A stretch of 41,202 nt of DNA, taken from NCBI GenBank assembly GCA_021813505.1, contig JAKAKI010000082.1:1-41202 (forward strand). Reading direction: 5' to 3'. The notes below the pieces were generated by a model. The model was given only the letters and a program-made list of their open reading frames with translations. It was not told the origin of the DNA and did no database searches. Both the position numbers and the translations under genes were made by a program. Shown here piece after piece: positions 1-41,202 of this stretch. The DNA comes from a bacterium (GTDB lineage Bacteria; Zixibacteria; MSB-5A5; WJJR01). How positions within the stretch are numbered: the first letter of the stretch is position 1; every line of letters starts with the position of its first letter.

Positions 1-127
1 AGCTTGGAAATGACACGGTCGGCAGGTTACATTTCGTCACGGCGAAGCCTCCTCTCTTCTTGGTTCCAACAAACTCAATATCAGAGGATTAAAAGGCTTC
101 GCCAGCCTTTTTGGTGAAATATCCGGG
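1..127. other. Window edge downstream of the RND gene
   Basis: No gene is visible here. The last part (about 88-131) is one copy of a palindromic repeat that recurs at 5182-5243. The stretch 1-87 shows nothing I can name. An outer-membrane channel partner for the efflux pump could lie beyond the window edge, but nothing here shows it. Confidence 0.5.
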
Positions 128-131
128 TTAG
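88..131. repeat. Palindromic repeat family A, copy 1 (partial)
   Basis: The core AAAAGGCTTCGCCAGCCTTT forms a stem-loop and is followed by TTGGTGAAATATCCGGGTTAG. The same core and right arm occur at 5182-5243, where both arms are complete. In this copy the left arm stops after TTAAAAGGCT. The TAA stop codon of the RND gene (read on the minus strand at 128-130) lies inside the right arm, so the repeat sits directly on the gene's 3' end. It resembles REP/BIME-type intergenic palindromes, but no named family is claimed. Confidence 0.75.
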
Positions 132-3100
132 CAGCCATGTCCACTGGGTTGGCGTTCCTTCGACACCGAGAACCTGCCAAAGCGCAACGCCAGAGTCGGC
201 AGGACCAGAAGATTCAGGAGCGTTGATGTCGCCAGTCCGCCGAGGATGACGATCGCGAGCGGTCCTTCGATTTCACGACCGGGGGCCCGGCTCCCAATCG
301 CGAGTGGCAGCAACCCCAAAGCAGTAACCAGGGCGGTCATCATGATCGGTGTCAATCGTTCGGCGGCGCCGCGGATCGCCGTCTCCGCGCCCCATGACAT
401 GCCCTCAATACTCACCAAGTGGTCGTAGTGCGAAATCATCATGATCGAATTCCTGAGAGTGATACCGAAGAGCGTCACGAATCCGACCATCGATCCGAGA
501 GTCAGCCAGCCACCGGATACGAACACGGCCAATATTCCGCCCACCAGTGCGAAGGGCAAATTTGCCAGCACCAGCAGGAGATTGCGGGCGTGACCGAAGA
601 CGATGGACAAGAGGAGGACGACTCCGGCGCCGGCCAGCAGAGAATGAATGATCAGTTCCCTCCCTGAGCGGGTCTGGGCTTCGGCCGCGCCGCTAAACTC
701 GATGTATGTGCCCGATGGCAAGCGGTTTTCGCTCCTGATTCTTCGCTGCGCTTCGGCCACGAAGGAACTGACATCGCGACCGGAGACGTTGCAGGTCACG
801 GTCTGCACGCGTCGGGCACCCTGGTGCAAGACGACATAGCGACCCGAAGTCTCATACACATCGGCAACCTGCCGCAAAGCGACATAGGTCCCGTCGGCGT
901 TCCGCAGTGGTAACGTCCCGACCTGTTCGACGGTCCGCCGCTCCGCCGGATCGAGAATGACCGATACATCAACCACGCGGTTTCCCTCAAACACCTGGCT
1001 GACGGTTTCACCCTGAAAGGCCAAACGGATCGTCTCGAGCACATCGACCGGGCTCAATCCCCAGCGCGCGAGGTCTTCGGAACGAAGCCGAACAGCCAGT
1101 TGCGGCGTGCCGGGAGGTGACTGGACCTGAATTTCCGTTGCCCCTGGGATGTCGGCAAGTGTCCGGGCGATTTCAGGGGCATCGCGGTCGAGGGAGTCCA
1201 AATCGTTGCCCACGATGTTCACGACGACCGCCGCCGTGTAGCCAGTAAGAGTTTCCTCGACTCGCTCGGTGAGGAAGGTCTTGACCGCGGCGTTTACTCC
1301 CGGAAATCCCGCCAGCACTTTGCGGATCTCGCCCATGGCGAATTCACCCTCCTCACCCTCCAGCGGCCGGAGATCCACGTTGAACTCGCTGTAATGTGTG
1401 CCGAAGACGTCGTCCGCCTGCTCGGCCCGTCCGGCACGCTGCGCCACGGCACCCACATAAGGCAACTTCAGCAAAGCCTCGGAGACTCGTCTGCCGAGCC
1501 GGAGCGACTCTGCCAGTGAGGTACCCGGCACAGCCGAGACGTGAACGATGAAGTGCCCCTCCCGCAACTCCGGAAGGAAGGCACCTCCCAGAAGTGAGGC
1601 GAGAAACAGCCCGATCACCGTGAGGACGGCCACGCCGCCAATGACGAGCCCCGAGCGGCGTTCAATTCCGCGCAGCAGGTCCGTATAGCGTTTTTTGACG
1701 CTACGCATCAAAGGCGGTTCGGTCGAGGACACGCTGCTCGCTCTCAAGAACATCAAACACAGAGCGGGCGTGACCGTCAACGCCACCAGCAGCGAAACCG
1801 AGACGGCGGCAATGTAGGCCACCCCGAGTGGGGCAAAAAGCCGTCCCGCGATGCCGGAGAGAGTCAGAAGGGGGATGAATACAAGGACGACCGCGAAGGT
1901 GGCGTACACGACAGCGCTGCGCACTTCCAGAGACGCATCAAGGATGACGCGCAGCGGCGCCAAAGGCGCAGGCCGGGTTTGGTTCTCACGCAGACGGCGC
2001 AAGATGTTCTCAACGTCAATGATCGCGTCATCGACGACTTCGCCGATGGCGATGGCCAGGCCGCCCAGAGTCATGGTGTTCAGACTGAGACCGAAACCCT
2101 CGAGTACCGTAGCGGCGCCGAGCAGCGAGAGCGGTATTGCCACGCACGAAATCGCGGCGGTGCGCAGATTCATCAAGAACAAGAAGAGCACCAGGACGAC
2201 CAAGACGCCGCCGAGCAAGAGCGATGTCCGGACGTTGTTCACGGCTGTCTGAATGAAGTTCGCCGGGCGGAAGATATCAGTGTGGAGCTTGATCCCTTCG
2301 GCTTCCAGTGAAGGCCGAAGATCTGTCAACGCCTGCTCCACATTCTCGGTCACCGTCAGAGTGTTCGCGGCGAACTGGGCAGCGACCATTAGGATCACAG
2401 CCGGTTGGCCTCCCACGGCGGCCGCGCCGATCGGCGGCTCCGGAGCCACCGTGACGTTCGCCACCTGATCGAGGGTGACACTCACATTGCCTTGGTGGGT
2501 GAGGACAGTGGCGCCTATCTCTTCGGGCGAAACCGCCTGGCCCGACGTCTGAATCGCAATACGCTGATTCTCGTTGTCGATCACCCCGGCGCCCCGGACG
2601 CCGGTGCTGCGACGCGCCGCCGCCAGGATGTCATCGAAACCAAGGTTGAATTTCACCAGCATCTCTGGCCGAACCTGGATTTGCAACTGCCTGACCTCGC
2701 CTCCGAAGACAGAGACTTTCGACACCCCGGGGACTGCCAGCAGACGCGGCCGTAACGTCCAGTCGGCGACAGTCCGCAGGTCCATCAGTGAGCGCGACTC
2801 CGAAGTCAGCCCGATCCCCTGCACGACGCTCGTCGACGATGTCATCGGCGTCATCGCCGGCGGATGAATTCCCTGCGGGAGCTGGCCCGTGAGGGTCGCG
2901 AGGCGTTCTGTGACGGACTGCCGCCCCACGTGGATGTCGCTCCCGGGGACGAACGTCAAGGTGACGATGGACAGCCCCTGGATCGAGTTGGAGCGAAGCG
3001 ACTCAATCCCCTCCACCCCGTTGAGGGCGTTTTCAATTGGTTGGGTGACGAGCAGTTCGACTTGCTCAGGCGAGAGCCCTGGAGCTTCGGTCTGTACGGC

Positions 3101-3241
3101 CACTTGGGGAGGAGCGAACTCGGGGAAGACATCATACTTCGCTCGCGCCACGGTCAGGACGCCGTATGCGGCTGCCAGCAGAGCGAGCGTAACGACGATA
3201 CCGCGATAACGGAGCGAAAAACTGACAATCGCATTCAACAT
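128..3241 (-). CDS. RND efflux permease, CusA/CzcA-like (heavy-metal efflux type)
   Basis: This is a 1037-aa inner-membrane, proton-driven pump subunit that exports substrate from the periplasm or cytoplasm with an adaptor and an outer-membrane channel. The length is normal for the family. The N-terminus has the first transmembrane helix (about residues 10-32), followed by the porter-domain signature PPQVAVQTEAPGLSPEQVE. The proton-relay helix is present as AIAIGEVVDDAIIDVEN, with E401, D404, D405, D409 and E411. A second membrane block lies near residues 875-1025. The methionine triad used by CusA for copper is not evident: the segment after TERVEETLTGY reads AAVVV, so the metal, or even metal specificity, is uncertain. 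The adaptor gene is 27 bp upstream in the same operon. No outer-membrane factor gene is in the window. Confidence 0.9.
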   Translation of the reverse strand: MLNAIVSFSLRYRGIVVTLALLAAAYGVLTVARAKYDVFPEFAPPQVAVQTEAPGLSPEQVELLVTQPIENALNGVEGIESLRSNSIQGLSIVTLTFVPGSDIHVGRQSVTERLATLTGQLPQGIHPPAMTPMTSSTSVVQGIGLTSESRSLMDLRTVADWTLRPRLLAVPGVSKVSVFGGEVRQLQIQVRPEMLVKFNLGFDDILAAARRSTGVRGAGVIDNENQRIAIQTSGQAVSPEEIGATVLTHQGNVSVTLDQVANVTVAPEPPIGAAAVGGQPAVILMVAAQFAANTLTVTENVEQALTDLRPSLEAEGIKLHTDIFRPANFIQTAVNNVRTSLLLGGVLVVLVLFLFLMNLRTAAISCVAIPLSLLGAATVLEGFGLSLNTMTLGGLAIAIGEVVDDAIIDVENILRRLRENQTRPAPLAPLRVILDASLEVRSAVVYATFAVVLVFIPLLTLSGIAGRLFAPLGVAYIAAVSVSLLVALTVTPALCLMFLRASSVSSTEPPLMRSVKKRYTDLLRGIERRSGLVIGGVAVLTVIGLFLASLLGGAFLPELREGHFIVHVSAVPGTSLAESLRLGRRVSEALLKLPYVGAVAQRAGRAEQADDVFGTHYSEFNVDLRPLEGEEGEFAMGEIRKVLAGFPGVNAAVKTFLTERVEETLTGYTAAVVVNIVGNDLDSLDRDAPEIARTLADIPGATEIQVQSPPGTPQLAVRLRSEDLARWGLSPVDVLETIRLAFQGETVSQVFEGNRVVDVSVILDPAERRTVEQVGTLPLRNADGTYVALRQVADVYETSGRYVVLHQGARRVQTVTCNVSGRDVSSFVAEAQRRIRSENRLPSGTYIEFSGAAEAQTRSGRELIIHSLLAGAGVVLLLSIVFGHARNLLLVLANLPFALVGGILAVFVSGGWLTLGSMVGFVTLFGITLRNSIMMISHYDHLVSIEGMSWGAETAIRGAAERLTPIMMTALVTALGLLPLAIGSRAPGREIEGPLAIVILGGLATSTLLNLLVLPTLALRFGRFSVSKERQPSGHGC

Positions 3242-3268
3242 GCTGGGTGATCCGCTCGGGGGCCGTTC

Positions 3269-4291
3269 CTACTGCTTGCCCTCGCCCACCTGAATCTGGG
3301 AACGCGATTCCTCCGAAAGCAGAAGCTGAGCTCCGCGCACCACGACGGTATCCGCCGGGCCGAATGTGCCCGCCACAAACCAACCGCCGTCAGCGGCCTG
3401 GTCAGTCGGTATCTGACGACGCGCGAACTGTCCCGGAGCCTGCTGGACGTACACCCAGGCGAAGCCACCCGTGAGCACGACAGCGGAATACGGCAGAATC
3501 ACGCCGTCTCGCCTGACGGTGGATGGGAGCAAGGCGGTAATGTTCATCCCAGGACGCAAGACAGCGGCGGGATCCTGCGCGAGGTACAGCAAATCGGTGC
3601 TTTGGAGTCGGGGATCGCTTTTTCGCGCGACCGAGAGGAATCGTGCCGGGACAGTCGCCGAATCGCTGACCTGCACGTACGCGGTATCCGGCGATGCCGG
3701 GAGCGCCATTCCTGCCGGGAGGCTGACGCGAACCAGAGACTCCCTTCCGGCAAACAAATCTTCGAGCGTGCTCGCACCGCCCATTAGCCACGCCGCGATT
3801 GTGTCGCCCCACCCCTGTTGCGCTTCAATCTCCAGGGCACGCAGATCAGCCTCATCTTTACGCCAGGCGACTTCTGCGGAGTTCAGGTCCTTGTCGGAAA
3901 CCATCCGATTTGCGTCATGCAGCACGCGCAGACGGTCAAATTCCGGCTTCGATGTTGAGAGATTGGCTTGCCCTTTTCGGATGTTCGCCTGCAGTTGCGC
4001 CAGTGCGTCCAGATTGACAACTGCCGCATAGGCCCGTGTTCGGGGGTGGAACTTGGCCACCGTCGGGGTAGCCAACTCCAGGCCTCCGCGATCACGCGTC
4101 TCCTTGTCAAGGGTCACAACCACTTGACCGTTCGTTAGAGAAACGCGCAGCGGCGGGGCGACTGGCTGTTCCCGCTCGCGTTCGACGGCAGCCTCCTTGC
4201 GCCCTTCAAGGTATCCCCAGGTTAGGAGTGCAATCACACCGGCGATTGCGACGGTGGCGATAATCGCCTTACGGAGAGACAATCGGCTCAT
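3269..4291 (-). CDS. RND efflux periplasmic adaptor (membrane fusion protein)
   Basis: The product is 340 aa with an N-terminal signal/anchor helix (about residues 9-27). It links the RND pump to an outer-membrane channel. A short coiled hairpin (about residues 95-160, rich in Q, A, E and K) is followed by beta-barrel segments, including a proline-glycine turn LRPGMNITALLP and a membrane-proximal region ending QLLLSEESRSQIQVGEGKQ. It is shorter than typical CusB/CzcB adaptors (about 380-420 aa), and the lipoyl half-domains and hairpin look reduced. It starts 12 bp downstream of the broken PadR gene and ends 27 bp before the pump, so the three form one transcription unit. Pump partnership is inferred from adjacency. 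Confidence 0.85.
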   Translation of the reverse strand: MSRLSLRKAIIATVAIAGVIALLTWGYLEGRKEAAVEREREQPVAPPLRVSLTNGQVVVTLDKETRDRGGLELATPTVAKFHPRTRAYAAVVNLDALAQLQANIRKGQANLSTSKPEFDRLRVLHDANRMVSDKDLNSAEVAWRKDEADLRALEIEAQQGWGDTIAAWLMGGASTLEDLFAGRESLVRVSLPAGMALPASPDTAYVQVSDSATVPARFLSVARKSDPRLQSTDLLYLAQDPAAVLRPGMNITALLPSTVRRDGVILPYSAVVLTGGFAWVYVQQAPGQFARRQIPTDQAADGGWFVAGTFGPADTVVVRGAQLLLSEESRSQIQVGEGKQ

Positions 4292-4303
4292 GGTATTCCG
4301 ATT

Positions 4304-4606
4304 TTACGTCCGCAGAATCACGTCACTCAGAGCGCGGAGACGCCGCCGCAGTTCCCCGAGCTCCTGCCGCCCTTTCGCGGTCAGCCGATAGCACTTCCGA
4401 ACCTTGCCATTCACAGCCCGCTTCCGGATCAAGACGTCGCGCTACTGGTGGAGTCAGTGAAGCACAGGGTACAATGTCCCCGGACTCAGAGGTGTTCCCC
4501 TCTGCCCCAACTCCTGGATGATCTCCAAGCCATAGGTTTCCGACCGCGAGATACGCCAGAGGACATAAAGTTTGAGAAAGCAGCGGGTGAATTCACGATC
4601 GATCAT
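4304..4606 (-). pseudogene. PadR-family transcriptional regulator with two in-frame stops
   Basis: Reading the minus strand from ATG at 4606 gives MIDREFTRCFLKLYVLWRIS, then YGLEIIQELGQRGTPLSPGT and LYPVLH. This is the winged-helix N-terminus of PadR repressors. Codon 51 (plus 4454-4456) is TGA and codon 55 (plus 4442-4444) is TAG. The frame then continues without a shift through KRAVNGKVRKCYRLTAKGRQ to TAA at 4304-4306. The continuation matches the usual wing (VNGRxRKYYRLTxKG). Both stops replace positions where PadR proteins usually carry Arg or Glu, consistent with simple nonsense changes. PadR proteins normally repress a neighbouring efflux operon and are relieved by ligand. The gene lies 12 bp upstream of the adaptor, so its loss could leave the pump unregulated. 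A sequencing error cannot be excluded. Confidence 0.8.
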
Positions 4607-4760
4607 GTCGGTGCTCGTTATCGAAATCCGATAATGTCATTCCCAGCCCAAGATCACCTGCATGAGAGAGCAAGGCAAGGAGGATTTTCACGCTTTCTTC
4701 GGGTTTAATGCGAACACAACTCGAATTCAGACAATAGCCAGAGTCCGAAGGCGACTTGCA

Positions 4761-5228
4761 ATGAAGCGGAAAGCAGAGCGTGAGTTCTTCTCAGAAAACC
4801 CACGCCGAGGAAGTGAAGTGATCATTCACGATGTGCACAGAGACAATTACCCTGACCCGGATCCCAACCGCACAGGTATTTCGCCCTGGTTTAAACTCGA
4901 GTATTTCCAAAGCTATCATCGAGGACTCTCGTTTTGCTTGAAAGTGGTTCGCGTAAGGGTTGAACCAGGAGGATCGTGGCAGATCATGGCCGAACAGACT
5001 CCAGCTTCGTCATCTTCGTCGACTGAAATTGATGCTTACGTAGTTGGAGACATCCCTTACGACAACATCGTTGAAATCGACCCCAATTCAGACGAATTCA
5101 CAAATGGACCCCATTTCTACTGCGAGTTTGCGAACGGTGGCAGTCCATTTGAGAGATTCTGGCACGACCCTGTTGAGCGCGCTAGCCCGGATATTTCACC
5201 AAAAAGGCTTCGCCAGCCTTTTGGGTGA
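4761..5228 (+). CDS. Hypothetical protein; C-terminus encoded by a repeat
   Basis: I do not recognise this 155-aa protein. It has no signal peptide or membrane segment. Recognisable stretches include FFSENPRRGSEVIIHDVHRD, GISPWFKLEYFQSYHRGLSF and GPHFYCEFANGGSPFERFWH. The aromatic and charged residue pattern looks like a genuine soluble protein. I chose ATG 4761 (MKRKAEREFF) because the family-like sequence begins there. An in-frame ATG at 4662 would add 33 residues of less convincing sequence. The DNA is richer in A+T than its neighbours. The last residues, SPKRLRQPFG, and the TGA stop come from palindromic repeat A, so the original end may have been replaced. It faces away from the efflux operon. 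Confidence 0.5.
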   Translation: MKRKAEREFFSENPRRGSEVIIHDVHRDNYPDPDPNRTGISPWFKLEYFQSYHRGLSFCLKVVRVRVEPGGSWQIMAEQTPASSSSSTEIDAYVVGDIPYDNIVEIDPNSDEFTNGPHFYCEFANGGSPFERFWHDPVERASPDISPKRLRQPFG

Positions 5229-5243
5229 AACATCCGCGTTAGG
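5182..5243. repeat. Palindromic repeat family A, copy 2 (complete)
   Basis: This is a long imperfect palindrome. The left arm begins CTAGCCCGGATATTTCACC, the central stem-loop is AAAAAGGCTTCGCCAGCCTT, and the right arm is GGGTGAAACATCCGCGTTAG. The arms are near-perfect reverse complements. Copy 1, at the start of the window, has the same orientation of core plus right arm. It overlaps the 3' end of the 4761-5228 gene. Confidence 0.8.
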
Positions 5244-5244
5244 G

Positions 5245-5303
5245 CCATGGGCAGGATGCCCATGGTACCAATGATTCCGGGGTGGGTGCTTGGCACCCAC
5301 CCC
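5245..5303. repeat. Two adjacent hairpins (family E copy plus GC-rich stem)
   Basis: The first hairpin (5245-5265) is CCATGGGCA, a 3-base loop, then TGCCCATGG, followed by TACCAATGA. The same layout recurs at 28031-28051 with compensating base changes (CCACGGGC/GCCCGTGG), followed by TACCAACGA. The second (5279-5303) is an 11-bp stem, GGGGTGGGTGC/GCACCCACCCC, with a 3-base loop. The second hairpin lies 11 bp beyond the stop of the large minus-strand lipoprotein gene but has no T-run, so I call it a repeat and not a terminator. Confidence 0.65.
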
Positions 5304-5313
5304 GTCGGGTCCG

Positions 5314-8300
5314 CTATGGGCCCGTCGTGAAATTCCAGATAGGTCCCTCCAGATTGCCGCCACACGGTCGTTTAACAACGACTCGCCAATAGATCACGGT
5401 GCTGGCTGGCTGCTGCAGGAGAGTGCCGGTCGGCGCAGTGAGGTTCTCGAGTACCAGTCCTGTCGGTGGGCTTGCAACTCCGACATAGACGTCGTATTTC
5501 ACAGCCCCTCCGCACGGATCAGTCACCGCGTCCCAACTGAGCGTGGCGGTTCTGGACTGGCCGCTGGCTCCAATTGCCGGAACCGGATTGGCCGGGTTGG
5601 CCATCGACGTGGTGCAAAAAGTCGTGAAATTCCACTTCGGCGAATATGTCGTCCGCCCGCACGATGCTCGGGCGCGCACCTGCCAGTAATGAATCTGGTT
5701 AGGTTCCAGGTTGGAGAGTTGAGCAAAATTCGTATCCAGGTTGAACTGGTTGGCAACTACTGATTCGTCCGTGTCCCAGAGCAGGTCGTACAAGATAGGT
5801 CCACCGCATGTATCCACCACCGGAGTCCAGTTGAGATCAACGACGGCGAAGGGAACACACTTCTGTCCGCTATCCGGCTGGATCAGTGTCGGCGAGCCGA
5901 TCCCCTTGGTGCACAGAGTACTGAAGGTCCAGATTGCGCTGCTCGTCTGACAGCCTCCGGTGCTCTTAGCGACGACTTTCCAGTAGTACTTCGTGTTGTT
6001 GGACAATCCGGATTTCGTATACGACGTTGTGATTCGATTGGAGTCGACCTTGGGTGGCGGATTGGCCGTCCCGAAGTAGACATCGTAATGCACCGAATCG
6101 CCGCACGGATCGGTGACCGCACTCCATCTGAGTGTGTCGACCAGCAGATTGCATAACGAATCATTGGCCGGGATCGGACCAGCGGGAGCGGGGAGGGCGG
6201 TCGGACAACCGGTGTTGAAGCTCCATACCGCACTACAGGTTTTGCGGCCACCGGTCCCGTTCGCGCAAACTTTCCAGTAGTACTTCCGGTTCGCTTCGAG
6301 TGAATCGGAGGTGATCGTGTTAACGTTCAGGTTCGAGTCGATCTTCGCCACCGGTGGATTGAGCGTGTCGAGGTAGACCTCGTAGGTCACGGGGCTCAGG
6401 CAGGAATCGATTACCGCGCCCCAAGTGAACGTGGGCTTGCGTGACTGGCACAGTGCTCCATCCGCGGGATTCGGTGTTCCGGGCGCCGGCAGCGCGGCGC
6501 AGGCGGTATTGAAGACCCACACGTCGGAGCAACTCGTGCACGCCCCCGATCCTTTGGCGCACACTTTCCAGTAGTACTTCTTCGTCGTGGTCATTGACAC
6601 AGGACGGCTGTTGGCGGATTGATTCGCCGAGACGAGCACCGGCGGATCGGCGTCACCGAAATAGACATCGTACGTCACGGGTTTGCCGCATGAGTCAACA
6701 ACGGGATCCCAACGCAGAGTGTCGATTGTCGGCCGGTCATCCGCGCTGTCGGCGGGTGCCGGGTCACTGGGAACAGCGAGTGACTTGGGGCACTTTGTGG
6801 TGAACCTCCAGACATTGCTGCACGTCTGGCGGTTGCGCGATCCTTTGGCGCAGACTTTCCAGAAATAAACCGTCGTGTCGTTCAGTCCGGCCGGGTGGTA
6901 CTTGCTGACCGTCAGGCCGGAGTCGATTTTGGCCGGCGGGTTCGTCTTGCCAAGATAGACGTCATAGGTTACCGCGTCGCCACAGGGGTCAACAACGGCG
7001 TTCCAGCAAATCGTGTCCGGCTTGGCCTGGCAGCCGGCGCTGTCTGCCGGGATTGGAGTTGCCGGCGCGGGCAGCAGGTCAGGGCAAGTCGTCGTGAAAT
7101 CCCAGATCGGACTTGATGTCGTTCGCCCGTTGGTGCCGTGAGCGACCACTTTCCAGAAGTACACCTTGTTGGTGTGCAGCCCAATCACCGAGTAGAAGTT
7201 CGAAACCATACCCGCGGCGATCATTCCCGGAGAAGCGAGCGTGTCAAAGTACACGTCGTAAGTGATCTGGCCTCCGCACGAATCGTGCGAACTCACCCAT
7301 TGCAGATTCAAGTTCACCGGCTGGCTGGTTGCGCCATCGGCTGGATTCGGCGCGCTGGGCGCCGTCAGCGGCGGACAACCGGTTGTGAAGTTCCAAACCG
7401 ACGTGCCGCAGGTCTTGCAGCCGCCGGTACCTCGCGCGCAAATCTTCCAGTAGTACTTCTTGTAGGCGACAAGCCCGCTCAACGGGTACTTGGTTGAATT
7501 CCAGGTGGCTTCCACCAGTTTCGGCGAAGCGACCGTGTCGAAATAGATTTCATAGGTGACGGCATTGCCGCAGGAATCAGGAATGGCTGACCAACTCAGG
7601 GTATCGGTTGTGGGCCTGCCGGTGGCGTTGTTCAGCGGGGCAACAACTGTGGGTGCCGGTAATGGCCGCGGGCATCCGGAGGTCAGGCTCCAGACTGGGC
7701 CGCAGGTCTGGCGGTCATCGGTGCCGTTGACGCAGATCTTCCAATTGTACTTGGTGTTTGCGGACAGGTTGGAGGGAACGTATCGATTGACGGTCAGGCC
7801 TGTCGCTCTCAGGATCAGCGGATCGCCGAAGTAGACGTCATAAGTGACCGCTCCGCAGGGATCGGTGACCGCCGTCCATGTTAGCGTATCGACGAGCGCG
7901 TTGCAGGTGGCGCCATCGATCGGGCTTGGACCGGAGGGCGCAGCCAATTCAGGACATACGGTGGTGAAGTTCCACACCGGTCCGAACGTCTGGCGGCTCT
8001 TGGTGCCTTTCGCGACAACTTTCCAATAGTATTTCGAGCTGGCCGACAATCCCGATACGGAATACCAGTTGTTTCGCAGATTCGAGGTGACCAGCGGCGG
8101 ATTGGTGGGGAAGCCGAAATACACGTCGTACTTCACCGTGTCACCGCAGGGATCGACCACCGCTCCCCAGTGCAATGTCAGGCTCGACGGCTGGCCGGTC
8201 GCTCCACTCTCTGGATCCGGTCCGGCGGGAGTGGGCAGCGCACCCACACAGCCTACACGGAAACTCCACACCGGGCTTTCGGCATGGCGGTCACAGACGC

Positions 8301-11127
8301 CGTTGACGCGGACTTTCCAGTACTTGAGGCCATCGCTCAAACCGGAAAGCAAGTACGTATTGGACGCCACGCCGGATGCGACCAGCCGCGGCGGACTGAC
8401 AGTATCGACATAGACGTCGTAGGTGATGTCGCCGCCACAGGGATCGGTGATCGCATTCCACCCGATGGTGAGAGTCGACGGCTGGCTGGTGGCGCCGTCG
8501 GCTGGGGCGGGAATGCTCGCAGAACTGAGCGTCGATGTGCACAGGGTCGTGAAGCTCCACTCGGACGCCGGGCAGCTCTGGCGATCGTTTGAGGACTTGG
8601 CGCAGACTTTCCAGTAGTACTTTGTGTTCACGACGAGGCCAGTGACGGGATAGGCCGTGGTGCTCAAGTCCGAAGCAACGAGTGGAATCGGTTTGGTTGT
8701 TCCGAAATAGACGTCGTATTTCACCGGGTCACCGCACGGATCGGTGACGGCGGACCAGGTCAGCGTATCGGTCAGGGCATTGCACAGCGCGGCGTCGGCG
8801 GGCACCGGCGCTGCCGGCGACGGCAGCGGGGTAGTGCAACTCGTTGTGAATTCCCACGCGGGACCAAAGACTGAATCACGGCACGGCGCTTTGACGCAAA
8901 CCTTCCACTTGTAGTTTCTGCCCGACAGCAGGCTGCTGACCAGATAGGAATTCTGCGTGATCCCGGGGGCGACACGTGGCAGCGGTTCGCTGGTGCCAAA
9001 GTAGACATCATATGTCACGCTCCCGCCGCAAGGATCGGTGAGCTGGCCCCAGATCAAGGTGAGCGATGCCGGTTGTCCGGTGGCACCGGTCGCGGGAGTC
9101 GGCCCGGCCGGAGTGGCCATCGCAGTCTTGCAGGCCGGAGTGAACTTCCAAATGGTACCAACGGTACGGCGTCCGCATCCGCCTCTGGTGTCGACGCGCC
9201 AGTAATACGGGATGTCGCGGGTAAGCCCGGAGCGGATGTAGGACGCACTCGTCAAATTGGAATCGAGTTTCGGAGGCGGATTGACGGTTCCGAAGTAGAG
9301 GTCGTAAGTCACCGCGCCACCGCACGGATCGGACACCGTGTTCCATGTGAGCGTATCGGTCGTCGCCATACAGGTTGCGTTGTTCAGCGGATGGGGATTT
9401 GACACCGCACCGAGCACACTGATGCAACCCGTGGTGAAATCCCATAGGGGACTGGACGTCTGCCGGTCACGGGATCCGTTGGCGACGATTTTCCAATAGT
9501 ACTTGGTATTGGCAGACATCCCGCCTACGGGATACCAGGTGTTGTCAAGACCGGTGTCCGCCAGCGGCGGTGGATTGGCAGTGCCGAAGTAGATGTCGTA
9601 CGTGACCGTTCCACCACACGAAGGATCGATCACCGCCGACCAAACCAATGTGTCGGAGCCGCCGACACATTGGTCGGTTGCTGCAGGCGTAATCCGTGTT
9701 GGCGCCGGGAGAGGCGCGGAGTTGGTGCAGGTGTATTTGCCAAGAGAGAACGCAAGCAGGCCACCGGTCCCGAGCGTCCTGGTCTCCGCTGCCGGAGTGC
9801 TGAAGCCGCTGACTGAACCGTAAGTGATCGTGTAGCTGCCCGCCGGAGCGTCGGAGACAGACCACGATGTTCCGCCACCCTGGTAGGAGGCGCCGCCGCC
9901 CGATTTGGCGATTGAGAAGGTGGCTTGAAAGTGATTTGTGGTTACGCAAATCTTGCCGCCGTTGCCTTCAATACTATCGATGACCGCATAGGCTTCCTGG
10001 CACACATCGGGCAGAAACGAGTACGCGATCCAGCCATAACCGTTATCGGACCAACCGGTGCCCCATGAGTTGATGATCTTGAAGGCATGGCGCCCTTCGT
10101 TGTATCCGACGATGCACGCGGCCTGGTCCCCGACCAGCGCGCCGCCAGCGCGGGAATAGGCGCTGTCGGCAGGCAGGTGGAAGAAATTCTCGTAGACGCG
10201 GAATCCGATCAGGACTGGAAATCCGCCGGCGAGATGGCGTTTGACGGCATCCGCGTTGGTGAAGTCGACGCGGCTCCAGTTCATGATTCGGTACTTCAGC
10301 GCTTCGGTGTTGGCGCCGGCCGAAGGCTGCAAGAAACAATCGGTGGGATCGTAGGGCATGGTGGCAAGGCTCGCGCACCCTTTTTCCCGCAGAAGATTCA
10401 GGGCGCTTTCGATTGTGCAGTTCTCCTCACATGGGCCGGAAGTGACCGAGGCGATTATCCCCGGCGCAGTGTGGATTTGATTATAGATGTAGGCCGGACT
10501 CAGTTTGTTGGCAACGGTCGAGAAGGTCCAGTTCTTGTGCTCGATTTTCTCCTGGTAACTCTTGAGCGCATAGCCAACCGCCCACCCCACTCCGGAGGCC
10601 TGCATGCCCTGGTCCCCCACCGGTGGCATGGAGGCGGATAAGTCGACTGCAGCGGGAAGGGAGCCGATCCCCGGCGGTGGCATCAGCGGGAACGGGAAGT
10701 ACTGGTTGTCGGGCAGGGGCATGAACCCCAACCCCCGGGGATGGATGCGCGTATTGTGCGCACTCACGATGATCGGGGCCGTGGTACTGTCGTTACTGGC
10801 AACATCAACGGCCTTCACCTGAATCGTGTGGGTGGAGCCATCAGGCAGGAAGGTGCAATCCCAGGGATACGCGTAAGGCGGCGTATTATCTGTATACCGC
10901 AATACACTGTCGATATAGAATTCGACGCGCGCGACGCCATCGGCATCGGTGACGTCGACTTCGATCGTGACAGTATCCTCCACCGGCGAGCCATCGCCCG
11001 GCGCGATAATCGTCACCTCGGGAACGTCAGTTTTGTTCTGCTTTTTGGAACACGTTGACGCCAGAAGCAAGAAGAGCGGCGCCAAAATCCAAATTCGCCA
11101 GCCGGCAAACACTCGTGCAAACCGCAT
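5314..11127 (-). CDS. Giant lipoprotein: Ig-like domain, inactive papain-like domain, about 15 FN3-like modules
   Basis: The product is 1937 aa. A lipoprotein signal peptide ends in the lipobox LLAST with Cys26. Residues 33-122 form an Ig-like domain (VTIIAPGDGSPVEDTVTIEV). Residues about 155-385 have the fold signature of C1A papain-family peptidases: PPVGDQG, then SGVGWAVGYALKSYQE, and IINSWGTGWSDNGYGWIAY. The catalytic Cys position (Q173 plus 6) is Gly179, and the His position before the AACIVGY strand is Gln335; only Gln173 and Asn353 remain. The domain is therefore predicted to bind and not cleave. A short beta domain follows (about 393-465). From about 470 to the end come 15 modules of about 97 aa with the pattern TLxWxxVxDPCGGxVTYDVY, YYWKVxAKG and WxFTTxC. 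Each module has a Cys in DPCG and most have one at the end. There is no C-terminal sorting domain. ATG is preceded by GGGGAGGA. A surface or periplasmic adhesion or scaffold role is inference. Confidence 0.88.
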   Translation of the reverse strand: MRFARVFAGWRIWILAPLFLLLASTCSKKQNKTDVPEVTIIAPGDGSPVEDTVTIEVDVTDADGVARVEFYIDSVLRYTDNTPPYAYPWDCTFLPDGSTHTIQVKAVDVASNDSTTAPIIVSAHNTRIHPRGLGFMPLPDNQYFPFPLMPPPGIGSLPAAVDLSASMPPVGDQGMQASGVGWAVGYALKSYQEKIEHKNWTFSTVANKLSPAYIYNQIHTAPGIIASVTSGPCEENCTIESALNLLREKGCASLATMPYDPTDCFLQPSAGANTEALKYRIMNWSRVDFTNADAVKRHLAGGFPVLIGFRVYENFFHLPADSAYSRAGGALVGDQAACIVGYNEGRHAFKIINSWGTGWSDNGYGWIAYSFLPDVCQEAYAVIDSIEGNGGKICVTTNHFQATFSIAKSGGGASYQGGGTSWSVSDAPAGSYTITYGSVSGFSTPAAETRTLGTGGLLAFSLGKYTCTNSAPLPAPTRITPAATDQCVGGSDTLVWSAVIDPSCGGTVTYDIYFGTANPPPLADTGLDNTWYPVGGMSANTKYYWKIVANGSRDRQTSSPLWDFTTGCISVLGAVSNPHPLNNATCMATTDTLTWNTVSDPCGGAVTYDLYFGTVNPPPKLDSNLTSASYIRSGLTRDIPYYWRVDTRGGCGRRTVGTIWKFTPACKTAMATPAGPTPATGATGQPASLTLIWGQLTDPCGGSVTYDVYFGTSEPLPRVAPGITQNSYLVSSLLSGRNYKWKVCVKAPCRDSVFGPAWEFTTSCTTPLPSPAAPVPADAALCNALTDTLTWSAVTDPCGDPVKYDVYFGTTKPIPLVASDLSTTAYPVTGLVVNTKYYWKVCAKSSNDRQSCPASEWSFTTLCTSTLSSASIPAPADGATSQPSTLTIGWNAITDPCGGDITYDVYVDTVSPPRLVASGVASNTYLLSGLSDGLKYWKVRVNGVCDRHAESPVWSFRVGCVGALPTPAGPDPESGATGQPSSLTLHWGAVVDPCGDTVKYDVYFGFPTNPPLVTSNLRNNWYSVSGLSASSKYYWKVVAKGTKSRQTFGPVWNFTTVCPELAAPSGPSPIDGATCNALVDTLTWTAVTDPCGAVTYDVYFGDPLILRATGLTVNRYVPSNLSANTKYNWKICVNGTDDRQTCGPVWSLTSGCPRPLPAPTVVAPLNNATGRPTTDTLSWSAIPDSCGNAVTYEIYFDTVASPKLVEATWNSTKYPLSGLVAYKKYYWKICARGTGGCKTCGTSVWNFTTGCPPLTAPSAPNPADGATSQPVNLNLQWVSSHDSCGGQITYDVYFDTLASPGMIAAGMVSNFYSVIGLHTNKVYFWKVVAHGTNGRTTSSPIWDFTTTCPDLLPAPATPIPADSAGCQAKPDTICWNAVVDPCGDAVTYDVYLGKTNPPAKIDSGLTVSKYHPAGLNDTTVYFWKVCAKGSRNRQTCSNVWRFTTKCPKSLAVPSDPAPADSADDRPTIDTLRWDPVVDSCGKPVTYDVYFGDADPPVLVSANQSANSRPVSMTTTKKYYWKVCAKGSGACTSCSDVWVFNTACAALPAPGTPNPADGALCQSRKPTFTWGAVIDSCLSPVTYEVYLDTLNPPVAKIDSNLNVNTITSDSLEANRKYYWKVCANGTGGRKTCSAVWSFNTGCPTALPAPAGPIPANDSLCNLLVDTLRWSAVTDPCGDSVHYDVYFGTANPPPKVDSNRITTSYTKSGLSNNTKYYWKVVAKSTGGCQTSSAIWTFSTLCTKGIGSPTLIQPDSGQKCVPFAVVDLNWTPVVDTCGGPILYDLLWDTDESVVANQFNLDTNFAQLSNLEPNQIHYWQVRARASCGRTTYSPKWNFTTFCTTSMANPANPVPAIGASGQSRTATLSWDAVTDPCGGAVKYDVYVGVASPPTGLVLENLTAPTGTLLQQPASTVIYWRVVVKRPCGGNLEGPIWNFTTGP

Positions 11128-11553
11128 GGTCGTCCTCCCCGGTCAACTCAACACTCCGTGAGTAGTCCCCTGCCCCGCCGGATGTAACGGCCGGCCGGGC
11201 CGATTTTCTGAAAGGAGCTGGGTGAGGGTGCCGGTCAGCAAAGAGAATGCGCGCTGAAGGAGATTCAATCCCACCGGGAAGCCCGTTGAATGGAATCGCC
11301 TGCCAACCCTGCTGATGGACACCAACACAAGAGCACCTCCTCTAATGTGTGCCACAAACAACTGCCGCTGCGACGGTGAGGATAAGTATGGGCAGGCGTT
11401 GAGTCAATTGCAAAATCGACAAACAATCAATTGGGATGAATTGCAGCCGATTGCAGAAACACCGGAACGGCCGTGGCGAGGCCAACCCGCCTCACACGGA
11501 GGGGTCCGGCGCCCACACGGGACGGCCTGTCAATGATACCGGCGCCGGCCGGA
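11128..11553. other. Intergenic region upstream of the giant lipoprotein gene
   Basis: I find no gene in these 426 bases. They hold the ribosome-binding site of the lipoprotein gene (GGGGAGGA just before its ATG), a candidate promoter at 11379-11407, and GC-rich inverted repeats near 11545-11565 at the 3' end of the next minus-strand gene. The stretch 11400-11460 is AT-richer than its surroundings, as expected for a promoter zone. Confidence 0.5.
11379..11407 (-). promoter_or_regulatory. Candidate sigma-70 promoter for the giant lipoprotein gene
   Basis: On the minus strand, TTGACT (plus 11402-11407) and TATCCT (plus 11379-11384) are separated by 17 bases. The -35 box matches consensus at 5 of 6 positions and the -10 box at 4 of 6. 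The leader would be about 245 nt, which is long, so another start site nearer the gene is possible. Confidence 0.35.
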
Positions 11554-12219
11554 TTACTCCGGCAGGATACTAAATATAATCCCAGCGGTGATATTCAGAT
11601 AGCGCGTGCTCTGGTTCCTCGTGAACACGTTGTGGAGAATCGCGTCCAGAGAGAGCCGTGTCGCCGGGCCGAGGCGCACAAGCATTCCCGGCCCGGCATT
11701 GATGCCGATGTCGGTCTTGCTCTGATTGCGCGGCACCTCCTGGGACATGCCGTTGGTTCCATGGACCAAGTAGCTGGTGGAAAACTTGTTAACATACGCG
11801 CCGGCCCCAAAGTGGCCGAAAAAATTGACGGCCGCCTCGGGCATCAGGTAGTAGCGGACATGGCCGGTGAACGCCAGCGTCTTCCAGGAAAACCTGGGAT
11901 CGATATCGTATCCCTGCAGGTGCAGACTCTGGCGCAACTCGGTGGAGCGCATGGGCTGGGAATTGTAGTCCAACCCGCCGCCGACCGAAACACGACGGCT
12001 CACCATCTTATCCACGCTGGCGCCGAGGGCCCAGCCGGTTCGGACATCATCCTTGAGATACGACCAGGTGCGTCCCGTGATCGGATAATCGCCGATCGGC
12101 AGACCCAGGCTGCCACGAATCCCGATCATCAGTTCGCGTTTGACGACATCCGCCGCCGCTGGGGAGATGCCCAGCAGGACAATTGACAGCGTGAGGAGTA
12201 CGATAGACTTGAAGCGCAT
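11554..12219 (-). CDS. Exported outer-membrane beta-barrel-like protein
   Basis: The product is 221 aa. I chose ATG 12219 because it follows AAGGAGGGATGGTCC and opens a clear Sec signal peptide (MRFKSIVLLTLSIVLLGISP, then AAA-D). An upstream in-frame extension would run through the neighbouring gene. The mature part alternates polar and aromatic residues in strands such as GWALGASVDKMVSRRVSVGG, LAFTGHVRYYLMPEAAVNFF and RLSLDAILHNVF, as in 8-stranded OmpA/OmpW-like barrels. The function is unknown. It lies between two other exported barrel-like genes and the giant lipoprotein gene, all on the minus strand, but each is separated by more than 100 bp, so co-transcription is not assured. Confidence 0.75.
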   Translation of the reverse strand: MRFKSIVLLTLSIVLLGISPAAADVVKRELMIGIRGSLGLPIGDYPITGRTWSYLKDDVRTGWALGASVDKMVSRRVSVGGGLDYNSQPMRSTELRQSLHLQGYDIDPRFSWKTLAFTGHVRYYLMPEAAVNFFGHFGAGAYVNKFSTSYLVHGTNGMSQEVPRNQSKTDIGINAGPGMLVRLGPATRLSLDAILHNVFTRNQSTRYLNITAGIIFSILPE

Positions 12220-12250
12220 TGGACCATCCCTCCTTGAACCCGACACTGAG

Positions 12251-12256
12251 ATAATA
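12251..12256 (-). promoter_or_regulatory. Candidate -10 box for the 221-aa barrel gene
   Basis: On the minus strand, TATTAT lies about 32 bases upstream of the ATG at 12219, just before the ribosome-binding site. No convincing -35 box is present at 17-base spacing (the hexamer there is GAATTG). Confidence 0.25.
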
Positions 12257-12323
12257 CACTTGAGCGGGTGGGGCAATTCCCATTTTCGGGGAGTGGGCGA
12301 ACCAGAAAGAGCGGACGATTGGC

Positions 12324-12361
12324 GCGAAAAAGAAACCGCCCGGGCTTTGAGTCCCGGGCGG
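12324..12361 (-). terminator. Rho-independent terminator of the 171-aa barrel gene
   Basis: On the minus strand a 9-bp stem, CCGCCCGGG/CCCGGGCGG (plus 12336-12361), with an 8-base loop is followed by TTTCTTTTTCGC. It starts 25 bp beyond the stop codon of the gene at 12387-12902 and separates it from the next barrel gene. Confidence 0.85.
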
Positions 12362-12386
12362 CGGAAAAGCGGATTTCGCTGCGGAC

Positions 12387-12902
12387 TTACTTGTTGCCCC
12401 AGATCCACCAGCGGAGCGTGAGGCTCGCGGCGGAATTGATGCTCGCGTAGCTCTTCCCAGACGCGCTGCCCTTCTCGCCAACGATCGTCACATCCGGACC
12501 CCATTGGCCAACGATGGAAACATTGTCGGCCAACTTCGCGGTTCCACCGACGAATACGCCAAGAGAGAAGTTCGTGTACGAGTCGCCTACCTTCGGAGAA
12601 ACGATGGCCACACCAGCGCGCCCGCCAAATAGCGGCTTGGTATCGCCTTCGCCCATCTCTTTCTCGAAACTGGCACCGAGACCGAGTCTTGTACCGGGGG
12701 TCGGTCCATCGTCGCCCTGCCAGTCAATCATAACCACCGGCTGGAAGACCATTCCCTCACCGAACGTGATGGGCAACGCAAAGACACCGGGGATCCCGCC
12801 GCCTTCCCACATCACTGCCACACCCATCTGGGCGCTGGACACCGACGCGGTGGCCAGGATGGCCAGGGCTGTCGTGGCAATGATCAATCCGATCCGTTTC
12901 AT
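12387..12902 (-). CDS. Exported beta-barrel-like protein
   Basis: The product is 171 aa. ATG 12902 is chosen because AAAGGAGGGTTC precedes it and a Sec signal peptide follows at once (MKRIGLIIATTALAILATAS, cleavage after SSA-Q). The mature protein has short Gly/Val/aromatic strands, for example GVAVMWEGGGIPGVFALPIT, GTRLGLGASFEKEM and FSLGVFVGGTAKLADNVSIV, typical of a small outer-membrane barrel. It ends LRWWIWGNK. There are no recognisable catalytic motifs. A candidate promoter lies about 60 bp upstream and a strong terminator lies downstream, so it is probably a single-gene unit. Confidence 0.75.
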   Translation of the reverse strand: MKRIGLIIATTALAILATASVSSAQMGVAVMWEGGGIPGVFALPITFGEGMVFQPVVMIDWQGDDGPTPGTRLGLGASFEKEMGEGDTKPLFGGRAGVAIVSPKVGDSYTNFSLGVFVGGTAKLADNVSIVGQWGPDVTIVGEKGSASGKSYASINSAASLTLRWWIWGNK

Positions 12903-12969
12903 GAACCCTCCTTTTTGGTGACGTTGGTTTTTCGTTTTCACCACAGAAACTCTCGCCGTGGTTGGCGGG

Positions 12970-12998
12970 AGTTAAGAGTGGAGGGCGAAAGCTGTCAA
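12970..12998 (-). promoter_or_regulatory. Candidate sigma-70 promoter for the 171-aa barrel gene
   Basis: On the minus strand a perfect TTGACA (plus 12993-12998) is followed after 17 bases by TTAACT (plus 12970-12975), a weak -10 box. The predicted start is about 60 nt upstream of the ATG at 12902. Confidence 0.4.
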
Positions 12999-13136
12999 GA
13001 CATGTTTTTGCGCGGCAAGGCGATATGCGGAAAGAAATCGACTGGCAGACCCGATTGCAACACGCAAATGGCTGCGCTACAGCAGGTTAGGCAATCACTT
13101 CAATTTCTATCCGATTCGAGCCGGATTGCTTCGAGA

Positions 13137-13874
13137 CTATTTCACCATAAGCGTCAGTCCGGCACGAAGTTCCCACCAGGTCGTATTGGACTTCTGATGG
13201 TCTTCGAGCACAGTTTCGCTCGTGCCGTCCTTAAGGTACGCGATCTCCGTCAATTTGGAGCCCTTCGTGGAAATCCTTCGTAATCGCGGCTCGAAGCTGA
13301 ACGCCAGGGTATTGCTCACAGGGATCAGGACACCAATCCCCCCGGTGATGGCCAGGGAGGTGTTGACACTGAACTTTACGTAGCTAATCAACGAGTCTTC
13401 CCGGGAGTTGATTCGCGCGCGCGGCCCTCCCATTCCCACCGCGAAGAGAGCATAGGGTTTCCAGTGCGCAAACCCTCCCGGCCAGAATGCCCGCATCCAC
13501 ACCTGGCCGAGCAGCACGCTCGTGCGTGCGGAATTCGGATCGGAGTTAGGTCCGATATCCGCGTTGCCGAAGTCCATCGGGAAACGCAAGTATTCTCCCG
13601 AGATTCCGGCGGTGAAGAGGTCATTGAACGCGTAGCCAAAATCCAGCCCCGCGTCAAAGCCGGTCTTGTGGCCGGCGTGATTCGTGGCAGGATCCGGCGT
13701 ACCGAAGCGCCCGGTTGGAAAGGCAAGCGCGGCCGATGGCCAGATGAGTTTGTTGTGTGCCAGCGTGAGGCTGCCGGCTCTGGCAACCGACGGCAGAATC
13801 GCCGCCGCCACAAGCAAGATCACGCCAAAGCGCAGAAGTTTTGTCGGGAGAGCCGGGTACGTGCGAGCGTTCAT
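13137..13874 (-). CDS. Exported outer-membrane beta-barrel-like protein
   Basis: The product is 245 aa. ATG 13874 (MNARTYP) follows GGAGGATGTG. An in-frame ATG 12 bases upstream overlaps that ribosome-binding site, so the shorter start is preferred. The signal peptide is about 30 residues (FGVILLVAAAILPSVARA-G). The mature part has strand-like segments such as GFDAGLDFGYAFNDLFTAGI, VWMRAFWPGGFAHWKPYALF and LAFSFEPRLRRI, ending in TWWELRAGLTLMVK. This resembles the outer-membrane protein beta-barrel (OmpW/porin-like) superfamily. The substrate is unknown. It is the first of three barrel genes in a minus-strand run. Confidence 0.75.
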   Translation of the reverse strand: MNARTYPALPTKLLRFGVILLVAAAILPSVARAGSLTLAHNKLIWPSAALAFPTGRFGTPDPATNHAGHKTGFDAGLDFGYAFNDLFTAGISGEYLRFPMDFGNADIGPNSDPNSARTSVLLGQVWMRAFWPGGFAHWKPYALFAVGMGGPRARINSREDSLISYVKFSVNTSLAITGGIGVLIPVSNTLAFSFEPRLRRISTKGSKLTEIAYLKDGTSETVLEDHQKSNTTWWELRAGLTLMVK

Positions 13875-14091
13875 CACATCCTCCATGGGGAAGTGCAAGC
13901 AACAGCCGCCGGTCTGCGAGCGCAAGGCGAGAGTTGTCGCACTGGTGGATGGCCGGAATCTGGAAAGAAGATGTGCTGAAGTCGGGAGCTCCCTCTTGGG
14001 CTCTCCCCCGCAACACCACGGATGGCCCGTGCGGACGAGCCATCACGCTGGAGAGTGATTATGGAAGGGTTGCCGCTGCGGAGCCGGACCG

Positions 14092-14496
14092 TTAGTACCG
14101 GTTCGCCAGCTCCAGAAGCGAGCGTTTCTTGTACAGCGCGAACATCTGGTGCCGTCCCTCGAGAATCAGGTCGCGGACGGCGCAGTTGTTCTTTTTGCCG
14201 CAGTCACGGCGATTGACGACGCATTTGATCGGATCGGCATCGCCCTGAATCGCCGCGATGATCTCGGCGACGTTGATGCGTTTGGGCGGCTTTGCCAGCG
14301 AGAAGCCGCCGCGGACGCCGCGGTGAGAACGCACCAGCCCGGCGCGGGTGAGGTTCTGGAAGATCTTGGCCAGAAATTTCTCCGGCACGCTCTGGGCTTG
14401 TGAAATCTCGCGCAAAGTGGCGACGCCGCTGGGCGGTTGTTTGGCCAGGTAGATGACGCCGAACAGTCCGTATTCTTCCGCTTTGGTAAACTGCAT
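14092..14496 (-). CDS. Rrf2-family transcriptional regulator with three-Cys cluster
   Basis: The product is 134 aa, the normal length for IscR/NsrR/RirA-type regulators. The N-terminal winged helix is clear: MQFTKAEEYGLFGVIYLA, then LREISQAQSVPEKFLAKIFQ and VRSHRGVRGGFSLAKPP. Cysteines C92, C99 and C105 (spacing C-x6-C-x5-C) lie where family members hold a [2Fe-2S] or [4Fe-4S] cluster, so it probably senses iron-sulphur status, oxidants or nitric oxide. It is divergent from the pilin operon, with 600 bp between them. A 22-bp palindrome at 14668-14689 upstream may be its own operator. Its targets are not known. The minus-strand beta-barrel genes and the plus-strand pilins are both candidates. 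Confidence 0.9.
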   Translation of the reverse strand: MQFTKAEEYGLFGVIYLAKQPPSGVATLREISQAQSVPEKFLAKIFQNLTRAGLVRSHRGVRGGFSLAKPPKRINVAEIIAAIQGDADPIKCVVNRRDCGKKNNCAVRDLILEGRHQMFALYKKRSLLELANRY

Positions 14497-15096
14497 TGCT
14501 TACCCCCTTCCCCGAGCCGACTCCATGCCCTTCGAAACGTTCATCGTGTGCACAATTCTCACAGGCAATGCTGGCAACCGGACTCTGACCGGCTTAGTGC
14601 TCTGACCTGCATACGTACGAGTCCCGGCCAACTATGAGAAAATGATAACGAACTACCCATCTTGTCAAGGTATTCCCTCCAAAATACCTCTCTTTTTGTC
14701 AAAACCGGAGTTACCCAGTCTTAAAAAATTGTCAGTTAGTCAAAGAAGGGTTTTGCGGGAATGTGCAACGCCAGCGGTTGCATTGAGACCTACTGCCGGA
14801 GCAGCGGTGGCGACCCGAATCCACGCTACGGGGGACAAACTCGTAGCGATTACTGAATCGGTTCGGAAATTGAGTTGAGTTTCCTCCTCTATAGTTGTCC
14901 ACCGGCAAGAAGTGGGCAATGCCCCATACCCATGGGGCGATCCGGCAACAGAATTGCGACACGCGATCTCTCATTTCGCCACTGCCATCAATCGCGGCAG
15001 TCCAACCTCATGCCCGGCATGAACCTCCTTGCTGGGGCAAGTTCGCGGCAGTTCGGGCACAACAGTTACAACTATTGCGGCGGGAGCAAACGACAA
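14497..15096. other. Divergent regulatory region between Rrf2 gene and first pilin module
   Basis: These 600 bases hold no convincing gene. On the Rrf2 side are a minus-strand TTGACA (plus 14663-14668), TATCAT (plus 14642-14647) and the 22-bp palindrome. Further right lie TGCAAC/GTTGCA (14764-14782) and a GCCCCAT/ATGGGGC hairpin near 14922-14939. TATAGT at 14890-14895 is the only -10-like box pointing toward the pilin genes, and it lacks a good -35. No sigma-54 or sigma-28 box was found on the plus strand. Confidence 0.45.
14642..14689 (-). promoter_or_regulatory. Rrf2 gene promoter with palindromic operator candidate
   Basis: The palindrome AGGTATT-N8-AATACCT (plus 14668-14689) abuts a perfect minus-strand -35 box TTGACA (plus 14663-14668). 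A -10-like TATCAT lies 15 bases further on (plus 14642-14647), a slightly short spacing. The arrangement suits autoregulation by the adjacent Rrf2 protein. Confidence 0.45.
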
Positions 15097-15489
15097 ATGA
15101 AAAGATTCTTGCGGCAGTTTCGTTGGAGGTGCGCTGCGAGGGGGACACGGGGCATCACCCTGGTGGAGGTTCTGGCCGCCATGACGATTCTGGCGCTGGG
15201 ACTTCTGGCGTTGATGCCGATGGCGGTGACGACGATTTCCGCCAACGGGATCGCCCGTGAAACACGCGGCGCAATGGAACAGATTCAAAACCGGATGGAG
15301 CGCTTCCGGCTCCAGGATTCGGTCGTGGCCGGCACGGAGATCGACTCGACATCGGGGATGAGCACATCCTGGTGGACCGAAGACGCCGGCACCAACCTGA
15401 AGAAACTGGTGATCGAAGTGAATTGGGCGGGCGACGACGGCATGGCCCATCGCCAGCGCGGGTCGGCGCTGCTCTACAAGAAATCATAG
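15097..15489 (+). CDS. Type IV pilus minor pilin, PilV-like (module 1)
   Basis: The product is 130 aa. It is a prepilin with a basic leader, cleavage after Gly19 (RG-ITLVEVLAAM) and Glu at mature position 5, then a hydrophobic helix (LAAMTILALGLLALMPMAVT). The PilD peptidase would process it. PilV-like proteins join the minor-pilin priming complex at the pilus tip. ATG 15097 is preceded by GGCGGGAG; earlier in-frame starts would put about 75 residues before the prepilin leader. It is the first gene of a pilV-pilW-pilX trio and is followed by a 7-bp tandem repeat. A paralogue is at 18611-19018. Confidence 0.85.
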   Translation: MKRFLRQFRWRCAARGTRGITLVEVLAAMTILALGLLALMPMAVTTISANGIARETRGAMEQIQNRMERFRLQDSVVAGTEIDSTSGMSTSWWTEDAGTNLKKLVIEVNWAGDDGMAHRQRGSALLYKKS

Positions 15490-15523
15490 GGGCAAGGGGC
15501 AAGGGGCAAGGGGCAAGGGGCAA
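15489..15523 (+). repeat. Five perfect tandem copies of a 7-bp unit (GGGGCAA)
   Basis: The unit GGGGCAA is repeated five times from the last base of the pilV stop codon into the pilV-pilW spacer, followed by a degenerate copy (AGGGCGG) that leads into GGAGGAAG, the presumed ribosome-binding site of the next gene. Unit length 7 is not a multiple of 3, but the repeat is outside the reading frames. Copy number could alter spacing or mRNA structure. Confidence 0.9.
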
Positions 15524-15549
15524 AGGGCGGAGGAAGTACGGGAAAGCCA

Positions 15550-16419
15550 ATGTACAGCGAACTCAAGAAGGATGCGCCCCGGTGGGCGATCGGGCGCGCC
15601 GGCGGCCGGCGGCTGGATCATGCCATCGGCGAGTCGGGCATGACGATTCTGGAACTGTTGATAGTCACCATCATCGGACTGGCCGTGACCTCGGCAGCGC
15701 TTGGAGCGTACGTGCGGATGAACGACCAATCGGTCATGCAAGACCAGATTGTGGAAATGGAACAATCGGGGCGGGCAGCCGAGCGGGTGTTGTCACAACG
15801 CATTCGGATGGCCGGCTTCGGCCTGCCGACGAAACTGGCGCCAATGACGGGACAGGACACCAATCCGGATACGATCACGGTCACCGCCCTGGACCCACCG
15901 ATGTGCCAGGGGTATATGTCGGCCGCCATGATCAACCCAACCAGCACCGTCGTGTGCGCCGGATCGGACCTGAGTTGTTTTGCGCCATCGATGTGGGCAT
16001 ACATCTATGATCCCGTGGCCGACACCGGCGAGTATTTTCAAGTCACCGCGATTTATGGCGGACCGGCTTTGGCGCACGACGCCCATCCGCTGTCGCGGTT
16101 GTACCCGAGCGGATCGCAAGTCTCGCACATCGAGCAGTTTTCCTATTACGTCGACCGGTCCGACACGGCCCACCCGACTCTGATGGAAAGACCGATGGGA
16201 TTGCCGAGCGCGGCGTATGCGGAGAACATCGAGCGGCTCGATTTCTTCTACGTGATGCAGAGCGGCGACACGGTATCGGCGCCCGCGGTGCCGCGCAAAG
16301 TGCGCAATGTGCTGGTGCGTTTGGTGGCCCGCTCCCCGCGCGTGGACAACACAATGGAGCACGACTACCGGCGGCGGATATTCAGTTTCAATGTCAGCGT
16401 GCGGAATCTGGAGTTCTAA
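15550..16419 (+). CDS. Type IV pilus minor pilin, PilW-like (module 1)
   Basis: The product is 289 aa, the usual length for PilW. The prepilin leader ends at Gly30 (GESG-MTILELLIVTII) with Glu at mature position 5, followed by a hydrophobic helix to about residue 50. The body contains EMEQSGRAAERVLSQRIRMA and TNPDTITV, shared in pattern with the second PilW-like protein at 19033-19902 (EMQQSLRVCAEEISSRLRNA, TNPDTIMI). GGAGGAAG lies about 13 bp before the ATG. The gene lies 60 bp after pilV and 2 bp before the PilX-like gene. It probably acts in the minor-pilin tip complex. Confidence 0.85.
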   Translation: MYSELKKDAPRWAIGRAGGRRLDHAIGESGMTILELLIVTIIGLAVTSAALGAYVRMNDQSVMQDQIVEMEQSGRAAERVLSQRIRMAGFGLPTKLAPMTGQDTNPDTITVTALDPPMCQGYMSAAMINPTSTVVCAGSDLSCFAPSMWAYIYDPVADTGEYFQVTAIYGGPALAHDAHPLSRLYPSGSQVSHIEQFSYYVDRSDTAHPTLMERPMGLPSAAYAENIERLDFFYVMQSGDTVSAPAVPRKVRNVLVRLVARSPRVDNTMEHDYRRRIFSFNVSVRNLEF

Positions 16420-16421
16420 CC

Positions 16422-18080
16422 ATGAAGCGGAGAAACACTATGCGCCAGTTGCAGAGCAATGAACGCGGATTTGTGATGATCGTCTGCCTGGGCCTGCTTC
16501 TGATGTTCGGCGTGCTCGGGATCAGCTCGGTCATGCAATCGAGAAGTGACATGGACGTGGCCGGCAATCAGATGCGCGATGTCAGCGCCCTGTACGCGGC
16601 CGAAGCAGGCGCGGAGAAGGCCTACGCGCTGTTCCGTCAGGCGATCGACGCCACAGCGGCTCCTCCCAGCCCGTTGCCCGCAGGAAATTTCACGCTCGAT
16701 CGTTATGCGGTGGATTACTCGTGCGAATCGACCGGGCCGGCGGTGCAGCGCAATCTGACCAGCGGCCCGTACACGGGCCTGTACGGTCTGGTCAATGAGT
16801 ATGACCTCTGGGGACACGCGGTTGGAGGGACAGGAGTTGAGAATCAGGTGCGGGTTCGGATGGAACGCGCACTGATTCCAATCTTCCAGTTTGCGATCTT
16901 CTACGATGACCAGCTTGAGTGGCATCCCGGTCCGCCGATGACATTGAGCGGGCGCGTGCATTCCAATGGCGATACGTATCTTGGTTCCAATAGCGGCCTG
17001 GATATCGATTCCTGGCTGACCGTCGCCGGACGGTTGTTCCACGGCCGTGCCCCTGGGTCGGGACAGGCGCTTGGCACCGGGGCGGTGCGGGTCCGTGACT
17101 CGCATGGGACCTTTCAGAATATGGCCAATGGTGACGGCACATGGCTGGACCACAACGATCCTGATTGGCTGAACAAGTCGACGGTGCGCTGGGGCGGACG
17201 CGTGCAGGATGTCTCCCACGGTGTCACCAGGCTCAGCCTGCCCTTGGAAACCAGCAACGACCCGATCTCGGTAATCAAGCCGTCGGCGGGCGGAAACGCC
17301 GATTCATACGAGAACAAGGCCAACCTGAAGATCCTAAACGGGCAGGCCTTCTGGCAATCGGGCGGAGGCACGTGGTCTGACGTGACGGCGGATATGATCG
17401 CAGAAGGCTCGCTGAGCACATCGACGTTTTATGATGCCCGTGAGCATCGGAACGTCAATGCCGTCAATATCGACGTCTCGAAGCTCAATGCGAGCGCCTA
17501 CTGGCCAATCAATGGCATCGTGTATGCGCGCCAGTCGCAGGGCGCCGGCAATCTCATGGCAACTCGGCTGGTCAACGGATCGACATTGAGGGCGGGACTG
17601 ACGGTTGTGTCGGACAACCCGCTGTACTCGGTCGGCAATTACAATTCGGTCAACAAGAAGCCGGCGGCAATGATGGCCGACGCGTACACGATACTGTCCG
17701 GAGCCTGGAGCGATGCCGCCAGTAGCGGTGCCCTGACCGGGAGGGTGGCAACCAGCACGACCGTGAACGCCGCGTTCATCAGCGGCAATACGAACACCGG
17801 TGGTGGAAGTTACAATGGCGGCGTGGAGAATTTCCCGCGCTTTCTGGAAAAGTGGGACACAAGGACACTCACCTGGAAAGGCTCCATGGTACAGCTCTGG
17901 CAGTCGGTCTATGCCACAAGTGCCTGGTCGTACGGATCGTACTACACTGCACCCAACCGCAACTGGTCGTTTGAAACTGACTTTCTCGATCCCAATAAGC
18001 TTCCCCCCGGCACTCCGGTCGTGAATGCGGTAGTCAAGAAAGGCTGGGCCAACACGGGCGCTCCATTGGCCGGAGGCTAG
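16422..18080 (+). CDS. PilX-like pilus assembly protein (module 1)
   Basis: The product is 552 aa (546 if ATG 16440 is used, which has GCGGAG 7-10 bp upstream). The N-terminus is PilX-like: NERGFVMIVCLGLLLMFGVL, then DVAGNQMRDVSALYAAEAGA. The conserved AAEAGxE motif follows the helix. The long C-terminal part, with GRVHSNGDTYLGSN and repeated Gly/Asn-rich strands, suggests a beta-rich tip domain well beyond the classical PilX length (about 170-200 aa). It lacks the CxxCH motif seen in its counterpart at 19999-22083. A hairpin at 18115-18139 may end this transcription unit. Confidence 0.82.
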   Translation: MKRRNTMRQLQSNERGFVMIVCLGLLLMFGVLGISSVMQSRSDMDVAGNQMRDVSALYAAEAGAEKAYALFRQAIDATAAPPSPLPAGNFTLDRYAVDYSCESTGPAVQRNLTSGPYTGLYGLVNEYDLWGHAVGGTGVENQVRVRMERALIPIFQFAIFYDDQLEWHPGPPMTLSGRVHSNGDTYLGSNSGLDIDSWLTVAGRLFHGRAPGSGQALGTGAVRVRDSHGTFQNMANGDGTWLDHNDPDWLNKSTVRWGGRVQDVSHGVTRLSLPLETSNDPISVIKPSAGGNADSYENKANLKILNGQAFWQSGGGTWSDVTADMIAEGSLSTSTFYDAREHRNVNAVNIDVSKLNASAYWPINGIVYARQSQGAGNLMATRLVNGSTLRAGLTVVSDNPLYSVGNYNSVNKKPAAMMADAYTILSGAWSDAASSGALTGRVATSTTVNAAFISGNTNTGGGSYNGGVENFPRFLEKWDTRTLTWKGSMVQLWQSVYATSAWSYGSYYTAPNRNWSFETDFLDPNKLPPGTPVVNAVVKKGWANTGAPLAGG

Positions 18081-18114
18081 ATCCCCATTCTCCGCAGAAA
18101 CCGAATTCGCCACG

Positions 18115-18139
18115 CAGCCCGATTCATCGAATCGGGCTG
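18115..18139 (+). terminator. Possible terminator hairpin after pilin module 1
   Basis: CAGCCCGATT and AATCGGGCTG form a perfect 10-bp stem with a 5-base loop. It lies 35 bp after the stop of the PilX-like gene. Only a weak T-rich tract follows (TGCTCGTTTGG), so termination may be inefficient. Confidence 0.5.
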
Positions 18140-18232
18140 TGCTCGTTTGGTCGACCCGGAACGGGGAGGGTGGCCAGAACCCGCTCTGTTGGGCGCGTTG
18201 AAATTACGTCACTGAGAGAAGCATTGCAGGGG

Positions 18233-18363
18233 TGCCACGGACAAGGAAGACCGAGCGGCTTTTCTGCTCGGTCTGCCTTGTCCGTGACTTCTATCTGTTT
18301 GCGAGAAGAAGACACGGACAAGCAGATTCTCCAAAGAGCCGGAGAATCTGCTTGTCCGTGGCA
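18233..18363. repeat. Repeat family B, copy 1 (131-bp double hairpin)
   Basis: Two long hairpins are joined by about 30 bp. The first pairs CACGGACAAGG...GACCGAGC with GCTCGGTC...CCTTGTCCGTG. The second pairs CACGGACAAGCAGATTCTCC with GGAGAATCTGCTTGTCCGTG. The outer ends are TGCCACGGACAAG and CTTGTCCGTGGCA, so the element as a whole is also palindromic. A closely similar copy of the same length is at 24833-24963. Confidence 0.88.
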
Positions 18364-18610
18364 CGCTGGCTAGGGCCGGGTTTTGCATCAAGTCCTCCCT
18401 GCGGCGCAGCAGGTGGGTATGGGCGCAGCCCCATACTGCCATGTGATATTGGACTATAAGTCGGGAAGCGGGGCCACTTCCGAGGGTTCCAGGGAGCATG
18501 CCAAAGTGAAGTAAGTGCCTGGAGTGCATGCGCTTTCGCTGTGTCTTGCGAGTTCTCGGTCTTTCGGCATCGGATTTACTCTCTATGGCCGCGAAGGAGA
18601 GTCAAATTTG

Positions 18611-19018
18611 ATGGCACAGCGAAGACAAATCCTTGGGGCAATCAGGGCATCAGAGGCCGGACTCACCATGGTCGAGGTTCTGGCGGCGATGATCATCGCG
18701 GCAGTGGGAATCTTGGCACTGGCGCCGATGATGGTGGTTTCGATTCGGGGCAACGGCCATGCAGACAGTCTCACGCAGGCGACGATGATGGCACAAACCA
18801 TGCTGGAGACTCTCAAGCAGCAAAATCCACTGCCCCCGATCCCGTACTCAAACACTGTTGCGGACAGCACAGGAATGACGCAACACGTGGCGATCGACGA
18901 TCACGCGTCGGATGCACAGATCCCGGCGGGTGTGAACCGGCTCTCAGTGACCGTAAGCTGGACAGACCAGGCTGGTGTGAACAGATCGATAGAGTATTCC
19001 ACTTTCCGTGTGCAGTAA
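18611..19018 (+). CDS. Type IV pilus minor pilin, PilV-like (module 2)
   Basis: The product is 135 aa. ATG 18611 is preceded by GAAGGAGAG and gives a short basic leader cleaved after Gly17 (EAG-LTMVEVLAAM), with Glu at mature position 5. The helix AAMIIAAVGILALAPMMVVS matches the first PilV-like protein closely in pattern, and both proteins end in a similar domain (NRLSVTVSWTDQAGVN here, KLVIEVNWAGDDGM there). This supports duplication of the whole module. Its stop codon (19016-19018) overlaps the ribosome-binding site of the next gene, indicating coupling. Confidence 0.85.
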   Translation: MAQRRQILGAIRASEAGLTMVEVLAAMIIAAVGILALAPMMVVSIRGNGHADSLTQATMMAQTMLETLKQQNPLPPIPYSNTVADSTGMTQHVAIDDHASDAQIPAGVNRLSVTVSWTDQAGVNRSIEYSTFRVQ

Positions 19019-19032
19019 GAGGAGACCAACTT

Positions 19033-19902
19033 GTGCTCAAACTGAAGACTATGCAACACCGGATCGTTTGTTTGCTGCGGCAAACACGCGGGATGTCGAT
19101 CATCGAACTCTTGATTGCGGCCCTGCTGTCCGCGATTGTCGCGGGCGCGGCGCTGGACTTTTATGTGACACAGCACGAGAACCTGATCACCCAGGAGAAC
19201 GTCTCCGAGATGCAGCAGTCGTTGCGCGTCTGTGCGGAGGAGATTTCCTCGCGCCTGCGGAATGCCGGCGCCTGCCTGCCGGCGGGACTGCCGGGCCTGC
19301 GCGGCCGGAATACGAATCCCGATACGATCATGATCCGCTACAACGCGGCCCCGCTGTCGCTGACGGTGGGTGATCATACGCAGAAACACCAAGCCAATCC
19401 GGTTCACGTTATGCGATTCAGCGACCTCACTGGGTTTAACGTCGGCGACCGCGTGTACATTTACCGCCCCCCTGCCGGGCCGGGCGAGTGGTTCACGATC
19501 ACCAACATCCAGGACAATCAGGGAGCGGGCTGGAAGGAAATTGCTCACGGCGGGCAAGACTTGATCAATGATCCGATGGCCGGTGACGTCATTCTGAAGC
19601 TGAGTGAAGTGCGCTACTGGATCGATAGGTCGACAGACAGTTTGCACACTCGCCTCATGCGCGAAGTCAACGGCGTGGCGTCGATCTACGCCGATGAAGT
19701 CTTCGACCTGCAGGCATCGTACCGGAAGATCGATGGGACAAGCGTGCCGCAGCCGGCGGTCGGCGACACCATCGTCTCGATCGACTACACGATGGCTGCG
19801 CGAACGGTCAAACGCACGTTGAAGATTGCCGGAGCGGGAGGTACGCTGACCCGGCAGACCAGCACGCATATCCTGCTGCGCAACACTCCGGCGGCCAGTT
19901 GA
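19033..19902 (+). CDS. Type IV pilus minor pilin, PilW-like (module 2)
   Basis: The product is 289 aa from GTG 19033, chosen because AAGAGGAG lies 8 bases upstream. ATG 19051 is the alternative. The leader ends at Gly20 (TRG-MSIIELLIAALL) with Glu at mature position 5. The conserved body motifs NTNPDTIMI, FNVGDRVYIY and VRYWIDRS parallel those of the module-1 PilW (YYVDRSDTAHPTLM). Mature cysteines CAEEISSRLRNAGAC are present here but not in module 1. A GC-rich stem-loop (19923-19955) lies between this gene and the following PilX-like gene. Confidence 0.83.
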   Translation: MLKLKTMQHRIVCLLRQTRGMSIIELLIAALLSAIVAGAALDFYVTQHENLITQENVSEMQQSLRVCAEEISSRLRNAGACLPAGLPGLRGRNTNPDTIMIRYNAAPLSLTVGDHTQKHQANPVHVMRFSDLTGFNVGDRVYIYRPPAGPGEWFTITNIQDNQGAGWKEIAHGGQDLINDPMAGDVILKLSEVRYWIDRSTDSLHTRLMREVNGVASIYADEVFDLQASYRKIDGTSVPQPAVGDTIVSIDYTMAARTVKRTLKIAGAGGTLTRQTSTHILLRNTPAAS

Positions 19903-19922
19903 GCCGCAGCGAATGATACTGA

Positions 19923-19955
19923 TCGGGTCGGCGGCCGGCATCCGGCCGCGCCCGA
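19923..19955 (+). other. GC-rich stem-loop between pilW-like and haem-pilX genes
   Basis: TCGGG..CGGCCGG pairs with CCGGCCG..CCCGA around a short loop. There is no T-run, so it is more likely an mRNA-processing or stability element, or one more interspersed palindrome, than a terminator. Confidence 0.4.
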
Positions 19956-19998
19956 TGACCATAGGCTCAATAGGGTTGAAGCAACGGAGGAGTAAGAG

Positions 19999-22083
19999 AT
20001 GAAACGATACGTAAGCAATGAACGTGGCGCGGTGATGATTGTGGTGCTGGCGGTGCTGCTCATGCTGGGCCTGGTGGGCGCATCGATGATCAGCACCTCC
20101 ACCCAGGACATGGCGATCTCCGACAACTTCAAGCGCGGCTCGCAGGCGTTTTATGCCGCTGAGTCGGGGCTGGAGCTGACGCGCAACAGCCTGTGGTCGC
20201 AATACGTGGCCTCATCGATGGTGACCCCCACGAAGGCGGCCGGGGACGTGGGAACGTACGCGACATATGCCGCCTGGCTTGACGCGCTGGGGCTCGTCGA
20301 TTCCAGCAGTCTCCTCCTCGCGTCGAATCAGACGGTCGCCCATCAGGGCCGGGTCGATTCAGTCCGCGTGGACCGGACCGACATGCCCGGCAACACCGCT
20401 CTTGAGCTAAAGGTCAGATCTTACGGTTCCGATGGAGTCCGTTCCAATGAAATGGTCACCGAGGTGCTGCAAATCGGTTCCGGCGTGTTCTCCGGATTCG
20501 ATTTCGCCATTCTGGCCAAGAACATCAATTGCATCATGTGCCATGCACGCGTCGACAACGCCAAGCGGTTCTACAATACGGACGTGACCAAACAGGACTC
20601 ATTCGACCGCGTCAAGGTGGCTTCGCTGGAAAGCATGCTCATCCGCACCACGAGTGCGGATTCCTACATCGCCGGCACTCTCTACACGCGCGGCATCGTG
20701 ACCGACAAGAGCGGAGTCCCGATTACAGACCTGTCCCCCACCAACAAGGGTGTTGAGGCGTGGGCGTGCACGGACGGGACAATCGATGAACCGCTGACAC
20801 CGGAGAAGATGACGAACACGACGGGATCGCCGTTGCCGGCATACGGCAATCTCTACCTGAACTATCCCACGAATGCGGCGGACATGACCGACGGGCCGCT
20901 GCCGACGTCCTTTCCGTCGGCGATCCCTGACGTCAACAACAATCGCATCGTCGACGCATCCGAATTCACAGAAATCGCGTCGACCGCCACGGGCCAGATT
21001 CAGGGCGGAATCATCTACGGCGTGCCGGCGGGAGGGAGCTACGCCGGGGCCGCGCTCCCAGGAGCCGGGAATGAGGCCAGCGTCAACGGGAATTACGCAG
21101 GCAACCTGATTCTCGTCGGCACCGATGCCAATCCCATTGTGATCAATTCGAAGGTCGCGGTCGATGGAGATGTGATCATCAAAGGTAAGATCAGCGGCGA
21201 CGGGCAGATATTCGCCAAGGGCAATGTCTATGTCGTGGGCGATGTCACCTACACTGACGGAAGCGCCGCCGGCAACCGGACATTTGGAGTGAGTGCAGAC
21301 GGCAGCTACAATGCCTTGTCGCTTGCGGCGGGCGGAAATATCATGGTCGGCGATTATTTGACACCGGGAGGCGGCAATATCCTCGATGTCAATAGCCGTG
21401 ATGCCGGAGATGGCACCTCGAGTTTCTCGTTCACCATGTCGGAAATCACGCTGTTCAATCGAGGTGAGTGGTCAAGAACGCAGGCGACGCTCCCGGGCGC
21501 AGGAGGAACAGTGGTTGCAAACCCGGAGTATGATCCCACTTACATCCCGCGCTACTACACGCTCGGAGCCGGTGATCCTGTGTACATCTATAACAAGAAC
21601 CCAATCAGCAAAGGAAAGAACAACGGCACTTACTATGATCCAGCGACGCGAAGCTGGAAAGGCAAGGAGCACGTGGGCAGTTACGATACGACCATGCTCA
21701 CGAAGATCAACGTGGGAGACCCGCGGCTGGCATCGGCTGTCCGGTTGAATCTTGCGCCCAATGCGACGTGGCTGACTGAGGCGCAATTAAAACAGTTCTC
21801 AATCAACGATGAAAACGCGCGGGTGGCAGGAACGGCATTCCAATTCGACGGCCAATTGTACACGAACAATTCCATCTTTTCCCTGACCCGTTCGGCATCG
21901 AAGACAGCGGGCAAGATGCAGGTCAATGGGTCAATCGTCGCCTCCGATATCGGAATCCTGGTCCCGGTGGAACTTCGCGTGAATTATGACAGCAGACTGC
22001 GCTCGAAGCTGCAAATCGCCAGCAACGAGGCGATCTTCTTAACCCGTGTTTCATGGCTGGCCCAACAGTCGACGGATTATTGA
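19999..22083 (+). CDS. PilX-like pilus protein with a CxxCH haem c motif (module 2)
   Basis: The product is 694 aa. GGAGGAGTAAGAG precedes the ATG. The N-terminus is PilX-like: NERGAVMIVVLAVLLMLGLV, then FKRGSQAFYAAESGLEL. After a short linker comes ILAKNINCIMCHARVDNAKR, in which C178, C181 and H182 form a canonical c-type haem attachment site. This is the only CxxCH in the protein. The C-terminal half has beta-solenoid-like strands (INSKVAVDGDVIIKGKISGD, GQIFAKGNVYVVGDV) resembling polymer-forming repeats. Because PilX-type proteins sit at or near the pilus tip on the periplasmic or outer face, haem attachment by the Ccm/Ccs system is topologically possible. A structural zinc or disulphide role for CxxCH remains open. 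The module-1 paralogue lacks the motif. Confidence 0.82.
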   Translation: MKRYVSNERGAVMIVVLAVLLMLGLVGASMISTSTQDMAISDNFKRGSQAFYAAESGLELTRNSLWSQYVASSMVTPTKAAGDVGTYATYAAWLDALGLVDSSSLLLASNQTVAHQGRVDSVRVDRTDMPGNTALELKVRSYGSDGVRSNEMVTEVLQIGSGVFSGFDFAILAKNINCIMCHARVDNAKRFYNTDVTKQDSFDRVKVASLESMLIRTTSADSYIAGTLYTRGIVTDKSGVPITDLSPTNKGVEAWACTDGTIDEPLTPEKMTNTTGSPLPAYGNLYLNYPTNAADMTDGPLPTSFPSAIPDVNNNRIVDASEFTEIASTATGQIQGGIIYGVPAGGSYAGAALPGAGNEASVNGNYAGNLILVGTDANPIVINSKVAVDGDVIIKGKISGDGQIFAKGNVYVVGDVTYTDGSAAGNRTFGVSADGSYNALSLAAGGNIMVGDYLTPGGGNILDVNSRDAGDGTSSFSFTMSEITLFNRGEWSRTQATLPGAGGTVVANPEYDPTYIPRYYTLGAGDPVYIYNKNPISKGKNNGTYYDPATRSWKGKEHVGSYDTTMLTKINVGDPRLASAVRLNLAPNATWLTEAQLKQFSINDENARVAGTAFQFDGQLYTNNSIFSLTRSASKTAGKMQVNGSIVASDIGILVPVELRVNYDSRLRSKLQIASNEAIFLTRVSWLAQQSTDY

Positions 22084-22109
22084 GCGAGGGTGTCCGTGCG
22101 GCAGTCGAG

Positions 22110-22142
22110 ACGGGCGGCCACGTGCCGCCCGTTGCCGTTTCG
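22110..22142 (+). terminator. Likely terminator of the second pilin module
   Basis: ACGGGCGGC and GCCGCCCGT form a perfect 9-bp stem with loop CACGT, 27 bp after the stop of the haem-PilX gene. The following TGCCGTTTC tract is only partly T-rich. Confidence 0.55.
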
Positions 22143-22226
22143 GCTCTGAAACCGTGCAGGGAGACTGGATGCTGGACAAATAATCACGAGCCGCAGCCGT
22201 AGAGGGCATAAGGAGATGCAGACAGA

Positions 22227-23339
22227 GTGACCGGCCAGATAATGGACATTATCCGTGAGCTTTACACGGTGTTTCTCGAGGCCGCCCCCTATGTTGTCCT
22301 GGGGCTGGGCGCCGCGGCGCTTCTGTACGCATTTTTCCCGCAGGAGAAGATCGAAAAACACCTGGGCGCCAAGGGAATCGGATCGATTCTGAAAGCGTCG
22401 CTCTTCGGTGTCCCTCTCCCCTTGTGTTCGTGCGGGGTATTGCCGACGGCGATGACGTTGCGCGAACGCGGTGCATCCCGCGGCGCGACAGTGTCGTTTC
22501 TCGTGTCCACGCCTGAGACCGGGGTGGATTCGATCGCGCTGACGTACGCGCTGATCAACCCCGTGATGACGATTCTGCGTCCGATTGCCGCGTTTCTGTC
22601 GGCGGCAACCGCCGGCCTTGCCGTTGAAGCATGGGGTGGACGGGAAACGAAAACCGAGGGCGGCCACGAGCCCGACTGCCAGGTCTGTGGCAATCATGAT
22701 TGTGAGACTGATCATCGTTGGACCGCCCGGTTGCGGGGATCGGTTCGATACATCGTGACCGACTTTTTCCCAGACATTGCGAATTGGCTGTTTCTGGGAT
22801 TGGTGATTTCCGGGATCGTCGCGGCGCTGGTGCCGGCGGATCTGCTGACCGGGGTTCCGGTTTGGGCGCAGTTGTTCCTGGCGGTAGCGGCGGGAGTGCC
22901 GCTGTACATCTGCGCCTCGGCGTCGACACCGATCGCCGCGGTGCTGATGGCCAAGGGAGTGTCGCCAGGCGCGGCGCTCGTGTTCCTATTGGTGGGACCG
23001 GCGACGAATCTGGCATCGCTTTTGGTAGTTGGACGGCGGCTGGGGAAGCGGGTCGCGTCGATATACCTGCTCTCGCTGGTGTCTGTCGCGCTGGTGATCG
23101 GATGGCTGGTGAATGCCGTGATGGGTGGATGGAACTGGATGCCCCGGATCGCCAATCCGGAATTGCATGAACATTTCACTGCGTGGAACTGGATCGGCGC
23201 GGGGTTGCTGCTGTTGGGCTTCATGTACACGTGGTGGCGGCAGTTGCGGCCAAAACGCGCCAAGTTATCAGTGGATGCGAGTGGACGTTCGCGGACGGAA
23301 GTGGACGAACACGGCCATGCGCCGACCCACGTGGGGTGA
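22227..23339 (+). CDS. SO_0444/ArsP-type metal permease
   Basis: The product is 370 aa starting at GTG 22227 (AAGGAG 11 bases upstream; ATG 22242 is an alternative). It is a polytopic permease of the DUF318/ArsP superfamily, matching the SO_0444 Cu/Zn efflux group in the signature FGVPLPLCSCGVLPTAMTLR, with C67 and C69 in the membrane, and STPETGVDSIALTYAL. A cytoplasmic loop at residues 147-163 is rich in His and Cys (H147, C151, C154, H157, C159, H163), consistent with metal capture. A second membrane half begins near residue 185. It follows the pilin module by 143 bp after a terminator-like hairpin, so it is probably separately expressed. The actual substrate (Cu, Zn or organoarsenical) cannot be read from the sequence. 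Confidence 0.85.
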   Translation: MTGQIMDIIRELYTVFLEAAPYVVLGLGAAALLYAFFPQEKIEKHLGAKGIGSILKASLFGVPLPLCSCGVLPTAMTLRERGASRGATVSFLVSTPETGVDSIALTYALINPVMTILRPIAAFLSAATAGLAVEAWGGRETKTEGGHEPDCQVCGNHDCETDHRWTARLRGSVRYIVTDFFPDIANWLFLGLVISGIVAALVPADLLTGVPVWAQLFLAVAAGVPLYICASASTPIAAVLMAKGVSPGAALVFLLVGPATNLASLLVVGRRLGKRVASIYLLSLVSVALVIGWLVNAVMGGWNWMPRIANPELHEHFTAWNWIGAGLLLLGFMYTWWRQLRPKRAKLSVDASGRSRTEVDEHGHAPTHVG

Positions 23340-23367
23340 GCATCTTCGCCCCATTCCTTCAAGACAT

Positions 23368-23838
23368 CTATTTGTGGTAGGATTCGCCGCGGTTGATCGA
23401 GCAGGCGCGGGCGAGTTGTTCCATAGCGACGACCAGCGCCATTTCGTGCGGGAGAGTCATCGGCCCCAGGGACCAGATGAGGTCTGCCCAATCAAGGATG
23501 GATTGATCGAGTCCATGGGGACCGCCCACGATCACCAACACCCGGCCGGAGTGCCGGTCCAGTTCTTTTCGAAGTAACTGCGCAAATCGATCTGAACTGA
23601 ATGAACGGCCACTGGCATCGCAGGCGATCTTGAAACCGGCGAATGTTGCGGCCGATTTGAGAAGGCGTTCTGCTTCGGTGCGTTTCTCGGCGTCCGGCAA
23701 GCCGCCTCGGCCAGAGGCCGCACGCACCGACTGCAGATCGACGCGCGCGTATTTCGAGAGGAACTTCGTGTAATGCTCGACCGCCTCGATGGCCCATTGC
23801 GCTGAGGGCTTGCCGACGGTGAGAAGAGTTAGCTGCAT
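23368..23838 (-). CDS. rlmH: 23S rRNA (pseudouridine1915-N3)-methyltransferase
   Basis: The product is 156 aa, the family's standard length. RlmH is a SPOUT methyltransferase that modifies pseudouridine 1915 in helix 69 of 23S rRNA using S-adenosylmethionine. The C-terminal knot motifs are intact: VLVIVGGPHGLD, LIWSLGPMTLPHEMALVVAM, EQLARACSINRGESYHK. The terminal tyrosine-histidine needed by the family is present. It lies 13 bp downstream of ftsY on the minus strand and is probably co-transcribed with it. It converges on the metal-permease gene with 28 bp between stops. Confidence 0.95.
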   Translation of the reverse strand: MQLTLLTVGKPSAQWAIEAVEHYTKFLSKYARVDLQSVRAASGRGGLPDAEKRTEAERLLKSAATFAGFKIACDASGRSFSSDRFAQLLRKELDRHSGRVLVIVGGPHGLDQSILDWADLIWSLGPMTLPHEMALVVAMEQLARACSINRGESYHK

Positions 23839-23851
23839 TGACGAGGCTGTG

Positions 23852-24775
23852 TTAATCGAAGAGGGCCTGCACGAATTCGTCGGGATCGAACGTTTCGAGA
23901 TCGTCGATGCCCTCGCCGATACCGACCCAGCGAACCGGGATCTTCAGTTGGTGCGCGATCGCGAGGACGATCCCACCCTTGGCGGTGCCGTCGAGTTTGG
24001 TCAGAACGATCCCGTTGACACCGGCGACTTTGGTGAACTCGGCGGCCTGGGCGAGGCCGTTTTGTCCCGTGGTGGCATCCATGACCAACAGAACTTCCAC
24101 CGTGCCGCCCGCGGGACCGAGCGCCTTGTCAACGGTTCGCCTGATCTTGGCCAGTTCGGCCATAAGGTTCGATTTGCTGTGCAGGCGGCCGGCGGTATCG
24201 ATCAGGACGTGGGGAATACCGCGCGACTTGGCGGCCTGGACCGCATCGAAGGCCACGGCCGCGGGATCGCCACCGGCGGTCGAGCCGACGAGCTGCGCGT
24301 TGGCGCGTTCGGCCCAGATTTCGAGCTGCTCCCCTGCCGCGGCGCGAAACGTGTCGGCGGCGGCGAAGATGACGCGCTGGCCGGCCTGCGTGTAATGGCA
24401 ACCGATCTTGCCGATCGATGTTGTCTTGCCGACCCCGTTCACGCCGACGAAGATCATGACCATGGGGGTGGCCGGTGCCGCGCTCGTCTCAGCTCCGCGC
24501 CCCTCGGTCAGGATTGTCTTCATCTCGTCCTTGATGAAGCCGAGGACGGCGCTCGATTCGGCGGTCTTCTCCTTGGCGCAACGTTTCTTGAGCCGCTCGA
24601 TCAATTCCTCGGCAACACTCAGGCCGCAATCGGCGCCGATGAGAGCGGTTTCGATTTGTTCGAACAGGGCATCATCGATAGCCGGAGCGAGGCCCAGCAC
24701 TTCTTTGATCTGACCGGCAAGCGCCTTTTGGGTTTTTGTAAGGCCTTCTTTGAGACGATTGAAGAATGATCGCAT
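23852..24775 (-). CDS. ftsY: Signal recognition particle receptor FtsY
   Basis: The product is 307 aa from ATG 24775. It is the SRP-receptor GTPase that docks ribosome-nascent chain-SRP complexes at the inner membrane. The N domain is helical (residues 1-95). The G domain has GVNGVGKT (111-118), the insertion-box DTFRAAAGEQLEIWA, DTAGR (193-197), TKLDG (259-263) and the closing GVGEG-like motif GIGEGIDDL. The acidic A domain of E. coli FtsY is absent, as in many phyla. An open frame extends 77 codons further upstream, but it runs through repeat B, so the downstream ATG is used. The ribosome-binding site is weak. Confidence 0.95.
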   Translation of the reverse strand: MRSFFNRLKEGLTKTQKALAGQIKEVLGLAPAIDDALFEQIETALIGADCGLSVAEELIERLKKRCAKEKTAESSAVLGFIKDEMKTILTEGRGAETSAAPATPMVMIFVGVNGVGKTTSIGKIGCHYTQAGQRVIFAAADTFRAAAGEQLEIWAERANAQLVGSTAGGDPAAVAFDAVQAAKSRGIPHVLIDTAGRLHSKSNLMAELAKIRRTVDKALGPAGGTVEVLLVMDATTGQNGLAQAAEFTKVAGVNGIVLTKLDGTAKGGIVLAIAHQLKIPVRWVGIGEGIDDLETFDPDEFVQALFD

Positions 24776-24832
24776 AGGGGTCGCCTGGTTGGAGGCGGGA
24801 GGATAAGGAAAGTCGGCGGGCAAATCAAATGG

Positions 24833-24963
24833 TGCCACGGACAAGGAGGACCGAGCGGCTATTTGCTCGGTCCTCCTTGTCCGTGGCCTTCTCAGGATTG
24901 TGTGAAAAAGACACGGACAAGCAGATTCTCCAAAAAACCGGAGAATCTGCTTGTCCGTGGCAC
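24833..24963. repeat. Repeat family B, copy 2 (131-bp double hairpin)
   Basis: This has the same architecture and length as the copy at 18233-18363: hairpin 1 with arms ACCGAGC/GCTCGGT inside CACGGACAAGGAGG/CCTCCTTGTCCGTG, then hairpin 2 with CACGGACAAGCAGATTCTCC and its complement. The linker and loops differ, and some stem changes are compensatory (AGACC/GGTCT against GGACC/GGTCC). This indicates selection or mobilisation that preserves base pairing. It lies just upstream of ftsY. Confidence 0.88.
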
Positions 24964-25053
24964 CGCGACTTGGAACCTGTCTTCTCAACATGCCCGGGAT
25001 GCCCATCCCACCATTGCACGAGGCTCTCGCTGATTCAAAACGAAGTTGTGTGT

Positions 25054-25127
25054 GGGAGGGCGAGGCTCCTGCCGAGCCTTTTTCCGGGCGCGGGAAGAAA
25101 GAGGCTCGGCGGGAGCCTCGCCCTCCC
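25054..25127. repeat. Repeat family C, copy 1
   Basis: Arms GGGAGGGCGAGGCTCCTGCC and GGCGGGAGCCTCGCCCTCCC flank a variable centre with GAGCC/GGCTC continuation. Copies with the same arms are at 28098-28186 and 31941-32010. All are intergenic. Confidence 0.88.
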
Positions 25128-25150
25128 GGCCAGGACTTCGCCGCACCAAG

Positions 25151-25181
25151 AAAAAGGGGCGCACTACTGTTGCGCGCCCCT
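25151..25181 (-). terminator. Rho-independent terminator for the haem-porin operon
   Basis: On the minus strand GGGGCGCGCAACAGTAGTGC closes with GCGCCCC and is followed by TTTTTCTTGG. It lies about 150 bp beyond the stop of the haem-porin gene, which is the nearest upstream minus-strand gene. Confidence 0.75.
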
Positions 25182-25205
25182 ATCGTAAGGAATGACGCTG
25201 AAGTC

Positions 25206-25337
25206 TCTAGAACTCATCCCAAAAATCGAATTTGAGGGACGGACAAGTTCAAAGCCCTCGTCATTCCACCTATGAGAGTCACCGAAGCAAACGACATGCC
25301 AGAACCCCGAACGTGAATTTTGGGATGGCTTCTAGAA
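25206..25337. mobile_element. Possible small inverted-repeat (MITE-like) insertion
   Basis: CATCCCAAAAATC on the left (25215-25227) and CATCCCAAAATTC read on the opposite strand on the right (about 25314-25326) are 12/13 identical inverted ends. TCTAGAA occurs just outside both ends (25206-25212 and 25331-25337) and could be a target-site duplication, although the 6-bp TCTAGA core is itself palindromic. There is no coding capacity. The right copy of TCTAGAA contains the stop codon of the haem-porin gene. Confidence 0.35.
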
Positions 25338-26600
25338 GTCGAAGTCGAGCAGGGCGGCGAATTGATGCTGTTTTGCAATCGTCGTATATCCTGTCTCCCG
25401 GTACGTGTATTCGCCGTGGAGGGCAACGTTTACGGCGGTCCAATCACCGAGGTAATAACGCACCAGCGTGGAAATCGCTCGCACGCGGCTGGATTTGTCG
25501 AAATCCGGGGGCGTGATCCAGTTGAACATGGCGGAGGCGACCATTCGATTATTGGGCAGAGCGGCCCAGTCGAGCCGGCCGAAGCCACCGGTGAAGTGGT
25601 ACTTGCCCTGGCTTACGGCTCTGACCGGACCGATGGCCTTATCATCGGAGCCGTACATGAATAGCGCCTGAAGGTTGAACGTGTTGTAGTTCAGGCTGGC
25701 ATGGCCCCCGATTCGGTAGAACGATTTGTTGATCTTGCCATCGCCGTCTCCTGTCGCGCCGCTGAATGGGACCATGAGTGAAGTCGGAACCCAGCCGAGA
25801 TAGCCGAAGGCGCCGACCCTCTGGCCGCTACTCTGGCCTTCGCCTCGGCCGAATGTCTTGGAAACGTTTGCATACAGGTCTTTGGCGTTGTTGTTGTCTG
25901 GATTCGCGCCGCTGCCATTCACGATACCAGCAGCGTATTTGATTCCCTCTCTGAAGTGGCCGGTGGCTTCGATGCCGATCTGATTGTCGGCGAAGACAAA
26001 GTTGTTCCCCGGCGTGGAGAATTCGTAGACCTCGTACGGTTGCAGCAAGTAATACGACCGTTTCGAACTGATCGCCTGGTACCCCGGCTCGAAGCGGCCG
26101 ACGCGCAGGCTGAGCACATCCTGCACAAGATTGCTGAAGACCAGGTTCGCCGACTCGAGCGCACCCGGTTGGCTGGGGTCCATCGACCCGACGCTGGCGT
26201 AACCGGCACGGGGTTCGTCGATACGAGGCGTGTAGATCATGAGGAACGAGATGTTTTTGTGCATCACACCCGCGGCCAACAGGTCGAGGCCATTCAGATG
26301 AAAACCGGAGGTTGTGCTCTTTGAGTCCGGTTCGTGCATAATCATAAGCCCGGTCGAAGTGCGCAACGAGATGGGTGGGAAGGTCTCGAAGACCGTCTTC
26401 TCGAGACCCTCCTGTCCGGGCTGCTGGTATCCATTGTCGCGGAAGCGCTGGCCGTAGTCGTTGAGTTTGGTGAAAGAGGTATGGCACATATTGCAATTGA
26501 AGCCATACTTCCGGGCCAGTGCCGGAATCGCCTGACTCGGTTCGGGCAGAAGAACCAGCAGGGTCAGGGCGCTGACTATGAGAAGTGTTAGTCGTTTCAC
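25332..26600 (-). CDS. Outer-membrane porin with N-terminal CxxCH haem motif
   Basis: The product is 422 aa from GTG 26600, chosen because GGGAGGGACC precedes it and a Sec signal peptide follows (KRLTLLIVSALTLLVLLPEP, then SQA-I). An upstream ATG at 26657 would overlap the preceding gene. Immediately after the signal is KYGFNCNMCHTSFTKLNDYG, with C36, C39 and H40 forming one c-type haem site. The remainder (about 60-422) is a long beta-strand barrel (FLMIYTPRID, VQDVLSLRVGRFEPGYQAIS, ALFMYGSDDKAIG) ending in Phe, as outer-membrane proteins do (LLDFDF). It follows the dihaem peroxidase gene by 13 bp. A monohaem plug or entry haem for an outer-membrane electron or solute path is inferred. Confidence 0.82.
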   Translation of the reverse strand: MKRLTLLIVSALTLLVLLPEPSQAIPALARKYGFNCNMCHTSFTKLNDYGQRFRDNGYQQPGQEGLEKTVFETFPPISLRTSTGLMIMHEPDSKSTTSGFHLNGLDLLAAGVMHKNISFLMIYTPRIDEPRAGYASVGSMDPSQPGALESANLVFSNLVQDVLSLRVGRFEPGYQAISSKRSYYLLQPYEVYEFSTPGNNFVFADNQIGIEATGHFREGIKYAAGIVNGSGANPDNNNAKDLYANVSKTFGRGEGQSSGQRVGAFGYLGWVPTSLMVPFSGATGDGDGKINKSFYRIGGHASLNYNTFNLQALFMYGSDDKAIGPVRAVSQGKYHFTGGFGRLDWAALPNNRMVASAMFNWITPPDFDKSSRVRAISTLVRYYLGDWTAVNVALHGEYTYRETGYTTIAKQHQFAALLDFDF

Positions 26601-26613
26601 GTCGGGTCCCTCC

Positions 26614-27684
26614 CTACTTGGGCAGCTCGGCTGCGGGAATCGGTTTGACATCGGCAACTTCCGGATTGGTGCTGGTCATGGCGCGGGTCATGAACGCCAC
26701 CAGCGCTTTGATTTCGGTTTCCGACAGACCGAGCGGAAGCATCATGGGATCGAGATTGGCATCCTCGGGGCCACCGCCGCGATTGTAAAGGCGCACGACA
26801 TCCTCCAGAGTTTGTTCCTTACCGGTGTGCAGGTACGGGGCTCTGGCGGCGACATCGCGAATGGTCGGGGTTTTGAATGCGCCGAAATCTCTTTCGCTCT
26901 TGGTTACGGCGCGCCGGCCTTCATCAGGCTTGCCGGGTTCAATCGGTTCGACGCCAAGGTTGTGGAAGCGGCCATCGCTGAGCTGTCCTCCCCAGTGGCA
27001 GGCCGAGCAGTGGCCCTTGCCATTGAAGATCTCGAGACCCTGCTTTTCAAGTGGGGTCAGCGCCGAGACATCGCCCTGAACGAATCGGTCGAACGGAGAA
27101 TCAGTCGTGACAACGGTACGCTCGAACGCGGCGATGGCCTGCGCCACTTGATCAACGGTTATGGGACTGGTTCCGAATACCGATTTGAACTCGGTGACAT
27201 AACCGGGGATGTCGTTGAGCGTCCGGAGCATGGCATCGTGGGTGTTTCCCATTTCGATGGGGTTTTGGATTGGCCCTTTCGCCTGCTCCTCGAGCGTTGG
27301 GGCACGGCCGTCCCAGAATTGCAGGCGGCTGTGCGCGGCATTCACGACCGGCGGAGAACGTCGGCCGCCCATCTGGCTATTGATGCCCTTGCTGGTCGGG
27401 CCTGAGTCGGACCAACCTTTCGATGGATCGTGACAGGTGGCGCAACTGACCGTGTTGTCCTTCGAGAGGCGGGTGTCGAAGTAGACTTTCTTCCCGAGGA
27501 GAATCTTGGCGCTGGTCTGGGGATTGTCAGCAGGTGCTATGACGGGCGGCAGGTTGCCGACACGAACCGGTCCATGCGCGACGACGCCTGATTCCGTGAT
27601 CGGAACTTGCGGGTTTTCCGCCCAGGCAAGGGCGACCAGGAGTGCGGACCCTAAAATCACCAGGAAGAACAAAGACCGTTGCAT
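26614..27684 (-). CDS. Dihaem cytochrome c peroxidase family protein (CcpA/MauG superfamily)
   Basis: The product is 356 aa with a Sec signal peptide (about residues 1-22). Two haem c sites are present: CATCH at 81-85 and CSACH at 226-230. Family signatures include LGKKVYFDTRLSKDNTVSCA, FWDGRAPTLEEQAKGPIQNP, AIAAFERTV and GAFKTPTIRDVAARAPYLHT. These periplasmic enzymes reduce hydrogen peroxide with electrons from small cytochromes or, in MauG-like members, oxidise protein residues; the sequence does not settle which. AAAGGAGGACTC precedes the ATG. It is the first gene of a two-gene operon with the haem porin. A TATAAC -10-like box is at 27733-27738. Confidence 0.92.
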   Translation of the reverse strand: MQRSLFFLVILGSALLVALAWAENPQVPITESGVVAHGPVRVGNLPPVIAPADNPQTSAKILLGKKVYFDTRLSKDNTVSCATCHDPSKGWSDSGPTSKGINSQMGGRRSPPVVNAAHSRLQFWDGRAPTLEEQAKGPIQNPIEMGNTHDAMLRTLNDIPGYVTEFKSVFGTSPITVDQVAQAIAAFERTVVTTDSPFDRFVQGDVSALTPLEKQGLEIFNGKGHCSACHWGGQLSDGRFHNLGVEPIEPGKPDEGRRAVTKSERDFGAFKTPTIRDVAARAPYLHTGKEQTLEDVVRLYNRGGGPEDANLDPMMLPLGLSETEIKALVAFMTRAMTSTNPEVADVKPIPAAELPK

Positions 27685-27732
27685 GAGTCCTCCTTTCGCG
27701 AGCCGAAAGTTGACAGAATGAAGTTACCAACA

Positions 27733-27805
27733 GTTATATCTGCGGGATGGGAAGGAAAGGCAAGGTCGATCGGTCGGTTGTGACATTCGAGTTGGCAAAA
27801 TGTCA
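27733..27805 (-). promoter_or_regulatory. Candidate promoter and operator of the peroxidase/haem-porin operon
   Basis: On the minus strand TATAAC (plus 27733-27738) lies about 50 bp upstream of the ATG. The nearest TTG-type -35 (TTGCCT) is at 19-base spacing. Further upstream TGACATT-N11-AATGTCA (27781-27805) is a perfect interrupted palindrome, a possible site for a dimeric regulator. Confidence 0.3.
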
Positions 27806-27844
27806 TGACAGAAACCGGCCTTTGTGTCTCGATTCCCGATTTGA

Positions 27845-28051
27845 TGGCACGGGCGTCCAGCCCATGCCAATGCCACAAGATGGCCTGCCATCGGGGGCGT
27901 GTTGGAAAACCGGGCAGACAAGAGTGTCTGCCCCACTCTTGGCAATGGAAGTCTCCATCTCTCAGTGGCGCGGACACTCTTGTCCGCACTCAGGTCACCA
28001 GACGCGGCGGCCTTTCAACAGGCCCAGGAGCCACGGGCGGGATGCCCGTGG
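27845..28051. repeat. Cluster of four short intergenic hairpins
   Basis: The stems are TGGCACGGGC/GCCCATGCCA (27845-27869), GGGCAGACA/TGTCTGCCC (27912-27933), GCGGACA/TGTCCGC (27970-27987) and CCACGGGC/GCCCGTGG (28031-28051). The last matches the hairpin at 5245-5265 in layout and in the following TACCAA. Different stem sequences occur side by side. Confidence 0.7.
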
Positions 28052-28097
28052 TACCAACGAAGAGGGATGTTGGTAATTCGAGAAGAGGAGGCTACGT

Positions 28098-28186
28098 GGG
28101 AGGGCGAGGCTCCCGCCGAGCCTGGATCCCGCGCGGGCAATAGATTCGCGCGCGGAAACATCGCTCGGCAGGAGCCTCGCCCTCCC
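28098..28186. repeat. Repeat family C, copy 2
   Basis: The arms are GGGAGGGCGAGGCTCCCGCC and GGCAGGAGCCTCGCCCTCCC, with CGAGCC/GCTCGG continuation and a longer centre containing CGCGCGGG/TTCGCGCGCG. It lies about 40 bp past the smc stop codon. Confidence 0.88.
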
Positions 28187-28225
28187 TCGTGTGCCTTGGC
28201 GACTATTCCTGAGGCGCAAAACCGA

Positions 28226-31200
28226 TTAACTAGTGGATTCGACGGGGGCTGACGGCGCCGGGATTTCCTCGACCGTTGGCTCGTCGGCATCCTCGACGAT
28301 GAGGGCCGGATCGGAGGCGGATTCGCCTTCGTGTTTGAGACGCACGGAGACGATGCGGGAGACGCCGGGCTGCTCCATGGTGACGCCGTAGAGCACGTCG
28401 GCCGCCTCCATTGTGAGCTTGTTGTGCGTCACGATAATGAACTGGGTCCGGACCTTGAAGCGATCCACCAGCCGGAGGAAACGTCCGCAATTGGCATCAT
28501 CCAGCGGCGCGTCAACTTCGTCGAGAATGCAGAACGGACTGGGCTTCACCAGATAGAGACCGAATAGCAGCGCCAAGGCTGTCAGGGCACGCTCGCCGCC
28601 GGAAAGCTGGCGCAGGCCGATGAATTTCTTGCCGCGCGGGCGCGCGAAAATCTCGATCGGCGAATCGAGGGGATCCTCCGGATTTGTGAGACGGACATCG
28701 GCCTCACCGCCACGGAAAAGCTGCGTGAAGACCTCCTGGAAATTCATCCGCGCGGTTTCAAAAGTTTCCATGAAACGTTTACCGGCGGTGATGTTGAGCT
28801 CGGCAATCGTTTCGGTGAGCGCTTTCTTGGCGGCGCGCAGGTCACCCACCTGCTTTTCGAAGAAGTCCCAGCGCTGTTTCTCGTGCTCGTATTCCTCGAG
28901 GGCGAGCGGATTGACCGGACCGAGGCCTTCGATATGCTCGGCGATGCCGGTGATCTTTGATTTCAATTCTTCCAGAGTCAGGGGTGATTCTTCGATCTTC
29001 GTCTCGTCGGCGTCGATCTGAAGCGTTTCGGACATACGGCGGCGGCTCTGGTCGATTTCGACGTCGAGGCGGGAGAGCTCGATGTCGGCCTGGGAGCGCG
29101 CCCGCTCGGCATCATCGCGACGGTGGCGCGCCTCTTTGACTTTCACGTCGATGGCCGAAGAGGCCTCATGATGGCGCATCGCCTCCGCTCGGGTGGAAGT
29201 GCGCAGCGACTCGAGCTGATCACGCGCCGCGGACAGTTCAGCGTGAGATTTCTCGAGGATGGCCAATTGGTCGGTCATCTGGGCAGCCTCCATGGTGGCG
29301 GCCGCGACCCGTGATTGAATCTGTTCCTGCTCTTCCTTCGTTTCTTCAATCGACTCGGCCAAGCGCTGGATTTCGGTGACGACCGCATCGAAGCGGGCGA
29401 TGGCCTCGACGGTGTGCACCCGGGCGTCATTCACGGCAATGCTGCGAGTCCTGACTTGCTCTTCCAACGCGGCGGCCTTTTCGACCGCCAACCGCCGCTC
29501 CTCGGTGATGCGAGTGGTGCGCTCATCGAGCTGACGGATCAAATCGTCCTGACGGCCATGGTGAACGTCGTCATCGGCCAAAGCGGCTTTCCGCGCTGAA
29601 AGATCATTCTGCAAGTCGTCGCGGAGACGGGTCAATTCGGCGGCGCGCGCGGTCTCTCCCTCCATCGTCAGGTGCAAGTTGCGCTGCTGGGACTCACGGT
29701 CGCGAAGCTGCGCCGATTTGGCTTCCAGATCGCGCCGGGTCTGGGCGGTCTGAGACACGAGCTCTTCGAGTCTGGTCCTGGCGGCAGTTAGTGATTCACG
29801 GCCGGCAGTGATGCGTTGTTGAAATTCCTCGAGACGGCGCGCGCGGCCTACGATCGTCTCGCCGGAGGTGCCCGTGTCCATTGCGGCCGCTTCGCCGGCA
29901 CCGTCGACACGCAGGGCGCCGCTGGTTTCGATCAGGAAGCCATCACGCGAGACGACGCTGGACCGTCGGCCGAGCACATCATAGACGCGGCGCGCTTCGG
30001 CCTGCGTTTCCACGATGGCAATCTTTCCCAGCAAGGCGCGAGCCCAGACTGCCGCATCGGGTTCGGCTTCCACTTTGTCGGACAACACGCCGAGGAATGC
30101 CGGATCGTCGCAGGTTGGCTTTGCCATTGGCTCGAGCCGCAAGAGGGATGGATCCAGGACAACCGCTGTGCCAGTGGCGGCGCCCGCGAGATAGGACGTG
30201 AGATTGTGGGCGGTCGCGGGGTCATCGCACCAGAGCGCGCCGAGACGATCGGCCAGCGCGAGTTCGACAGCGCGTTCCCAGCCGGCTTGCGGATGCAGAC
30301 GGTCACTGAGGCTGCGAACATGCCCCTCCCAACGAGCGGCATCGGAGAGCACTGCTTCGGCCGCCGCGCCGAGACCTTCGCCACGGGCAATCATCCCGGC
30401 CAGCATGTCGCGCGCCGATTCCCACTCCTGAAGTCGTTCCGTCCACGAGCGCGCATCGCTTTCGAGTTGGAGCCGTTCGGTTTCTAACGCGGCCAGTGCG
30501 CGATTCAATTCATCACATGCGGTGCGTGCCGTTGTGACTTCATGGTCGATGCTCGCGATCGATTGGCGGAGGCGTTCGATCTCCTGACTTTTCTGGTCGT
30601 GTTCTAAGGCGAGGCGTTCGAGCCGTGCGTTCAATTCCTCGATCAGCTTGCCCCACCCCTGCCTCCGTTCGACGGTTGCAGCGCGCTGGGAATCGAGTTG
30701 GGCGCGCTCCTGCGTGACCGCCGTGTGATCATCGTTGAGGCGCTGGAGCGCCTGCTCGGCCTGCTCGGCTTCGGCTGCGATGGCCCGGTATGCGGCCTCG
30801 GCCTCCTGGGCGCGGCGCGCGACAGCTTCCTTCTCTTGCTCGGCGTCGGTCTTCCCGGCTTCAGCCTTTTGCAGGCGTTCGGTTGTCTCGGCCAGGCGTG
30901 CCGCGAGGGATGCCAGGCGGGTTTGGAGCTGGGCTCGTTCGTCGTCGAGGTACTTCTGCCGGCCGGTCAGTTGGACTTTCCGGGTCTCGGCGGTATGCCA
31001 TTCGTGGGTGACGGCGGCGAGGCGGTCGGCTACTTCGGTCGCAGCCTTCTCGGCCTGCTCGGTCGTGAGTAGTGCGGATTGCCATTCCAACTCGAGGGCA
31101 TCGTATGCGGCCTGAAGCATAGTGCACTCCTCGTAGACCTTGCGGGTCTTGTCATGAACCTGGGAGCGCGACTCATGGAGGGCACGGTACGAGCGTACCG

Positions 31201-31888
31201 CCTCGACGATCTGCAGGGTGCGCAGTTCGTCGCGCAACTGGCGGTGGCGTTCCGCACGGCCCTTTTGGCGGGCCAGTGAACGGGCGCGAGTGGCGACTTC
31301 GTTCTTGAGGTCGGTGAGGCGAATGAGGTCGTGTTCGGTGGCTTCAAGCTTTCGAAGCGCAGCCCGCTTGCGCCATTTGTATTTCGAGACGCCGGCGGCT
31401 TCCTCAAAAAGACTTCGGCGCTCGTCGGGATTCTCGGAAATGATGGCGTCTATCATTCCCTGCTGGATCACAGAATAGGCGTGGGAGCCCATGCCGGTGT
31501 CCATGAGCAGGTCGTTGATATCTTTGAGACGGCAGGCCGCGCGGTTGAGGCGGTATTCGCTGACGCCAGAGCGGTCGAGCCGCCGGGTGATCGCGACTTC
31601 TTCGAATTCGCAGGCGAGGGCGCCGCTGTGGTTATCGATGACGAGTGTGACTTCCGCTGCCGACAGCGCGGGACGCTGCGGGGTGCCTCCGAAGATCACT
31701 TCCTCCATTTTGCCGCCACGGAGGACACGGATGCGTTGTTCGCCAAGCACCCAGCGCACGGCATCGGTGAGGTTGGATTTGCCGCAGCCATTGGGGCCGA
31801 CAATACCGATGACACCCTTGCCGAAGACGACTTCCGTGGGATCGGGGAATGACTTGAATCCCGCTACTTCAATTCGCTTTAGAAACAC
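28226..31888 (-). CDS. smc: Chromosome segregation ATPase SMC
   Basis: The product is 1220 aa, normal for bacterial SMC. It forms the condensin-like ring that compacts and segregates chromosomes. The N-terminal head begins MFLKRIEVAGFKSFPDPTEV with Walker A GPNGCGKSN (31-39). Two long coiled coils (about 165-500 and 680-1010) flank a hinge near residues 515-660. The C-terminal head carries LSGGERALTALALLFGLYLV, the ABC signature, and Walker B FCILDEVDAPLDD. The start codon is GTG with GGGGGG about 4 bases upstream. The C-terminal tail is acidic and proline-rich (EDADEPTVEEIPAPSAPVES). ScpA and ScpB are not nearby. The gene is separated from the upstream cluster by repeat C copy 3. Confidence 0.97.
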   Translation of the reverse strand: MFLKRIEVAGFKSFPDPTEVVFGKGVIGIVGPNGCGKSNLTDAVRWVLGEQRIRVLRGGKMEEVIFGGTPQRPALSAAEVTLVIDNHSGALACEFEEVAITRRLDRSGVSEYRLNRAACRLKDINDLLMDTGMGSHAYSVIQQGMIDAIISENPDERRSLFEEAAGVSKYKWRKRAALRKLEATEHDLIRLTDLKNEVATRARSLARQKGRAERHRQLRDELRTLQIVEAVRSYRALHESRSQVHDKTRKVYEECTMLQAAYDALELEWQSALLTTEQAEKAATEVADRLAAVTHEWHTAETRKVQLTGRQKYLDDERAQLQTRLASLAARLAETTERLQKAEAGKTDAEQEKEAVARRAQEAEAAYRAIAAEAEQAEQALQRLNDDHTAVTQERAQLDSQRAATVERRQGWGKLIEELNARLERLALEHDQKSQEIERLRQSIASIDHEVTTARTACDELNRALAALETERLQLESDARSWTERLQEWESARDMLAGMIARGEGLGAAAEAVLSDAARWEGHVRSLSDRLHPQAGWERAVELALADRLGALWCDDPATAHNLTSYLAGAATGTAVVLDPSLLRLEPMAKPTCDDPAFLGVLSDKVEAEPDAAVWARALLGKIAIVETQAEARRVYDVLGRRSSVVSRDGFLIETSGALRVDGAGEAAAMDTGTSGETIVGRARRLEEFQQRITAGRESLTAARTRLEELVSQTAQTRRDLEAKSAQLRDRESQQRNLHLTMEGETARAAELTRLRDDLQNDLSARKAALADDDVHHGRQDDLIRQLDERTTRITEERRLAVEKAAALEEQVRTRSIAVNDARVHTVEAIARFDAVVTEIQRLAESIEETKEEQEQIQSRVAAATMEAAQMTDQLAILEKSHAELSAARDQLESLRTSTRAEAMRHHEASSAIDVKVKEARHRRDDAERARSQADIELSRLDVEIDQSRRRMSETLQIDADETKIEESPLTLEELKSKITGIAEHIEGLGPVNPLALEEYEHEKQRWDFFEKQVGDLRAAKKALTETIAELNITAGKRFMETFETARMNFQEVFTQLFRGGEADVRLTNPEDPLDSPIEIFARPRGKKFIGLRQLSGGERALTALALLFGLYLVKPSPFCILDEVDAPLDDANCGRFLRLVDRFKVRTQFIIVTHNKLTMEAADVLYGVTMEQPGVSRIVSVRLKHEGESASDPALIVEDADEPTVEEIPAPSAPVESTS

Positions 31889-32213
31889 GTGCCCCCCGGA
31901 GTGGGTGTGAGGTTTTGATTGGCGTGTGGCCTGCGGTCGAGGGAGGGCGAGGCTCCCGCCAAGCCTCGTACCCGCGCGGAAACAGGGCTCGGCAGGAGCC
32001 TCGCCCTCCCTCGCGCGTAATCGGAAACTGCCGCAACAGAGACGTGAGGACTCCTGCGTGGCGGCGATGGGCTAAAAGCCCCTTGTCCGCACGGACGCAG
32101 GACGCGTGGCATTGTGGAGAAGGCCACTATGGTCATGATTTCGTTCAGTTTCGTATCGTCCAAAAATCGCACCGGCGCGTTTGAGGCCGGGGCGTGATGA
32201 AAAGTCCATGAGC
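31889..32213. other. Intergenic region upstream of smc
   Basis: These 325 bases hold no gene. They contain repeat C copy 3 (31941-32010) and a TCCTGCGT/ACGCAGGA inverted repeat enclosing a GGGCT/AGCCC stem (about 32051-32104). No clear promoter for smc was found. Confidence 0.5.
31941..32010. repeat. Repeat family C, copy 3
   Basis: The arms are GGGAGGGCGAGGCTCCCGCC and GGCAGGAGCCTCGCCCTCCC, with a short centre. It is the shortest of the three copies, and the left inner arm has AAGCC where the others have GAGCC. Confidence 0.88.
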
Positions 32214-32759
32214 TCATGGCGCGGTTGAGGGCGCCGCAAGTCTCCGGATCATTTCGATGAACAGTATGAATTCGGTCTTAATGTCCGCCTCATCGCGACC
32301 GTGACGCAGTTCCACAGTCACATACGGCGCACCCATGCCGTTGGGCAAACCGAGGCGTACCGGGGTGCCGGAACTGGCCATGATCGCCGCCAGGAAAACG
32401 CTCGGCTCGCGGTCCAGCGTGATGATCACATCGAACGGTTTCTCGAACAGCGACGCCAAAAACTTCTTCCGCGGAATCCCCCACCACCCCACCTGGCTGG
32501 ACGCCGGGACAATCGCGTGAAAGCCGAACGGATTGTAAAAGCGCGCGGTAATACTCTTGGGCGGGTAAAGCAGCGTAATCTCGGCTTTGGGGAAGGCACG
32601 TGGAACATGCGACAGGAAGAACTCGGATTGGCGTGATCCTTCCTGCCACGATGGCATGAGGATCAGAATCCGGCTCGCCTGACGGAGCGCTCCCGGAAAC
32701 GTGAATTCGGAATGGCTGTCACGACGGGTCCACCACCACAAAAGCCAGCGTCGGATCAT
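32214..32759 (-). CDS. Glycosyltransferase family 9-like protein (hypothetical)
   Basis: The product is 181 aa. GGGAGGCGATT precedes the ATG. It has no signal peptide. Segments such as RILILMPSWQEGSRQSEFFL, AEITLLYPPKS, FDVIITLDREPSVFLAAIMA and SSGTPVRLGLPNGMGAPY look like part of the Rossmann-type fold of GT9 heptosyltransferase-like enzymes (a D-E-P-type motif followed by GxxxRLGL). It is only about half the length of a full GT9 enzyme and lacks a clear second domain. It may be a non-catalytic relative. It lies 46 bp after the rodZ-like gene and seems to end that operon. The assignment is weak. Confidence 0.5.
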   Translation of the reverse strand: MIRRWLLWWWTRRDSHSEFTFPGALRQASRILILMPSWQEGSRQSEFFLSHVPRAFPKAEITLLYPPKSITARFYNPFGFHAIVPASSQVGWWGIPRKKFLASLFEKPFDVIITLDREPSVFLAAIMASSGTPVRLGLPNGMGAPYVTVELRHGRDEADIKTEFILFIEMIRRLAAPSTAP

Positions 32760-32805
32760 AATCGCCTCCCGCCCGCAGTTTCAGATTGGTGGTTCTGGTT
32801 CGCTT

Positions 32806-33810
32806 TCATCTCACGATTCCGGTATCAGTCGTCGTCCGTTGCGTTGCGCCGGATTGTCCGCCGCTCCCTGTTGACACATCGCGCAACCATGCATGGGCGG
32901 AGTCTTGCGTGATCATGAAGTGGTTTAAGCGGCGCCCCCAAGTGCTTGTGGGACCGATGGTTTTGCCGTTCAGGGTTGCGGCAACGCCGTTGGTGTGTCC
33001 GAGTGACATGACAATCGATTCGACGGCCGAGGCATCAAGCTTCTCCCCGGCTTTGATCACGCCACTGAATACCGTGTCATGATCGGCTTCGAGAAAGACC
33101 CAAGTCTCGACGCTGAATTGCAGCGACAGATTCATCGGCTCGACCGTCTCGGGGATTGTCTCGACCGGCAGAGTATCCTCGGCCTGATCGGGCGCCGGGA
33201 CCGGCGTTGGGACGGCGAGCGCAGCGGTGTTTTGAGCCGCTGAGGACGCATCCTTCGGTTTGGATTTTCCGCCCATAATGGCGACGACCACGACAATCCC
33301 AACCGCGATGACGATGATTCCGACAGTTCCCCAAACGACGATCGGCCCGCGCGTGGTCTGTTGCTGAGATGACGGGGGGAATTCCGGGTAAGCCGAACGG
33401 CGTGCCGGCTCTGCTGCCAAGGCCGGGACCTTGGGTTTTGGTACGGCGGGTGTCAGTGTCGCCGAGACATCCAGCAAGGCGAAGACCTCGGAGAGATTGA
33501 AGCCGAGACGTTCGGCGTAGGCTTTGATGAAAAGGCGCGCGTATTCGGGCGTCGGGAGCTGATCCCAGCGCTCCTGCTCGATGGCGCGCAGGTAGTCGGC
33601 TTTGAGTTTAATGTCGTCGGCGATTTCCTCGATTTTCAGACCCATGGCACGGCGGCGTTCGGTGAACAACGCGCCGATCTTGTCCTGGGAGATGTCGATT
33701 TCGGGCGGCGGAGCGAGTTCGATGCGCGCCTCGGAGGAATTCGCCTCAGGCTCATTCGCCGGAATCGGCAATTCGCTGTTTCGAGATTTAGGTAGTCGAC
33801 GGCCATTCAT
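32806..33810 (-). CDS. rodZ: RodZ-like cytoskeletal membrane protein
   Basis: The product is 334 aa. An N-terminal helix-turn-helix of the RodZ type (residues 45-112: LFTERRRAMGLKIEEIADDI, then YLRAIEQERWDQLPTPEYAR, FIKAYAERLGFN) is followed by a proline-rich linker, one transmembrane helix (about 156-179) and a periplasmic C-terminal domain (about 225-305, WVFLEADHDTVFSGVIKAGE, the DUF4115 type). RodZ links MreB to the inner membrane and cell-wall elongation. The ATG overlaps the maf stop by 4 bases (ATGA), so translation is coupled. No mreBCD lies in the window. Confidence 0.85.
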   Translation of the reverse strand: MNGRRLPKSRNSELPIPANEPEANSSEARIELAPPPEIDISQDKIGALFTERRRAMGLKIEEIADDIKLKADYLRAIEQERWDQLPTPEYARLFIKAYAERLGFNLSEVFALLDVSATLTPAVPKPKVPALAAEPARRSAYPEFPPSSQQQTTRGPIVVWGTVGIIVIAVGIVVVVAIMGGKSKPKDASSAAQNTAALAVPTPVPAPDQAEDTLPVETIPETVEPMNLSLQFSVETWVFLEADHDTVFSGVIKAGEKLDASAVESIVMSLGHTNGVAATLNGKTIGPTSTWGRRLNHFMITQDSAHAWLRDVSTGSGGQSGATQRTTTDTGIVR

Positions 33811-34445
33811 TTGTGAGTTACCCGCCCGATGAGTTGCGCCAGACGATGCACTGGCAGCCCAACCACGTTGTCCACTGGTCCGGTCACATGCTCTACGAAC
33901 CGTCCGGCATGCCCCTGAAGAGCATAGGCTCCGGCTTTATCCCACGGTTCGCCGGTCTCAAGACAAGAGTCCACTTCGTGCTTTGTCAGCTTACGGAAGG
34001 TGACGTTTGACACGACCGATCCTGTTGCCAGCATTCCGCCCCGTCCGTCAAGCACCGCCACCCCGGTTATCACCTGGTGCGTGTGTCCCGACAGCCGATT
34101 CAACATGCCTCTTGCGTCGGCGGCATCAATCGGTTTACCCATGGCGCGGCCTTTGAGTACCACAATCGTGTCGGCGCCGATGATCAATTTCCCCTTCGCC
34201 TTACCAGCCACGCTCAATGCCTTACGTAACGCCCACCGTCTGACCCAGTCTCGATAATCGCGCGCCTTCGGTTCCGGTTCAATCACGGTCGGACGGAGGA
34301 TCTTTACCGGGATTCCGCAGAGTCCGAGTATCTCCTGCCGGCGTGGCGACGTGGATGCCAGGATGACGGTCCATCGGCCGATGGCCGCGTTCAACGCGCG
34401 GCAGTCCCGTGGCAGGACAATCGGCTGATCAGGCCTCTTTGGCAT
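33807..34445 (-). CDS. maf: Maf-family nucleoside triphosphate pyrophosphatase
   Basis: The product is 212 aa from ATG 34445; a longer frame would need a TTG start inside dtd. Family motifs are present: LASTSPRRQEIL (29-40), GADTIVVLKGRAMGKP (90-105), MLNRLSGHTHQVITGVAV and DKAGAYALQGHAGRFVEHVT, then NVVGLPVHRL. Maf proteins hydrolyse non-canonical or modified nucleotides. The AGAYALQG form resembles the dTTP/UTP-type branch, though specificity is not proven. GGAGGGAG lies about 16 bases before the ATG. It sits between dtd (25 bp) and the rodZ-like gene (4-base overlap). Confidence 0.92.
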   Translation of the reverse strand: MPKRPDQPIVLPRDCRALNAAIGRWTVILASTSPRRQEILGLCGIPVKILRPTVIEPEPKARDYRDWVRRWALRKALSVAGKAKGKLIIGADTIVVLKGRAMGKPIDAADARGMLNRLSGHTHQVITGVAVLDGRGGMLATGSVVSNVTFRKLTKHEVDSCLETGEPWDKAGAYALQGHAGRFVEHVTGPVDNVVGLPVHRLAQLIGRVTHK

Positions 34446-34470
34446 CGGTGACGAGTGGGCTCCCTCCGTT

Positions 34471-34908
34471 TCAATCCTCGAGAACAATCGTGACCGGGCC
34501 CCAATTGTTGATTTCCACGAGCATCTTGGCGCCGAACTGTCCGGCGGCCACGGTCAGACCCATACTCTGAAAGGCATCGATCATGCGCAAGTACAATTTC
34601 TCGGCTGCGGCGGGTTCCAGGGCATCAGTAAACGACGGGCGTCGGCCGCGCCGCGTATCGGCGTAGAGGGTGAATTGGGAGACAACCAGGACGGAGAGCT
34701 TCAGATCCAAAAGCGAGAGGTTCATCTTATCGTGTTCGTCCTCGAAGATGCGCATTTCGGCGATCTTGCGCGCCATAGCGGGAATGCCGGCATCGGTGTC
34801 CCCCTGTTTGAATCCAACCAGGAGGACCAGGCCGGGACCGATTTGGCCGACGGTTTGATCATCCACGAGGACGCGGGCGTTTTGGACACGTTGAAGGCAG
34901 ATGCGCAT
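34471..34908 (-). CDS. dtd: D-aminoacyl-tRNA deacylase
   Basis: The product is 145 aa from ATG 34908 (MRICLQRVQNARVLVD), the standard length and start; 9 further in-frame codons upstream are not needed. DTD removes D-amino acids wrongly attached to tRNA. The active-site motifs are SQFTLYADTRRGRRPSF (from residue 77) and the C-terminal NNWGPVTIVLED, in which the cross-subunit Gly-cisPro motif (G137-P138) is intact. It is the first gene of a dtd-maf-rodZ-glycosyltransferase-like operon. Confidence 0.95.
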   Translation of the reverse strand: MRICLQRVQNARVLVDDQTVGQIGPGLVLLVGFKQGDTDAGIPAMARKIAEMRIFEDEHDKMNLSLLDLKLSVLVVSQFTLYADTRRGRRPSFTDALEPAAAEKLYLRMIDAFQSMGLTVAAGQFGAKMLVEINNWGPVTIVLED

Positions 34909-35023
34909 GGCATTGTTGAGCCCGGCATTGGGCAATCGAAGGTTAGGCTAGCGGGGCAGAGTGTCAATAGGAATCGCCGAGATACCTCGATTCGCAATTG
35001 ATACCAGAATTGCCGTGAAGGAC

Positions 35024-35109
35024 CCCACCATCCGCTGGTTCGCCTGCGGCGAACCGGATCCTGGTGGGCCACCGATTTGGAGTGCGGCAACGTGTCGCCG
35101 CACTCCAAA
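35024..35109. repeat. Two adjacent intergenic hairpins (family D)
   Basis: The first hairpin (35024-35068) nests CCCACCA/TGGTGGG outside TGGTTCGC/GCGAACC. The second (35076-35109) is a perfect 13-bp stem, TTTGGAGTGCGGC/GCCGCACTCCAAA, with an 8-base loop. Neither has a T-run, and they lie away from gene ends, so they look like two more interspersed palindromes. Confidence 0.7.
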
Positions 35110-35182
35110 GTCGGATTCGACTGGATGACGAGAGTCCCCATTGCGCTCACGATGAGATGCTTCGGCACAGACTTCCGAAATG

Positions 35183-35219
35183 CAAAAAGAGAAGCCCGCA
35201 GCCATTGGCGGCGGGCTTC
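35183..35219 (-). terminator. Rho-independent terminator of the pilMNOPQ operon
   Basis: On the minus strand GAAGCCCGC and GCGGGCTTC pair (plus 35191-35219) with an 11-base loop, followed by TCTTTTTGC. It begins 22 bp after the pilQ stop codon. Confidence 0.88.
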
Positions 35220-35241
35220 CCAACTTGCCTGGCCGAGACTC

Positions 35242-36543
35242 TTACTTGCCGGATTCGGTCGAGCCCATCATGGCGGCATCGACGATCTGCGGCGTGACGA
35301 AGATCACGAGGTCGCGGCTCTTGACGTCCTTCTTTTCATAGCTGAAGATCTTGCCCAGGATCGGGATGTCTTTGAGGATTGGCAGTCCGACGCGGTTGAC
35401 AACCTCTTCCTGGCTGGTCAGGCCACCGATGACGGCGGTCTGGCCATTGGCGACGACCACGTTGGTTTCGGCGTTATTCGTGTTGATGATGACGCCGTTC
35501 GGGTCGAACGCGTACGAGGAGCGCTCGGGCTTCATGTAGAGCAAGATACGGTCCTCGGAGGTGATGTGCGGGGTGACGCGCAGGATGGTCCCGACTTCCT
35601 CGAAGGTGATCACGATATCGCCCGTGGCGGAGAACTGTTTGATCGGGACTTTCTGACCCATCTGGATGCGCGCTTCCTTGTTGTCGACGGTGATGATTTC
35701 CGGATGCGCGATGATCTTGCCTTTGCCCGAGGAAATGATGGCCGAGATGGTGGCATCCATGTTCCAGCCACGCTGCAGCGTGGAGAATTTGTAGGTTGCA
35801 AATGGATCGGCCACGCGGCCGGCACCTTGGGCGCTGAGTTCATTGGTGTACTGATTCCCGTGGTTAACGCCCGTGGTGAATGTATTCCAACTGATGCCCA
35901 TTTCGTCGAGGTACTCCGATGCCACTTCCATAAGCTTCGCGGAAATCTTCACTTGGCGGGTTTCACGGTCGAGTCCGGCGACCAGTTCTCTGACGCGCGC
36001 GACATTGCCCGGCTCGTCGGTCACCAGCAGGGTATTGGTGCGTTCATCGACGTCAACCTTGCCACGGCCGGACAGAACACTCTTGATCGGTTTGATCAGA
36101 TCCCGGGCGGAAGCGAATTTGATATCGATGGTCTTGGTCTCAAGATCCACCAGTTGGCGTTGATCGGACGCATGGCGTTCGCGGTCGGATTCTTCCTTGA
36201 TGAAATCCGCCAGCAGGAGGACGCGAATGTATCCGGACTCGTCAACGACTTTGAGACCGTAGGTTTTGGCCAGAATCTCGAGTGCCTGCCGCCATTCGAC
36301 ATTCTTCAAGTTCAAGGTCACCTGACCCTGGACAGTGGGCGCGGCCACGACGTTGACGCCACCGTATTCGGCCAGGAAGTTCAGCACGGAACGGACGTCA
36401 GCGTTCTGGAAATTCACATTCTTGATGGCCTCGGCGCCGACCGTCAGTGGGGCGAGCACGATCAGGGCGCTAATGCCCGTCATCAATGCCCAGCCAACGA
36501 AGGGGGCCTGCGCCATCCATCGGCGGTTGCGACTCGGACTCAT
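35242..36543 (-). CDS. pilQ: Type IV pilus secretin PilQ (short form without AMIN domains)
   Basis: The product is 433 aa, far shorter than typical PilQ (about 650-770 aa). After a signal peptide (about 15-37) comes an STN/N0-like domain (IKNVNFQNADVRSVLNFLAE, about 40-110). An N1/NolW-type domain follows (IDIKFASARDLIKPIKSVLS, about 135-205, with TNTLLVTDEPGNVARVRELV). The secretin core (about 210-425) contains VPIKQFSATGDIVITFEEVG and TAVIGGLTSQEEVVNRVGLP. The peptidoglycan-binding AMIN domain normally found in PilQ is missing here and is instead in the preceding gene, which overlaps by 4 bases. PilQ forms the outer-membrane pore for the pilus. Confidence 0.93.
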   Translation of the reverse strand: MSPSRNRRWMAQAPFVGWALMTGISALIVLAPLTVGAEAIKNVNFQNADVRSVLNFLAEYGGVNVVAAPTVQGQVTLNLKNVEWRQALEILAKTYGLKVVDESGYIRVLLLADFIKEESDRERHASDQRQLVDLETKTIDIKFASARDLIKPIKSVLSGRGKVDVDERTNTLLVTDEPGNVARVRELVAGLDRETRQVKISAKLMEVASEYLDEMGISWNTFTTGVNHGNQYTNELSAQGAGRVADPFATYKFSTLQRGWNMDATISAIISSGKGKIIAHPEIITVDNKEARIQMGQKVPIKQFSATGDIVITFEEVGTILRVTPHITSEDRILLYMKPERSSYAFDPNGVIINTNNAETNVVVANGQTAVIGGLTSQEEVVNRVGLPILKDIPILGKIFSYEKKDVKSRDLVIFVTPQIVDAAMMGSTESGK

Positions 36544-38519
36544 GGGTTTACACCTTCCGTTTTGGGTGTCTGATTCATATTCGGACTCTGTTTCACTTCC
36601 TGCTCTTCACTTGGGCTCTGGTATTCTAATTGCACCGGGCTCTTAGCGCCGAGAGACTTCGTCGGGTCGGAACCCCGGGAGGTCAACTGCAACGCGACAA
36701 GGTGGGTCCAGCCGAAATCCTGGACACGGAACAGAACCCGGTTTTCCTCGATCGCCGCCACGGTGCCGTTCTCGACTTTGTCGCCCAGGCGAAGGACGTA
36801 TCCATAGCCTTCCTGGTTCTCAAAGAGAGCGAGCGATTCGCGATCATCACGCAGCACACCGACAAGGCGGAGGTTCTCGACGCTGGGGAGTTCATTGCTG
36901 ACGAACCCCGAATGCAACCCCTTGACGAGCGGGGCAAACGGATCGCGGCGGCCCATGTCGTCATAGATGACGTTCTCACGCATCGACAGACTGGCGGAGG
37001 CCACAAGGTCTCCCTCGCCGCTCACACGGCCACCGGACAGACCGGCGGAAGCAGCCGCCTCGCGCACCCGGGCGAGCAATTCCTCGCGGGAGAGCATGGT
37101 GGGCGGAGTCGGCGGACCATACGCGGCAACAGCCGTGCTGTCCCCGATCACAGCGCCAGTCGCCGGAAGTTCGATTGATTGGTACGGACGCGGCGGAGTC
37201 TGCTCCGAGAAGAACTTGGTTCTCAGCCGTTCGAATAGGGTCTCTTGCGAATTGGACGCCAGCGTATCGCCCGGCCGCACCGTGCCCTTCTTGGTTGCCA
37301 GAGGCAGGGTGGTGGTGGACGCCAGCGCTGGACTGCTCTCATCCTCTTCGGTCGAGGCCGTAGTTGTGCTGCCAGCCTCGGACGGCGACTTGGGGCCAAT
37401 CGGGGTCATCGATACCTGCGACACCGGGACCTTCTCCGATTCGGCCGTCGTGCCGGTGGCAGCTTCCTGCGCGTCACCAAACAGATACTCTGGAGCCAGG
37501 ACGAGCGGAATCTTGGGAACCACATAACCGGACGTCGATGGGGTCTGATCGGTGGTACCGGTCATCACCGTCGGTGCGGTCGTGGTCGCCGTCAGCGGCT
37601 TCGAAGGTTCTGTCTGATTGAAAGTATAAGGATCCTTCGGCGTCGGATTGTCAAAGGACGTCGAAGCGGCCTTGGTTTCTGTCGTGGGCTTCGCCGGGGT
37701 CGTGCCCGCGAATTCGGCCGGCGCCGTTGCCGGCTCTTCGGTCGCAAATGACTTGGCCGGTTTTGCCGGCGGTTGAACCTGGACTGGCTTGGTGGCCGCC
37801 GTTTGAGCTGTGGCGACGACCGGCTCGGTCTTTGCCGCCGGTTTGGGCGTCTCGACCGTCATGGGAGCGGCAGGTTTTGACGGCGCCGCGGCAACGGATG
37901 TAGACGGCGCTGTCTTGGGCGTCGTAACTGTCTTGGCCGGAGCCGTCGTTGTCGCAACCGTCTGATTAGGTGTGGTGGAAACCGCCGGCTTTTCCGTCTT
38001 GGCAGCCGGCGTCACGGGCTTGGATGGAGTCGTCGCCGCGGGTGCCGTCGCCAGAGTGGCGGAGCCGTGATTGGCTTCCCAGGCAGTGAAGGACGCACGG
38101 TTCGGATCGACGACCTTAATAAGCAGATCATTCTGCTGCGCATTGACCGTGTAGGTGGCGGACTTGCGCAGGTCGAGAACCACGCGCACAACTTTCTGCG
38201 GGGATTCTGTGTACTGGCTGGTACGGATCCGCGAAATGACCGTCGCCGGCAGCGCGTCGAACGACTGCTGGCCGAGCGCATGCTCGGCGTCACAGAAGTC
38301 GAGGACGATCCGGAACGGATGCTTATCGCTCGGTTCCTGGGACGAATGGTCACAGAGGAGCCGTGCGGCACCGGGGACCAGCAATTCGGTGAATCCCTCC
38401 TGCCCGCGCAGGATCAGATTCGACACGGGTGTGGCGCCCCAGGCTCCCGTAATGGGAAGCAGCAGGAAGAGCATTCCGGCGAGGACGCCAGCCAACCAAG
38501 GGTGTTTCCCTGAATTCAT
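36540..38519 (-). CDS. pilP: AMIN-domain and PilP fusion protein
   Basis: The product is 659 aa from ATG 38519 (GGAG 7 bases upstream; an in-frame TTG lies 4 codons earlier). A signal peptide (about 1-29) is followed by an AMIN domain (about 30-140: FRIVLDFCDAEHALG, VVRVVLDLRKSATYTVNAQQ, NDLLIKVVDP). A roughly 300-residue linker rich in Pro, Thr, Ala and Lys follows. A C-terminal PilP domain (522-613) has MGRRDPFAPL, LRLVGVLRDDRESLALFENQ and GYVLRLGDKVENGTVAAIEE. PilP couples the PilMNO inner-membrane complex to PilQ, and AMIN domains bind peptidoglycan. The protein could thus span the periplasm alone. Its stop overlaps the pilQ start (ATGA). Confidence 0.9.
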   Translation of the reverse strand: MNSGKHPWLAGVLAGMLFLLLPITGAWGATPVSNLILRGQEGFTELLVPGAARLLCDHSSQEPSDKHPFRIVLDFCDAEHALGQQSFDALPATVISRIRTSQYTESPQKVVRVVLDLRKSATYTVNAQQNDLLIKVVDPNRASFTAWEANHGSATLATAPAATTPSKPVTPAAKTEKPAVSTTPNQTVATTTAPAKTVTTPKTAPSTSVAAAPSKPAAPMTVETPKPAAKTEPVVATAQTAATKPVQVQPPAKPAKSFATEEPATAPAEFAGTTPAKPTTETKAASTSFDNPTPKDPYTFNQTEPSKPLTATTTAPTVMTGTTDQTPSTSGYVVPKIPLVLAPEYLFGDAQEAATGTTAESEKVPVSQVSMTPIGPKSPSEAGSTTTASTEEDESSPALASTTTLPLATKKGTVRPGDTLASNSQETLFERLRTKFFSEQTPPRPYQSIELPATGAVIGDSTAVAAYGPPTPPTMLSREELLARVREAAASAGLSGGRVSGEGDLVASASLSMRENVIYDDMGRRDPFAPLVKGLHSGFVSNELPSVENLRLVGVLRDDRESLALFENQEGYGYVLRLGDKVENGTVAAIEENRVLFRVQDFGWTHLVALQLTSRGSDPTKSLGAKSPVQLEYQSPSEEQEVKQSPNMNQTPKTEGVNP

Positions 38520-38546
38520 AGAGTTCTCCAACCCTCTCCCCTTTGC

Positions 38547-39143
38547 TTAGAGGCCCGCCAGTACGATTTTTTCTGACTCTTTCACCTGGTAGGTCGAGAT
38601 GTTCATGGTCACGGTCATCGTGAACCCGGCGTTCTTGGTGATGGGATTGTCCTGCTCCGAAACGGTGATCATGTGGACCTCACCGATATTGACGATGAAC
38701 GGCAGGTTGGAAATCCGGGCCAGGAAATCGCCGAAGTCGTGATAGGTGGTGTGCAACACCATCTTAAAGTCATACCGGTCGTAGAATCCTTCGGACACGC
38801 TGGGCTGTGGTTCGAATGAAGCCACGCGCGATGAGGTTTCCAGCGCGGCGCCGTGAACCTTCTCCAGCAGAGGGGCGAGTTCGTCCTCTTCGGGAAGGAG
38901 CATGGACGCCGAGCGGTATTTCTGGGTCAGTTCCTGATACTCACGTTTCAGGGCGTCGAGCGAGCGGAACTTCATCTCGACGTTCTTCAACTCGGTCTGC
39001 ATGGTTTCGTAGCGGGCATAGCCGGTGCTCAACTGCTCCTGGTTGGCCTTGTAGACTTTGGCATGCCAGAAATAGACGGCCAGGCAGGCCACGAGAGCGC
39101 CGAGCATCCACTTTTGGGTCTTGGGATCTTTGAAGTCCATCAT
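38547..39143 (-). CDS. pilO: Type IV pilus inner-membrane protein PilO
   Basis: The product is 198 aa. A short cytoplasmic segment is followed by one transmembrane helix (about 12-27), a coiled coil (about 31-85, YARYETMQTELKNVEMKFRS) and a ferredoxin-like periplasmic domain (FKMVLHTTYHDFGDFLARIS, NIGEVHMITVSE). PilO pairs with PilN to form the periplasmic heterodimer that binds PilP. AGGTGG precedes two adjacent ATG codons; either may be used. It lies between pilN (30 bp) and the AMIN-PilP gene (27 bp from stop to ATG). Confidence 0.92.
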   Translation of the reverse strand: MMDFKDPKTQKWMLGALVACLAVYFWHAKVYKANQEQLSTGYARYETMQTELKNVEMKFRSLDALKREYQELTQKYRSASMLLPEEDELAPLLEKVHGAALETSSRVASFEPQPSVSEGFYDRYDFKMVLHTTYHDFGDFLARISNLPFIVNIGEVHMITVSEQDNPITKNAGFTMTVTMNISTYQVKESEKIVLAGL

Positions 39144-39173
39144 TCATCCACCTGTCAGGCGTTGAAAGGCGCC

Positions 39174-39926
39174 CTACTGAAGTCCTTCCCCACCGCTTCC
39201 GGGCTTGGAACCCGCGTTCAGATCAGCGCGGGCCGCCGCGGTCGTGTCACCCATGTCGCCGGTTTCGGCGGGGCGGTTCTCGATATCTTTGATGCCCCTC
39301 TCGACCGGTTCAAGCTGGCAGCCAACCTCAAATGAATAGACCGGCCGATCCTTGATCGTCGTCAGCTTGGCGAACTTCAGCCGGATGTTCGAAAACCGCG
39401 GCGAGTCCTGCAAGTTGACGATGAAATTGGACAGGCTGGCCAGTGTGAAGCAGTACCCGTCCAGGGTCAGCGCATTCTTCGCAGACGACGCGGAATCGGC
39501 CGGGGACGCACCCTGAGGAGGCCCCATGACCTTTCCAGCGGAGTTCACGATACCCTGGCGGAACTCGGACACCCAGAGGAAGTCCGGAATCACGATCGAG
39601 AGATCCTCGATGTTCTGGACCCAGGCGCCACGGTTGCGGTCGAGTGCCTCGATGGCGTTCATCCGTTTGAGGATGCGGGTTTTCACATCCACGAGATGAT
39701 CGACCATCTGGATGTCGCTGCGCATGCTGGCGGTCTTGGACTCGACCTGGGCGATCTCGGAATTGAGATTCCCCAGGCGAATCTTCTGGTAGTAGGTGAT
39801 CGCCGCCAGCGCTGCCACGAGAAGAACTGCAGCGGCGAGACCACCCACAGCCGTCTTGGAGACTCGGAGTCCGCCCGACCCTCGGCGCAATTCCTTGGGG
39901 AGCAGATTGATTTGAATCATCGCCAT
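39174..39926 (-). CDS. pilN: Type IV pilus inner-membrane protein PilN
   Basis: The product is 250 aa from ATG 39926, 1 bp after the pilM stop, with GAGG about 10 bases upstream. ATG 39920 is the alternative. The N-terminal MIQINLLPKELR motif binds the PilM groove. One transmembrane helix lies at about 26-46, then a coiled coil (NSEIAQVESKTASMRSDIQM) and a ferredoxin-like domain (LDGYCFTLASLSNFIVNLQD). The C-terminal tail (about 215-250) is rich in Ala, Gly and Asp and probably disordered. Confidence 0.93.
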   Translation of the reverse strand: MAMIQINLLPKELRRGSGGLRVSKTAVGGLAAAVLLVAALAAITYYQKIRLGNLNSEIAQVESKTASMRSDIQMVDHLVDVKTRILKRMNAIEALDRNRGAWVQNIEDLSIVIPDFLWVSEFRQGIVNSAGKVMGPPQGASPADSASSAKNALTLDGYCFTLASLSNFIVNLQDSPRFSNIRLKFAKLTTIKDRPVYSFEVGCQLEPVERGIKDIENRPAETGDMGDTTAAARADLNAGSKPGSGGEGLQ

Positions 39927-39927
39927 A

Positions 39928-40986
39928 TTAATAGACCTCGCGGGCCGCAAGCCCCACCCCGACGGCCAGCACCGGGGCAATCTTTTCTGGTTCGAGTTCG
40001 CCGAACAGGTCCGGATCGTATTCGATGTTTCGCAACGGATTGGCGATTTCGATCGGCACGTTCAGTTTCGACTGGACGCTTTCGGGCAGGAACGGAATCA
40101 GCGCTCCGCCGCCCGACAGGACGATCCAGTCCACCGCATCGGTCTTCGCCAGCGTCTTGAAATACGAGAAAGCGACTTCCAGGCCGGTCAGAAGCTCATC
40201 GGCCGCCGAACGGATCGTGGCACGCAGCATGTCGTGGTCGACGGTGCCTTCGAGTTCACCTCGGATGACCTTCATGGTCATTTCCTGATTGAGGCGGAAC
40301 TCGCGCTGGATCACCTCGTAGATGACCCGGCCGCCGGACGAGATGTCGCGGGTGGAGTGGTACACGCCGTCCTTAAGGAAGACGACGTTCGTCGTGTCGA
40401 AGCCGATGTTGATGAGGGCCGTGACACGGTCGGGATCAATGTCGTAGTTGATGGCGTAGGCGTTGAGGACGGCGAAGGCATCGGTATCGACCACCGGCGT
40501 GCGCAGGCCGGCATCGCGCAGGAGATTCAGATACTCCATCACGATTTCGCGGCGCGCGGCCACCAGCAGGACTTCCATCTTGCCCCGGGCATCGTCGGCT
40601 CGGAGGACATGGTAGTCCATCGACACGTCGTCGACGTCAAACGGGCTGCGCTGTTCGGCCTCGAACAGGATCGCCTGCTCCGCCTCGGAGCCGGACTTCT
40701 GGTCCACCTCGAATTTGTCCGTGATCACGCCGTGACCGGAGATGGAGACCACCACATCGGTCGTGCGCGGATCGCACTGGTCGAGGAGGCCCTGAATGTT
40801 AAAGATGACCGCATCGCGGTCCTTGATTTCGTCAGAGACCAAAGCTTCGATTGGCAGCTCGCGAATGCCGGCGGCAGCCAGGGCGAATCCTTCGGCCCGA
40901 CGATCCAGACGCACGTACTTGATGGAACTGGCACCGATGTCCAGTGCCGCGACAGATTTCGCCCGACGTCGAAACGGTAGCCGCAT
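39928..40986 (-). CDS. pilM: Type IV pilus assembly ATPase-like protein PilM
   Basis: The product is 352 aa. It is a cytoplasmic actin-fold protein that binds the N-terminus of PilN. Phosphate-1 motif VAALDIGASSIKYVRL (12-27), TALINIGFDTTNVVFLKDGV and the adenosine-motif region DWIVLSGGGALIPFLPESVQ are all intact. GGGGAG lies about 4 bases before the ATG. It is the first gene of the operon and follows a sigma-28-like promoter and a hairpin in the leader. Confidence 0.95.
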   Translation of the reverse strand: MRLPFRRRAKSVAALDIGASSIKYVRLDRRAEGFALAAAGIRELPIEALVSDEIKDRDAVIFNIQGLLDQCDPRTTDVVVSISGHGVITDKFEVDQKSGSEAEQAILFEAEQRSPFDVDDVSMDYHVLRADDARGKMEVLLVAARREIVMEYLNLLRDAGLRTPVVDTDAFAVLNAYAINYDIDPDRVTALINIGFDTTNVVFLKDGVYHSTRDISSGGRVIYEVIQREFRLNQEMTMKVIRGELEGTVDHDMLRATIRSAADELLTGLEVAFSYFKTLAKTDAVDWIVLSGGGALIPFLPESVQSKLNVPIEIANPLRNIEYDPDLFGELEPEKIAPVLAVGVGLAAREVY

Positions 40987-41202
40987 GTTCTCCCCGTTCT
41001 GTCGGAGCTGACGCTCTACAGCGTGGCTCCAGATTCTGGCGCGGTGTTATGAATGCGACTCACCCCGAGACCGCTTCATGTGTCCGCGACTATCTGGTAC
41101 TTGAATCGGCGGGGAGACCGGAAACTTTTAGGCATTTTTTTGCACCGGGAGGGGGCTGCCGGGCTTTGGCACATGCGGAACGGGTCGGCGCGCCGGCTGT
41201 TT
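40987..41202 (-). promoter_or_regulatory. pilM leader with hairpin
   Basis: This stretch holds no gene. A nested hairpin (41004-41030: GGAGC/GCTCC outside ACGCT/AGCGT) lies 17 bases upstream of the pilM ATG, near the ribosome-binding site GGGGAG. It could modulate translation of the pil operon. The sigma-28-like promoter lies further out at 41103-41129. Confidence 0.45.
41103..41129 (-). promoter_or_regulatory. Sigma-28 (FliA)-like promoter of the pilMNOPQ operon
   Basis: On the minus strand AAAAGTTT (plus 41122-41129) is followed by exactly 11 bases, CCGGTCTCCCC, and then GCCGATTC (plus 41103-41110). The established FliA consensus is TAAAGTTT-N11-GCCGATAA, so the match is 7 of 8 and 6 of 8 with perfect spacing. 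Transcription would start about 110 nt before pilM. No flagellar gene is in the window. Confidence 0.6.

Follow-up and report, generated by a model that had tools for sequence, protein, structure and literature searches.

One gene in a 41,202-nucleotide stretch of DNA from an uncultured Zixibacteria bacterium (the window, meaning the whole stretch that was analysed) probably encodes a minor pilin that caps the pilus tip, as ComZ, GspK and PilX-type subunits do, and that has a single covalent haem c at the junction between two of its domains, where the cofactor would most likely act as a structural element or a switch. The open reading frame (19999..22083, + strand; 694 amino acids) starts with ATG behind a ribosome-binding site, ACGGAGGAG, and its assignment as a PilX/ComZ-like prepilin draws on the translation, on Pfam, on AlphaFold models and on a match to ComZ. 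As in PilX minor pilins, the N-terminal domain scores above the Pfam cut-off for PilX_N (PF14341; 30.5 bits against 25.5) and the gene follows those for PilV and PilW, but the protein is several times larger than classical PilX and differs from it in having a solenoid and a CxxCH motif. A prepilin leader, MKRYVSNERG (19999..20028, + strand), precedes a mature N-terminus, AVMIV, that lacks a glutamate at position 5 (Glu5); the same glutamate is absent from all 65 readable family rows, some of which are repeat fetches from the same genome.

Inspection of the translation confirms what the earlier note had picked out in this PilX-like protein, namely a CxxCH haem c attachment motif, C178-I-M-C181-H182, encoded at 20530..20544 (+ strand). 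The whole protein contains three cysteines and three histidines. Composition-preserving shuffles of its sequence produced a CxxCH in 3e-5 of trials, and the expectation rises to ~1.4e-3 under generous frequencies of 1% Cys and 2% His; a chance origin of the motif is ruled out by these shuffles together with its conservation. Searches of Pfam and NCBIfam returned no cytochrome family for the protein, and the DUF7305-type homology that had been suggested for it found no counterpart in Pfam. The motif lies within a stretch of residues 164-232 (20488..20694, + strand), delimited by conservation and predicted to join the pilin head to the solenoid, that matches no Pfam or NCBIfam family and in which R204, K206, L210, G226, R231 and G232 are invariant in addition to the two cysteines and the histidine.

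Conservation of the CxxCH among homologues had been set beforehand as a test of the haem proposal. Relatives were gathered by protein and profile searches of whole genomes and by a scan of one named collection; the latter took MCHA and DxNxN peptides as its anchors, and the conservation argument uses the profile searches only. All sequences of shown origin come from metagenome-assembled genomes. Within Zixibacteria, 11 of 132 genomes hold a relative, one of them an N-terminal fragment, and the motif is present in all ten sequences that cover the site. Hydrogenedentota yielded a match in 43 of 68 genomes, with CxxCH in every sequence read over the site, and Planctomycetota in 16 of 246 sampled genomes, some of these matching in the solenoid only, with CxxCH in 10 of the 12 sequences read. 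The motif is thus found in 52 of the 54 full-length relatives compared from the three phyla, and in 42 of 42 sequences (Zixibacteria, Hydrogenedentota and L039) that remained after clustering at 90%, which have a median pairwise identity of 44%. Across this clustered set, C178, C181 and H182 are the sole invariant cysteines and histidine, and no other 20-residue block is conserved as strongly as residues 166-185 around them. These counts agree with the haem proposal and, as far as sequence comparison can carry the argument, suggest that three phyla share pilus subunits with built-in haem. In a tree of the 54 sequences, Zixibacteria and Hydrogenedentota each form one clade; a sequence labelled Nitrospiraceae bacterium (L045) branches with Hydrogenedentota, the group in which its genome also falls.

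Two sequences are exceptions. Although the profile was built from motif-bearing sequences, it also recovered two Planctomycetota proteins (L099 and L100) in which Asp, Asp and Arg replace Cys, Cys and His, while the flanks are retained (ADSIDRVLDRATFDNADR...ARVKVG...SGTLYT). Both are nested among CxxCH-containing members with support of 100/98 in the 54-sequence tree, and the joint loss of all three residues fits a single function shared by them, with the long branch on which the two proteins sit counselling caution. This pattern bears on a haem-free account of the motif, in which C178 and C181 would form a disulphide, or would bind a metal together with H182, and so staple the junction. A lone CxxCH can indeed be a false positive for haem, but H182 is as invariant as either cysteine and disappears along with them, the family offers no further invariant Cys- or His-type metal ligand, and the host, which exports the protein, possesses the Ccm maturation system. 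We consider a haem-free motif improbable, and attachment of haem to C178 and C181 likely.

The Ccm system attaches haem at CxxCH motifs of exported proteins. Both export and maturation are available to this family, the first through the prepilin signal and the second through CcmF-like, CcmC and CcmE proteins in the host and ResB in Hydrogenedentota. Examination of the host genome shows CcmC and CcmE encoded near each other on one contig, along with two CcmF/NrfE-type haem lyases. A genome devoid of such a system had been named in the earlier note as a ground for refutation, and the search result runs against it; several multihaem cytochromes are present too. The largest, a 1099-residue protein with some 20 paired-CxxCH matches, is encoded in the host assembly (G000) on contig C18 at 117337-120330 with further multihaem reading frames nearby, and several smaller multihaem proteins accompany it in the genome. 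Among the 68 Hydrogenedentota genomes, 64 encode a Cytochrom_C_asm protein. Only one genome that has the pilin gene (G102) is without it; the ResB gene of that genome lies 1.5 kb from a contig start, and in the neighbouring genome G100 the ResB and Cytochrom_C_asm genes are 1.4 kb apart, so the exception is likely a gap at a contig edge. Because maturation is nearly universal in the sampled Hydrogenedentota, with or without the pilin gene, its co-occurrence with that gene is uninformative, permitting haem attachment but giving no proof of it, and we dropped it as an argument.

To place the motif within a fold, we considered two AlphaFold2 models, one of the 694-residue protein (pLDDT 75) and one of a Hydrogenedentota orthologue (pLDDT 74) that is ~39% identical to it. 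Both models give the same order of elements (helix, four strands, solenoid, last strand), with the beta-solenoid inserted into the pilin head ahead of the last strand at middling confidence. In the model of the window protein, an N-terminal helix extends to about residue 73 and is followed by four pilin-head strands (104-163), and the CxxCH falls in a loop (177-182) through which the chain passes into the solenoid domain; the motif is therefore predicted to be separated by four head strands from the membrane helix, rather than lying directly after it as the earlier note had placed it. The solenoid core (residues 333-451; 20995..21351, + strand) is modelled with pLDDT mostly between 90 and 95 and gives weak, sub-threshold Pfam matches to MinC_C and FapA. 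For both models the only significant fold match in the PDB was ComZ of Thermus thermophilus (6QVI, three chains; E 5e-8 and 3e-6). Whole-chain superposition on ComZ is poor (TM-score 0.2-0.3, rmsd 16-19), and we accordingly claim a common layout only, the orientation of the domains being unsupported by the comparison. No cytochrome fold appeared among the fold-search matches of either model, and a viral fold library returned nothing significant.

The shared layout is suggestive as to where the subunit sits. ComZ is likewise a large minor pilin in which a solenoid is inserted before the last pilin strand, an arrangement argued to fit only at the pilus tip (PMC6561018). It differs in that the window protein has no match to PDB chains by sequence (a profile search reached E 1.9 at best), and in that the ComZ paper mentions no haem. 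GspK, the type II secretion minor pseudopilin that caps the tip of its complex (PMC4471445), offers a second point of comparison: it too is the third member of an I-J-K-like set, lacks Glu5 and bears a large domain inserted in its head. In contrast to the window protein, GspK has neither a beta-solenoid nor a haem, and the NCBIfam model for it (NF037980) scores the 694-residue protein at 22.6 bits, far below its cut-off of 130.

Inspection of the genes upstream shows that the PilV- and PilW-like partners described earlier are real. A PilV/GspI-like prepilin (18611..19018, + strand; AG/LTMVEV; TIGR02523 below its cut-off) and a PilW/GspJ-like prepilin (19051..19902, + strand; RG/MSIIEL; N_methyl just below cut-off) both have Glu5 in their prepilin motifs. 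Partner genes of these types occur in most of the named relatives as well: of 14 resolved named neighbourhoods, 11 have a pair of Glu5 prepilins immediately upstream and two more have a single one there. The combination of a subunit without Glu5, two preceding Glu5 prepilins in the GspI-J-K order and the capping role of GspK leads us to infer a tip cap, and the absence of Glu5 together with a solenoid in the pilin head suggests that the protein would cap the initiation complex and stay at the tip. A tip location for the PilX-like subunit, one of the two (tip or base) first proposed, is thus probable on the basis of the ComZ fold match and the missing Glu5.

The window contains two tandem PilV-PilW-PilX sets, of which the first (15097-18080) lacks the haem motif and the second (18611-22083) has it. 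The first set, outside the haem unit, consists of genes at 15097-15489, 15550-16419 and 16422-18080, all on the + strand. Its third gene had been presented as a paralogue without the motif. The CxxCH is indeed absent from the product, but its status as a copy does not hold: the two proteins match over residues 1-59 only, indicating that 16422-18080 encodes another PilX-type prepilin and not a haem-less copy, and with only the first ~60 residues shared the missing motif says little. The same product weakly resembles the hormogonium polysaccharide protein HpsA, at a score under the cut-off. Genes for the type IV pilus alignment proteins PilM, PilN, PilO and an AMIN/PilP-like protein occupy 36540..40986 on the - strand (PF11104, PF05137, PF04350 and the AMIN family PF11741 over cut-off; PF04351, PilP, weak). 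A further gene (5314-11127, - strand) encodes a protein of 1937 residues, probably a lipoprotein, in which a papain-family protease domain is combined with Ig-like and many fibronectin III domains. In four Hydrogenedentota loci (L040, L042, L043 and L045), the gene for the haem pilin is followed downstream by one for an exported protein of ~300 residues marked by DTVxFKDGxxLDG; in the L043 copy, HEAT repeats score above the cut-off of Pfam.

A haem c bound through CxxCH would take its proximal iron ligand from H182. For the distal side, H558, within [DE]EHxxxY (21670..21672, + strand), is a candidate by partial conservation: Zixibacteria and the majority of Hydrogenedentota retain it, most Planctomycetota lack it, one member has Cys at the position and several have other residues. 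Its absence from most Planctomycetota rules it out as a universal ligand, and methionines at 213/214 are ruled out by L045 and L046, which have neither. No distal ligand common to all members emerged from the compared sequences, leaving H558 as a candidate for part of the family only. The lack of a universal sixth ligand means that some members may have an open site, and this, with a position at a domain junction well suited to a switch, would agree with a haem that senses gas or redox state, so that the tip would change its conformation, and hence its adhesion or retraction, when the haem is oxidised or binds O2, NO or CO. Such a sensor is quite unlikely in our estimate, as most Zixibacteria and Hydrogenedentota have H558 available as a sixth ligand, and any path for the signal would be hypothetical.

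A second conserved element lies between the junction and the solenoid core. An Asp/Asn-rich, EF-hand-like loop, DVNNNRIVDASE (residues 311-322; 20929..20964, + strand), has an invariant first and last residue, D311 and E322, and may bind calcium. A functional precedent is TfcP of Myxococcus xanthus, a protein with a single CxxCH that is encoded in a minor pilin gene cluster with PilY1, is needed for pilus formation and is judged an unlikely electron carrier, providing an example of haem in pilus biogenesis outside electron transfer (PMC8833165). The similarity, with the invariant-ended loop, raises the alternative that the window protein has a redox-inert haem domain of this sort built into the pilin, where it would help the tip complex to fold or to take up calcium. 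TfcP itself is soluble, resides in the periplasm, has the fold of a cytochrome c and a signal peptide I of its own, is not a prepilin, is not found in pili and is known only from Myxococcales (PMC8833165), whereas the motif of the 694-residue protein sits inside a prepilin. The host genome, which does have PilM, PilN and PilO, gave no match to PilY1 (PF05567), an absence that is not firm since the control genomes were equally silent. On balance we hold this alternative to be of low probability.

The earlier note had suggested that the protein could, as a haem-bearing tip or base subunit, link the pilus with electron transfer. Of that proposal, the conserved haem c site and a probable place at the tip survive; the electron-transfer link fares less well, there being one haem per subunit, no multi-CxxCH neighbour and no universal distal ligand. 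Part of its context holds up, as the window does encode a dihaem peroxidase of the CCP/MauG family (PF03150). The adjoining gene (25335-26657, - strand), described as a haem-porin, specifies an exported protein of 441 residues with one CxxCH near its N-terminus (ALARKYGFNCNMCHTSF) and a barrel-like remainder; the haem motif is there, the porin assignment found no family match in Pfam or NCBIfam, and from its sequence the protein is possibly a cytochrome-porin fusion. These two proteins, the 1099-residue multihaem protein and its smaller companions in the host, and the strict retention of the motif in most lineages are what favour a tip haem that passes electrons to whatever the pilus touches (minerals, partner cells or outer-surface cytochromes), as a contact-dependent redox probe. 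Against this, a single haem per subunit cannot wire the full length of a pilus, none of 15 neighbourhoods of the haem-motif gene, each up to 22 kb, contains a reading frame with at least two CxxCH motifs, and the variable distal side implies a redox potential that is apparently not tightly kept. We judge this explanation somewhat unlikely. A wider version, in which a hitherto undescribed type IV pilin family of at least three phyla holds a covalent haem at the tip within a fold other than that of cytochromes and engages in contact-dependent redox chemistry that probes a surface or discharges electrons to it, is unlikely. The presence of one haem, the lack of multihaem genes in the 15 loci, the absence of a fixed distal ligand and the tolerated loss of the motif in one lineage tip the balance slightly away from electron transfer and towards a structural or redox-responsive role at the junction.

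Under the preferred reading, a haem-bearing tip minor pilin, the prepilin would be anchored in the inner membrane and its body would extend into the periplasm, where the Ccm machinery would join haem to C178 and C181. Prepilin peptidase would cut after G10, and the subunit, without Glu5 and with a solenoid in its head, would cap a GspI-J-K-like initiation complex of PilV, PilW and PilX and remain at the tip of the filament. Lying between head and solenoid, the haem would most likely hold the two in a fixed orientation to each other, or tune that orientation in a redox-dependent manner; one-electron transfer at the tip would be the main alternative use. Multihaem cytochrome nanowires, which are polymers of multihaem cytochromes and not of pilins, likewise place haem in an extracellular filament, but here there would be one haem in a probable tip subunit.

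Judged by sequence and model, the protein appears to be a tip pilin related in kind to ComZ, GspK and PilX, in which the haem is the new part; our search, which covered published open-access papers, turned up no pilin with a haem c. The part played by type IV pili in redox chemistry has been debated for many years, mostly with respect to major pilins free of cofactors, and pilins that almost invariably keep a haem c site offer that debate a sharp, testable case. Within the literature searched, even a purely structural haem, if true, would be new for a pilin, and it would add one more fold to those served by the cytochrome c maturation machinery.
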